Both the position numbers and the translations under genes were made by a program. DNA of 64,000 bases from Pyrus communis (lineage: Eukaryota; Streptophyta; Magnoliopsida; Rosales; Rosaceae): the NCBI RefSeq assembly GCF_963583255.1, contig NC_084806.1:23726317-23790316 (forward strand), read 5' to 3'. Shown piece after piece: positions 1 through 64,000 of the stretch (position 1 is the first letter of the stretch; every line of letters begins with the position of its first letter). The notes under the pieces are model-generated. The model had not been told where the DNA came from. It ran no database searches and worked only from the letters and a program-made list of their open reading frames with translations.

Positions 1-1493
1 CTAGAGGGTCATTCTCCACACATGACACACTTGCATACAAATTGATTTCCAGTTGCTGTTCCAATAAACCATGAACCTCAACACCCTAGATTAACCGTGA
101 ACAGCACTAATTAACCCTCAAATTTTCCTTAAGTCATTGAATTGGATGGAATACGCATCAGCAACCAAATTATTCTTCAATAGTTCCCTACATGAACAAC
201 ATAATAGAGATACAATCAAAGATCATTAAGTTTTGTGAAAATCATAAGCATTGACAAGGCATTCGTAACTATGAAAAGCATGATACTCTTGCCAGGAATT
301 TACTTAACACGATCGTGACTAGCAACCTCCACTACTTATAAATATAAGTTCATAACGATTAGGTGAAACTCCCTTATATTTTAGCATCAAATTCATGCAT
401 GCAAACTAAGCGGGCCCTCTTAATCAACACACAAGAATAAGTTCTTAATCAAACAGTTAAGTAAATTGTATTCACGATTTATGAAATCACAAACTGAAAG
501 TAATCAATTCATATTGCAAATATAATCATGGTTTCAAAGTCTCCTCTAGCTAAAACAAGTTTAGCTCCTCATGTTCGCAAAACAAAGATAATTAAACTTA
601 AACATTAAAAACAAAGATAGAATACACCTAGAAACACTCTAGGTGGCTCCCCCTTTTTTCCTTGCTGCGCATAATGGGGATTTGTGTGAATTTAGGCTCG
701 TGAGGTATGGTGGATGGTGTGGTGTGAAATTGTGGTAGAGGGTGGTGGTTTATGAGTGTTGCGGCATCATGTATTTAGAGGGTGAAGGGAAGGCATGAAA
801 TTGGGTTGAAAAGGAGAAGAATTAGGACTCCAAATCACCAAAGAACAAGGACACTTTCAATTAGTGATAGGAGCATATTTATGCGACTTAAATGGCTTGT
901 TCTCGTACATTTACGTTATGTTTCTTTAGTTATTTTAGTACTTTAAGCTATTTTCGTGTGTTTGTAGGTTCAAAGGGCTAAAGGAGCAAAAAGATGCATT
1001 TTGGAGACTTTTGGAGCACTTTTGGGCTAAGGACGGATAGCTTATGCTTGAAGCCAAAGTGTTGGACGAAATTGAAGACCTAATTGGAGCCAAAGTGTTG
1101 GAACCTTGTTCTCTTTAGTTTTAGGACATTTAAACCTTTCCTAATCCCAATCATGCCATGCATCACACACATCCATTCTAACACATTGTCATTGCACATG
1201 CATTTCCTTCATTAGTTAACCCACATGCACTTATCACTTATCATCACCACATATCATATCACTTAATCACTTATCACTTATCATCACCACTTAACCACTT
1301 ATCATATCATAACCACATATCATATCACTTATCACTTATCACTTAACATATCATCCACCTACTTCACCTACAACATCCACCTACTTCACCTACAACATCC
1401 ACCTACTTCACCTACAACCTCCACTTACTTCACCAACCTCACACACTTACTTCACCTACAAACGACATAGCCATATGTTCCCTCCACTACTCC

Positions 1494-1501
1494 TATAAAT
1501 A
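1494..1501 (+). promoter_or_regulatory. LTR TATA box (ATH-1 5' LTR)
   Basis: The sequence tataaata lies in the context ctcctataaataccc, which is repeated in the 3' LTR at 8415 and in ATH-2 at 40382. Transcription would start about 30 nt downstream, giving a U3 of about 650 bp and a long R-U5 leader that contains the hairpin duplication. Confidence 0.65.
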
Positions 1502-1689
1502 CCCTTGCATTCATTCATTCATGGACATCTCATTTTCATACACAACACATTACAAACACATTCTCCCTTCCCTAGCCGTGAGCTTCCCATCCATTCCCTT
1601 ATAATCCAAACACCACTCCTTATCCATTTCCATAATCCCCCAAACCTCACCTTAGACCTTGTGCTACAACAACGAGGAAGATAAGAGGG

Positions 1690-1853
1690 CCTAAACGTTC
1701 ATACAATTCAAGTGTGAGTTGTTGGAATGTTTAGGTGTTTCTTTGATTTCAAAGTTTAAATTTAATTCTCTTTGTTTTGTACGTATGAGGAATGGAAGAG
1801 AAGAGTGCCTAAACGTTCATACAATTCAAGTTTGAGTTGTTGGAATGTTTAGG
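1690..1853 (+). repeat. Duplicated 46-nt hairpin in the LTR leader
   Basis: Two copies (1690-1735, 1808-1853; period 118 bp) begin cctaaacgttc and end gaatgtttagg, which pair as an imperfect 11-bp stem. The same pair is present in the LTRs of ATH-2 and ATH-3 and in the old minus-strand LTRs. It lies downstream of the TATA box, so it should be transcribed. Confidence 0.7.
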
Positions 1854-2780
1854 TGTTTCTTTGATTTCAAAGTTATGAGGAACTAAACCCCCTTTAGCTA
1901 GGGGGTGATTCGAAACTATGTTTATATTTGCAATATGAATTGATTAACTTTCGTTGGAATTTCATAAGTTGTGGATTCAATTTGTTTAACCGTTTGATTG
2001 ATAACTTATTTATGAATGTTTATTAAGAATGCGCGCTTAATTTTCATGCATGAATATGACACTAGAATATAAGTGAATTTCACCTAATCGTTATAAACTT
2101 ATATTCACAAGTAGTGGAGGTTGCTTATAAACAATCGCGTTAAATGAATTCTTGGCACGAGTTTCATGCTCATCATAGTAACGAATGCCTCGTCAACACT
2201 TATAGTTTTCATAATGCTTAATGATCTTTGATTGTATCTTTATTGTGCTTTTCACGTAAAGGACTTTTGGAGAATGTGGTGAATTGCGTTGCGCTAACCC
2301 ATCCAATTCATTAACTTAAGGAAAACTTGACGGTTAATTTAAGCGGACCTAATTAACCCGGGGCGTTGAGTTTCATAATTTATCGAAAGACCAACTGAGA
2401 ATCAATCTTGTATGCAAGTGTAACATGTGTGGAGAAGAACCCCTTGGCTATTCCATCATCCATATTTTCATCACATTCATATTTACATTTTGCCTTTAAT
2501 TACAATTTGTCCATTTAATTTAATCTCGTCCAAACACAATCCCCCCTTTACTTTATTGTTCAATTTAATTAGAAATCAATTTAGTTTATGTTTTAAAGTA
2601 TTTTTGAATTCTTTGAGTCTAGTATAGTGTTTTATATTGTGTTTTTACGTTTTTGAGTCAAATCCAAGTGATTAACAATCCCTCCTAATCCCCGGTCCAG
2701 AACGATCCCTACTTGCACCTATACTACAATTGATAAAAAGAGGGTTTAATTTGTGTGCGTATAAATCTCGCATCAAATTT

Positions 2781-2797
2781 TGGCGCCGTTGCCGGGG
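2781..2797 (+). other. Primer binding site, tRNA-Asp type
   Basis: The sequence tggcgccgttgccgggg lies 5 nt after the LTR and is complementary to the 3' end of plant tRNA-Asp(GTC), including its CCA. This primer is typical of the Athila lineage. The same site occurs at 41818 and 58494. Confidence 0.9.
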
Positions 2798-2887
2798 ATT
2801 AGAAAATTTGCTAATCCCTTGGATTGTTTGTTTCTGTATTGTCTTTTAGATTTAGTTTTTATTTGTGTTTTGTTTGTTAAGAACAAC

Positions 2888-3973
2888 ATGGCACTTGATA
2901 ACGCTTCTCTTTTGTCACAGCTCATGGAAAGGTCCCAAATGCAAAGAGTTGATATATCTAATCTTCAATCAAGGAATAACGTGTTTTCCAATACTTACAA
3001 TTCGGATTGGAGTGATCATTCAAACTCTATGTGGTGGGAACCTCAAAATGATCAACAAGGAGGATATTGGCAGCCACCACAACCTCATATTCAATATGCC
3101 CAACCAAACTCAAGTTCGTCAATAGATTATAATCAAAAGCTTAATGAATTAATTTGTTTGGTGCAGGGCTCACAAATTCAAGACAATGAGGCTCAACAAG
3201 AAGGATATTGGCAGCCATATGAGGAGTTCTATTCAACGTCTATGCAGCCACCACAAAGGTTGGACCACTTGGATAAGCAAATTGGGCAGATCGCGGAGTT
3301 CGTAGGACAGTTTCGAGACCAAGGCGAACTCCCTAGTTCAACCATTGCAAATCCGAAGGGAGAATTTGAAACTGCCAAGGAAATCATGTTGAGAAGTGAC
3401 AAGGAGGTTGGAACGGACCCTCAACCATCAAAATCAAATCACAAGGAAGAGGAACACACCCAACCCACGGAAAGGGTGGAAACACCTTTACCGGAGGCAC
3501 CTATTGCTCCTATGCCATCTAATACAGGTATGGTTGTTCCAAATTTCATTTTTTTTAACCCCGTTCCAACAAGTATCCCTATTCCTTGCAGATTCATGAC
3601 TTCCAAGGAAGAAGAAGGTGAAAAAGACATCTTGGAAGCCCTTTCAAAGGTGACAAGTAGGGAATGTCATGAATTCATCAAAGAGGACGTTCTTGAAACC
3701 ACAAAATCCAAAGAAGTTAAATTTGATGACATTGGACAAGTCATAACCATCACTTGCAATCTGGCCAAGTCCAATATCCCTGAAACTTTCAAAGGAGTGG
3801 TGTTTGTCATTGAGTTCTTGTCGGACAAAACAAGTAAGTTTTTTTCAAATTCCTTTACATTTTATACTAACTTGCTGTTTTTTATGAATCAGGCACCTAC
3901 ACTAGAATTCAAACCATTGCCGGTTCACTTCAAGTATCACCTTCCATTCAAGGACCAATTCCATGCCGTTTGA
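2888..3973 (+). pseudogene. Gag-linker remnant ORF of ATH-1
   Basis: This 361-codon ORF starts at an ATG that is conserved in ATH-3 (58619). It matches only the linker parts of the ATH-2 polyprotein. The stretch with SNTYNSDW and KQIGQIAEFVGQ corresponds to the segment after the ATH-2 zinc knuckle, and the end, APTLEFKPLP, corresponds to the segment just before the ATH-2 reverse transcriptase. The Gag core, CCHC knuckle, protease DLGA motif and everything after the linker are missing. The middle (VLETTKSKEVKFDDIGQV and following) has no counterpart that I could find in ATH-2. It is an internal-deletion product. Whether it makes a useful protein is unknown, but it is still open, unlike the ATH-3 copy, which is cut short. 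Confidence 0.75.
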
Positions 3974-4061
3974 TTTTATTTATGTTAATAAAAAAAAAAT
4001 AATAATAAAAAAAAAAAAAAAAAGAGAAAGAAAGATACTAAACATGGAGAAAGGTGGAGCT

Positions 4062-4733
4062 TCACAAAGGTTGTTTGCGTGAAGCCCCACTACGAGGCGC
4101 AGAAGCGGAAGGCATAGAAGCAGGAGGCATAGAAGCGGGAGGCATCGGAGCGGAAGCCATCGGAGCGGGAGGCATCGGAGCTAGAGCATTCCAGGCCTCA
4201 ATACTTGGCCAAGCGCTGGATGACCCAGGAAAAAGGTGCCTCTGGAGATAAGACGCAAGCCTTTGACGGTCACTGTGAATTCGACCCTCAGATTCTTGCA
4301 GCTCATCAAGCTTCCTCTTCATCCCCGACGAATAGTTATTTGCAAGCACATGCAAACTTCTATTCTCGTACTTAAGCTGTTGGATCTCTTGCTTAAGTCT
4401 TTCCACCTCTGCCATCAACGATTCCACTTGGCGGGACCGAGCAAGCAGGCGTTGGCCCATGTTGGACACAGAACTCGCACACTGAACACTAAGTGCGAGG
4501 GACTCTTGAACGGCCAACTCATCGGACCGTCCTGACAGCAGCCTACTATCTTTTGGAGTGAGGAGGTTTTTAGCTACTATTGTAGCTGTTGTGGCGTCCT
4601 GCATCACAGAATCTTCACCTGAAAGAGGACCGTTAGAAGATAAAAAAGAAGGGCGCCATACATTACCTTGACGGGGCGCAACCGGATCGCTGCTGAGACT
4701 CAAATCTAAGCTAAGGTTCGATGAGTTTGCCAT
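4062..4733 (-). CDS. Antisense ORF of ATH-1: coiled-coil protein of unknown function
   Basis: A 223-codon ORF lies on the strand opposite to the element's own transcript. The start is the ATG of MANSSNLSLDLSL at 4733. About 45 bases of the same frame are open upstream but contain no other ATG. Residues about 1-85 are Ser/Leu-rich with no family I know. Residues about 95-150 contain regular hydrophobic heptads (VESLMAEVERLKQEIQQL) and should form a coiled coil. The C-terminal 40 residues are Pro/Ala/Met/Ser repeats encoded by a 15-bp minisatellite. There is no signal peptide or membrane segment. Homologues lie at 48001-48693 and 59651-60352. Codon comparison with the ATH-2 copy (27 synonymous against 11 replacement codons) points to protein-level selection. 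The function is not known; an RNA-binding, packaging, silencing-related or regulatory role would all be guesses. Confidence 0.8.
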   Translation of the reverse strand: MANSSNLSLDLSLSSDPVAPRQGNVWRPSFLSSNGPLSGEDSVMQDATTATIVAKNLLTPKDSRLLSGRSDELAVQESLALSVQCASSVSNMGQRLLARSRQVESLMAEVERLKQEIQQLKYENRSLHVLANNYSSGMKRKLDELQESEGRIHSDRQRLASYLQRHLFPGSSSAWPSIEAWNALAPMPPAPMASAPMPPASMPPASMPSASAPRSGASRKQPL

Positions 4734-4899
4734 TTTTTTTTTCAAAAGTGTTCAAAGAGAAGGGGTGGATGGAGTTAAAATTTCACAAAGGGCCGGAGTC
4801 GAGTTTCAGGAATGGGAAATCTTCAGAGTGTGTGTGTTGGGGTGATTGATAGCTCTATAAAAAGCCAAGACGACGCGTCCACCGATTCAAAGAGCCGGA

Positions 4900-5190
4900 T
4901 TTTCCGGCGTAATTTAGGCGACGCTCCCTCAGTTTTTCAAGAAAACGCGTTCAACTTTGTCAAAAGATTTCTGACAAAGCTGAAAACACGTGGAGGCCAT
5001 CATCGCATTTACACATTTTTAGCCGACAAGCGCAAAGTTCGGCGACGCTTTCTCTGCTTTTCAGAAGACGCGTGCAGCTTTGTCAAAAGGAGCCGTATCT
5101 GCACTACCACGTGTCGTTCAGAAAGCGAAGGGGCATCGTTCAGAAATCGAAGGGGCGCCTGCTCAGAAATCGAAGAGGCGTATTCAAAGA
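4900..5190 (-). promoter_or_regulatory. Repeat-rich region upstream of the antisense ORF
   Basis: A roughly 50-bp motif containing an acgcgt core followed by tttgtcaaaag occurs twice, near 4917-4966 and 5041-5090. It is followed by several copies of a short unit, ttcagaaatcgaaggggc (about 5114-5190). Two cacgtg G-boxes lie near 4988 and 5108. The arrangement is kept in ATH-2 (about 48840-49140) and ATH-3 (about 60510-60810). It lies 5' of the antisense gene, as leader or promoter-proximal DNA. Confidence 0.45.
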
Positions 5191-5282
5191 TCGAAGAGGG
5201 GCCACTATTTCAAAGAGCCGGATTTGCGGGATCAAAACGTTTGTCGATAAGGGTAAAAAGTACCACCACTTGATATTATCTC

Positions 5283-5288
5283 TATATA
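5283..5288 (-). promoter_or_regulatory. Candidate TATA box for the antisense gene (ATH-1)
   Basis: On the minus strand the sequence reads cgacatatatagagata. The block is conserved in all three elements (5283, 49209, 60861). The only good plus-strand TATA nearby (ctataaaaag, 4854) is lost in ATH-2. Transcription from here would give a leader of about 520 nt. Confidence 0.35.
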
Positions 5289-5299
5289 TGTCGACCTTC

Positions 5300-7785
5300 G
5301 TCTTTTATGGCAGGGCAAACCTGAAGAAAATGCCCAACTCTCCCTCACCTCTGAGGGCGCACTCCCAGCAAAGCCTTTCAAAATACTCAATTCTTTCTTC
5401 TTCCCCAAAGATGATACCAGATGCCTGGAGTACATATGACCTAGGAGGAAACGGCGGATTGAAGCATGTGCTGATTCATTCACCGCTTCTTCAAAGCAAA
5501 GGTATCTCATATCATCAAGGTCAAAAGCAAAAGTATCTCATATCATGCTCTTTCCCTGTCTTTTTCTTTGTCCTTGTTCTTACTTGCATGGCAAAGTAAA
5601 AGAAGCAATCAGCCGGCACTTGGAGTCAGTCTACCGATCTGGAGCCAACTGCCTGGAATCTATTCCTGATTGCTTACCTAGCGTTGCTCTCGAGTAGTCA
5701 TCTTCAACGGTTGTTACACTTCCAGAGAAGGGACCACTCCTGCAAAGATTGAACAAAGAAACAGATAACAGGAGGAAGCTCAGACCTTCGGGGGAAACCA
5801 AAAGAACCATCCTGCTGCCCAGTTCAAGAAGTAGCACAAAGGAAAATCAACGATGGGCAGAAACCAGTTCAAGAGTAAGCCTGTGGAATCACAAAGATCA
5901 AAGCCTCAATGCAATCACCAAGGAGAAGAGGGAATTTACACTCCATAACCAGATTTGCGTCCCTAAACTCTTCTCTTTGTTAATTACATTATGCCATGTT
6001 TAATATGTTTTAGTTGCTTTTTATGTGTTTACTTATGTTTTGTGTGAATCTATGCTTAAAACATTGAGGACAATGTTTGATTTAAGTGTGGGGGGGTAAC
6101 TAAAGTGTTTTGATGCAAATTCGTAGGGTTTTATCCACCATAACTTCTAATGTTGTTCCTTGCTGTTTTAAGGTGTTTTTAAGTTGTTTTAGAGTGTTTT
6201 AGTGTGTTTTGTTTTATAATTCGAAAATCCCATAAAAATTTGAAAAATTGTTTTGAAAAACCCAAAAAGAGTTGTTTTAAAAGTCATTTTTGTGTGTTTG
6301 TGTCTTAGGGTACCTTCCAACACAATGATAAGGATTTGGTTTATAATTGCATGACGGTTAGAAAGAGTTATAAACATAGAGAAAAGTTTGATTTACTCTT
6401 GGTATATGCTTGGTTATGGTTATAATGTATGACTTCACATGCAATCATAAAAGAAAAATTCGTTTTTGTAACATGCTTGAAGGAAGAAACTCAAACAAAC
6501 GCTACAACCCTGAGAGACTTGAGCCTATAACGTTCTTTGGAGAGTATAATCTGTGATTTCTTGTTTTCTAAAGTCGTTGCATGATCTCATTATTCTTTGC
6601 TTGGTTACTACTTAGAAGGCGTTTCATCATATAGTTCCAAATGCTAGAACTCATGCCCATTTCATTCAAAGCATGTTATTGATTTGCATAACACATATTC
6701 AAGAAGAAGTTGTGTAGTGACCACCACCATAGCCAAATAGCCTTACTTCCCATACTTCGTATATGTTGTAAGTTTTAACCCCGTTGAGCCTCGTTTTGCC
6801 TTTATTCCTTGTTTACCCACATCACCCCTTACCTAGCTTAGAGTAGGACTTTCCTATACCCTTGTTCTTAAAGTTTAGTGAGCATGACTTAAATGAATTC
6901 CTTTTGAGTTACATTATGCAAGAAAATGAGTGTGGGGGAGTAAAAGTTTGTTCTTACGTTTATATGTATGTTTTGAGATTCAAAAGAAAAAGAAGAAAAG
7001 AAAAAAAAAAAAAAAAAGGAGTGAAAATAAGTAAGAATGAACTCACGAGCGTTGATGGTTGAAGAAAGGGTCCAAAAAGTTGAATATGGCCCTAAGTTTT
7101 GTGTGATTTTCCCTTGGGTGTTCAAAGTTGACTTCTGCGTTCTTAAGGGAATTCTAAGTGCCTAATTCAATACTTTGCTCACTATTGCTTTAAGAATGTT
7201 TGTTTATCCTTCACCTTTCATTGTTAGCCAATACCCTAGCCCCGTTACTACCCTTTGACTTCTATATTGAGTGTTATGTATTTCAATTGTGGAGTTTGAA
7301 CTTGGTATGAGCTTATGGTGTCACTGGTTCTCGCGTCTAAGTAGTAGCATTCCATTCATGAGATCATATCTAAACATGCTTATTAACTCCAGAAAATGCT
7401 TTCCTTATTATAACATATGTGAGTGTTTGTCTACATGTTTACATCAATCTTCTCACATATACCTAGTGTAGGGTGTGTAGTCAGAAAATCTGTGTGAAAA
7501 ACGAGAGTACATCTAGTAAGAAACTGAGGGAATTCTCTAAAGGCATGTTACTACATTTGAAATGTGTTTTAATTGCTTAATTGTGAACTAGTATGTGGTG
7601 ACTATGATTAAGAATGTACTTAAGTGTAAAGATGGCTCAAATCTGTGAGAATAATGATTTTTAACTTGTCATGTGCATTGGAAGTCCCTGATACGATTGT
7701 TGGAAGGTGTAGGTTGTGTTTTGTTCTTTTTGTTTTGTTTTTCTGTTTTGCTCGAGGACTAGCAAAAGCTAAGTGTGGGGGTATT
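5300..7785 (+). other. Non-coding 3' part of ATH-1
   Basis: No credible gene on either strand. Bases 5300-5950 are shared with ATH-2 and ATH-3 and belong to the antisense-gene module. From about 6060 to 7785 there is AT-rich DNA shared with ATH-3. It contains three G-runs of the form aagtgtggggg or gagtgtggggg (about 6085, 6929 and 7771), of which the last is the polypurine tract. This is the position where Athila elements can carry an env-like gene, but none is present. Confidence 0.6.
7771..7785 (+). other. Polypurine tract of ATH-1
   Basis: The sequence aagtgtgggggtatt directly abuts the 3' LTR, the expected position of the plus-strand primer. ATH-3 has the equivalent at 63394-63408. Confidence 0.8.
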
Positions 7786-9696
7786 TGATAGGAGCATATT
7801 TATGCGACTTAAATGGCTTGTTCTCGTACATTTACGTTATGTTTCTTTAGTTATTTTAGTACTTTAAGCTATTTTCGTGTGTTTGTAGGTTCAAAGGGCT
7901 AAAGGAGCAAAAAGATGCATTTTGGAGACTTTTGGAGCACTTTTGGGCTAAGGACGGATAGCTTATGCTTGAAGCCAAAGTGTTGGACGAAATTGAAGAC
8001 CTAATTGGAGCCAAAGTGTTGGAACCTTGTTCTCTTTAGTTTTAGGACATTTAAACCTTTCCTAATCCCAATCATGCCATGCATCACACACATCCATTCT
8101 AACACATTGTCATTGCACATGCATTTCCTTCATTAGTTAACCCACATGCACTTATCACTTATCATCACCACATATCATATCACTTAATCACTTATCACTT
8201 ATCATCACCACTTAACCACTTATCATATCATAACCACATATCATATCACTTATCACTTATCACTTAACATATCATCCACCTACTTCACCTACAACATCCA
8301 CCTACTTCACCTACAACATCCACCTACTTCACCTACAACCTCCACTTACTTCACCAACCTCACACACTTACTTCACCTACAAACGACATAGCCATATGTT
8401 CCCTCCACTACTCCTATAAATACCCTTGCATTCATTCATTCATGGACATCTCATTTTCATACACAACACATTACAAACACATTCTCCCTTCCCTAGCCGT
8501 GAGCTTCCCATCCATTCCCTTATAATCCAAACACCACTCCTTATCCATTTCCATAATCCCCCAAACCTCACCTTAGACCTTGTGCTACAACAACGAGGAA
8601 GATAAGAGGGCCTAAACGTTCATACAATTCAAGTGTGAGTTGTTGGAATGTTTAGGTGTTTCTTTGATTTCAAAGTTTAAATTTAATTCTCTTTGTTTTG
8701 TACGTATGAGGAATGGAAGAGAAGAGTGCCTAAACGTTCATACAATTCAAGTTTGAGTTGTTGGAATGTTTAGGTGTTTCTTTGATTTCAAAGTTATGAG
8801 GAACTAAACCCCCTTTAGCTAGGGGGTGATTCGAAACTATGTTTATATTTGCAATATGAATTGATTAACTTTCGTTGGAATTTCATAAGTTGTGGATTCA
8901 ATTTGTTTAACCGTTTGATTGATAACTTATTTATGAATGTTTATTAAGAATGCGCGCTTAATTTTCATGCATGAATATGACACTAGAATATAAGTGAATT
9001 TCACCTAATCGTTATAAACTTATATTCACAAGTAGTGGAGGTTGCTTATAAACAATCGCGTTAAATGAATTCTTGGCACGAGTTTCATGCTCATCATAGT
9101 AACGAATGCCTCGTCAACACTTATAGTTTTCATAATGCTTAATGATCTTTGATTGTATCTTTATTGTGCTTTTCACGTAAAGGACTTTTGGAGAATGTGG
9201 TGAATTGCGTTGCGCTAACCCATCCAATTCATTAACTTAAGGAAAACTTGACGGTTAATTTAAGCGGACCTAATTAACCCGGGGCGTTGAGTTTCATAAT
9301 TTATCGAAAGACCAACTGAGAATCAATCTTGTATGCAAGTGTAACATGTGTGGAGAAGAACCCCTTGGCTATTCCATCATCCATATTTTCATCACATTCA
9401 TATTTACATTTTGCCTTTAATTACAATTTGTCCATTTAATTTAATCTCGTCCAAACACAATCCCCCCTTTACTTTATTGTTCAATTTAATTAGAAATCAA
9501 TTTAGTTTATGTTTTAAAGTATTTTTGAATTCTTTGAGTCTAGTATAGTGTTTTATATTGTGTTTTTACGTTTTTGAGTCAAATCCAAGTGATTAACAAT
9601 CCCTCCTAATCCCCGGTCCAGAACGATCCCTACTTGCACCTATACTACAATTGATAAAAAGAGGGTTTAATTTGTGTGCGTATAAATCTCGCATCA
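7786..9696 (+). repeat. ATH-1 3' LTR
   Basis: 1911 bp, the same length as the 5' LTR and apparently identical to it. TATA box at 8415. It ends gcatca, followed by the TSD attag. Confidence 0.95.
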
Positions 9697-10233
9697 ATTA
9701 GATTCTAAGGAGGACAAGGAATGGTCCTTGTGGCAGATTCTAGAACTTCTAGAAGGGTTACATGTGACATAAACTTAGGGCACGAAAATAGGGCTTCTAG
9801 AACCTGATATTAGGTGATTTAATGTGAAAAGGAGTCCTTTTTGTAGCTGGAATTAAGGTAGGAAAAGAATAGGTTAGGATAAGATAAGATAAGGTTGGAT
9901 AAGGTTTGGATAAGATAAGGTAATTTGGATAATGTTTCCTTCTTCATGGCTGATTCCTTATCCTCCAATTCTTTGATTTAATTCTTCCAGATGTTATGCA
10001 CATTCCTAGCCTCTTTTGATCTTCAATTTCGTCCATCCACCTTGCTCCATGCATATGCAATCCATTCCAAGCCCAAAACTGCTCCAAATAGCACCAAATT
10101 GCACTTTCTTGCCAAATTTGTCATTTAAACCTACAAACACATGAAAATAGCTTAAAAAACTATAATAAATAGAAACTAACTTACTAAATGCAAAGAAACA
10201 AGCTAACAAAGTCGCATAAATATGCTCCTATCA

Positions 10234-12116
10234 AGGCGTTATTTGATAATTGTTCTAGGCGACGATGGTTTGTGACGCCTTGATTTTTGAGCTAGAGAAT
10301 GGTAGTGCAGACTTCAGGTGAGTGGTTTTATTCTTTTTATTGTGTGTGTGTATATATATATATATATCCATATGTTCTTAAGTACTATGAGATGATTGAG
10401 TTTAGATTATGTTATGGTATATCCATATGCTTGTCACCTACAAATAATGGATGTGAACTACGAATGGCTTGATCCATGTTTAGGGTACGTAGGCAGTCTA
10501 ACGAGATGTTAGATGTAGCCATACAATAAACGAGACTAAATAATTGAGACAATAGCCTTGTTTGAGGAATTGAGTAGTGTGAAGGAGATTGGTAGAAAAT
10601 GCGAGATATAACCTTAGGTTTTGGTAGTTAAATGTTGGTCATAATTTAAGATGTAAAGAATCAAGAAATTGAAGTAAGGAAAGGTAGTAATGATGTTTAA
10701 TTTAATTAGTGTCTAATTGGACTTATCACTGATGATTACTCTCGAAAGTAAATAGTTCGGGAGTGGGGTGTTATAGTTATGCATTTCATGCCATTTGTCT
10801 ATATGTTTATATATCTGGAAATATTATAATATGGTTGAATTTCAGATTTACAACATGGCATATTCATATGTATATTACTTGAACCTAATTATTGTGAATG
10901 CTTTGAAGTGCCAAATGATGTTGCGGACATCCAGGTAAGCTTTAGGTGAGTACATGTTGATAATGGTGATAGTAATGAGTATGATTGTGTTGAGATATGT
11001 TAGAGCTCATATTCTTGCACTTCGGTGTTAGTGCTCAGCCTGTGGCCAGGGCCTAGCCTTCACGTGATCGTTCACCTCCCGCACCACACACTCACCTTGG
11101 ATCCAAGGTAGGTGCCAGCCTGTCGTATAGAACACTTTAGGTGGTTCCGACTCATAGGTGACTTGCGATACTTCGCATAGCCTTCATGTGATAGTAGCAC
11201 TTGAGCGTATTTATTTACACCCAGCCTGTCCTACAGACCACTTTAGGTGGTCCCGACTTGTGTGCAGGAATTGGTAAATGAGCTAAATGATGAGATATGT
11301 GATGATATGTGATGAGATATGGATAAGTCATACAAGTCACTATAGGTGATTTCGACTTATATGCTAGCTATAAATGATGAGATATGTGATGAGATATGGA
11401 TAAGTCGTACAGGTCACTATAGGTGACTTCGACTTATTTGCTAGCTATGATTGATGAGATATTTGGTGAGATATGTGATGAGATATGGATAAGTCGTATA
11501 GGTCACTATAGGTGACTCCGACTTATGTGCTAGCATTGATTGATGTGATATGTGTACAATTGTACAGGTCACCATAGGTGATTTTGACTTGCATACTAAT
11601 ATGGTTTATTAAGCACGTGATTATTTGTATTGCTAATGAGATGCTGGATGGTGGTATACTTCCGGGTTAACTATTAGTATACTTTTGATTTCATACTTTT
11701 ACATAGTATGATTTGTTGGAAACTATATAGGTCTTACGGCGAGGGGTTACTACCTTTGATAATGGAAATGATTTTGAAAATCTTTGTTTTGACCACTCAC
11801 TCTTTCTATTTTTGCACCCCTCCAGGTTCTAATAGCAAAGTTCTGTATCGACGAGGACTTGTGGCATTCCCAGTTCAGGTGGCTCCTTATGATGGTATAA
11901 TCATTATCCTACCTTATTGTGTTTACTTATGCTTTGTATCACGCGTAAAATGGGTCCATACTCACTCACTGCGTATTTGTGTATATAAGCACTTTTAAGT
12001 TTAAATTTATTCACATTTTACACATTATCACATTCTATGGCTCCGTCACCTTCCAGGTGTCGGCCAGTACAGCTCGATTCGGAATCCTAGTGAACTTTTT
12101 GGATCGGGATGTGTCA
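10234..12116 (+). mobile_element. Right part of a Tekay-type gypsy LTR (plus orientation)
   Basis: It ends gatgtgtca at 12116 and has the same block order as the reverse complement of the solo LTR at 22958-30435 and as the TEK-1 LTR. These blocks are a receptor-like (ta)n stretch, lactcacgtgatcgt-type blocks, hairpin repeats, and cctccaggttc near the end. No primer site follows, so it is a solo LTR or a 3' LTR. Its left part is separated from it by the minus-strand Athila LTR that ends at 10233. Short ORFs here (for example near 11708) show no family. Confidence 0.7.
11323..11600 (+). repeat. Tandem hairpin array in the Tekay-type LTR
   Basis: About four copies of a 75-90-bp unit carry aagtcgtacaggtcac, tata, then ggtgacttcgactt, which is self-complementary. 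They are separated by gatgagatatgtgatgagat spacers. Related arrays lie at 23521-23760 and, more diverged, at 32960-33190. Confidence 0.65.
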
Positions 12117-12748
12117 TTTATGCAGTACATAATTTTAAATGTTATGTACAAAAAAATTTGTCAATAATGTAAACTTACAGTTGACATTGTCTGTAGTACT
12201 CCTTGATTTTTTCTTTTTATCTCTTGGTCCAGTAGCTTGTATACACTTGTACTTGAAGGGCATTTGCTTTTTGTCTCCCTTTTGTTATCTTCTTAGTTGC
12301 CTTCTTTTTAGGTTTCTTCTCTGGTTTTTCAATGATAGCCTTCAAATCGGATTTCACACAAGTCTTGGGAGGTAATTCACCTTTTGTTTCTTCAACTTTT
12401 GCGGATTGAACTTATATTGATTCAACTTTTGTCTTCAAAGGTGATTCACCTTTAGGGTTTTCCTCTTCCCCTTTTTCATTGACGGGGTCCAAAGTTTGTT
12501 CTTGTGATTGCATTAACAATGGACTCTCACTGTCACTAACTGCAAACTTGTATTTAATCTTCCTTTGTTTGTTTTTTTTTTTTTTTGGTGCGACCATAGT
12601 CGAATCCTAGATCAAGATTCTGTTTGTGATCATCCCTGGCATGTACATTTTGGACCAATGTTCTCATCTGTTCCTTTCCCTTAGCGACATATTGTTTTTC
12701 TTCATTGACATCCTTTTGAACATCCTCTGTTATTCGTATAATTGGTTC
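12117..12748 (-). pseudogene. Fragment of a decayed transposon-type gene (Lys-rich segment)
   Basis: The minus-strand frame reads through Lys/Glu-rich sequence such as APKKKKNKQRKIKYKF and SDSESPLLMQSQEQT (ORF 12412-12597) with stops on either side. It continues, across the hAT insertion, the coding-like sequence at 18598-19445. In plant transposon genes of this type such a charged region usually precedes a Ulp1-type cysteine peptidase domain. That domain is not in the window, because a Tekay-type LTR begins where it would be expected. The family assignment is from overall architecture, not from a signature motif. Confidence 0.4.
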
Positions 12749-15370
12749 TAGGGCTAGGCAAAGGGGCCCTGGGCCCGCGGGTAGGGGAGGGCCGGGGCAA
12801 TGGCATTTTAGGGTCGGGCCAGTTCTAGATGTATAGAAAAACGGGGCCCCGGATCAGACCGTTTGTAATTGAAATGGGCGGCCCAAATTGAAAATAAACA
12901 TACCTTCCAATCATGACCGTTGGTTTTTACCCTAGTTGAATCTGATTCAGTGAGTAACGTCTCACTCTCTCTCGACCTTGACCTCTCCATCTCTGAAGTC
13001 TGACCTTGTCCTCGTCCCTTTCCGTCCCCTAAGCCCCTCATTTCCATGGTTCCACCATCCACACTCCGCCACTCCCCGCCAGTCATCTCCTTGCCTACCC
13101 CTCACTCCGACATCATCGCCATCATGAGTCTGGGCCCTGACAACCACCACGGTTGATCTTCTTCTCGATTGTTCTCCTTGACGACATTCTACCCCAGACC
13201 TAGAGAACCCAGGCACCCGCACCACCAATTTTCTTGATTCTCGTTCTCTCTTTCCTGACGACTTCACCACCATCACGATCACCAACACTCTATCGCCGTC
13301 GCCAGTTCAGGTGAATTCTTTAACCACTTTTTTTTTCTTTTTTTAATAGGTTCTTTAACCTCTGATGTTTGTAACTTTGTAGTTTGAACTTTGATCTATT
13401 GGGATGTATCATGTATGTAATATGTGCTCAATCTATTGGGATGTTCATGTTTGTTCTTACTGATTTGGTGGATTTTCTGATTTGTTTAGCTTCTTTTAGG
13501 TGTTTTCAGAGTTAATACTTAATTGAGCTGAATTTTCGTACCTGCAGAAGAAGCAGAATTTGTAATAAATTTTTACTCTAAAGGTTCATATTAAGGTTAA
13601 CAGTGTTTTCATAAATTTTTATTGTCACAAATTCACAATTACGTTCATACAAACTCGTACAAACTCATGTATTGCTGATGAATTGGCAGGAACTGGGTTC
13701 TACTTTAGTGGTAGTATGGTACCAATTATATATACGCAGATGGTTCTCACTTGGGATCAGTTTTCTCAGTTCTGTAATGGTTGAGTTAATTATCATTGGA
13801 TTTTGTTAGTGTCGTATTATAGATGGACCGGTCTTCTCAATTTGCCATATTCTTTAGTTTCAACATCACTGCTATATTTGGATTTTGTTGTTGTTATCTG
13901 GTTTTGTTCTTTAATTTTGTTTTTCTGGTCTATGCTTAGAAAGTTTAAGGTTTTATGGATTTGTTCTTTGGTCCTGTCTTTGTGTGTGTGTGTTTGTGTG
14001 ATTGAGAAATGAGAAAAAAATGGTGAAGATTGAGAAATGAGAAGGGGTGTGACAAAGACTCGTCAACAAGAGTCATATATATTTTCGTAGCATGATTGCA
14101 GAGCAAACCCACCATTTAAACCCTTCTTCCCACCTTCTTCCCCATTCATTCCTTCCTTCCAATGGGATGGCTTCACTCCCTCCTCCCACCGTCTTCCCCA
14201 TTCATTCCTTCCTCCCATGTTCTATCTAACCCCTTTCCTCTTAATCTCCAGCTCTCAGTTTGATTCTTTACAAAACTGCATGAAAGGATATATATATTGT
14301 ACAAGGACTTGAGGTCTTGTCCGTGCGAAGATGTGCATGTTCTCTGGTCCATCTTGGTTTTGTTCTTTAATTTTTCTTTTTCTAGTCTTGGTGGTTTGTG
14401 TGTTGGATTGCTTCTGTCCTAGTTTTGGTATGGATTGTAGGAGTAATGACATTATTTGTGCTTTGAGGTATAACAACTTGGGAATGCTTTTCTTTTTTTA
14501 ATTAATAGCTTCTACTTTTATATTTTGAGTTGTATTGAATTGAATGTTATTTGAAAGTGGTACTTTGCATTCTAAGATAATATGTTTTTCTGGTGAGAAC
14601 AGTTCCCACACCCAAATATTTGCGTAGTTCGGTATGTCCTGATTCTGTCTTTCGTTGGTTGTTTTCTCTTCTATCTTCCGTTGGTTGTTTTCTCTTTTGT
14701 CCCTCTCTAGTTGGGAGTAATATAAGATTGAGTGGAACTGAAAATGTATAGGATTTTGTTATTTCCTAGATTTGTTCTTTAATGTTGTCTTTGTATGGTC
14801 TTTTGCTTTGCAAATTTATGGCTCTTTTGTGTGTAGTGATCATGAGTTGTACTTTAAGCCAATTAGGGTTTGATGTGAACTTTAAATGAAACTTGCAAAT
14901 CCATGATTAGTTGCACTCAATCTTAAGAAGATAAAAATAAGAAGTAAATAATGAATGTTAAAAAAGTTGCAGTGGCTTGTTTCTGTTCTAGCTGTGTTGG
15001 TTTGTTTTTATTTCATTGAATCTAAAATGTAGGGTTTTCTATATGGTGTTGTAGACTTGTAGTTTGGAGTTGCACAGTTTTGGGATTGGAAAGGGTGGCG
15101 CCAGATTCTTGAGGTTGGTTTCTGTAAAGTTCAGCATCTTTATTCTCTACCAACTACAAGTCTGCACTGCAACAGGTATAATTAAACTTTCTCCTATCCT
15201 TCTATTAGTTCCATATGTATACAACACATTCTTGAATTTGAAAGAATCACTTAATGGATTCTTGAGATGGTTAATATTTTGTGGTAATTTCATGTGCATA
15301 TTTCGAAATATCTTTATTTGATTAATGAATATACTTCCATTATATAATTTTTACAGATTTCTTCTACATT

Positions 15371-17880
15371 ATGTCTCACTCTCAAAGTCAAAGTACCCCT
15401 AGTACTAATGTAGCATCATCTACGGCTAGTACATCACCATGTCCTCCACAACCACCAACAGAAGCACAACCCACACAGTCAAAATCATTAATGCCTCCCC
15501 CAAAACCTTCCTCCTCTAGAAAAAGAAAAGCACCACCTATTCCAAAGACAAAACAACCAACTATATTATCTTCACTAGAGAGATCTTCTTCTGAGAGATC
15601 TTAGGTTTGGGATCATGTCACTAAGTGTACCGTCTCGAAAATACAAGAGGTAGAAAAGGATGGAAAGAAAGAGATGATGGAGGTACAAGTATTGAAGGCT
15701 AAGTGTAACCATTGTAACGCCCTTTTTGCATGTGATACTAGTGGGGGTGGAACTAGTACTTACATTAAACATAACAATAAACATTGCAAGTCATATAAAC
15801 CAACTGATGAGTTGCAAAAGGTTCTAGGTAGCTCTGGACCTTCTGGGGACGTTAAAAACATGTTTGTTGCTAAAGGGTGGAGCTAAGAAAAGGCAGTGGA
15901 AGGTATTGTTGAGTATATTGTGATCGACGAGGTAGCTTTTAGTTATGTGGAGAGTGAGGGCTTTAGGCGGATGATGTGCAAAGTTCAGCCTAAATTGCAT
16001 GTTCCATCTCAGAGAACTATTGTGAGGAATTTATTCAGTATGTATGATACCATGAAAGATCAATTAAAAAATGAGATACACAAGCATAGAGTGAGCTTCA
16101 CTACTGATACATGGACAAGTGTGCAAAATTTGAACTACATGGTGCTAACTGCTCATTTTGTGGATGATGAATGGAATATGCACAAAAGGATTCTAAACTT
16201 TTGTTTGATTTCAAGTCATGAAGGCAAAGAAATAGGGAAGCTGATTGAGCAATGTTTGGTTGAGTGGGGGATTGAAAAGGTGTTGTGTATCTCAGTTGAC
16301 AATGTATCAGCTAATAAGGTGGCAATTGAGTATGTTGTTCATAAAATACAGAAATGGCCTAATAGTAAAATGATTATGGATGGCAAGTTTATGCATGTGA
16401 GGTGCTTAGCTTATATTATCAACTTGGTAGTGAAACATGGGTTGAAAAGATTAGATACAAGTGTGGATGCTCTTAGAAATGTCATGCGATTTGTGAGATC
16501 AAGTCCCCAAAGGTTTAGTTATTTCAAGAAATGTGTGGAGAATGAGAAGTTGGATAGTAGGGGTCTAGTTGTTATGGATGTGCCTACTAGGTGGAATAGC
16601 ACATACATAATGCTAGAATCTTGCTTAAAGTTTAAAAAAGCATTTGAAAGGATGTCCGAAGATGATGAAGCCAATATATACTCCACCTATTTTAGTGAAA
16701 AGGTGATTAATGATGAAGGAGAAGAAATGGCGAGTAAAGGGAGGATTGGACCACCTAAGGAGGAAGATTGGGATGGTGCAGAAATGTTTGTGGAATTTTT
16801 GAAGGTCTTTTATCTAACTTTGAAAGTTAGTGCAAGTAAGTATCCCATATCTAATACAGCTGTTCATGATGTCATTGCTATGGAAAACGAGATTGAAACA
16901 CTTTTTTTGCTTGAATATATGCAAAATGGAAGAAGTGTAGAGTTGGTGCTACATGATATGGCATTCAACATGAGAGCCAAATATCGAAAGTATTTTGGTT
17001 CAATTAAGTCCCTTAATCAAATATTTGTAGTTTCCCTTGTCTTAGACCCAAGGTTCAAATTGAGGAACTACATGCACTTGTGTAGAAAGCAATTACAACT
17101 TCCTAAAGAAGAGATTCAACAGAAAAGTAATCAAGTGAAGACATTGTTGAAGGCGATGTGTGATGAATATGCTTGCCAAGCTTTCGTTTCACAAACACAA
17201 CAAAAGGGTAGAGAAGATTTAGTTCTTGACACTTCTTCTTCAAGGGAAAAACAATCATCTTCTAGTGTGCCAACAGAAAATCCAATGATATTTAGCCAAA
17301 TCATGGACGATTAAGAGAAAGAACTAGAAGACACCGAGAATATTGCGCTTGCACATGAGGTGGATAGGTATCTTCTTGACACTGTAGAGAAAGTACCACA
17401 TGGTTCACAATTTGATGTTTTGAAATGGTGGAAGTTGAAGGGGAGGAGCACATATCCTACACTTGCTTTGATAGTGAAAGATGTCTTGCCAATTCAAGTG
17501 TCAACAGTTGCCAGTGAGAATGCATTTAGTGGAGAAAAGAGAGTAATTGACCCTTGTAGATCATGTCTCCTTCCTCAAACAGTGGAGTCATTGATGTGCC
17601 TCCAAAACTAGTTAAGAAGTGAACCAAGTGGCAACATTGAGTATGAAGCAAGTCCCGCGGAGCTTGAATTTAATCAAGAGTGTGAAGAAGGTAATTATTT
17701 TGTTTTGTATAGTTTGGTTTATAACTTTATATTAATTGGTTTACAATTAACGTTTGTTCTTTGTTGTAGAATATAAAAGAAGAAGAGCAAATACTATATA
17801 TACAAGTTCAACCATCTCATCAAGTGCTCCTGAAATTGAAGCTCCTCAAACAACTCGAATGAATAAAGGAAAAGGAATTG
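15371..17880 (+). pseudogene. hAT transposase with BED finger, four nonsense codons
   Basis: One frame runs from MSHSQSQSTPST through the whole protein, interrupted by stops at 15602, 15884, 17312 and 17609 but with no frameshift. A BED-type zinc finger (CNHC at about 15704, HNNKHC at about 15772) is followed by an RNase-H-like catalytic core: FTTDTWTS (about 16100), ISVDNVSAN (about 16293), the RCLAYIINL helix and a WNSTY motif (about 16590). The C-terminal hAT dimerisation region, ending STVASENAFSG (17360-17611), is present. The last stop replaces the usual Trp in LQNW, a G-to-A change. A GT-AG intron (about 17690-17770) and a short last exon follow. It is closest to RICESLEEPER/DAYSLEEPER-type hAT proteins. 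The transposase cannot be made in full. Confidence 0.9.
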
Positions 17881-18261
17881 CGATAATATTTTAAACTCAA
17901 ATGAATAAACTTTAAATTTCAATGATTCAATTTCAATGAGGATAATATGATGTTGGACGTTAAAAATGTCATGTTTATATTCTATTTTTGCTTACAGATT
18001 CAATGAGGATTGTTGTTGGAACTTGGGCGTTGGATGTGGTTGTTTTGGATGTTAATTTGAAATTTATTACGGATATCATGTTTATGTTGTTTTGGAGTAT
18101 TTGATTCTTGGAATTTGGATGTCTTGGACTTTCGGATATTTTGTATCTTGATTTGATTTTTAGATGTTGGATGATGTAATATTGTTATTTTGGATGTATT
18201 GTTAATTTATGAACTTGGATGTTGGACTTTGTATTTAGATTGGATGTTGTGAATAATAGTG

Positions 18262-18385
18262 AATTTGTGCAGTTTGCAATCTGTGCAAATCTTCACAGTT
18301 TACAATCTATGCAGTGTAGTTTGTAATCTGCAATCTGTGCAGTGCAGTTTGCAATCTGCAATTTGTGAAGTTTGCAATCTGTACA
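18262..18385. repeat. Subterminal repeats of the hAT element
   Basis: About seven degenerate copies of gtttgcaatctgt/gcagtttgcaatctg lie in 125 bp, about 200 bp from the right end. hAT transposases bind subterminal repeats of this kind; the assignment as binding sites is inferred from position. Confidence 0.6.
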
Positions 18386-18597
18386 AATTTGATTATTATA
18401 TTTTTTTCAAAAAAAAAAAAAAGACCCGTGGACCCGGCCCCAACCGGCCCGTTTCAATCGGGCTGGGTAAGGTCCGGTTCCTATATTAGAAAATGCAATC
18501 TTCGGCCCCAGCCCGGCCCATTTTCTTTGAACCCAGGTCTAGTCCGATCCTTTCAAAATTAGGCCCGGCCCGGCCCGTGCCCTGCCCTAATTGGTTT

Positions 18598-19445
18598 AAC
18601 TATCAGTGTTTTTTTTCAACTTCCATTTCAGCCCCATTTGACATTAGTTCCACTGTTGGTGTCTTCATTTCAACCTGTATTTCAACTGCATGTGGTACTG
18701 GTGACAGTTCTTTCTTATAGTTCAAGGTGTTTGGAGAAGCACTCGAATATGGAATTTGTGAGGGTTACATTTCAATCGCCTTTGATTGAGCTTCTTTAAA
18801 CTTGTTTTTCAAGTTCCCAATCTATTTCAGATTGTCGTTGATCTTCAGAGTATTTGCACTGGTCTTTGTCTGCATCTTTAACATTTTGGCATTATGTGCA
18901 TTGTTCTTCTGATGAACCTCTACTTTTTGGAGAAGCTTTTCAACTTCACTGCTCAGCATTCTATTCGTTTAGTTGAGTATCAAGCATTCTCTGTTTGATG
19001 CATCCATTGCATGTGCCATCATTTCACTGAATGTTATATACCTTTTCTCAGCAATGCTTCTAGCTTTCTTAAACTCATCGAATAATTCTTCACTCATAAT
19101 TGTATTCATGCCAATGATGTATTTTTGGACACTAGCATCAAGCTTGATCATTTTCTCACCAAACAGTTTGTTGAATTCTATTTGGGCTTCATTGGTGCTG
19201 ATATTCTCTAGTTCATTAGTTTTCTCCGTATTCTTGTTCACATTCTGATCATTTCTTTCATCGTTGTTGATGACATTCTGATCAAGCCCAATTATGTTTT
19301 CCATGTTTTGTCTTTCTTCATTTTTAGAATGAACTTTAGCAATTTCGGCATCAGTTGCCTTGCATTTCTTTGCTTTCTTTTTATGCCTAGCCCTTGAAGA
19401 TTGTTCTTCTAGTTGAGCAAAAGGAATTTTAGAACCAGCCTGCAC
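18598..19445 (-). pseudogene. Fragment of the decayed transposon-type gene (coiled-coil segment)
   Basis: The minus-strand ORF 18969-19445 begins MQAGSKIPFAQLEEQSSRARHK. It is Lys/Glu/Asn-rich and is followed, after a stop, by more coil-like sequence in the same direction down to 18598. It joins the fragment at 12117-12748 once the hAT element is removed. I see no catalytic motif. It probably represents one exon; an acceptor-like stretch lies near 19445. Confidence 0.45.
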
Positions 19446-19568
19446 ACAATAACATTACAGATTTTGTTAATTTTCACAAAATGTCCAACATTTTTTTCTG
19501 GAAATTGAGCTCACTGTTTATGACATATACACATTATTTATGAAATTAACCAACATTGTTTATGAAAT

Positions 19569-20804
19569 TGTTGACCCTAAAAATTACAAAGCCTACATGG
19601 TGCGCAGGCCGAGTAACTAATAAGCTAACTACGTCCTTTGGTTGAATGTGGGCATGCTAACTCGTCAGCCGAGCTTAGCGGAGGAGTAAAATTTGTTGAT
19701 GTTGCGTTGAGTGCGTTGCTGACTTCTTTGTCTTGCGATTGTGACCGAGGAAGGAACGAATCTCGGCCTTTGGATTCTCAAGCCTGAAGACAAGGCTACT
19801 AATTTTGCGAAGTTCAATATCAAATTCGCCTCTCAGGGTGCTGAATGTAGTAACCTGGTAACACCTCATTTTGCCAAGAAGGCTAATGAGATGACTTCTG
19901 CCAATAAGGATTCGAAAATCTTTCTCAACCGAGACTTGGATAGATAACCAGTCGGCCTCGACACAGTGCTGTTTATCCAAACTGAAGGTGCTTCGGGAAC
20001 GGCTGATTATATGGCAACAGTGTTGTTTATCCAAACTGAAGATGTTCGCCAGTTGCCTTCACAGTGCTGTTTATCTAAACTAAAGATGTGTCGACGGAAA
20101 AAAGAAAATAAAATCTCAAGATGTTTGAGAGGTTTTGCGCAGGACAGTTGTGTGTTGACTTGGAGGTCTTTTTCCTATTGTCATTGCATCTGTATTTATA
20201 GGATTGAAGTACTTGCTCTGCACAGACTGGACTTGTAGAATTTGATTTCAACTCAAACTTGTTTAGCCAAAACTTCAGTCAAAGACTTCTCAAGATAGGC
20301 GAGAGCCTATCTTTTAGCCGTCATCATCATCTGACTCTAACCACTATTCAAAAAACAAAAACATTTGTTTTTTCCTTCCTTATCCTTTGTATCCCTCAAA
20401 AGAAAACGTGCCCTCAGACTATCTCCTAGTTCAGCTAGGAAACCGTGCCCTCACATCAATGTTTTCCTTCTTTATTTCCACCATGTTGATCTAGGTGGCG
20501 CTTATGCATGCAAAGTTACATGGGATAAAATCCCAACAAGCACATTCACATGGCCACATCCAAAAGCATATACCATTTGGCACTATATTTATCTGCTGCC
20601 GCATATCCCAATATTCCAAACATTCAAATCAATCGAGATACAGATAACTATCAGGTTTAAATAATTTAATATATTATTAAGAGATAATATCATGATTAAA
20701 ATCACAATATTATTTCTCAATAATAATTGAAAATCATTTCAACCATCCTATCCTTCAACGACACTTGATTACTCGGGCTGATAGTGTAAAATCGGGTCCA
20801 AACA
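19569..20804 (+). mobile_element. Solo LTR of an unassigned LTR retrotransposon
   Basis: The 1236-bp sequence begins tgttgaccc and ends gtccaaaca, flanked by gaaat on both sides (19564-19568, 20805-20809). There is no primer site, coding domain or second LTR. A plus-strand TATA-like tgtatttatagg near 20190 suggests the orientation. ORFs inside it (for example 19675-20034, minus) have no family signature. It interrupts an intron-like part of the minus-strand gene. It is not related by eye to the ATH or TEK LTRs. Confidence 0.85.
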
Positions 20805-21008
20805 GAAATATACACACTATTTATGAAATTAACTGACACTGTTTATGAAATGGACACTATTTATGGAACTACAACATAATTACTCAAATTATTTATGAAC
20901 AAAGACATAATAAGCCACGGTTTTTTATGGAATAGTACAAAAGACACATTGAATGAACCATTTTTTTTTTTTTTGTGAATCAGTTAATTGTTTATAGATG
21001 TTATTTCG

Positions 21009-21485
21009 TCATATATCATAGTTTTTTGTTTGGAGATTGTTTTGTATCTGTTGTGGTATGTCTTCTCTGTTTGATTCATCTTCGTTGTTTGATTCATCCT
21101 CTTGAGTATCAGGTTGCTTTCTTTTATTCGCCTTCTTGTTTTGTTGTTGTTTCTTTGTAGGTTCTTTATGTGGCTGTTGAGAAGGAATGGGATCCTTAAT
21201 CTGCAAACAGTCACATTAGATAGGTGTCATTTTATATGATAAGTCATTATTTTTGTGTTGGAAAAATAGAATTTTCAAAGTGAAATATATTGATTATTGG
21301 TGATTACCTTGATTTTTTCCACCGGGATATCGTTGATTGCTTTGTGGATCATGCTTGTGTCCCATCTTGCAATCACCAGAATCATATTTTCTCATCCTTA
21401 TATTGTCTCCACTAGATTTGTGTGAAGACATATGAATTAAGAAAGGGATGTTACTTTGTGCAAAATTTTGTAAGAAACAATTCAT
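21009..21485 (-). pseudogene. Fragment of the decayed transposon-type gene (acidic/Gln-rich)
   Basis: Two minus-strand open stretches remain. One (21294-21485) reads MNCFLQNFAQSNIPFLIHMSS. The other (21009-21206) reads KKQQQNKKANKRKQ followed by DTQEDESNNEDESN, a charged linker. Between and around them are stops and AT-rich intron-like DNA. They belong to the same broken gene by strand, order and composition only. Confidence 0.35.
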
Positions 21486-21683
21486 GTTATTTTTATTGAC
21501 TATTTTGGTTACTTACCAAAACAAGGATGGTGCATCCACTAGTGGTCGGTTCTTCTCCTTCCTCCCTTTTTTTTTATTTTTTATTTGCTTTCCCAAACAT
21601 CTTGAATAGATAGTCTCTTACTCCTTTGGCCCAATTGTACTTGTTTAGTTGTTGCAAATTCGTACAGATTTTTAGGAAACTTC

Positions 21684-22281
21684 AGGTGATGTAAGTTCTA
21701 GAGTTTGTAAACAGCAGTGATTGAATAAGGTGTGCGCATATGAATGAAACAATATCTTGTGTGTTCTCAGGTGTTTCGTCTTCGAGTGCTTTCTCATATG
21801 CCTTTGCAAGATGCTTCCTCTTGACTACCTTAACATCTGTGAAGTACTTTTTGATGAGACGGTCATCATCACCAAATTTGGTTGATTTGTCAGTATTCAG
21901 TAGATCAATTCCCTCATTGTTCAATCCGAAGATTTGAACAACATTATTGCTGGAAATCCCCTGCGATTTATGATGCCCAAATTTGAACGTTTGGTTTGTT
22001 GGGTTGTAGCAGTTAATGATTTTGATCAAGTCCATGTCCCACTTCCTCTTCCTTTATGGCGTAATCAAAGTCCCATCCATGTATGTCTTCAGTAGACTCC
22101 AAAATGGCATCTTTGCTAGTTCATCACAGACGTCTTGACGTTGTTGTAATATAGGGTTGTAGACTTTCATTGCTTCTGTAAACCCGGTCATGTTGTATCT
22201 ATACTAGAGGTATTCCTTCTTCCGTTTAGCTTCTTTTTTCTTAGTTTTACCCTTCTTTGCAGGTTTTTTCGTTGTTTTCAT
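21684..22281 (-). pseudogene. Fragment of the decayed transposon-type gene (conserved N-terminal domain)
   Basis: A single minus-strand frame of 199 codons opens at 22281 just after an acceptor-like tgttgtag. It begins with a Lys-rich MKTTKKPAKKGKTKKK and runs to 21684, with in-frame stops at 22204-22206 and 22054-22056. Phrases such as NVVQIFGLNNEGIDLLNTDKS and the preceding FWSLLKTYMDG are of the kind seen in the conserved region upstream of Ulp1 peptidases in plant transposons (DUF1985-like). This is my recognition and is not tested. Two nonsense codons without a frameshift indicate decay by point mutation. Confidence 0.5.
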
Positions 22282-22299
22282 CTACAACAATGAAAATTG

Positions 22300-22957
22300 T
22301 TAGGATACTATTTATTGACCTATTAAAAAAAAGCATGTTATTTATGAAACTACACTAAATAGACTCACTCTATTTTATAAAATGTACCAAAATAAACTCC
22401 ATTGGAAAAAAACTAGACACCAATGGCAGAAACTAATAAAAAAATGATATAACTCACAGTATTTATGAAATATGTCAAACATTTTATGAAATATCCCACA
22501 CTATTTATGGATATAGAACAATATAACCCACATTGTTTATGAATTATCCCACACCATTTATAAGGAAAGGGAGCAAAACAAAACAAAATCAACCTAGATT
22601 GTTTATGAAACGGATAAAACAAAACCAAAACAATCCTCAATATTTATGAGATATAACTATTGAGAACTGTTTATGGATATAGAACAATATAACTACATTA
22701 TTTATGACTATTTATTTGGAAAGGGACCAAAACCAAATCAAACCAACCCACATTGTTTATGAAAAAGATTAAAACAAAACCAAATCAATCCACATTATTT
22801 ATGAAATGGAGCAAATTGAATATTAGTCCAAAATAGCCGCCAACATTTATGAGATATAACAAGTAAGAACTGTTTGTAGATATAGAACAATACAACCACA
22901 CTATTTGTATGGAAATGGATCAAAACCGAAAATTATTTCTGGAATTTAAGCGTAATA
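22300..22957. repeat. Degenerate tttatgaaat repeat tract
   Basis: The motif cacattgtttatgaaa and variants (cactatttatgaaat, aacatttatgagatataac) recur roughly every 20-60 bp, with more copies at 19480-19568, 20805-20900 and, beyond the solo-LTR nest, 30436-30560. Its distribution shows that these pieces were one continuous intron-like stretch of the minus-strand gene before the insertions. Confidence 0.6.
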
Positions 22958-23520
22958 TGACACACCCAGACCCGGAATGTCCACTAGGACCCCAAATCGA
23001 GCTATGTTGGCCGACACCTGGAAGGTGACGAAGCCATAAAGTGTGATAGTGTATAAAAAGTGAATAAATTTGACTCTAAAAGTGTCTAAATACCAGAGTG
23101 CGCTACGAGTGGGAACGAACCCATTTCACACGCGATGTCAGAGCATAAGTAAGGTACAGTAGTGTGGGTAAGAATCATACCCTTAAAAGTAGCCACCAAT
23201 ACTAAGATTAGCTATATATCCTCGTCGATACGAACTCAGCAGTTAAAACCTGAAGGGGTACAAAACAGAAAGTGTGAGTAAGCAGTAAAACCAAGCTTCC
23301 CAAAACTATTACCTTTCTAACAGTAATAACCCCGCACTGTAATTCCCTTATCGTTTTCTATAGGACAGTACAACATATATACATATATCTAAACCATACT
23401 CAGAAATGACCAAAACCACGGTTTGCCATCAACTCCATCATACATTAATAAGTAGGCCAAATGAACTTAATCAATACAAAATGATATATCAGTCAGAGTC
23501 ATCTAAAATGACATGTACAA

Positions 23521-23760
23521 CTTATCCATATCTCATCAATCATGGCTAGCATATAAGTCGGAGTCACTTACATTGACCTCTACGACTTATCCATATCTCA
23601 TCAATCATGGCTAGCATATAAGTCGGAGTCACCTATAGTGACCTGTACGACTTATCCATTTCTCATCAATCATGGCTAACATATAAGTCGGAGTCACCTA
23701 TAGTGACCTGTACGACTTATCCATATCTCATCAATCATGGCTGGCCAATAGCTTAATAAG
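23521..23760 (-). repeat. 65-bp hairpin repeat array
   Basis: Copies of cttatccatatctcatcaat start at 23521, 23586, 23651 and 23716, an exact 65-bp period. Each is followed by ataagtcggagtcac...gtgac...gtacgacttat, which can fold on itself. It corresponds to the array at 11323-11600 in the other orientation. Confidence 0.85.
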
Positions 23761-24053
23761 TATACCTGCACACGAGTCGAAACCACCTAAAGTGGTCTGT
23801 ACGACAGGACTGGGTGTAAATAAATATGCTCAAGTGCTACGATCACGTGAAGACTGTGCGAATAATCGCGGGTCACCTACGAGTCGGAACCACCTAAAGT
23901 GGTCTGTACGACAAGACTGTGCACCTACCTTGGATCCAAGGTGAGCGTAAGGTGCGGGAGGTGAACATCACGTGAAAGATTGTGCCCTGGCCACGGGCGG
24001 GAGCACTAACACCGGGGTGCAGGTTTATGAGCTCTCAATGCATCTCAATATAA

Positions 24054-27000
24054 TGATGCGATATTTATACGCACACAAATTAAACCCTCTATTTGTCAAT
24101 TGTAGTATAAGTATAAGTAGGGATCGTTCTGGACCGGGGATTAGGAGGGATTGTTAATCACTTGGATTTGACTCAAAAACGTAAAAACACAATATAAAAC
24201 ACTACACTAGACTCAAAGAATGCAAAACTAAACTTTAAAACACTCAAACAAACTAAAAGACTCAAAACAGCACAAATACACTCAAATCTGCCTAAAAACC
24301 ACTTTCTGGGCAGTTTTGAGTATAAACACAAATTTGGACGAAATTAAGTTGTAACTTGACTCAAGACTCTTAAAAACACAAACTAAATTGATTTCTAACT
24401 AATTTGACATTAAAGTACAGGGGGATTTAGGTTTATACGAAATTAAATTAAATGAACAAATTGCAATTAAAACAGAATGTAAATATGAAATTGATGAAAT
24501 GGAATGAATGGATGATAGAATAGCTAAGGGGTTCATCTCCATACATGTTACACTTGCATAATAAAATGATTTCCAATTGCATTTCAATAAACCATGACTT
24601 CTCAACGCTCCAAGTTAATTAGGTCCGCTTAAATTAACTTTCAGATTTCCCTAGATTCATTGGATTGAATGGAATACACATTACAACCAAATTATTCCTA
24701 ATCAAAGTCCCTAACTATGGAATACGCATGATAGAGACATTCAACAAAGATCATTAAGTTCAACGGAAATCATAAACATCGACGAGGCATTCGTTACTAT
24801 GGAATACGCATGAAACTTATGCCAAGAATTCATTTAACGCGATTGTTTATAAGCAACCTCCACTACTTGTGAATATAAGTTCGTAACTATTAGGTGAAAC
24901 TCACTTATATTCTAGCGTCATATTCATGCATGAAAATTAAGCGTGCACTCTCAATAAACATACATAAATAAGTTATCAATCAAACAGTTAAACAAATTGA
25001 ATCCACAACTTATGAAACGCAATTAGAAGTAATCAAATCAAAATGCAAGCATAAACATATATTTCGAATCCCCCCCTAGCCAAGGGGGGGTTTAGTTCCT
25101 CATACGTACAAAACAAAGAGAATCAAAGAAACACCTAAACATTCCAACAACTCGAACTTGAATTGTATGAACGTTTAGGCCCTCTTCTCTTCCATTCCTC
25201 ATTCGTACAAAACAAAGAGTATTGAAATTAAACATTGAAATCAAAGAAACACCTAAACATTCCAACAACTCAAACTTGAATTGTATGAACATTTAGGCCC
25301 TCTTATCTTCCTCTTCGTTGTAGCACAAGGTCTAAGGATAGTTTGATGGTGTGAATGGTTTGGGGAGTGGTGGAATGGCTGAATGGATTGTTGGGGAAGG
25401 CACGGCTGAAAGGGATTGTTTTTGTGGTGTTTGGATTAGTAGGGAAAATGGATGAATTTCTGAATGTGGAAGAGTGAATGGGAATTGTGGCTGCAATGGA
25501 TGCTTATTTATAGGTGAAAAAGAGGGAATATGACAGCTAGGAGGTTGGTGGAAAGCTGGAAATGCATGTGGAGTGGCTGCAAGGTGTGAATGATTATGAA
25601 TGCATGTGCAATGTTTTGGGAGAAAATGGAAGTGCATTGATATGTGAATTATACGCACACAAATTAAACCCTCTTTTTGACAATTGTAGTATAAGTATAA
25701 GTAGGGATCGTTCTGGACCGGGGATTAGGAGGGATTGTTAATCACTTGGATTTGACTAAAAAACGTAAAAACACAATATAAAACACTATACTAGACTCAA
25801 AGAATTTAAAAATACTTTAAAACATAAACTAAACAGATTCTAAGCACTAAAGAACAAGAAAGTAAAGGGGGGGGGGTTTGATTTGACGAAATTAACTAAA
25901 TTGCACAAATTGTAATTAAAGGCAAAACGTAAATATGAATGTGATGAAAATATGGATGATGGAATAGCCAAGGGGTTCTTCTCCACACATGTTACACTTG
26001 CATACAAGATTGATTCTCAGTTGGTCTTTCGATAAATTATGAAACTCAACACCCCGGGTTAATTAGGTCCGCTTAAATTAACCGTCAAGTTCTCCTTTAA
26101 GTTAATGAATTGGATGGGTTTGCGCAACGCAATTCACAACATTCTCCAAAAGTCCTTTACGTGAAAAGCACAATAAAGATACAATCAAAGATCATTAAGC
26201 ATTATGAAAACTATAAGTGTTGACGAGGCATTCGTTACTATGATGAGCATGAAACTCGTGCCAAGAATTCATTTAACGCGATTGTTTATAAGCAACCTCC
26301 ACTACTTGTGAATATAAGTTCATAACGATTAGGTGAAACTCACTTATATTCTAGCGTCATATTCATGCATGAAAATTAAGCGCGCATTCTTAATAAACAT
26401 TCATAAATAAGTTATCAATCAAACGGTTAAACAAATTGAATCCACAACTTATGAAATTCCAACGAAAGTTAATCAATTCATATTGCAAATATAAACATAG
26501 TTTCGAATCACCCCCTAGCTAAAGGGGGTTTAGTTCCTCATAACTTTGAAATCAAAGAAACACCTAAACATTCCAACAACTCAAACTTGAATTGTATGAA
26601 CGTTTAGGCACTCTTCTCTTCAATTCCTCATACGTACAAAACAAAGAGAATTGAATTTAAACATTGAAATCAAAGAAACACCTAAACATTCCAACAACTC
26701 AAACTTGAATTGTATGAACGTTTAGGCACTCTTCTCTTCCTCGTTGTTGTAGCACAAGGTTTAAGGATAGGTTGTGTGATGGTGTGAAGTGTTTTGGAGG
26801 GATGGGAAGTGGTTGGATAGTGGCTGCAATGGAGGAGAAAAACTGCACAAAATGGAAGGGGATACACGGCAAGGGATGTGTGTTTATGTTGTGTGTTGTG
26901 TGGTGAATGGAATGAATCAATTGTGGCTGCAATTGATGCTTATTTATAGGTAAATAAGAGGGAACATGACAGCTAGGAATAGGTGGAAATGTGGCTGCAA

Positions 27001-28333
27001 GGTTGGTGAATGATTATGAGTGAATGCATGTGAATGTGGCTAGGTTGGAAAGCTGGAATTGCATGTGGAGTGTGCTGAAATGGAGATGTTTTGCACGGCA
27101 AAGGGTGAATGGGTAATGTGTGCTGCATGGTTGAATGATTAAAGGGTGCATGTGGGTGAATGTTAGGTTGGAAATGCATGTGGAAGTGTGGCTGCAAAGA
27201 GAAGGAAAGCTGGAATGTGGAGGGGAGTGCACGGCAATGGCAGATTTTGATGTGTGAATGGGAATTTGAATGATTAAGTGGCTGAATTGGATTAAAGAAT
27301 GGGAATGCATGTGATTAAAGAGTGAGAATGCATGTGAATTAGGTTGTAATTGATGGAGTAATGCACGGCATGGGTAGTAATGACGGCAGGTTGTGTATGT
27401 GATTGATTTAGGGTGAATGTGCATGTGGTTTAGGTTGTGAAAGCATGTGGATTAGGTGGAAAGAGGTGGGTGTGCATGTGAGTTGAAATGCATGTGTTTA
27501 AATGGTTGAAATGTGTAGATGATTATGAGTATGATAAGTGATAAGTGTATGGTTATGATAAGTGATAAATGAATGATTATGATAAGTGATAAATGAATGA
27601 TTACGATAAGTGATAAATGAATGATATGTGGTGATGATAAGTGTATGATATGTGGTGATGATAAGTGTATGATATGTGGTGATGATAAGTGATGATAGGT
27701 GGTTATGATAGTTTGGTCTTCAATTTCGTCCATTCCTTTTGCTCCAAACATAAGCTATCCATTCCAAGTCCAATTTTGCTCCAAAATGCTCCAAAATGCA
27801 TCTTTTTGCTTCCTTAGCCATATAAACCTAAAAACACACGAAAGAAGCATAAAGGACTAAAATAACTAAAGAAACATAACGTAAATGTACGAGAACAAGC
27901 CATTTAAGTCGCATGAATATGCTCCTATCATGCATGTGAATGCATGTGGATTAAAGATTGAATGCATGTGCAATGAAGTGGAATGACAGCTAGGTTGTTT
28001 ATGATTAAAATGTGGCTGATTTGCATGGCAAAGATGGATAAAGAATGTGTGATTGTGATGGTGTGTTGTGTGATGATTTTCTGAATTGAATCCTTTTATT
28101 TATTCCTAGCCTCCTTTGGTCTTCAATTTCGTCCATCTACTTGGCTTTAAGCATATGCAATCCATTCCAAACTCTAATTTGCTCCAAAAGGCTCCAAAAG
28201 GCATCCTTTTGCATACTTTTCCCTTAGAACCTGAAAACACACAAAAGAAGCATAAAGGACTAAAATAACTAAAGAAACATAACGTAAATGCACGAGAACA
28301 AGCCATTTAAGTCGCATGAATATGCTCCTATCA
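24054..28333 (-). mobile_element. Athila-type solo LTR, minus orientation (second level of nest)
   Basis: It starts tgatgcgat and ends gctcctatca, flanked by tataa (24049-24053, 28334-28338). Removing the inner solo LTR leaves about 1.98 kb of one LTR. Its reverse complement begins tgataggagcatattcatg like the ATH LTRs. No internal region remains, so the element was reduced to one LTR by recombination. Confidence 0.9.
25638..27930 (-). mobile_element. Athila-type solo LTR, minus orientation (third level of nest)
   Basis: The 2293-bp LTR is flanked by tgcat (25633-25637, 27931-27935). Its inner terminus reads tgatatgtgaattatacgc, so the usual tgatgcgag end is mutated. It has many cacatgca motifs (as tgcatgtg) and a gataagtgataaatga tandem tract at 27517-27715. 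It landed in another Athila-type LTR. Confidence 0.9.
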
Positions 28334-30741
28334 TATAACATGTGCAACTCATGGCAACCAGTACGACAGTATTGAAGTTGCCTAACACATAACTGTAGTC
28401 ATGCTATAACACAATCGATTCAACTAATACCATAAACTCACCTGAACTTACCTGGGTGTCCTGCATTCACCTTTGCACTTGAAAGCATTCCTAATAATTA
28501 TATGCAAGTAATATACATCTGGATATACCATGATGCAATCTAATACTCAACCATGTCGTAGCATTTTCAATTATAAACAATACGGTGTGAAGTGTACAAT
28601 CAATAATGCCCTACTCCCGAACTACTTATTTTCAGGGATAATTATCCATGACAACCCAATTAACACTAATTTAACTAACTAATTCACAAAACTAAAACTT
28701 GCCTTTACCAATTTCCTTCGCATTACTCAATTTCCCAAATAAGGCTTTTGTCTCAAATATATTATGGCTGCATCTAACGTCTCGTTAGACTGCCTACGTA
28801 CCCTAAACAGGGATCAAGCCATTCGTAGTTCATATAGTTACTTCAAGCATTCACAATAATTATATGAAGGTAATATACCTAATCAATATAAAAATGTCGA
28901 TAGAACTCTCAATAATATGTACGATAAAAAGGAAAAGATCCATTCACCTGGAGTCCATGCTATGATTCTCTAGCGCACGCATCAAGGCGTCCTGAATGAT
29001 TTGTCCATGTGACCAATTATCAAATCACATCTTAGAACTCTTATCCATAGAATACATAATTCACATAAAACACAACCTCAAAGGCATTCTAAAATAGTTT
29101 GAGACCCATTGACCACAAGTCAACAGTCGATCAAAGATCGACGGTAGGGTCTACAACCCTGTATAACTTGACCCGGAAGATCCGCATATCAGATTTCCAA
29201 TCCGCAACTCCCAACGATCCACAATATGTTTCTAGAATAACATATTAAAATTTCATTACGATCCAACGGTCAGATCTCCGCCAATTGCCTAAAACAAGTG
29301 GCCGTGAACATTTATTTTACTAACTTACAAATCCCATTCAGGAAGATCCGTAAGTCGGATTCCCAATCCATAAATTCATATGATCTTTAAATATTACGTA
29401 TTATAATGTATCCAATTTTGGTGACGATCCAACAGTCGGATCGTCGATTCACATTTTTATCAAGTAATGTATCGTAACGAATTTAGGTTCCAACGATCAA
29501 CCTACGTCATTCAAATGACAAAAATGAATTCAAGACATTCGACATAGCCTAAAAATAGCATTGGCGGCTCATTGGCCACGCACCGCCGCACGCGCCGCCG
29601 CGGGTGGTGGAGCAACTTTCATACCTGCCACAAAGTCCAAAAGTGGACGGAAGATGGTCAATTTTTCCCACAAAGCCGGTGGGTGCCTAAAACTTCCCGG
29701 TGTCAATTCGTCTTCTACAGTGGTCCAACGGGGTCAAGGTTGGTTGGGTTTTGCTCCTGGGATGATGGGCTACAAAGCCCAAGTGGTGGCATCGGCCATC
29801 ACTTTGCCGATTTGCCAGAAAATCAAAAAGAGTGGCCGGAGCACCGTTGATTTTTGTCGACTTTCGTGGCCTCAAACCGCCACATACCATGGTTAATCAA
29901 GGTGTTTCTTGGGTGGGTTTTGTAGAGGGGAATGAGAGCTTCAAGATGGTGGTGGTGGCGTTGAAAAACTTCACCGGAGTTGGCCGGAATCGACCTTGGA
30001 AAATAGGTGGTCGTGAGTGGAAAAACCCACGGGAAAGCTGGGAGTTTTTTTTTTTTTTTTTTTTTTTTTTCCCTTCTTCTTTCTATTTCTGATTGGGTCT
30101 CACCCTCTCCCTCTCATTTAATTGGTTCCTTCCTATTTGTGCCTAAAATCAGATTGGCCACTTTCCCACAAGGTTGGAATTCAAATAATTTATAACTAAA
30201 CTTTAAATAGCCATTTTCAAACGTCTATAACTATACCGTTATAATCCGGACTCGCAAACGGCTTTCGCCTCTGCGTCAACATCCACGAGTACTACGAGAA
30301 TATGTTAAAAGAATAAGTCATACATCTCTCTAGACGATGGTCAACATAAGTCAAAATCTTTGCCTTTATGGCATTTTCCTAAATTCACGCTTTTAAAATA
30401 ATATAAAAACGTAAAATTTGGAACGGGTTGTCACATAATAGCCTAGCTATTTTGTGAAATTGATAAAAAATAACCCCCAATTTTTATGAGATGTAACAAA
30501 ATATACACTGTTTATTGATCTAAAACAATATAACCCAAACTAACTGTGGATTTGAGGCAAAAATAATTCACAATATTGCTTGAACTATCCTAATATTAAA
30601 CATGAAATTGAAGAATAGTAGTAAACACACAAAATTTCAGTTTCGATAAAAATTGATTAGTTATCAAAATGCAGTTTCTAATTTAAAATTGATAGATTAT
30701 ATGGAATCACGAACATACAAACAAGGATTTCAGTTTAGTAC

Positions 30742-30812
30742 CTTTGATTGGAGGCAACTTGTTGCTCGTTGGGAACTTCTTGTTCCGTCGGAATTTGTTG
30801 TTGTTCTGCCAT
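30742..30812 (-). pseudogene. Possible first exon of the decayed transposon-type gene
   Basis: On the minus strand an ATG at 30812 opens 23 codons (MAEQQQIPTEQEVPNEQQ...) that end at a GT donor at 30741-30740. The Gln/Glu-rich start, the strand and the repeat tract that follows fit it as the 5' exon of the gene whose other pieces are at 21684-22281 and beyond. Its short length makes this tentative. Confidence 0.35.
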
Positions 30813-31483
30813 TGTTGTGTAGATTTTGGTTTGAAATTTGGAGTATGAAGTTGGAATTGGGTTTTGCGGAAAGGATTTCGAATTGGTTTCTTTCTGCTGG
30901 TTTGTAGGGGTGGTTGGTGCAAAGCCCTTTTCGTTAAAGCTCCTTTATTTTTTTATTTTTTTATTTTTTATTTTTAAACTTATATAGAATATTAACCAAT
31001 AAAATATATTAATATATACACTAGGGCTATTGTATTTTATAGTAAGTTTTTTTAGTAGTTTAACTTTAAAATTATCAAAATATATTTTTTTCTTAACGGG
31101 TCGAAACGGGTTACCCATGAGTTACCCGCGTGTAAACCCATTAAGGACATGTTATTAAAAGGTGACTCGATAACGATCCGATTAGTTGTCGTGTCGACCT
31201 AAAATCTGTTATTTTCGTGTCGTGTTAACGGTTCGTGTAAGAAATTGTTAGGTCTAAGGGGTCATAATGAATTTTAATGTGTGGTTGTTTTCATCTAATG
31301 GTTTGGAATTGTCATTGTTGAGATGGGCACATATATTGCTCACAGTAGAGCCTTCTACATTTTGTATTTTGTTTTTTAAATTTGTACATAATTTATGAAT
31401 GGTATTATATTACAATTTTGGCCCTATTTTTGTTAGCTTTGTGTGTTAAGTGAGGCATTTTCTTCATTTCGAAATGCTTTACC
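30813..31483. other. Host DNA left of TEK-1, no gene seen
   Basis: AT-rich DNA. Bases 31095-31265 contain gggtcgaaacgggttaccc and cgtgtcgtgttaacggttcg, motifs typical of some plant DNA-transposon ends; I cannot assign them. Position 31483 continues at 53814 once TEK-1 is removed. Confidence 0.4.
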
Positions 31484-31488
31484 GTTTT

Positions 31489-33729
31489 TGTGACATCCCG
31501 TCCCGGGATTATTAACACGTACGCGTGGAATTACAATTTTGCCCCTAGTGCGTTTTTCGTCACGTTGTGGGGTTGTTTTGTGTGTTGTGGCATGTGTTGG
31601 GCCACAAACACACACCTGCACACTCTCTGTCCTTCCCTTTCCCTCTGTCTCTCTCTCCCGTGTCTCTCTTTCTCTCCCCCGAGCTTCCACTTCCCCTGTA
31701 AACGTACGGACACAAACCAAGGACCATTAAACCGTAGCAGATCGAGGAAACCAAGGGTGCAGTTGTGATCGTGAGGTCGAGGGGAGCACGAATATACCAC
31801 TTTCAGGTAAGAACTTCGACGTTTTCACGTCGATATCGCGATGTCCGTTTTGAGCACTGTTCATGCAACATTAATTTACTTAGTTTTTGGACATTTGAAG
31901 CTTGTAGGTGTGTTGGTGAAGCCCTAAGGAGCGTCGGAGTAGCTCGTTGGACAAATTTGGACGTCGGGAAGGCCTGGTTCGAAGTTGGCCGAACTTGGAG
32001 TTTTTGGACAAGGTATAATCTCTTAGTTTTAGCCCTTAAAACTTGTTGGGACATGTTCTACTAGTCTAGGGCTTTCATTTGGTCCAAGAATCACGAAAAA
32101 CGGATGAAAAATGAGCGAGAAAACCCAAGTTGCAGGTTTTCCCAGTTTCCGGCGCCGGCGACGTCGCCGGCGATCGAATGAAGAAGGCGACGGAATATTC
32201 CGTCAATTCTGACGGGATATTCCTAACGCCGTTAACGGATCCGGTTAGTTTTAACGGAATATTCCGTCAGTTTAACGGAATATTCCTGACGGCGTCTGTT
32301 GACACCGTCAGTGTGCCTGGCACGTGGCCGCGCGTGGGGGGCGCGTAGGTCCGTGCCTGTGCTGGCGTGTGGGGGCGCGTGTGGGGTCCAAAAATTATTT
32401 TAAAAATATGGTTGTGATCCTGAGGTTGTGTAGAGCACGTTGGTATATTCATTTGTCCATTTTGAGCAATGTATGAGAAGTTATTACGAGAAACGGGTTA
32501 TGTGCTTTAAAGTTAACGTTTTTATAGTTGTTTCGCATTTAGGTGACACGTACCCAGAGGACGAGCGTGCACACGCGAGACAGGGAGGCTACGACCCTTC
32601 TACATACCAGTGAGTGGGCTTTTGTTTTTCCGTATATACCTATATACATTTATATTACCAGAAATAGATTAAAAAGGGTAATTGATTTATGCCATGCACT
32701 TTATTATTATCGTTTATGCATCATTGCATGCTTTATTAGTGGCATACATATACATATGCATATTGGGTGCTGTGGACGCGCAGGTAAGTGCCAGGTAAGT
32801 GACATTCACGTTTATGTTTCAGTAGTGGTTTGAGATGCCTAGAGTGCTCATAACCTGCACCCCCGGTGTTAGTGCTCCCGCCCAGAGTAGGGCACAGTCC
32901 TTCACGTGATGTTCACCTCCCGCACCACACGCTCAGCTTGGATCCAAGTTAGGTGCATAGGCCTGTCGTACAGACCACATTAGGTGGTTCCGACTTGTAG
33001 GTGACCCGCGATTAGTCGCACAGTCTTCACGTGATCGTAGCTCTAGAGCGTATATATATATGTTACACCCAGGCCTGTCGTACAGACCACCTTGAGTGGT
33101 TCCGACTCGTGGGCAGGTTCAGTTTTAGAGTTGAGATTTGAGCTCTAGATGCAGCCGTACAGGTCACGTTAGGTGACTCCGGCTGCCAGATGTTATGATG
33201 TTGATATGATTTATACCTGGGCACTTACATTCATATTGAGGCTTTGGCATGGCATATCTTGAGCATGATTGGCATACCCTTGAGCATGTTGTGCATGTTT
33301 ATACATACGTACATATGTTTATTTTCTGGGAAGTATACAGGTTTTACGGCGAGGGGTTAGATTGTATTTTGCTAAATGGTTTTCAAAGAGCTTTGTTTTT
33401 GCCCACTCACGCTTTTGTTTTGCGCCCCTCCAGGTTCTAGTTGCTTAGCCGTTGCGGTGGTTTCCCTTGAGAGCTTTTCGGCGTTCTGACAGACACTCCA
33501 CATTGTAGGGTCGCCTTCGGGCGTACTATTGTTATCGTTTTTGTTTGGACTGCTCTAGACCTGCTCTGATTTTGTATATCACTTACTAGCACTTATATTA
33601 GTACCTTGTATGCTAGTTTTGAATTATTCGTACTTTTATATTACTACTTTATTAGTTTCCGCACGCGCACATGGCTACGTCACCTTTGTGTGACGGCCAG
33701 CACGCTCCGATCTCGGTCGAGGTGTGTCA
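31489..33729 (+). repeat. TEK-1 5' LTR
   Basis: 2241 bp. It contains aacggaatattcc repeats (about 32185-32290; one 21-bp copy more than the 3' LTR) and gtcgtacagaccac...ggtggttccgac hairpins (32960-33190). The ORFs seen here are repeated in the 3' LTR and are not genes. Confidence 0.93.
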
Positions 33730-33732
33730 GTT

Positions 33733-33744
33733 TGGTATCAGAGC
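33733..33744 (+). other. Primer binding site, tRNA-iMet type
   Basis: tggtatcagagc begins 3 nt after the LTR and is complementary to the 3' end of initiator tRNA-Met, the usual primer for this lineage. Confidence 0.9.
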
Positions 33745-33808
33745 CTAGGTTTGGCAGTCCTGTGTCTGTGTGAGTATTCTAATAATTTTGGTGTCTTCTG
33801 TCAGAACT

Positions 33809-36800
33809 ATGCCGCCTCGTCGGGAACCCCGTCGCTCTTCTGAGCCTATTTTCCCCGATATTACTCAGTTGGGGGAAGCTTTTGCTACAGCCCTTCAGTC
33901 AGTGATGCGCCCTCCCCAGAGGACTCCTCTGGAGACCATGTACAATCTGAAGTTGGATAAGTTTAAGGGCAGTGAGGGGCCCGAGAGCGCAGAGCGCTGG
34001 CTAGAACACATAGAGAAGACTTTCCGGGTGCTGCATAATCAGGGGAACTTGCCTATGGAGAGGTGGGTCGAGACGACCGCTTGGTTTCTAGATACGGAGT
34101 CGGCAGCTTGGTGGGAGCAGGAGCTTCGTAGGTTGACTCCGGATCAGAGGATTGATTGGAATGTTTTTACGGGGTTGTTTAGGAGAAGGTATGTGCCCCC
34201 TGAGTATATTGACCGTAAGAAACAAGAGTTTTCCGAGTTAAAACAGCGGAAGATGTCAGCGAATGAGTACTACCGTAAGTTTACGGACTTGTCTCGTTAT
34301 CACCCTGATGTCGCTGGTAATCCGGCGGAGATGCTCCGTCTTTTCCGTCTGGGCACCAAGAAGAAGTGGCGTTCTATGGCGTCTACTGTCCACAGTGAGA
34401 CTTACCGGGACTTTTATGAGATACTGTTGAGGATCGAGGACTCCGAGAATATGTCGAGCGATACTGATGAAGAGAAGGACGGCAACCAGAAGAAAGATGA
34501 CAAAGGCAAAGGTCAGGCATCGCTCGGGCCCCGCCAGACTCAGAACTTCAAGAGAGGTGGAGCTAGTTCTAGTTCTTCGAGTGGTGGCTTCAGTGCCACT
34601 GGACAGGGTCGTGGAGGTAGATTTTCTGGTGGCGCTAGAGGCCAGAGGCAGGGCGATGGTGGTCGAGGTAGAGCCCCTATTTGCCGCAGGTGTAACAACC
34701 GGCATTTCGGCGAGTGTAGACGTGGTAGCAGTGGTTGCTTCACGTGTGGACAGGTGGGACATAGAGCGGCGAATTGTCCCCAGGGTCAGCAGCAGCAGAA
34801 ACCACAGCAGACCTTTATGCCACCGCCTGCACCGCTCCAGCAGATCCAGGGTCCTAGTAGTTACGGCCAGACGGGTCGAGGTGGTGCTTACCATTATCAG
34901 GGTGATGCTGTTCCTTATGCTCCGGGGCAGTATCAGTATCCCCAGGATCCCTATTCCCAGGGTGGCTATCCCCAGTATTCGGGCGGCTATATGCCGTATC
35001 CTCCAGCTCCAGCGGGTGGTTCACAGTGGTATCAGGGAGGACAGTATCAGCAGGGGGAGATTGCCACTAGCAGTGCAGGGTCTTCGAGACAGTCAGGCCA
35101 GCCCAGTCAGGGGCGTGGTGCTCAGGGACGCGGCGTTCAGGCGAGCCGAGGCCGCGGCGGGCGTCAGCAGGGACAGGGGCGTCTTCACAATATTTCTCTG
35201 CAGGACGCTCAGAACAACCCAGACTTGATTATGGGTACGTTGAACATTCTTGGTTGTTTTGCTAGAGTCTTAATTGATTGTGGAGCTACACATTCCGTAA
35301 TTTCTCATACTTTTGCTCAAGTAACGCAACCTCACCCCACGCCTCTAGGGTATGATTTAGAGGTTGTTATGCCTAGAGGAGAGAGTTGTGTCGTAGATTG
35401 TGTGTACCCAGGATGTCCAGTGATCGTAGAGGGAGTTGCTTTGTCAGCCGATCTTATCCCGTTAGATATTGTGGACTTTGATGTGATTCTGGGCACGGAT
35501 TGGTTGCACTTCTATCGTGCCAACATTGACTGTTACGGGAAAGTAGTTACGTTTCACCGACCTGGACTACCTGTGGTTACTTTCGTGGGTGAGCAGAGTG
35601 GGGTGAGACATGGCGTTATTTCGGCGCTGCGAGCGAAAAAGTTGTTATCTAAAGGCTGTCAGGGGTATCTGGCTCACGTAGTGCTAAATGAAGCTGTTTC
35701 TAACAGAGTTGAGGATGTGAGAGTGGTCAGACACTTCCCTGATGTATTTCCCGAGGATTTACCTGGGTTACCCCCAAATCGAGACGTAGAGTTTACCATT
35801 GAGTTGATTCCAGGTACAAATCCTATTTCTTTAACTCCTTATCGTATGGCTCCCGCGGAGTTGAGGGAATTGAAAGTTCAGCTGCAAGAGTTAGTGGATA
35901 AGGGATTTATCCAGCCTAGTACTTCGCCTTGGGGCGCTCCAGTGTTGTTTGTGAGGAAGAATGATGGAACTTTGAGGCTGTGCATCGACTACAGGCAACT
36001 CAATCGGGTGACGATTAAAAACCGTTATCCATTGCCTCGTATCGATGATTTGTTCGATCAGCTGAGAGGTGCTTGTGTGTTCTCTAAGATAGACTTGAGG
36101 TCTGGTTACTATCAGCTGAAGATCAGTAGGGATGATGTCCCTAAGACGGCGTTCAGGACTCGTTATGGTCATTACGAGTTTCTGGTTATGCCATTTGGGT
36201 TGACGAATGCACCAGCCGCCTTTATGGATTTGATGAACCGAGTATTCCAGCCTTACTTGGATAGATTTGTCATTGTCTTCATTGACGATATTCTGGTGTA
36301 TTCTAAGTCGAAAGCGGAGCATGTTCGACATCTTACTTTGGTGTTGAAAAGGTTGAGGGAACACCAGTTATATGCTAAGTTTAGCAAGTGCCAGTTCTGG
36401 TTAGACCAAGTTACGTTCTTGGGGCACGTCATTTCTGCTCAGGGTATTTTGGTTGACCCTCAGAAGGTTGCAGCTGTGGAGAGTTGGGAGCAGCCGCGAA
36501 CCGTCACCGAGGTGAGAAGTTTCCTTGGTTTGGCAGGGTATTATCGAAGATTCGTTAAGGATTTTTCGGTGATTGCCCTGCCGTTGACGAGGTTAACGAG
36601 GAAGGATGTTAAATTTGAGTGGGATGATAGGTGTGAGCAGAGTTTCCAGCGGTTGAAGCATTGTCTCACTCACGCACCTGTTTTGGCACTCCCAGACGAT
36701 AGTGGTGATTTCGAGGTTTACAGCGATGCTTCCTTGAATGGTTTGGGATGTGTATTGATGCAGCATGGTAGGGTGATTGCTTATGCTTCGCGGCAGTTGA

Positions 36801-38609
36801 AACCTCATGAGATGAATTACCCTACACATGATTTGGAGTTGGCTGCTATCATCTTTGCGTTGAAGTTGTGGAGACACTATCTTTACGGGGAAAAGTGCAG
36901 GATCTTTACAGATCACAAGAGTCTCCGGTATCTCTTTACTCAGAAAGAACTTAATCTTCGTCAGCGGAGGTGGTTGGAGTTGCTCAGCGATTACGATTGC
37001 ACGATTGATTATCATCCTGGTCGTGCGAACGTAGTGGCTGATGCACTTAGCAGGAAGTCACAGGGCCGTATTAACGCGTTGTACGCTAGTCGTGTTCCTC
37101 TTTTGGTGGACTTGCGTACTACGGGAGTAAGGCTAGAAGCCGAAGATCGAGATGTGGCATTACTTGCTAATTTCCAAGTTAGGCCGATACTTGTTGATCG
37201 GGTGCTTGAAGCCCAAGTAGCTGATCAGGAGACTCAAGAACTTATTCAAGCTCGAGATCAAGGAAAGAGGCGAGACCTCAGAGTTCGTGATTCGGATGGC
37301 ATGTTGATGCTAGAAGGTAGAATGTTCGTGCCTAAGAGTGTGGAGTTGAAGAAAGAAATTCTCGATGAAGCACATATCTCGGCTTATGCCATGCATCCAG
37401 GAGCTACGAAAATGTATCATACCATTCGACCGTTTTATTATTGGCCGGGTATGAAGAGGGAGATAGCCGAGTATGTGAGCAGATGTGCTGTTTGTCAGCA
37501 AGTTAAAGCAGAAAGGAAGAAGCTGTTTGGGTTGTTGCAGCCGCTTCCCGTTCCCGAGTGGAAATGGGAAAATATCACCATGGATTTTGTGTACAAGCTC
37601 CCGCGTACACATAATGGCTTTGACGGCATTTGGGTGATCGTTGATCGACTCACTAAGTCGGCTCATTTTATTCCAGTGAGAGAGAAGTATTCTTTGAGCC
37701 GTTTAGCGGAGTTGTTCATCTCGAAGGTTGTGAAGTACCACGGTGTCCCTGTGAGTATTATTTCGAATCGAGATCCACGATTTACATCGAAGTTTTGGGT
37801 AGCTTTCCAGGAAGCTTTGGGCACGAGATTACTTTACAGCACGGCGTATCATCCACAGACAGACGGACAGTCAGAGAGAACTATTCAGACCTTGGAGGAT
37901 ATGCTACGAGCTTCGGTGTTGCAGTTTGGTGACGCTTGGCACCAGCGGTTAGATTTGATGGCAGAGCTTGTCGCACACCGTTTGGTGACCATTTGAGGCC
38001 TTGTATGGCAGAGCTTGTCGCACACCGTTGTGTTGGTCAGAGGTTGGAGAAAGAGTCTTAGTAGGTCCAGAGATTGTTGAGGAGACTACTCAGAACGTTC
38101 AGGTGATCAAGTCTAACCTGAAAGCAGCTCAGGACAGGCAGAAGAGTCTAGCGGATCGGCATGCTACGGACAGAGCATATGAGGTCGGAGATTGGGTATT
38201 TCTGAAGCTTTCACCGTGGAGAGGTGTTGTGCGGTTCGGAAAGAAGGGGAAGTTGAGTCCCAGGTACATCGGACCATACGTGGTCACAGAACGAGTTGGT
38301 GAGGTAGCTTACAGGTTGGAGTTGCCTCCGGAGTTGGCTAGAGTGCATAATGTTTTTCACGTGTCCATGCTCCGACACTATGTTGCTGATCCATCTCATG
38401 TGATACCTCCTCAACCGCTTGAGATTAACCCAGATTTGACGTACGACGAGGAGCCGGTGACGATACTAGATTGGAAAGAGAAGGTTCTGAGGAACAAGAC
38501 AATGAATTTAGTGAAGGTTTTGTGGAGGAATCATTCAGTTGAAGAAGCAACGTGGGAGACAGAAGATCGAATGAGGGATTTGTATCCTCGTTTGTTCTTT
38601 GGCCACTAG
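33809..38609 (+). pseudogene. TEK-1 gag-pol polyprotein, broken in integrase
   Basis: The ATG of [13 protein letters not shown] at 33809 is the likely start. In order: Gag core (about 33930-34440), CCHC knuckle [14 protein letters not shown] (about 34738), aspartic protease IDCGATHS (about 35273), reverse transcriptase with [10 protein letters not shown] (about 36280), RNase H (YSDAS, about 36720), integrase HHCC zinc region (37370-37510) and catalytic core. The second catalytic Asp of integrase is Asn here (ISNRDPRF, about 37768). At 37958-37988 a segment of the integrase is missing and replaced by a copy of downstream sequence, which shifts the frame and ends the first ORF at 37996. The rest of integrase and a chromodomain (LVKVLWRNHSVEEATWE, about 38507) follow in another frame to 38609. 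Integrase should be dead; upstream enzymes could still be made. Confidence 0.93.
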
Positions 38610-38650
38610 GGGCTGCTGCTTGGTTGTTTTGAATTTCGGGACGAAATTCT

Positions 38651-38666
38651 ATTAAGGTGGGAAGGT
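38651..38666 (+). other. TEK-1 polypurine tract
   Basis: The sequence attaaggtgggaaggt directly precedes the 3' LTR, as expected for the plus-strand primer. Confidence 0.75.
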
Positions 38667-39451
38667 TGTGACATCCCGTCCCGGGATTATTAACACGTAC
38701 GCGTGGAATTACAATTTTGCCCCTAGTGCGTTTTTCGTCACGTTGTGGGGTTGTTTTGTGTGTTGTGGCATGTGTTGGGCCACAAACACACACCTGCACA
38801 CTCTCTGTCCTTCCCTTTCCCTCTGTCTCTCTCTCCCGTGTCTCTCTTTCTCTCCCCCGAGCTTCCACTTCCCCTGTAAACGTACGGACACAAACCAAGG
38901 ACCATTAAACCGTAGCAGATCGAGGAAACCAAGGGTGCAGTTGTGATCGTGAGGTCGAGGGGAGCACGAATATACCACTTTCAGGTAAGAACTTCGACGT
39001 TTTCACGTCGATATCGCGATGTCCGTTTTGAGCACTGTTCATGCAACATTAATTTACTTAGTTTTTGGACATTTGAAGCTTGTAGGTGTGTTGGTGAAGC
39101 CCTAAGGAGCGTCGGAGTAGCTCGTTGGACAAATTTGGACGTCGGGAAGGCCTGGTTCGAAGTTGGCCGAACTTGGAGTTTTTGGACAAGGTATAATCTC
39201 TTAGTTTTAGCCCTTAAAACTTGTTGGGACATGTTCTACTAGTCTAGGGCTTTCATTTGGTCCAAGAATCACGAAAAACGGATGAAAAATGAGCGAGAAA
39301 ACCCAAGTTGCAGGTTTTCCCAGTTTCCGGCGCCGGCGACGTTGCCGGCGATCGAATGAAGAAGGCGACGGAATATTCCGTCAATTCTGACGGGATATTC
39401 CTAACGCCGTTAACGGATCCGGTTAGTTTTAACGGAATATTCCTGACGGCG
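38667..39451 (+). repeat. TEK-1 3' LTR, left part
   Basis: It matches the 5' LTR from tgtgacatcccg up to the ATH-2 insertion point, where cggcg (39447-39451) was duplicated. It lacks one 21-bp aacggaatattcc unit that the 5' LTR has. The remainder of the LTR is at 52374-53808. Confidence 0.93.
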
Positions 39452-39889
39452 TGATAGGAGCATATTCATGCGACTTAAATGGCTTGTTCTCGTGCATTTA
39501 CGTTATGTTTCTCTCGTTATTTTAGTCCTTTATGCTTCTTTTGTGTGTTTTCAGGTTCTAAGGGCCTAGGGAGCAAGTAAGTGCACTTTGAGGCCATTTG
39601 GAGCATTTTTGGGCATGGATTGGATAGCTTATCCATGGAGCCAAGAGGATGGACGAATTTGAAGGCCTTGTATGCACTTGAAGACACAAAACAATGGCCC
39701 TAACCCAATCACATAACACATTATGCCATACAAACCAACCTATTTTAGGCCCATTCTATGTACTTAAACCCTAGCCCTTTAAACTAGTTCATTTATCACT
39801 TATCAAACCATTCACTTATCACTCACCACATATCATTCACTTATCACTTAACATATCATTCATTTATTTCACTTCCATACTCCTCTTAA

Positions 39890-40260
39890 TTCCACATGCA
39901 TTCTCACACATGCACATCATTCACTCACATTTCCACCATTCATTCTTTATTCCTTTCCAAACATCTCACATGCATTTCCACCTTCCTACTTCATCATTTC
40001 ACCACATTCTCCCTCTTTAACTCACATGCATTCATCATAATTCACAACACAAAACAACTTCATTGCCGTGGGTTCCCATTTCCTTTCCAAACATCTCACA
40101 TGCATTTCTTCATTATTTCCTAACCCTACATGCATTATTTATTGCATCTTCACATGCATTCACACACACTTTACACATTCAAACCGTGAGCTCCCATTCC
40201 TATATGCCATTTTCAGATTTCCACCCACTAACCTAGTCATCAACACATGCACTTCCACCT
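39890..40260. promoter_or_regulatory. Cluster of cacatgca (RY-type) motifs in the ATH-2 U3
   Basis: About nine copies of catgca, mostly as cacatgcatt, lie within 370 bp upstream of the TATA box. catgca is the core RY element recognised by plant B3-domain seed regulators (LEC2/FUS3/ABI3). Whether they act here is inference. Confidence 0.4.
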
Positions 40261-40381
40261 TTCATCCACAATGATTCATGATTCATTCACTTTGCATCCT
40301 TTAAATCAATCACATACTTTTCCATCATTAATTAGCCACTTGCATCTTAAACAAACAGCCATATGTTCCCTCCACTACTCC

Positions 40382-40389
40382 TATAAATA
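40382..40389 (+). promoter_or_regulatory. LTR TATA box (ATH-2)
   Basis: tataaata lies in the same cctataaataccc context as in ATH-1. Confidence 0.65.
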
Positions 40390-41817
40390 CCCTTGCATTC
40401 ATCCATTCAATTCATATCTCATATTTCCATTCACAACACTTCACACAACACAAATACACATCCATTGCCGCAATTCCCCTTCCATTTTCTGTGCAGTTTT
40501 TCTCCTTCATTGCAGCCACTATCCAACCACTTCCCATCCCTCCAAAACACTTCACATAATCCCCAAAGCTCACCTTAGACCTTGTGCTACAACAACGAGG
40601 AAGAAAAGAGTGCTTAAACGTTCATACAATTCAAGTTTGAGTTGTTGGAATGTTTAGGTGTTTCTTTGATTTCAAAGTTTAAATTTAATTCTCTTTGTTT
40701 TGTACGTATGAGAAGGGAAGAGAAGAGTGCCTAAACGTTCATACAATTCACGTTTGAGTTGTTGGAATGTTTAGGTGTTTCTTTGATTTCAAAGTTATGA
40801 GGAACTAAACCCCCTTTAGCTAGGGGGTGATTCGAAACTATGTTTATATTTGCATTTTGAATTGATTACGTTTGGTTGGAATTTCATAAGTTGTGGATTC
40901 AATTCGTTTAACTGTTTGATTGATAACTTATTTATGTATGTTCATTGAGTTTGCAAGCTTAATTTTCATGCATAAATATGACGCTAGAATATAAGTGAAT
41001 TTCACCTAATCGTTATGAACTTATATTCACAAGTAGTAGAGGTTACTTATAAACAATCGCGTTAAACGAATTCTTGGCATAAGTTTCATGCGTATTCCAT
41101 AGTAACGAATGCCTCGTCGATGTTTATGATTTCCGTTGAACTTAATGATCTTTGTTGAATGTCTCTATCATGCGTATTCCATAGTTAGGGACTTTGATTA
41201 AGAATAATTGGGTTGTAATGCGTATTCCATTCAATCCAACAAATTTAGGGAAATCTGAAAGTTAATCTAAGCGGATCTAATTAACTTGGAGCATTGAGTT
41301 TCACAACTTATCGAAAGACCAACTGAGAATCAATTTTGTTTGCAAGTGTAACATGTGTGGAGAAGAACCCCTTGGCTATTCCATCATCCATATTTTTTTT
41401 ATCACATTCATATTTACATTTTGCCTTTAATTATATTCTGTCTTTTTAATTTAATATCGTCCAACCACAATTCCCCCCCCCCTATTTTGTTAAGTCTTAA
41501 TCATTCGTATTTGTTTTATTTTTGTATCTTTAAGCTTTTGGAGTCATAAACAATTGCAAATTCGTCTAAATCAAGTTCTAGCTTCTATTTGAGTCAATTT
41601 GATTGTTTTAGACAATTTGAGTTTTTCAAAGCCATTCTGAGTCATAGTAGTCTTGTTAAGAGTATTTTAATTTAGTTTTTATGTTTTTAAGTCAATTTAG
41701 AAGGTTTTAGCAAGCCCTCCTAATCCCCGGTCTAGAACGATCCCTCACTTATCCATTCTACTACAATTGTCAAACGAGGGTTTAATTTGAGTGTCAAGTA
41801 AATCTCGCATCAAATTT

Positions 41818-41834
41818 TGGCGCCGTTGCCGGGG
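41818..41834 (+). other. Primer binding site, tRNA-Asp type (ATH-2)
   Basis: tggcgccgttgccgggg, 5 nt after the left LTR. Confidence 0.9.
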
Positions 41835-41946
41835 ATTAGCAACTTTGCTAATCCTTTGTCTTTATTTTTATATTTTTTTTTGTTTTTCGTGCATTCTTAT
41901 TTTAGATTCTTAGTTTGTTTGTTTCCTTGTTTTTTAGGTACTGTGT

Positions 41947-44900
41947 ATGACTCGTCGCTCTCGGCCTATTATAGAGAACATCTCCGACTTTGACGGTGAT
42001 TTTGAGCGCACTTTGAGGAGAACGAGGAGTCAACAAGAGCCACCACAACCTGGGCTTGAAGAAGACGAAGTAGGTGTAGAAGAAAAGCCCACAGATCAGA
42101 TTTTTGAAGAAGAACAAGCCATGGCAGCAGATAATAGAACCATCAAGGAGCTTTCGGCCTCGGGTTTGGATAATGCATTGCCTCTTTGTATCCAATACCC
42201 CACGGCTGCAGAGGGGAAGACTGAGGAATTTGAACTCAAATCCAGTTTGTTACACCATATTCCGAAGTTCCATGGCTTGTCTATGGAAGACCCCAACAAA
42301 CACTTGAAGGAGTTCGAGGTGGTTTGTTCGAGCATGACCCCCGTCAATGTGGATGGGAGTATATTGAAGATGAAGGCCTTTCCATTTTCACTTATGGACA
42401 AGGCCAAAGATTGGCTCTACGAACTAGCCCCGGGAACTGTGACTTCGTGGGAGAGTATGAAGCGTGCTTTCTTGGAGAAATTCTTCCCTACTTCGAGAGT
42501 GATTCTCCTACGGAAGAAAATTAGTGGTATTCAACAGAATCATGGTGAGACATTCCCGGCTTATTATGAGCGCTTCAAGGGCCTTGTAGCTTCATGTCCT
42601 CAACATCAAATGAAGGAGGAACTTCTCCTTCAATATTTCTATGAGGGCCTCCTTCCTATCGAACGTCAAATGGTTGATGCGTCAGCGGGAGGAGCATTGG
42701 TGGACAAAACACCAAGGGATGCTAAGATTCTCATAGCCAACCGAGCGCTCAACGCTCAACAATATGAAGGAGTGGGCCAAAGGGAAGCCCCACGGCAACA
42801 AAGTGTAAATGAGGTGAGTGCTATTTCTGAAATTCAATCACAACTTGCTAATCTTACTTCTCTTGTTTCTCAGGTTGTGATTGGTCCAAAAGCACAAGAA
42901 CACCAAGTTTGTGGCGTGTGCTCAATTCAAGGGCATCCATCCGACAAGTGCCCTCAACTAATCGAGAATGGTGGGTGGGAATCTGCCAATGCAATTGGTT
43001 TCCAAGGACAAAATCAAAACAACCCATACTCGAACACTTACAATGTCGGATGGAGGGACCATCCAAACTTCAAATGGAGGGAGCCACAACAAACTGCCCA
43101 ACAAGGAGGATTTAGGCCAAACCCCCCTGGTTTTTATACCAAGCCGTATGCACCCCAACAATCCCAACAACCTTCGGCATCATCTCATTCAGGTACGTCT
43201 TTGGAAAGTAATCAAGCTATGCAATTACTAACCTCTATTTCGCAGGGGTTGCAAAATCAAAACAACCGGATAGAAAATAACGAGAAGGAGATGATGGATA
43301 TGAAGAAACAAATAGGGCAGATTTCTGAGTTCCTTGGACAGATTAGAGAGCAAGGAAAGCTTCCTAGCTCAACCACAGTCAATCCAAAGGGAGGATTCGA
43401 ATCCGCCAAGGCCATCACCCTAAGGGGTGGAAAAGAAGTTGGGACCGAGCCAAACAATCCCAAATCTGCCCAGAAAGTAGATGAAGAGACGACACAACCT
43501 GAGGCAGATCACCCTAACTCGGCCAAATCAGGTAATTTAAGTTCAAATTCATGTACTTCACGTCCTAATCTGCCCAATGTACCTTTTCCTCGCAGGTTCA
43601 TGCAAGAAAAAAAGGAAGAAAGTGAGAAGGACATTCTTGAAACGTTCCGGAAGGTGCAAGTGAACATACCACTTCTCGATGCAATCAAACAGGTTCCAAA
43701 GTATGCTAAATTCCTCAAAGACCTATGCAATACAAAGAGAAGAAGGGCAAACAAAGAGGTAGTGAAGGTAAGCGAGAATGTGTCCGCTGTTTTGCAACGT
43801 AAACTGCCTACCAAGTGCAAAGACCCCGGTAGTTTCACGATTCCTTGTGTGATTGGACATAATCGTTTTGAACATGCCATGCTTGATTTAGGTGCATCCA
43901 TAAATGTCATGCCTTATTCTATTTATGCATCTATGAATTTGGGTGAATTAAAACAAGATGGTGTAATCATACAATTGGCCGATCGTTCTAACGCGTATCC
44001 AAAAGGAGTTTTGGAAGATGTGATTGTGCAGGTGAACCATTTAATTTTTCCAGCTGATTTCTACGTCCTAGACATGGAGGATTCAGCCCATTCTACATCT
44101 TTGCCGATTCTCCTTGGTAGGCCATTCATGAAGACGGCCCGAACGAAGATTGATGTATACAAAGGCACCTTGACAATGGAATTCGATGGGGAAGTGATTG
44201 ATTTTAATATTTCTGAAACTATGAGATATCCCGTTGATGACCATTCTTGTTTTTCCATTGATGTTATCGATTCTTTGGCGCAGGTATACCTTGAAGAATT
44301 GAACGAGGACGCCCTGGAAACAACCATCACTAAGGCCATAGAGCGCAAAAATGAAGGATTTGGGCCAATGCAAGGCCACGGCAAGGAGGAGGAATTCTTT
44401 GCAATGGGTTCTAGAGAAGAAATAATTGAGGTTGTGGCAGCCCTTGAGTCATTGCCACAACAATATGGTAAGGTTCCACTCTCACTTTCAAATTCAGTTT
44501 CCACTAAGATGCTACCTTCTGTTGTTCAGGCACCATCGCTTGAACTTAAGCCGTTGCCGGACCATTTGAAGTATGTGTTTTTGGGAAAAGGCGAAACATT
44601 GCCCGTCATCATTTCATCAAGTCTCACGGCAATGGAGGAGGAGAAGCTTGTGAGGGTGCTGCGAGAACACAAAACGGCCATAGGGTGGACTTTGGCCGAC
44701 ATTAAAGGAATAAGCCCTACCACATGCATGCACCGTATACTTCTTGAGGAGGGGACTAAGCCATCCCGAGAGGCTCAACGCCGTCTCAACCCTCCGATGA
44801 TGGAAGTGGTGAAGAAGGAAATAATCAAGCTTTTGGATTGCGGAGTGATCTACCCTATCTCCGATAGCCGTTGGGTCTCTCCAGTTCAAGTCGTTCCCAA

Positions 44901-47448
44901 GAAGTCCGGAGTAACTGTTATCAAGAATGATGAGAATGAGCTCGTGCCTACACGCATTCAGACTGGATGGCGCGTATGTATCGATTACCGGAAGCTAAAT
45001 GCCATGACTAGGAAAGATCACTTTCCTTTGCCATTCATCGACCAGATGCTCGAAAGGTTAGCCGGTCATGCTTTTTACTGTTTTCTTGATGGATACTCTG
45101 GATATAACCAAATTGTGATAGCCCCGGATGATCAAGAGAAGACCACATTCACATGTCCCTTTGGAACATTTGCTTATCGTCGCATGCCATTTGGCTTATG
45201 CAACGCACCGGCCACTTTCCAAAGGTGTATGGTAAGTATATTTTCCGATTTTGTTGAAAAGATCATTGAGGTTTTCATGGATGATTTCAGTGTATTTGGG
45301 AGTTCATTTGATAATTGCTTGGATAATCTGACCTTAATTTTGAAACGATGTGTTGAAACTAACCTTGTCTTGAATTGGGAGAAATGTCACTTTATGGTGA
45401 AACAAGGAATAGTTTTAGGACATATTGTTTCAGAAAAAGGAATTGCAGTAGATAAATCGAAAATAGACCTTGTACGTCACTTACCCTCTCCTACTTCGGT
45501 TAGAGAGGTACGTTCGTTTCTTGGCCATGTAGGGTTCTATAGGCGTTTTATCAAGGACTTCTCCAAGATGTCCAACCCTCTTTGCCGATTGCTTCAAAAA
45601 GATGTGCCATTCAAGTTTGATGAAAAGTGTAATTCGGCATTTAACCAACTCAAGGAGAAGCTAGTCTCGGCCCCCATTATTGTACCTCCAGATTGGAGCC
45701 TTCCGTTCGAGCTCATGTGCGATGCATCCGACTATGCATTAGGAGCTGTTCTAGGACAAAGAAGAGACAAGCGGCCGCATGTCATATACTATGCCTCTCG
45801 GACTCTCAATGATGCCCAATTGAACTACTCCACGACGGAAAAAGAACTTCTAGCTGTGGTTTTTGCTTTAGATAAATTCCGTTCATATTTAATTGGTACT
45901 AAAGTAATCGTTTATTCTGATCATGCAGCTTTGAGGTACTTGCTCACGAAAAAGGAAGCAAAGCCGAGGCTTATCCGTTGGATTCTTCTTCTTCAAGAAT
46001 TTGATATTGAAATCCGGGATAAGAAAGGAAGCGAGAATGTAGTGGCTGACCATTTAAGCCGAATGATCCACGAGGAGCATGAACATGCCGTACCTATCCC
46101 TGAAACTTTTCCCGATGAGCAGCTGCTATCCATTGAGGTAAGTGAACCATGGTATGCAGATTTAGTGAATTACTTGGTGGCTAAACAAATTCCAAATGAA
46201 CTAAACAAGCACCAACGTGATAAGCTTAAAAATGATGCACGTTTCTATGTTTGGGACGACCCTTATTTGTGGAAGTATTGCTCAGATCAAATTGTACGTA
46301 GATGTGTGCATGATTCTGAATTTCACTCAATTCTAAGCTTTTGTCACACATATGCATGTGGTGGTCATTTTGGCACACAACGCACTGCCCTCAAGGTTCT
46401 AGAGTGTGGTTTTTATTGGCCGACTATATTTAGGGATGCTAGAACCTTTTGTATGTCTTGTGATCGTTGCCAACGAATGGGTAACATAGGTACCAAGGAC
46501 CAAATGCCGCAAACCCCTGTCTTTAATGTTGAAATTTTTGATGTTTGGGGCATTGATTTCATGGGCCCTTTCCCTCCATCTTATGGTTTCACTTATATCT
46601 TGCTAGCCGTTGATTATGTTTCTAAATGGGTGGAAGCAAAAGCCACCCGTACTAACGATTCTAAGGTGGTTGCAGATTTCGTGAAAACTAACATTTTTGC
46701 TAGGTTTGGAATGCCAAGAGTAATCATAAGTGATGGAGGGTCTCACTTTTGCAATCGGACCATTGAGGCGTTGCTAAGAAAGTACCATGTCAACCATAAG
46801 GTCTCCACACCTTACCATCCTCAAACAAATGGCCAAGCCGAGGTGTCTAACCGAGAAATCAAACAAATTTTGGAGAAGACCGTTGGACCAACAAGGAGGG
46901 ATTGGAGCTTACGTTTAGATGATGCACTGTGGGCATATCGTACGGCATACAAAACACCCATTGGGATGTCACCTTTTCGGCTCGTCTATGGTAAGCCATG
47001 TCATTTGCCCGTAGAGTTAGAGCACAAGGCACATTGGGCCGTGAAGACTTTCAACATGGACATAGATGCAGCGGGAGTTCATAGGAAGCTCCAATTGAAT
47101 GAACTTGAGGAGATTCGGAATGAAGCCTATGAGAATGCCCGGATGTACAAAGCCAAGACCAAAGCATTCCATGATAAAATGATTCGAACCAAGACCTTCA
47201 CAGTTGGGCAGAAAGTGTTACTTTTTAACTCTCGCCTACGTTTGTTTCCTGGTAAGTTGCGTTCTAAATGGATTGGCCCGTTTGTTGTTACTAATGTTTT
47301 CCCTCATGGTGCAGTGCAAATCAAAAGTTCAAGGATGCAGCAAGAATTCAAAGTGAATGGGCATCGATTGAAGCCCTATTACGAGATGTTTGAGGAGCAT
47401 GTCGTGGAGGAGGTACCCCTCCATGCCGTGGAACCTAGTCAAGCTTAA
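41947..47448 (+). CDS. ATH-2 Gag-Pol polyprotein, intact, Athila type
   Basis: 1833 codons in one frame without interruption. Residues about 100-280 are the Gag core ([25 protein letters not shown]). A CCHC knuckle, [14 protein letters not shown], lies near residue 320, and a Gln/Asn-rich linker follows to about 540. The protease motif LDLGAS is near 645. Reverse transcriptase has [10 protein letters not shown] (about 1010) and the active-site FMDDFSVFG (about 1110). RNase H ([10 protein letters not shown]) is near 1256. Integrase has an HHCC zinc region (about 1458-1510) and catalytic GIDFMGP (about 1534), ISDGGSHF (about 1594) and NGQAE (about 1628), with DD35E spacing and every acidic residue present. 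The last 200 residues include IGPFVV. All enzyme motifs look functional, so this ORF could supply proteins for ATH-1 and ATH-3. The start is the first ATG after the primer site and leader. Confidence 0.95.
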
Positions 47449-47997
47449 ACGGAGGTACCGTCCGGCTGCAAGACGTAAAAGAAAGCGCTTCGTGGGAGGC
47501 AACCCATGCATCCGAATAGAGAAGAACTTGGAAAACCCTTTAAGAGACTTATTTTTATTCCTTTCTTTTTCTTTACTGCCTTTACTTTGCTTTCTTTCTC
47601 GTATTTGTTTATTTGCTTGCTCTGTTGTTTTTTTTTTTTGCTTAAAACATTGAGGACAAAGTTTGATTTAAGTGTGGGGGGGTAAACAATTTGTATTTGC
47701 ATGAATTTCGTGAGATTTATTCACCTATCACTTAGAATGTTGTTTCTTGCTGTTTTAAGCGTTTTTAGAGTGTTTTAGTGTGTTTTATAGTGTCTTGGTA
47801 TAAAACTCCGAAAATTTGATAAAAATTTAAAAAAAAAAAAAAAAAAAAATTCTTTTCTTTGTTGCTGTTTTGTTTCTGCCTTGTTAGGTTGTTTAGTTGT
47901 TATTGTTTGTTTGTTTATTAATTGTGTGAGTCTATGATTGTAACATTGAGAAAATGTTTGATTTATTGATAGGCACTGTTAAACAAAGAAAGATGGT
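47449..47997 (+). other. Region between gag-pol and the antisense gene of ATH-2
   Basis: No gene. It contains gcgcttcgtgggaggcaacc (about 47487), a compact ggg/ccc hairpin motif. It also has a block with ttgaggacaaagtttgattt and aagtgtggggggg (47650-47685), homologous to ATH-1 6055-6100. An A-run (about 47830-47850) and a second, degenerate copy of the same block (47925-47970) follow, just before the antisense module. Confidence 0.6.
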
Positions 47998-48000
47998 GCT

Positions 48001-48693
48001 TCATAAAGGTTGTTTGCTTGAGGCCCCACTACGTGGCTTTACTCTTGGAGCGGAAGGCGTAGGAGCGGAAGGCGTAGGAACAGAAGGCATCGGAGCAGAA
48101 GGCGTAGGAACAGAAGGCATCGGAGCGGGAGGCATCGAAGATAGAGCATTCCAGGCCTCAATACTTGGCCAAGCGCTGGATGAGCCAGGAAAAAGGTGCC
48201 TCTGGAGGAAAGACGAAAACCTTTGACGGTCACTGTGAATCCGACCTTCAGACTCTTGCAGCTCATCAAGCTTCCTCTTCATGCCCGTCGAATAGTTGTT
48301 TGCAAGCACATGCAAACTTCTATTCTCATACTTCAGCTGCTGGATCTCCTGCTTGAGACTTTCCACCTCTGCCATCAATGATTCCACCTGACGGGAGCGG
48401 GCAAGCAGGCGTTGGCCCATGTTGGACACAGAACTCGCACACTGAACACTAAGTGCGAGGGACTCTTGAACGGCCAACTCATCGGACCGTCCTGACAGCA
48501 GCCTACTATCTTTCGGAGTGAGGAGGTTCCTAGCTACTATTGTAGCTGTTGTGGCGTCCTGCATCACGGAGTCTTCACCTGTGAGAGGACCGTTAGAAGA
48601 AAAGAAAGAAGGGCGCCATACGTTACCTTGACGCGGCGCGGCCGCATCACTGCTAAGGCTCAATTCCAAGCTAAGGTTCGATGAGTTTGCCAT
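48001..48693 (-). CDS. Antisense ORF of ATH-2: coiled-coil protein of unknown function
   Basis: The 230-codon homologue of the antisense ORFs in ATH-1 and ATH-3, starting MANSSNLSLELSL at 48693. The coiled-coil region (RQVESLMAEVESLKQEIQQL) is identical to the ATH-3 copy. Against ATH-1 the aligned first 178 codons differ at 38 codons, 11 of them amino-acid changes, mostly near the N terminus and just after the coil. The C-terminal tail has a different number of 15-bp repeats (MPSVPTPSAP units). It lies downstream of pol, on the opposite strand, in a position that an env-like gene would take in other Athila elements. Function unknown. Confidence 0.82.
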   Translation of the reverse strand: MANSSNLSLELSLSSDAAAPRQGNVWRPSFFSSNGPLTGEDSVMQDATTATIVARNLLTPKDSRLLSGRSDELAVQESLALSVQCASSVSNMGQRLLARSRQVESLMAEVESLKQEIQQLKYENRSLHVLANNYSTGMKRKLDELQESEGRIHSDRQRFSSFLQRHLFPGSSSAWPSIEAWNALSSMPPAPMPSVPTPSAPMPSVPTPSAPTPSAPRVKPRSGASSKQPL

Positions 48694-49208
48694 TTTTTCA
48701 AAAGTGTTCAAAGAGAAGGGATGGAGTTAAATTTCAAAGGGCCGGAGTCGATTTTCAAGAATGGGAAATCTTCAGAGTGTGTTTGTGGCGGTGATCGATA
48801 CCTCAATAAGAAGCCAAGGCGACGCGTCCACCGATTCAAAAAGCCGGAATTTCCGGCGTAATTTAGGCGACGCTTTCTCAGCTTTTCAAAAGACGTGTTC
48901 AACTTTGTCAAAAGAGTTCTTCTTTTCAGACAACACGTGGAGGCCATCATCGCAACTACACATCTTTAGCCGACAAGCGCAAAGTTCGGCGACGCTTTCT
49001 CGGCTTTTCAGAAGACGCGTGCAGCTTTGTCAAAAGGAGCCGCATCTGCACTACCACGTGTCGTTCAGAAAGCGAAGGGGCGCCTGCTCAGAAATCGAAG
49101 AGGCGTGTTCAGAGATCGAAGAGGCGCCATTATTTCAAAAAGCCGGATTTGCGGGATCAAAACGTTTGTCGACAAAGGTAAAAAAATACCACCACTTGAT
49201 ATTATCTC

Positions 49209-49214
49209 TATATA
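49209..49214 (-). promoter_or_regulatory. Candidate TATA box for the antisense gene (ATH-2)
   Basis: The same minus-strand cgacatatatagagata block as in ATH-1 and ATH-3, about 515 bp upstream of the antisense ATG. Confidence 0.35.
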
Positions 49215-49965
49215 TGTCGACCTTCGTCTTTTATGGCAGGGCAAACTTGAAGAAAATGCCCAACTCTCCCTCACCTCTGAGGGCGCACTCCCAGCAAAGC
49301 CTTTTGAAATACTCAATTCTTTCTTTTTCCCCAAAGATGATACCAGATGCCTGGAGTACATATGACCCAGGAGGAAACGGCGGATTGAAACATGTGCTGA
49401 TTCATTCACCGCTTCTTCAAAAGCAAAGGTATCTCATATCATCAAGGTCAAAAGCAAAGGTATCTCATATCATGCTCTTTCCCTGTCTTTTTCTTTGTCC
49501 TTGTTCTTACTCGCATGGCAAAGTAAACGAAGCAATCAGCCGGCACTTGGAGTCAGTCTTCCGATCTGGAGCCAACTGCCTGGAATCTATTCCTGATTGC
49601 TTACCTAGCGTTGCTCTCGAGTAGTCATCTTCAACGGTTGATACACTTCCGGAGAAGGGACCACTTCTGCAAAGGGGAGCGAGTAAGGCAAGTGAAAATG
49701 ATACATTGAAGCATGTGGAGACAAACATAGGCTGAGTTATCCTCCAACCCTTTTCAATACGAATTGGAAAGATTGAACAAAGAAACAGACCAAAGGGGTA
49801 AGCTCAGACCTTCGGGGGAGACCAAAAGAACCATCCTGCTGCCCAGTTCAAGAAGTAGCACAAAGGAAAATCAACGATGGGCAGAAACCAGTTCAAGAGT
49901 AAGCCTGTGGAATCACAAAGATCAAAGCCTCAATGCAATTACCAAGGAGAAGATGGAATTTGAGT

Positions 49966-50006
49966 GTTTAATTTGAGTGTCAAGATTTTAGAGAGGTACC
50001 AAAATT
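49966..50006. other. Aberrant junction between the ATH-2 interior and the inverted LTR
   Basis: 19 bases (49966-49984) repeat the near-terminal sequence of the left LTR in plus orientation (gtttaatttgagtgtcaag). About 14 bases of unexplained sequence follow, then ccaaaatt, which is the complement of the leader just after the LTR and reaches the first bases of the primer site, then the inverted LTR. This is a scar of abnormal cDNA joining. Confidence 0.8.
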
Positions 50007-52368
50007 TGATGCGAGATTTACTTGACACTCAAATTAAACCCTCGTTTGACAATTGTAGTAGAATGGATAAGTGAGGGATCGTTCTAGACCGGGGATTAGG
50101 AGGGCTTGCTAAAACCTTCTAAATTGACTTAAAAACATAAAAACTAAATTAAAATACTCTTAACAAGACTACTATGACTCAGAATGGCTTTGAAAAACTC
50201 AAATTGTCTAAAACAATCAAATTGACTCAAATAGAAGCTAGAACTTGATTTAGACGAATTTGCAATTGTTTATGACTCCAAAAGCTTAAAGATACAAAAA
50301 TAAAACAAATACGAATGATTAAGACTTAACAAAATAGGGGGGGGGGGAATTGTGGTTGGACGATATTAAATTAAAAAGACAGAATATAATTAAAGGCAAA
50401 ATGTAAATATGAATGTGATAAAAAAAATATGGATGATGGAATAGCCAAGGGGTTCTTCTCCACACATGTTACACTTGCAAACAAAATTGATTCTCAGTTG
50501 GTCTTTCGATAAGTTGTGAAACTCAATGCTCCAAGTTAATTAGATCCGCTTAGATTAACTTTCAGATTTCCCTAAATTTGTTGGATTGAATGGAATACGC
50601 ATTACAACCGAATTATTCTTAATCAAAGTCCCTAACTATGGAATACGCATGATAGAGACATTCAACAAAGATCATTAAGTTCAACGGAAATCATAAACAT
50701 CGACGAGACATTCGTTACTATGGAATACGCATGAAACTTATGCCAAGAATTCGTTTAACGCGATTGTTTATAAGTAACCTCTACTACTTGTGAATATAAG
50801 TTCATAACGATTAGGTGAAATTCATTTATATTCTAGCGTCATATTTATGCATGAAAATTAAGCTTGCAAACTCAATGAACATACATAAATAAGTTATCAA
50901 TCAAACAGTTAAACGAATTGAATCCACAACTTATGAAATTCCAACCAAACGTAATCAATTCAAAATGCAAATATAAACATAGTTTCGAATCACCCCCTAG
51001 CTAAAGGGGGTTTAGTTCCTCATAACTTTGAAATCAAAGAAACACCTAAACATTCCAACAACTCAAACGTGAATTGTATGAACGTTTAGGCACTCTTCTC
51101 TTCCCTTCTCATACGTACAAAACAAAGAGAATTAAATTTAAACTTTGAAATCAAAGAAACACCTAAACATTCCAACAACTCAAACTTGAATTGTATGAAC
51201 GTTTAAGCACTCTTTTCTTCCTCGTTGTTGTAGCACAAGGTCTAAGGTGAGCTTTGGGGATTATGTGAAGTGTTTTGGAGGGATGGAAAGTGGTTGGATA
51301 GTGGCTGCAATGAAGGAGAAAAACTGCACAGAAAAAGGAAGGGGAATTGCGGCAATGGATGTGTATTTGTGTTGTGTGAAGTGTTGTGAATGGAAATATG
51401 AGATATGAATTGAATGGATGAATGCAAGGGTATTTATAGGAGTAGTGGAGGGAACATATGGCTGTTTGTTTAAGATGCAAGTGGCTAATTAATGATGGAA
51501 AAGTATGTGATTGATTTAAAGGATGCAAAGTGAATGAATCATGAATCATTGTGGATGAAAGGTGGAAGTGCATGTGTTGATGACTAGGTTAGTGGGTGGA
51601 AATCTGAAAATGGCATATAGGAATGGGAGCTCACGGTTTGAATGTGTAAAGTGTGTGTGAATGCATGTGAAGATGCAATAAATAATGCATGTAGGGTTAG
51701 GAAATAATGAAGAAATGCATGTGAGATGTTTGGAAAGGAAATGGGAACCCACGGCAATGAAGTTGTTTTGTGTTGTGAATTATGATGAATGCATGTGAGT
51801 TAAAGAGGGAGAATGTGGTGAAATGATGAAGTAGGAAGGTGGAAATGCATGTGAGATGTTTGGAAAGGAATAAAGAATGAATGGTGGAAATGTGAGTGAA
51901 TGATGTGCATGTGTGAGAATGCATGTGGAATTAAGAGGAGTATGGAAGTGAAATAAATGAATGATATGTTAAGTGATAAGTGAATGATATGTGGTGAGTG
52001 ATAAGTGAATGGTTTGATAAGTGATAAATGAACTAGTTTAAAGGGCTAGGGTTTAAGTACATAGAATGGGCCTAAAATAGGTTGGTTTGTATGGCATAAT
52101 GTGTTATGTGATTGGGTTAGGGCCATTGTTTTGTGTCTTCAAGTGCATACAAGGCCTTCAAATTCGTCCATCCTCTTGGCTCCATGGATAAGCTATCCAA
52201 TCCATGCCCAAAAATGCTCCAAATGGCCTCAAAATGCACTTACTTGCTCCCTAGGCCCTTAGAACCTGAAAACACACAAAAGAAGCATAAAGGACTAAAA
52301 TAACGAGAGAAACATAACGTAAATGCACGAGAACAAGCCATTTAAGTCGCATGAATATGCTCCTATCA
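50007..52368 (-). repeat. ATH-2 right LTR, inverted
   Basis: 2362 bp, the reverse complement of 39452-41812 apart from one base in a homopolymer (50337-50347) and about five substitutions. The ORFs here mirror those of the left LTR and are not genes. Confidence 0.93.
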
Positions 52369-52373
52369 CGGCG

Positions 52374-53808
52374 TCTGTTGACACCGTCAGTGTGCCTGGC
52401 ACGTGGCCTCGCGTGGGGGGCGCGTAGGTCCGTGCCTGTGCTGGCGTGTGGGGGCGCGTGTGGGGTCCAAAAATTATTTTAAAAATATGGTTGTGATCCT
52501 GAGGTTGTGTAGAGCACGTTGGTATATTCATTTGTCCATTTTGAGCAATGTATGAGAAGTTATTACGAGAAACGGGTTATGTGCTTTAAAGTTAACGTTT
52601 TTATAGTTGTTTCGCATTTAGGTGACACGTACCCAGAGGACGAGCGTGCACACGCGAGACAGGGAGGCTACGACCCTTCTACATACCAGTGAGTGGGCTT
52701 TTGTTTTTCCGTATATACCTATATACATTTATATTACCAGAAATAGATTAAAAAGGGTAATTGATTTATGCCATGCACTTTATTATTATCGTTTATGCAT
52801 CATTGCGTGCTTTATTAGTGGCATACATATACATATGCATATTGGGTGCTGTGGACGCGCAGGTAAGTGCCAGGTAAGTGACATTCACGTTTATGTTTCA
52901 GTAGTGGTTTGAGATGCCTAGAGAGCTCATAACCTGCACCCCCGGTGTTAGTGCTCCCGCCCAGAGTAGGGCACAGTCCTTCACGTGATGTTCACCTCCC
53001 GCACCACACGCTCAGCTTGGATCCAAGTTAGGTGCATAGGCCTGTCGTACAGACCACATTAGGTGGTTCCGACTTGTAGGTGACCCGCGATTAGTCGCAC
53101 AGTCTTCACGTGATCGTAGCACTAGAGCGTATATATATATGTTACACCCAGGCCTGTCGTACAGACCACCTTGAGTGGTTCCGACTCGTGGGCAGGTTCA
53201 GTTTTAGAGTTGAGATTTGAGCTCTAGATGCAGCCGTACAGGTCACGTTAGGTGACTCCGGCTGCCAGATGTTATGATGTTGATATGATTTATACCTGGG
53301 CACTTACATTCATATTGAGGCTTTGGCATGGCATATCTTGAGCATGATTGGCATACCCTTGAGCATGTTGTGCATGTTTATACATACGTACATATGTTTA
53401 TTTTCTGGGAAGTATACAGGTTTTACGGCGAGGGGTTAGATTGTATTTTGCTAAATGGTTTTCAAAGAGCTTTGTTTTTGCCCACTCACGCTTTTGTTTT
53501 GCGCCCCTCCAGGTTCTAGTTGCTTAGCCGTTGCGGTGGTTTCCCTTGAGAGCTTTTCGGCGTTCTGACAGACACTCCACATTGTAGGGTCGCCTTCGGG
53601 CGTACTACTGTTATCGTTTTTGTTTGGACTGCTCTAGACCTGCTCTGATTTTGTATATCACTTACTAGCACTTATATTAGTACCTTGTATGCTAGTTTTG
53701 AATTATTCGTACTTTTATATTACTACTTTATTAGCTTCCGCACGCGCACATGGCTACGTCACCTTTGTGTGATGGCCAGCACGCTCCGATCTCGGTCGGG
53801 GTGTGTCA
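52374..53808 (+). repeat. TEK-1 3' LTR, right part
   Basis: It continues the LTR interrupted by ATH-2 and ends gtgtgtca, followed by gtttt, the right copy of the TEK-1 target duplication. Hairpin blocks (53040-53270) match those at 32960-33190. Confidence 0.92.
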
Positions 53809-53895
53809 GTTTTTGCCTAATGACTTCATATATACTAACCTTTCTGCATGCGCTTTAGCAAAGATTAAAATAACCATGTATAAGTACTAGCTGAC

Positions 53896-54418
53896 TCATG
53901 AGGAAAGTTTGATGAGGTGAAAGACGGTGTTTAAGTAGTTCATATTGGTAAGGCGATAAAAAGAGGCATCGATTGGAAGGTCAGTTGGTGACCTGCCGAG
54001 AAAGGCAATGACATCGAGCACGGTGGGGCTCACTAGGCTAAGGGGCAAGATCATCATATTAGTGGCCAAGCACCAGAAGTTTAGGGTGGCCACCAAAAGC
54101 TCGCAGTCCATATTGATCTCGACTGTAGAGATTTTGTTGGCATCAAGAATGCCTAACTTTTTCTTGGAGTCGTCGAAGTGTATCTGGTTGACCCAAGAAA
54201 CCCAACCGGTGGGGGTCGAAGGCAACTTGGGGTTTGGCAACTTCCCACTTCGACCAACCACCTCCCTTGAAGAATGGGTCGAGTAGGTTCGTCTGCATCA
54301 GCGAGACGATCGAATCTGGGACGGTATCCTTGAATAGAAGGCCTAGGACCTGAATTTTGGTCTCTTTTTTCATCTGGGTATCTAAAAAACACATAGCAAA
54401 AAGGGTTCCAAAAATCAA
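53896..54418 (-). pseudogene. Plant mobile domain (aminotransferase-like) fragment
   Basis: A 121-codon minus-strand ORF (53896-54261) contains PTGWVSWVNQIHF, ELLVATLNFWCLATN and LVSPTVLDVIAFLGRSPT. This matches the pattern of the plant mobile domain found in transposon-related proteins (W at the start, xALxFW, xPTxLDVxxxxGxxP). The preceding coding-like sequence (54143-54418) is in another frame, so it is frameshifted. There is no start context and no remaining C-terminal part; it is a degraded piece of a mobile gene next to the bL35 gene. Confidence 0.6.
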
Positions 54419-54554
54419 AGTGACGGGATCCTAAGGTCACAAATGAACTAAACTCTGTAAATTAATACAATTTCAAAACCTTATGATGCAATGTGAGAAA
54501 AATGCAAGCTCATGGCCAATTATGAAAATCAATTCAAACTTAAAGGGTTTGAAA

Positions 54555-54694
54555 TTTTTTTTATTTTTTTTATTTTTTTGTTTGGTCAAAAAATAGATTT
54601 TGTTAAATTAGATGTTAGATTAACCACCGATAGGGTTCGAACTCACGCCGTTTGGCAAGGGTTGAACTTCTTTTCACCACTGTAGTAAAGGGCC
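54555..54694 (-). mobile_element. tRNA-derived SINE, minus orientation
   Basis: On the minus strand an A-box-like cagtggtgaaaagaag is followed by a B box gagttcgaaccc (54633-54644). A short tRNA-unrelated body and an A-rich tail then follow, seen on the plus strand as the T-rich tract at 54555-54580. The length of about 140 bp suits a plant SINE. I could not find a convincing target duplication. Confidence 0.6.
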
Positions 54695-55320
54695 ACTTGC
54701 ATTTAAAATGTAGTTAGGAAACTGGGGGATACAAGACTCCGAAGCACCTTGGCAACAGTAAAAAAAATGAGAACCCGCTAGACATCTACTTACCCATAAC
54801 TATACTATTACCTCATCACCTTCTATAACAGTATTACCACAGCCCAGTTTAACACAGGGAAGACTAAGTGCACGATGTAACAGCAGTAAAACAATCCACA
54901 GACAAATGCGAAAACCAATCCTTCCATGGTACGATGAATGATAAATAAAAGACGATAGACCTATTCTATCAATAATAAATATAAGTTTGCAATTCATAGG
55001 ACAACACTGACACTCTGCCTCACATGCAACTAGGCTGCCCAAAATGAAGCACATAGAATAAATTGCATCATAGCTATTATCATATTGTTTGCATTTACCA
55101 GCAGACCCAAGTTCTAGAATCTTGCAAAAGAGGAAACTATATAAAACGTTAGTATTTCCATGATATATGTCCGTACTTTGAAAATGTAACAGCAACACCC
55201 TCAATTGGCAAGGAAATAAAAATCATTGAAGAAAAAAAAGATCAAACACTTGTACAAAGATTTGAGAAATAAAAGAGCATGCGTCAGAAATTCCATTTGC
55301 ATCAAGTTTGGAAATCACCT
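54695..55320 (-). other. Downstream region of the bL35 gene
   Basis: It would hold the 3' untranslated region of the minus-strand bL35 gene. The long minus ORF 54800-55204 has no recognisable family and is probably chance. I could not fix a polyadenylation site. Confidence 0.4.
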
Positions 55321-56303
55321 TTACTCTGCCTTCCTATTTACTTTTAGATATGGCAAGGCTCCAATCACGTTGTCATAGTCACTTCGACTAACTGCATGCT
55401 GCACATGGCAAAAGCCAAACTAACATAAGAAACCGAGTAGCAGTACTAAACCTGTGGGCATCTAGATGGTGGGGGTGTGTGGGTTGAGTGCTCGGTAATT
55501 GGTGGGTTATGGACCTATGGTTCATTTAGATGAGCCATATCCATTCATTTGGACGAGCTAGATGGGTTTATAAGAACCAAGTAACATAAGAAACATTACT
55601 TTTTCACTTTTCCCACGAAAAGCTCACTCCAAAGCTTCTCCTTCCCCAATTTCAACTGTTCACTCTTTCCAAATTGCAAGCTATTGATGGCATTGCCTTG
55701 CCTTTTGAAGTTGAGCTTTAAAACAAGCCAACTCAAAAAAAAAAAAAAAAAAAAAAACCACACCGATAATGATAAATGCTATGAACATATGAAGCATACA
55801 ACAGACAAGATAACAAACTCAAATGGGTAATGGATGAGAAGACAATCATTATTTCTCTAGAACAAGAACAAATGATAAAGCGATTGCAAACTATGTACCA
55901 ATTTTTTCAAAGTTCATGAACAAATTGTTGATAAGTGAGAAGGAACCATTTCTTGCTCAAGTTTCACTTGAACTGGTTCTAAAAGTAGTAGGGTTCAGAA
56001 TGAGCCCTTAAAATCATGGTAATATCGCAAATTAAATTCAAACATAAACTCCTTGAGTCAAACATTGAATGTTTCAAAGAAAATCATTCTATAACAAAAC
56101 ATTAGACAATTGAAAGTGGAGGGAAATATATACTAATTGAACATAGTTCTCTAATTGAAAGTGGAGATAAGTTATACAAAACGCACCATTTTGGAGAGTC
56201 GAGTTCTCCTCTTGGCATTCTTCTTTACAAGTAAATGTTGCTTTCCAGCTCTCCTACGAACTAGTTTTCCTCTACCCGTCACCCTGAAGCGTTTCGCTGA
56301 AGC
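55321..56303 (-). CDS. RPL35: Plastid ribosomal protein bL35, last two exons (partial gene)
   Basis: This is a nuclear gene for a component of the large subunit of the chloroplast ribosome. The penultimate exon 56303-56187 (117 bp) encodes ASAKRFRVTGRGKLVRRRAG and then KQHLLVKKNAKRRTRLSKM, the conserved basic body of bL35. The last exon 55398-55321 encodes HAVSRSDYDNVIGALPYLKV and ends NRKAE-stop. The 788-bp intron has a GT donor at 56186-56185 and an AG acceptor at 55400-55399, phase 0. An AG acceptor directly precedes the upper exon at 56304. The upstream exon(s), with the transit peptide, are not in the window: ATH-3 begins at 56421, 117 bp into the next intron. Every residue seen fits the family, so this part looks functional. 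Whether the gene is still whole depends on sequence beyond the window. Confidence 0.9.
55399..56186 (-). other. Intron of the bL35 gene
   Basis: 788 bp, AT-rich with an A-run at about 55736-55757. No insertion with recognisable ends is seen. Confidence 0.7.
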
Positions 56304-56639
56304 CTATCAACAATAATTCACCAAATACTTACTATTTAGATGACAAAACAAATAAAATTTTGAAGGCTAACAATTAAACAACAACAAACAACGGCCTAAG
56401 TTGGATTTGATTGGGGGAATTGATAGGAGCATATTTAGGCGACTTACTTAGTTTGTTTTCGTGCATTTATATTGTTAATTCATAGTTGTTTTAGTAGTTT
56501 AAGCCATTTTCGTGTGTTTTTAGGTTCATATGGCTAAGGAAGCAAACAGATGCATTTTGGAGCATTTTGGAGCAAATTAGAGATTGAAATGGATATCATA
56601 TGCTTGGAGCCAAGAGGATGGACGAAATTGAAGGATTCC

Positions 56640-57025
56640 TAATCCATTGCAGCCACATGCACATTCAATCATTCACACCAAAACCTTGCACATGCTTTCC
56701 CATTTCATTATTCATTCACTTTGCAGCCACCATTCACTCTTTAATCCACATGCATTCATCATCATTCACCACACCTTGCAGCCACATGCATTCCCCTTTT
56801 ATATTTCCAACCCACATGCACTTCCCCCTTTATCATTTCAGCACATGCACTTCCCACTTCATCATTTCAGCCACCAAACATTCACATGCATTTCATTCAT
56901 CATTTCCACCCCCACATGTCCCTTTAATCATTCAAACATGCACTCCCTTTAATCACATGCATAAATCAGCCACATGCATCTCCCATCACCATTTCAGAAT
57001 TCTAGCATTTGCACATGCAACCTAG
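56640..57025. promoter_or_regulatory. Cluster of cacatgca (RY-type) motifs in the ATH-3 U3
   Basis: About eleven catgca-type motifs (cacatgcatt, cacatgcact and so on) lie in 385 bp just upstream of the TATA box; the 3' LTR repeats the cluster at 63625-63997. The core matches the RY element of seed promoters. Confidence 0.4.
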
Positions 57026-57059
57026 CTGTCATGTTCCCTCTCCCATCCATCCATCTCCC

Positions 57060-57067
57060 TATAAAAA
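57060..57067 (+). promoter_or_regulatory. LTR TATA box (ATH-3)
   Basis: tataaaaa in ctccctataaaaacc, at the position equivalent to the ATH-1 and ATH-2 TATA boxes. Confidence 0.6.
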
Positions 57068-58493
57068 CCATACACACTTCATTCATTCTCATTCATTCTT
57101 CCATATTCAGAAATTCACCAAAACCCCTCCCCCTTTGCCGTGCAAATCCACCAATTCCCTACAAATCCAAACACCACTCCTCTTCCATTTCCATCACTCC
57201 CCAAACCATTCACACCATCAAACTATCCTTAGACCTTGTGCTACAACGAAGAGGAAGAGAAGAGTGCCTAAACGTTCATACAATTCAAGTTTGAGTTGTT
57301 GGAATGTTTAGGTGTTTCTTTGATTTCAATGTTTAATTTCAATACTCTTTGTTTTGTACGTATGAGGAATGGAAGAGAAGAGTGCCTAAACGTTCATACA
57401 ATTCAAGTTTGAGTTGTTGGAATGTTTAGGTGTTTCTTTGATTTCAATATTATGAAGAACTAAACCCCCCTTAGCTAGGGGGTGATTCAAAATATATGTT
57501 TATACTTGCATTTTGATTTGATTACTTCTAATTGCGTTTCATAAGTTGTGGATTCAATTTGTTTAACTATTTGATTGATAACTTGTTTATGTATGTTTAT
57601 TAAGAGTGCACACTTAATTTTCATGCATGAATATGACGCTAGAATATAAGTGAGTTTCACCTAATCGTTATGAACTTATATTCACAAGTAGTGGAGGTTG
57701 CTTATAAACAATCGCGTTAAACGAATTCTTGGCATAAGTTTCATGCAATCATAGTAACGAATGCCCCGTCAACACTTATAATTTTCATAGAGCGTAATGA
57801 TTCTTGCTTGTATCTCTATTATGCAATCATGTAGGGGACTTGTGGGGAATGTTTTGGGTTGTCGTATGCAATCATCCAATTCAATAACGTTAGGAAGATT
57901 TGAAGGTTAATTAGTGCATCACGGTTAACTTGGAGTGTTGAGAATTAATGATTTATTGAAATACAATTGGAAATCATTTTATTATGCAAGTATAACATGT
58001 ATGGAGATGAACCCCTTAGCTAGGTTCCCATCCATTCAATTCCATCAAATTCATCTTTACATTCTGTCTAGTTTATTAACTTGTTTCGTTATTTCAATTC
58101 TCGTCAATTTAAAACCCCCCTTTACTTTCTTGTTCTTTAGTGTTTAGACTTTGTTTAGTTTATGTTTTAAAGTGTTTTGATTCAATTTATTTCCCAAAAT
58201 TCGTCCAATTCACCAAAGTGCTCAAAACTGCCCAGAAAGTGATTTTAAGGCTGTTTTGAGTGTTTTGGGTGATGTTTGAGTCTTTTGGTTTGTTTTAGTG
58301 TTATAAAGTTTAGTTTTGCATTCTTTGAGTCTAGTATAGTGTTTCATATTGTTATTTTATGTTTTTGAGTCAAATCCAAGTGGTTAACAATCCCTCCTAA
58401 TCCCCGGTCTAGAACGATCCCTACTTATACATATACTACAATTTGACGAAAAGAGGGTTTAATTTGTGTGCGTATAAATCACGCATCAAATTT

Positions 58494-58510
58494 TGGCGCC
58501 GTTGCCGGGG
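58494..58510 (+). other. Primer binding site, tRNA-Asp type (ATH-3)
   Basis: tggcgccgttgccgggg, 5 nt after the LTR. Confidence 0.9.
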
Positions 58511-58618
58511 ATTAGCAATTTTGCTAATCTCTTGGATTGTTTGTTTCTGTTATATATTTTAGTTTTAGTTTTTTATTTTTGTTTTGTTTGTTGAATTCAA
58601 ATACTAGAGAAGAACAAC

Positions 58619-59473
58619 ATGGCACTTGATAATGCTTCTCTTTTGTCACAGCTCATGGAAAGGTCTCAAATGCAAAGTGTTGATATATTTGATCTTCAAT
58701 CAAGGAATAACGTGTTTTCCAATACTTACAGTTCAGATTGGAGTGATCATTCAAACTCTATGTGGTGGGAACCTCAACATGTTCAAGAAGAAGGATATTG
58801 GCAGCCGTATGAGGAGTTCTATTCAAGACCTATACACCCACCACAACCTCATATTCAATATGCCCAACCAAATTTAAGTTCGTCAATAGATTATAATCAA
58901 AAGCTTAACGAATTAATTTGTTTGGTGCAGGGCTCACAAAATCAAGACAATGAGGATCGACAAGAAGACAAAAGGTTGGACCACTTGGAAAAGCAAATTG
59001 GGCAGATAGCGGAGTTCGTAGGACAATTTTGCGACCAAGGCAAACTCCCTAGTTCAACCATTGTAAATTCGAAGGGAGGATTTGAAGCACCTTTGTCAGA
59101 AGCACTTATTGCTCCTACGCCATCTAATTCAAGTAAGGTTGTTCCAATTAGTTCTAACCCCATTCCAACAAATATCCCTATTCCTTGCAGGTTCATGAAT
59201 TCCAAGGAAGAAGAAAGTGAAAAAGACATCTTGGAAGCCCTTCCAAAGGTGCAAAGTAGGGAATGTCATGAATTCATCAAAGAGGACGTTCTTGAAACCA
59301 CAAAATCCAAAGAAGTTAAATTTGATGACATTGGACAAGTCATAACCATCACTTGCAATCTGACCAAGTCCAATATCCCTGAAACTTTGAAAGGAGTGGT
59401 GTTTGTCATTGAGTTCTTATCGGACAAAACAAGTAAGTTTTTTTTTTCCAAATTCCATTACATTTTATACTAA
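58619..59473 (+). pseudogene. Gag-linker remnant ORF of ATH-3, shortened
   Basis: 284 codons starting MALDNASLLSQLMERSQMQ, the same start as ATH-1 2888. It is collinear with the ATH-1 ORF apart from small in-frame insertions and deletions. It ends early because the T-run after gtaag (about 59433) has a different length, so the final APTLEFKP segment, still present in the DNA near 59500, is out of frame. No Gag core, knuckle, protease or RT is encoded. Confidence 0.75.
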
Positions 59474-59650
59474 CTTGCTGTTTTTTATGAATCAGGCACC
59501 TACACTAGAATTCAAACCAATGCCGGTTCACTTCAAGTATCACCTTCCATTCAAGGACCAATTCCATGCCGTTTGATTTTATTTATGTTAAAAAAATAAA
59601 AAATAAAAAAAAAATAAAAAAATTTATTAAACATGGAGAAAGATGGAGCT

Positions 59651-60352
59651 TCACAAAGGTTGTTTACGTGAAGCCCCACTATGAGGCGTCGAAGCGGAAG
59701 GCATAGAAGCGGGAGGCATAGTAGCGGAAGGCATCGAAGCGGAAGGCTTTGGAGCGGAAGGCATCGGAGCGGAAGGCATCGGAGCGAAAGACATCGGAGC
59801 TAGAGCATTCCAGGCCTCAATACTTGGCCAAGCGCTGGATGAGCCAGGAAAAAGGTGCCTCTGGAGGAAAGACGAAAACCTTTGACGGTCACTGTGAATC
59901 CGACCTTCAGACTCTTGCAGCTCATCAAGCTTCCTCTTCATGCCCGTCGAATAGTTGTTGGCAAGCACCTGCAAACTTCTATTCTCGTACTTAAGCTGCT
60001 GGATCTCTTGCTTAAGACTTTCCACCTCTGCCATCAATGATTCCACCTGACGGGAGCGGGCAAGCAGGCGTTGGCCCATGTTAGACACAGAACTCGCACA
60101 CTGAACACTAAGTGCGAGGGACTCTTGAACGGCCAACTCATCGGACCGTCCTGACAGCAGCCTACTATCTTTTGGAGTAAGGAGGTTCCTAGCTACTATT
60201 GTAGCTGTTGTGGCGTCCTGCATCATGGAGTCTTCACCTGTAAGAAGACCGTTAGAAGATAAAAAAGAAGGGCGCCATACATTACCTTGACGGGGCGCAA
60301 CCGGATCGCTGCTAAGACTCAAATCTAAGCTAAGGTTCGATGAGTTAGTCAT
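59651..60352 (-). CDS. Antisense ORF of ATH-3: coiled-coil protein of unknown function
   Basis: 233 codons starting MTNSSNLSLDLSL at 60352 (MAN in the other two copies). The N-terminal half and coiled coil match the ATH-1 and ATH-2 proteins (WRPSFLSSNG, ARNLLTPKDSRLLSGRSDEL). The C-terminal tail has about ten short Met/Pro/Ala/Ser units, a different number from the other copies, with no break in the frame. It is intact although the rest of the coding capacity of the element is gone. Function unknown. Confidence 0.82.
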   Translation of the reverse strand: MTNSSNLSLDLSLSSDPVAPRQGNVWRPSFLSSNGLLTGEDSMMQDATTATIVARNLLTPKDSRLLSGRSDELAVQESLALSVQCASSVSNMGQRLLARSRQVESLMAEVESLKQEIQQLKYENRSLQVLANNYSTGMKRKLDELQESEGRIHSDRQRFSSFLQRHLFPGSSSAWPSIEAWNALAPMSFAPMPSAPMPSAPKPSASMPSATMPPASMPSASTPHSGASRKQPL

Positions 60353-60860
60353 TTTTCAAAGGTGTTCAAGAATAAGGGTTGATGGAGTAAATTTTCAAAG
60401 GGCCGGAGTCGATTTTCAAGAATGGGCAATTCTTCAGAGTGTGTATGTTGGCGGTGATCGATAGCTCTATAAAAAGCCAAGGCGACGCGTCCACCGATTC
60501 AAAGAGCCGGATTTTCCGGCGTAAGTTAAGCGACGCTCCCTCGGCTTTTCAGAAAACGCGTTCAACTTTGTCAAAAGATTTCTGACAAAGCTGAAAACAC
60601 GTGGAGGCCATCATCGCAACTACACGTCTTTAGCCGACAAGGGCAAAGTTCGGCGACGCTTTCTCTGCTTTTCAGAAAACGCGTGCAGCTTTGTCAAAAT
60701 GAGCCGCATCTGCACTACCACGTGTCGTTCAGAAAGCGAAGGGGCGTCGTTCAGAAATCGAAGGGGCGCCTGCTCAGAAATCGAAGAGGCGTCGTTCTGA
60801 TATCGAAGAGACATTTGTCGACAAGGGTAAAAGAACAGTACCACCACTTGATATTATCTC

Positions 60861-60866
60861 TATATA
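60861..60866 (-). promoter_or_regulatory. Candidate TATA box for the antisense gene (ATH-3)
   Basis: The same minus-strand catatatagagata block as in ATH-1 and ATH-2, about 510 bp upstream of the antisense ATG. Confidence 0.35.
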
Positions 60867-60899
60867 TGTCGACTTTCGTCTTTTATGGCAAGGCAAACC

Positions 60900-63408
60900 T
60901 GAATAAAATGCCCAACTCTCCCTCACCTCTGAGGGCGCACTCCCAGCAAAGCCTTTCGAAATACTCAATTCTTTCGTCTTCCCCAAAGATGATACCAGAT
61001 GCCTGGAGTACAGATGACCCAGGAGGAAACGGCGGATTGAAGTGTGCTGATTCATTCACCGCTTCTTCAAAAAGCAAAGGTATCTCATATCATCAAGGTC
61101 AAAAGCAAAAGTATCTCATATCATGCTCTTTCCCTGTCTTTTTCTTTGTCCTTGTTCTTACTCGCATGGCAAAGTAAAAGAAGCAATCAGCCGGCACTTG
61201 GAGTCAGTCTTCCGATCTGGAGCCAACTGCCTGGAATCTATTCCTGATTGCTTACCTAGCGTTGCTCTCGAGTAGTCATCTTCAACGGAGCAAGTAAGGC
61301 AAGTGAAAATGATACATTGAAGCATGTGGAGACAAGCAACAACTGCATATGCTGAGCTATCCTCTAACCCTCTTCAATACGAATTGGAAAGATTGAACAA
61401 AGAAACAGATAAAAGGAGGAAGCTCAGACCTAGCTCAGACCTTCGGGGGAGACCCAAAAGAATCCTGCTGCCCAGTTCAAGAAGTAGCACAAAGGAAAAT
61501 CAATGATGGGCGGAAACCAGTTCAAGAGAAAGCCTGTGGAATCACCAAGATCAATGCCTCAATACAATCACCAAGGAGAAGATGGAATTTACACTCCATA
61601 ACCAGATTTGCGTCCCTAAACTCTTCTCTTTGTTAATTACATTCTGCCATGTTTAGTATGTTTAGTTGTTTTTTTGTGTGTTTACTTATGTTTTGTGTGA
61701 ATCTATGCTTAAAACATTGAGGACAATGTTTGATTTAAGTGTGGGGGGGTAACTAAGTATATTTAATGCAAATTCGTGGGATTTTATCACCCATAACTTC
61801 AAATGTTGTTCCTTGCTGTTTTAAGGTGTTTTTAAGTTGTTTTAGAGTGTTTTAGTAGGTTTTGTTTTTATAACTCCGAAAATCACATAAAAATTTGAAA
61901 AATGTGTTTTGAAAAGCTTAAAAAGAGTGTTTTGAGTCGTTTTTGTGTGTTTGTGTCTTAGGGTACCTTCCAACAAAATGACATGGATTTGATTTGTAAT
62001 TGCATGACGGTTAAAAAGAGTTATAAACATAGATGAAAGTTTGATTTACTCTTGGTGTATGCTTGGTTATGGTTATAATGTATGACTTCACATGCAATCA
62101 TAAAAGAAAAATTCGTTTTTGTAACATGCTTGAAGGAAGGAACTCAAACAAACGCTACGACCCTGTGAGACTCGAGCCATTACCTTCTTTGGAGAGTTAT
62201 TTTCTGTGATTCTTTGTTTTCTAAAGTTGTTGCATGATCTCATTATTCCTTGCTTGGTTGCTACTTAGAATGCAATTGTATCATGATAGAACTAAATGCT
62301 AGAACTTATATCCGTTTCATTCAAAGCATGATATTGATTGCATAACATACAATAAGATGAAGTTGTTAGTCAAGCCAAAGCCAAAGAGCCTATCCCTTTT
62401 CACATGTATTGTAGGATTACCCCTTTTGAGCCTTTTCAAGCTTATTTTCTTTGTTAACCCCTTGTTCTTAAAGGATAGTGAAGCATGACTTAGAATGAAC
62501 TCCTTTTGATCAATATACTGCAGAAAATAAGTGTGGGGGAAGATAATAGGGCACGGCCAAAGAATGAAATAAAGAAAAGAAAAAAAAAATTGTTGTTGAA
62601 AAGAAAGAGAAAAAAAAAAAAAAAAAAAGAGTTGAAAAAAATAAGTGAGAATGATCTCACAAGCATTGGTTATTGAAGGAAGGGTCCAAAAGAGTGAATT
62701 TGACCCTAGTTGTTGCATGAATCTTCCCTTGTGTTTGAAAGTTGATTTCTGCCATTAAAAGTGAGTTTAAGTTTCAATTTCATTACTTCGCTTCCTATTA
62801 CTTTAAGAACCTTTGTTTTACTTTACCTTTCTTTGTTAAACCATTACCCTTAGCCTCGTTACAACCCTCAACTTCTATCTTGATGTTATGTATTCAATAT
62901 GTGGAGTTTGGAATTGATATGAGCTTATGGAATCACTGGTTCTCGTTCTAAGTAGTAGCATTCCATTCATGAGATCATATTCATGTCATTGTCGTAAATC
63001 CAGAAAATGCTTTCTTTGATATAACATATGTGAGTGTTAGAATTCATATTTACATCAATCTTCTCACATATAACTAGTGTAGGGTGTGTAGTCAGAAAAT
63101 CTGTGTGAAAAACGAGTGCATATCTTGTAAGGATTTGAGCAAATTCTCTAAGGCATGTTACTACATTCGAAATGTGTTTTAAATGCTTAATTGTGAACTA
63201 GTACGTGGTGACTATGATTAAGAATGTACTTAAGTGTAAAGATGGCTAAAATATGTGGGAATAATGATTTTTAACTTGTCATGAGCATTGGAAATCCTTG
63301 AGACAATTGTTGGAAAGTGTAGGTTGTGTTTTGTTCGTTTTGTTTTGTTTTTGGTTTCTTTTGTTTTGTTTTGCTCGAGGACTAGCAAAAGCTAAGTGTG
63401 GGGGAATT
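60900..63408 (+). other. Non-coding 3' part of ATH-3
   Basis: No credible gene. It is collinear with ATH-1 5300-7785, including the ttgaggacaatgtttgattt block (about 61716) and three aagtgtggggg runs (about 61738, 62530 and 63394, the last being the polypurine tract). Confidence 0.6.
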
Positions 63409-64000
63409 TGATAGGAGCATATTTAGGCGACTTACTTAGCTTGTTTTCGTGCATTTATATTGTTAATTCATAGTTGTTTTAGTAGTTTAAGCCATTTTCG
63501 TGTGTTTTTAGGTTCATATGGCTAAGGAAGCAAACAGATGCATTTTGGAGCAAATTAGAGATTGAAATGGATATCATATGCTTGGAGCCAAGAGGATGGA
63601 CGAAATTGAAGGATTCCTAATCCATTGCAGCCACATGCACATTCAATCATTCACACCAAAACCTTGCACATGCTTTCCCATTTCATTATTCATTCACTTT
63701 GCAGCCACCATTCACTCTTTAATCCACATGCATTCATCATCATTCACCACACCTTGCAGCCACATGCATTCCCCTTTTATATTTCCAACCCACATGCACT
63801 TCCCCCTTTATCATTTCAGCACATGCACTTCCCACTTCATCATTTCAGCCACCAAACATTCACATGCATTTCATTCATCATTTCCACCCCCACATGTCCC
63901 TTTAATCATTCAAACATGCACTCCCTTTAATCACATGCATAAATCAGCCACATGCATCTCCCATCACCATTTCAGAATTCTAGCATTTGCACATGCAACC
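63409..64000 (+). repeat. ATH-3 3' LTR, partial
   Basis: It repeats the start of the 5' LTR (56421 onwards) with one 10-bp unit fewer near 63543. It continues beyond the window. Confidence 0.92.

Follow-up and report, generated by a model that had tools for sequence, protein, structure and literature searches.

A selected antisense reading frame in Athila-like retrotransposons of pear and its putative product

Whether the strand opposite to the coding strand of a plant retrotransposon can carry a selected gene of its own, and what its product could do, is the question raised by a stretch of 64,000 nucleotides from the pear (Pyrus communis) genome, hereafter the window. It holds three related LTR retrotransposons, labelled E1, E2, and E3 (Table 1), and the opposite-strand open reading frames (ORFs) that a preliminary description had placed in them, of 223, 230, and 233 codons, are all intact and have exactly the boundaries proposed there. 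Antisense additional ORFs between pol and the 3' LTR (aORF-3R or eORF-3'R) have been described in maize Grande (gene23), rice RIRE2, Silene Retand, and bean PvRetro13, and their function is described as unknown (PMC7264820, PMC11963269). The window ORFs resemble this group in their antisense orientation, in their position between pol and the 3' LTR, and in their conservation in copies (three of three intact; omega 0.21). At 223-233 codons, they fall below the threshold of a 2019 survey that separated eORF-3'R but required at least 250 codons (PMC6317226).

Three related elements and a shared module

The E2 polyprotein has gag, RT, RNase H, and integrase matches that exceed Pfam cut-offs and a weak protease match below the cut-off. 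The gag-pol ORF of this element ends at 47448 and is followed by the antisense ORF and then by the second LTR copy, which is inverted (about 49999-52367); the element has a 5-bp duplication, CGGCG. None of the three E1 sense ORFs of at least 150 aa contains gag-pol domains (Pfam), and the E3 sense ORFs of at least that length are a partial gag and an ORF at 60683-61177 for which Pfam gave no match. The partial gag of E1 and E3 is 39-40 per cent identical to residues about 337-571 of the E2 polyprotein. In tblastn searches, E1 and E3 matched the E2 polyprotein at residues about 337-876 only, with zero matches to residues 1-300 and 901-1833; the capsid, RT, RNase H, and integrase are therefore gone from E1 and E3.

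Table 1. Features of the three elements (window positions; ORF lengths in amino acids).
Feature	Position	Strand	Description
Element E1	865..9696	+	LTRs 865-2775 and 7786-9696, 100% identical
E1 target duplication			5 bp, ATTAG; E1 PBS at 2781
Antisense ORF, E1 copy	4062..4733	-	223 aa; EAR-like LSLDLSL at residues 7-13, coiled coil, Pro/Ala/Met tail
TATA-like TTTATAG, E1	4855..4861	-	128 bases before antisense ATG; pattern match only
Element E2	39452..52367	+	LTR 39452-41812; gag-pol, then antisense ORF
E2 gag-pol ORF	41947..47448	+	Intact, 1833 aa
Module common to E1 and E2	E2 47987..49674 = E1 4048-5747		About 90% identity
Antisense ORF, E2 copy	48001..48693	-	230 aa; between pol and inverted LTR copy
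E2 sense ORF	48761..49624	+	287 aa; not a conserved gene
Element E3	56421..64000	+	3' LTR from 63409, continues past window end; PBS at 58494
E3 partial gag ORF	58619..59473	+	284 aa; E1 counterpart from ATG 2888
Antisense ORF, E3 copy	59651..60352	-	233 aa; 5' half E1-like, 3' half E2-like
TATA-like TTTATAG, E3	60467-60473	-	121 bases before antisense ATG; pattern match only
Distal upstream block	E1 5259..5710, E2 49184-49637, E3 60833-61288	-	97-98% identical among the three

The PBS, TGGCGCCGTTGCCGGGGA, is identical in all three elements, and we take it to be a match to tRNA-Asp. Overlapping RT_RNaseH models cover residues 1225-1352 of the E2 polyprotein, and no second, additional RNase H is listed for it at E <= 1 (Pfam). 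The Athila-type label used in the preliminary description fits these two features. An OTA polyprotein without an additional RNase H is what tells Athila from Tat/Retand (PMC6317226), and E2, which differs from the Tat/Retand lineage in this respect, is assigned to Athila because the additional domain is missing. The three elements fit Athila-like Ty3/gypsy retrotransposons, a probable lineage that is given by the RNase H criterion and the PBS. A scan of seven sense ORFs did not detect Athila ORF1 (PF03078), the presence of which is not a membership requirement; this ORF occurs in 16 per cent of Athila elements (PMC6317226). Athila is named as a reference family in a paper on pear retrotransposons (PMC4715297).

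The structure of E2 is unusual in that the CGGCG duplication flanks it, yet its LTR copies, which are 99.66 per cent identical, are opposed in orientation; the inverted copy also holds the spacer and the first PBS bases. E2 looks like a product of aberrant reverse transcription or auto-integration that inserted anyway. A neighbouring element with 778-bp LTRs and a 1408-aa ORF (33770-37996) occupies 31488-39443 and 52368-53812, and its region 32289-33733 recurs immediately after E2 with 99.4 per cent identity, as if E2 had inserted into a tandem LTR-internal-LTR-internal arrangement. A scan of viral contigs gave 11 pattern matches, of which zero were confirmed.

From a point about 14 bases beyond the antisense stop codon, E1 and E2 share the module of Table 1, and the only other internal match of at least 200 bases between these elements is one at the LTR/PBS border. 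In the 3' flank past the stop codon, E2 diverges from E1 and E3 by 0.55-0.57, versus 0.073 between E1 and E3. Because the shared module abuts unrelated E2 flank just past the stop codon, it looks like a unit moving between elements. Athila elements that are only distantly related are reported to recombine in Arabidopsis (PMC2410132), and the E3 antisense ORF is itself a mosaic, sharing variants with E1 in its 5' half and with E2 in its 3' half.

Purifying selection on the antisense frame

The shared ATG of the antisense ORF is preceded by in-frame stops in all three copies, and an ATG-initiated ORF of at least 220 codons occurred in 0 of 60 Markov-simulated 64-kb sequences (the longest had 182 codons). 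Length by itself does not settle the matter, however, because the unrelated 1408-aa ORF at 33770-37996 also has an ORF of 212 aa on the minus strand opposite to it. The preliminary description had relied on a hand count in the first 178 aligned codons of the E1 and E2 copies, which we reproduced: 38 codons and 41 bases differ, with 27 synonymous and 11 replacement changes. The other two pairs have synonymous-to-replacement counts of 18:11 and 15:8.

The claim drawn from that count, that the antisense frame itself is under purifying selection, is upheld by codon models, random placement of changes, and comparison of the six frames, in a sample of three DNA copies from the window, one of them recombinant. 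The NG86 estimates of omega for the three pairs, which are not independent because E3 is the recombinant, are 0.112, 0.182, and 0.212 over codons 1-190 and 0.193, 0.225, and 0.283 over the whole ORF. A maximum likelihood codon model of the three copies gives omega of 0.207 for codons 1-190 (2dlnL = 30.5 versus omega = 1) and of 0.294 for the whole ORF (2dlnL = 30.3); since three sequences have a single unrooted tree, the model is not misled on topology. Among the ORF cores of the three elements, dS is 0.14-0.27. Pairwise changes at codon positions 1/2/3 number 7/3/33, 8/4/23, and 7/3/20, that is, 33 of 43, 23 of 35, and 20 of 30 changes fall on third positions. Given this concentration, a codon-blind constraint on RNA or DNA is an unlikely source of the synonymous excess.

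Could mutation bias, such as the decay of methylated cytosines, or recombination between elements mimic purifying selection? E3 is a clear mosaic, and transitions are about twice as frequent as transversions among the changes, as such an artefact would have it. When the same changes were placed at random, however, the observed replacement fraction was reached in 0, 0, and 1 of 2000 runs, and a null that preserves the base and the CG/CHG/CHH class of each change attained it in 0, 0, 0, 3, 0, and 6 of 2000 runs in six directed comparisons. With one unrooted tree for the three sequences, recombination alters branch lengths and not the ratio of replacement to synonymous changes. We therefore regard an artefact as extremely improbable.

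The antisense frame has 0 stops in the 190-codon core and is the sole open frame of the six. In the core, stops interrupt the other five at 7-22 codon positions per pair, and the sense frames at 7-12, which rules out sense-strand coding there. A constraint on the sense strand, which the preliminary description had named as a possible source of the synonymous excess, thus does not account for it. A low ratio (0.21-0.36) is also seen in one sense frame, but with 7-8 stops; its wobble positions presumably coincide with those of the antisense ORF. In E1, the sequence corresponding to the 287-aa sense ORF of E2 is split over three frames, and in E3 over two. Both gaps inside the antisense ORF are multiples of three (30 and 9); of the 22 gap entries in the 5' flank, three are. 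The sense partial gag ORF of E1 and E3, which serves as an internal control, has an omega of 0.62 and is much less constrained. Purifying selection acts on the antisense reading frame and is also evident between the two elements that are without RT, RNase H, and integrase.

Upstream of the antisense ORF, the distal block diverges by 0.020-0.029 among the three elements, versus 0.053-0.075 for the ORF core. The block holds 5' exons of pear and apple gene models, with peptides such as IEYFERLCWECALRGE and TVEDDYSRATLGKQ, and it may be an exon, a promoter, or a recently homogenised tract; its higher conservation is not explained by selection on the protein. This pattern would suit an antisense RNA that is itself the functional part, acting as a promoter, as double-stranded RNA, or as a long non-coding regulator of the sense transcript, with the ORF as a by-product, and antisense transcripts have been discussed as a source of siRNA for such elements (PMC7264820). 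Codon periodicity, in-frame gaps, and an omega of 0.2 nevertheless require translation, and protein identity is at least 55 per cent across 24 aligned members of the family. The RNA-only explanation is thus largely refuted by omega, and we judge it highly unlikely.

The encoded protein and its relatives

The coiled coil and the Pro/Ala/Met tail that had been read from the translation agree with leucine heptads, a predicted helix, and a Pro-rich disordered C terminus. Leucines at every seventh residue (106, 113, 120, and 127) together with N124 mark the coiled coil; the heptad pattern occurs in 109 of 123 and 218 of 272 family proteins, and a K-[RMK]-K-[LI] patch in 117 of the 123. AlphaFold2 predicts a single helix at residues 72-167, with pLDDT of 94-98 per block in residues 101-150, a mean of 66.9, and ends of low confidence. 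The protein has an N-terminal LxLxL/DLN motif, a long coiled coil, and a disordered Pro-rich tail. Within the C-terminal tail (4062-4169, 48001-48129, and 59651-59788), a 15-base in-frame tandem repeat of the Pro-Met-Pro-Ser-Ala type differs in copy number among the three elements.

The N-terminal motif is LSLDLSL or LSLELSL, a strict LxLxL, in all three window copies, and its four leucines were kept despite two synonymous leucine-codon changes (TTA/TTG and CTC/CTT); it also shows a synonymous change in one serine codon and one D/E replacement. Strict LxLxL is present in 43 of 116 N termini (of 123 proteins, including the three from the window) versus a mean of 0.94 in shuffles. A relaxed pattern, [LF][DNE]L[SN], which was picked after the sequences had been seen, occurs in 143 of 183 anchored proteins (of 272) and is absent from the other 40. 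All 70 aligned rows, out of 123 proteins, have the central leucine, L11. These counts are not independent because the rows are related to each other. Fifteen pear proteins were checked, of which five have strict LxLxL, one has DLN alone, and nine have neither; in eight of the nine the N terminus is replaced by predicted upstream exons, one starts later, and all nine retain the coiled-coil core. If the predicted upstream exons are real, the motif is optional. A more distant apple subfamily has FDLNL, FDLNF, or LNLNV, none of which is strict LxLxL; FDLNF and LNLNV also fall short of a strict EAR motif.

The preliminary description had found no known family, which holds for Pfam: no match of the three window proteins reaches a cut-off, and the matches are coiled-coil families, the best being FBF1 (21.7 bits in E1 and 18.6 bits in E3, versus a cut-off of 45). 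The relatives P0069, P0027, and P0061 likewise match only coiled-coil families below the cut-off. The statement does not hold for the protein database, where the search that had been suggested returned 1334 relatives at E <= 1e-3; among the matches listed (120 of 1334), all those with a named organism are from Malus or Pyrus. A search tuned to longer proteins gave 49 relatives, all of them listed, and one tuned to short proteins gave 207 at E <= 0.01, of which 120 were listed; in both, the listed rows with a named organism were from Malus or Pyrus. A fold search against the PDB produced 12 matches, all weak and zero at E <= 0.001, and kinship by fold was dropped. Membership in bZIP was also rejected, as PF07716 reaches only E of 0.55-0.57 in two of the three window proteins, below the cut-off, and the basic region, as read from the sequence, is out of register with the zipper.

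A tree of 70 rows puts the window copies into a 19-row clade with 11 pear and five other rows (support 99/93), where they belong to a subgroup of five rows (98/96). The second main side of the tree consists of 29 rows that form a clade of their own (100/99) and include Malus sequences. For P0158 and P0162, two pear models outside this tree, the best BLAST match among six references is P0069, a member of the 29-row clade, which suggests that pear and apple each have both protein types.

A host gene fragment that was captured recently, so that the selection signal would be a remnant of its past as a host gene, would be in keeping with the multi-exon gene seen in some pear and apple annotations and with the one LOC name in Malus sylvestris. 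The copies, however, diverged inside elements with an omega of about 0.2, and one of these elements has 100 per cent identical LTRs; a single 90 per cent identity cluster comprises 2492 sequences, as expected of a repeat; and the named rows among the matches listed include no homologue from another genus. We consider a host-gene origin of the signal very unlikely.

Several annotations of relatives deserve comment. Twelve pear proteins (P0007-P0010, P0012, P0015, P0081, P0150, P0153, P0154, P0159, and P0160) are named 'S ribonuclease' or 'S2-RNase', apparently a misannotation propagated onto transposon proteins. In the pear models P0153, P0154, P0157, and P0159, the antisense ORF is joined to a shared extra segment of about 200 residues (PRPNL[SN]G...), which has no tblastn match at E <= 0.1 within the window. 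The 719-aa model P0158, which contains the antisense-ORF protein, has a sub-threshold PF04195 match at residues 368-429 (19.7 bits versus 26.2), which falls outside its antisense-ORF part; the match may connect the protein with the Retand antisense proteins or result from a fused gene model. Six long gene models were scanned with Pfam, and we take the formin FH2 domain found above the cut-off in P0161 (residues 1-168) to be a fused neighbouring gene.

Comparison with known systems sets the protein apart. Retand TRP28 (PF04195) antisense proteins are also kept in clusters lacking gag or other domains (PMC11963269), and the window proteins resemble them in being antisense, in lying in the region from pol to the 3' LTR, and in occurring in elements with missing domains. 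TRP28 membership was rejected, as PF04195 is absent from the three window proteins (E <= 1); they differ in this from the proteins of Grande, RIRE2, and Retand and are unrelated to them as far as Pfam shows. In a scan of 24 family members, with cut-offs given for the first member only, PF04195 was not among the matches listed (25 of 53 families). The window gene is an accessory ORF downstream of pol, as are the env-like and ORF1 (PF03078) accessory ORFs of Athila, but it is antisense, whereas those are described as sense-strand (PMC7264820). In an Athila element of sunflower, the minus strand holds an ORF of just 70 aa, whose product has a transmembrane helix (PMC11728184). Among the literature matches listed, which lie mainly outside subscription papers and the 2011 survey of Steinbauerova et al., there is no antisense gene of this size or kind in Athila elements.

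Candidate functions

Since LxLxL and DLN, the latter also when proline is absent, have been described as repression motifs of plants (PMC6479872), the specific mechanism that we favour is that of a dimeric regulator in the nucleus which recruits co-repressors. The gene, located between pol and the 3' LTR region, would be transcribed from an antisense promoter of its own within the module; the protein would enter the nucleus, dimerise through its coiled coil, and recruit TOPLESS-type co-repressors through its EAR-like motif; and the recruitment would modulate how strongly the element itself, or host genes for silencing or defence, are transcribed. To this reading as a whole, in which the selected gene is observed and its transcription and function are predicted, we give a probability of about 0.3.

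An own promoter has been shown for Grande gene23, which also has a nuclear product (PMC7264820); the window copies have pattern matches only, namely TTTATAG in E1 and E3 (Table 1), with the proximal TATA-like site unmatched in E2, and AATAAA at 82, 34, and 23 bases after the antisense stop in E1, E2, and E3. The likeness to plant EAR repressors (LxLxL or DLNxxP) consists of LxLxL in the window copies and a DLN core in many relatives (PMC6479872). Unlike those repressors, the antisense protein has no DNA-binding domain that we could find, so that as a repressor it would need a partner; the motif is missing in nine of 15 pear proteins; and repression is here only predicted. Counting against the co-repressor reading are these motif-less pear proteins, the 40 of 183 proteins without the relaxed motif, the ease with which short motifs such as LxLxL are found, the unmatched TATA-like site of E2, and the motif of the apple subfamily, which is not strict.

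A real antisense accessory protein could also act by another route, as a silencing suppressor, as a chaperone of RNA or particles, or in nuclear import of cDNA, with LxLxL incidental or otherwise used. The entire selection evidence applies to it equally. It also agrees with the coiled coil and the K-[RMK]-K-[LI] patch of 117 of 123 proteins, with the coiled-coil core kept in the nine pear proteins without the motif, and with the fact that no domain indicates a function, and extra ORFs of the Vandal family protect against RdDM (cited in PMC11728184). What it leaves unexplained is the conservation of the N-terminal leucine motif in an otherwise variable, low-confidence region. Taken together, such other functions are more likely than the co-repressor mechanism, at somewhat better than even odds.

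A stricter version of the co-repressor reading holds that Athila-like elements of the apple tribe encode an antisense, TOPLESS-recruiting EAR repressor adaptor, a plant-retrotransposon counterpart of HBZ; its elements retain the ORF though RT and integrase are lost, and their partial gag is far less constrained. HBZ of HTLV-1 is a retroviral antisense regulator with nuclear localisation (PMC11963269). The two are alike in being antisense-encoded and small, with a short motif and a zipper-like coiled coil, an analogy of layout only. HBZ is a bZIP protein; the antisense protein differs from it in having its basic region out of register and no bZIP Pfam match above the cut-off, and their sequences are unrelated as far as seen. 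We regard this stricter version as doubtful, more so than co-repressor recruitment in general.

That antisense accessory genes are already known in plant retrotransposons makes the present gene less surprising; new here are a protein that differs from the known antisense accessory proteins and an Athila-like host element. For an antisense accessory ORF, selection is here demonstrated at the level of codons, and the partial gag of the same elements provides an internal control. An EAR motif that would interact with TOPLESS offers a testable interaction, which makes the role of such genes experimentally accessible. Surveys with a 250-codon threshold would miss genes of this kind. Retention of the gene in elements without RT and integrase suggests either a benefit in cis to the element that carries it or an obligatory supply of the protein by such elements.
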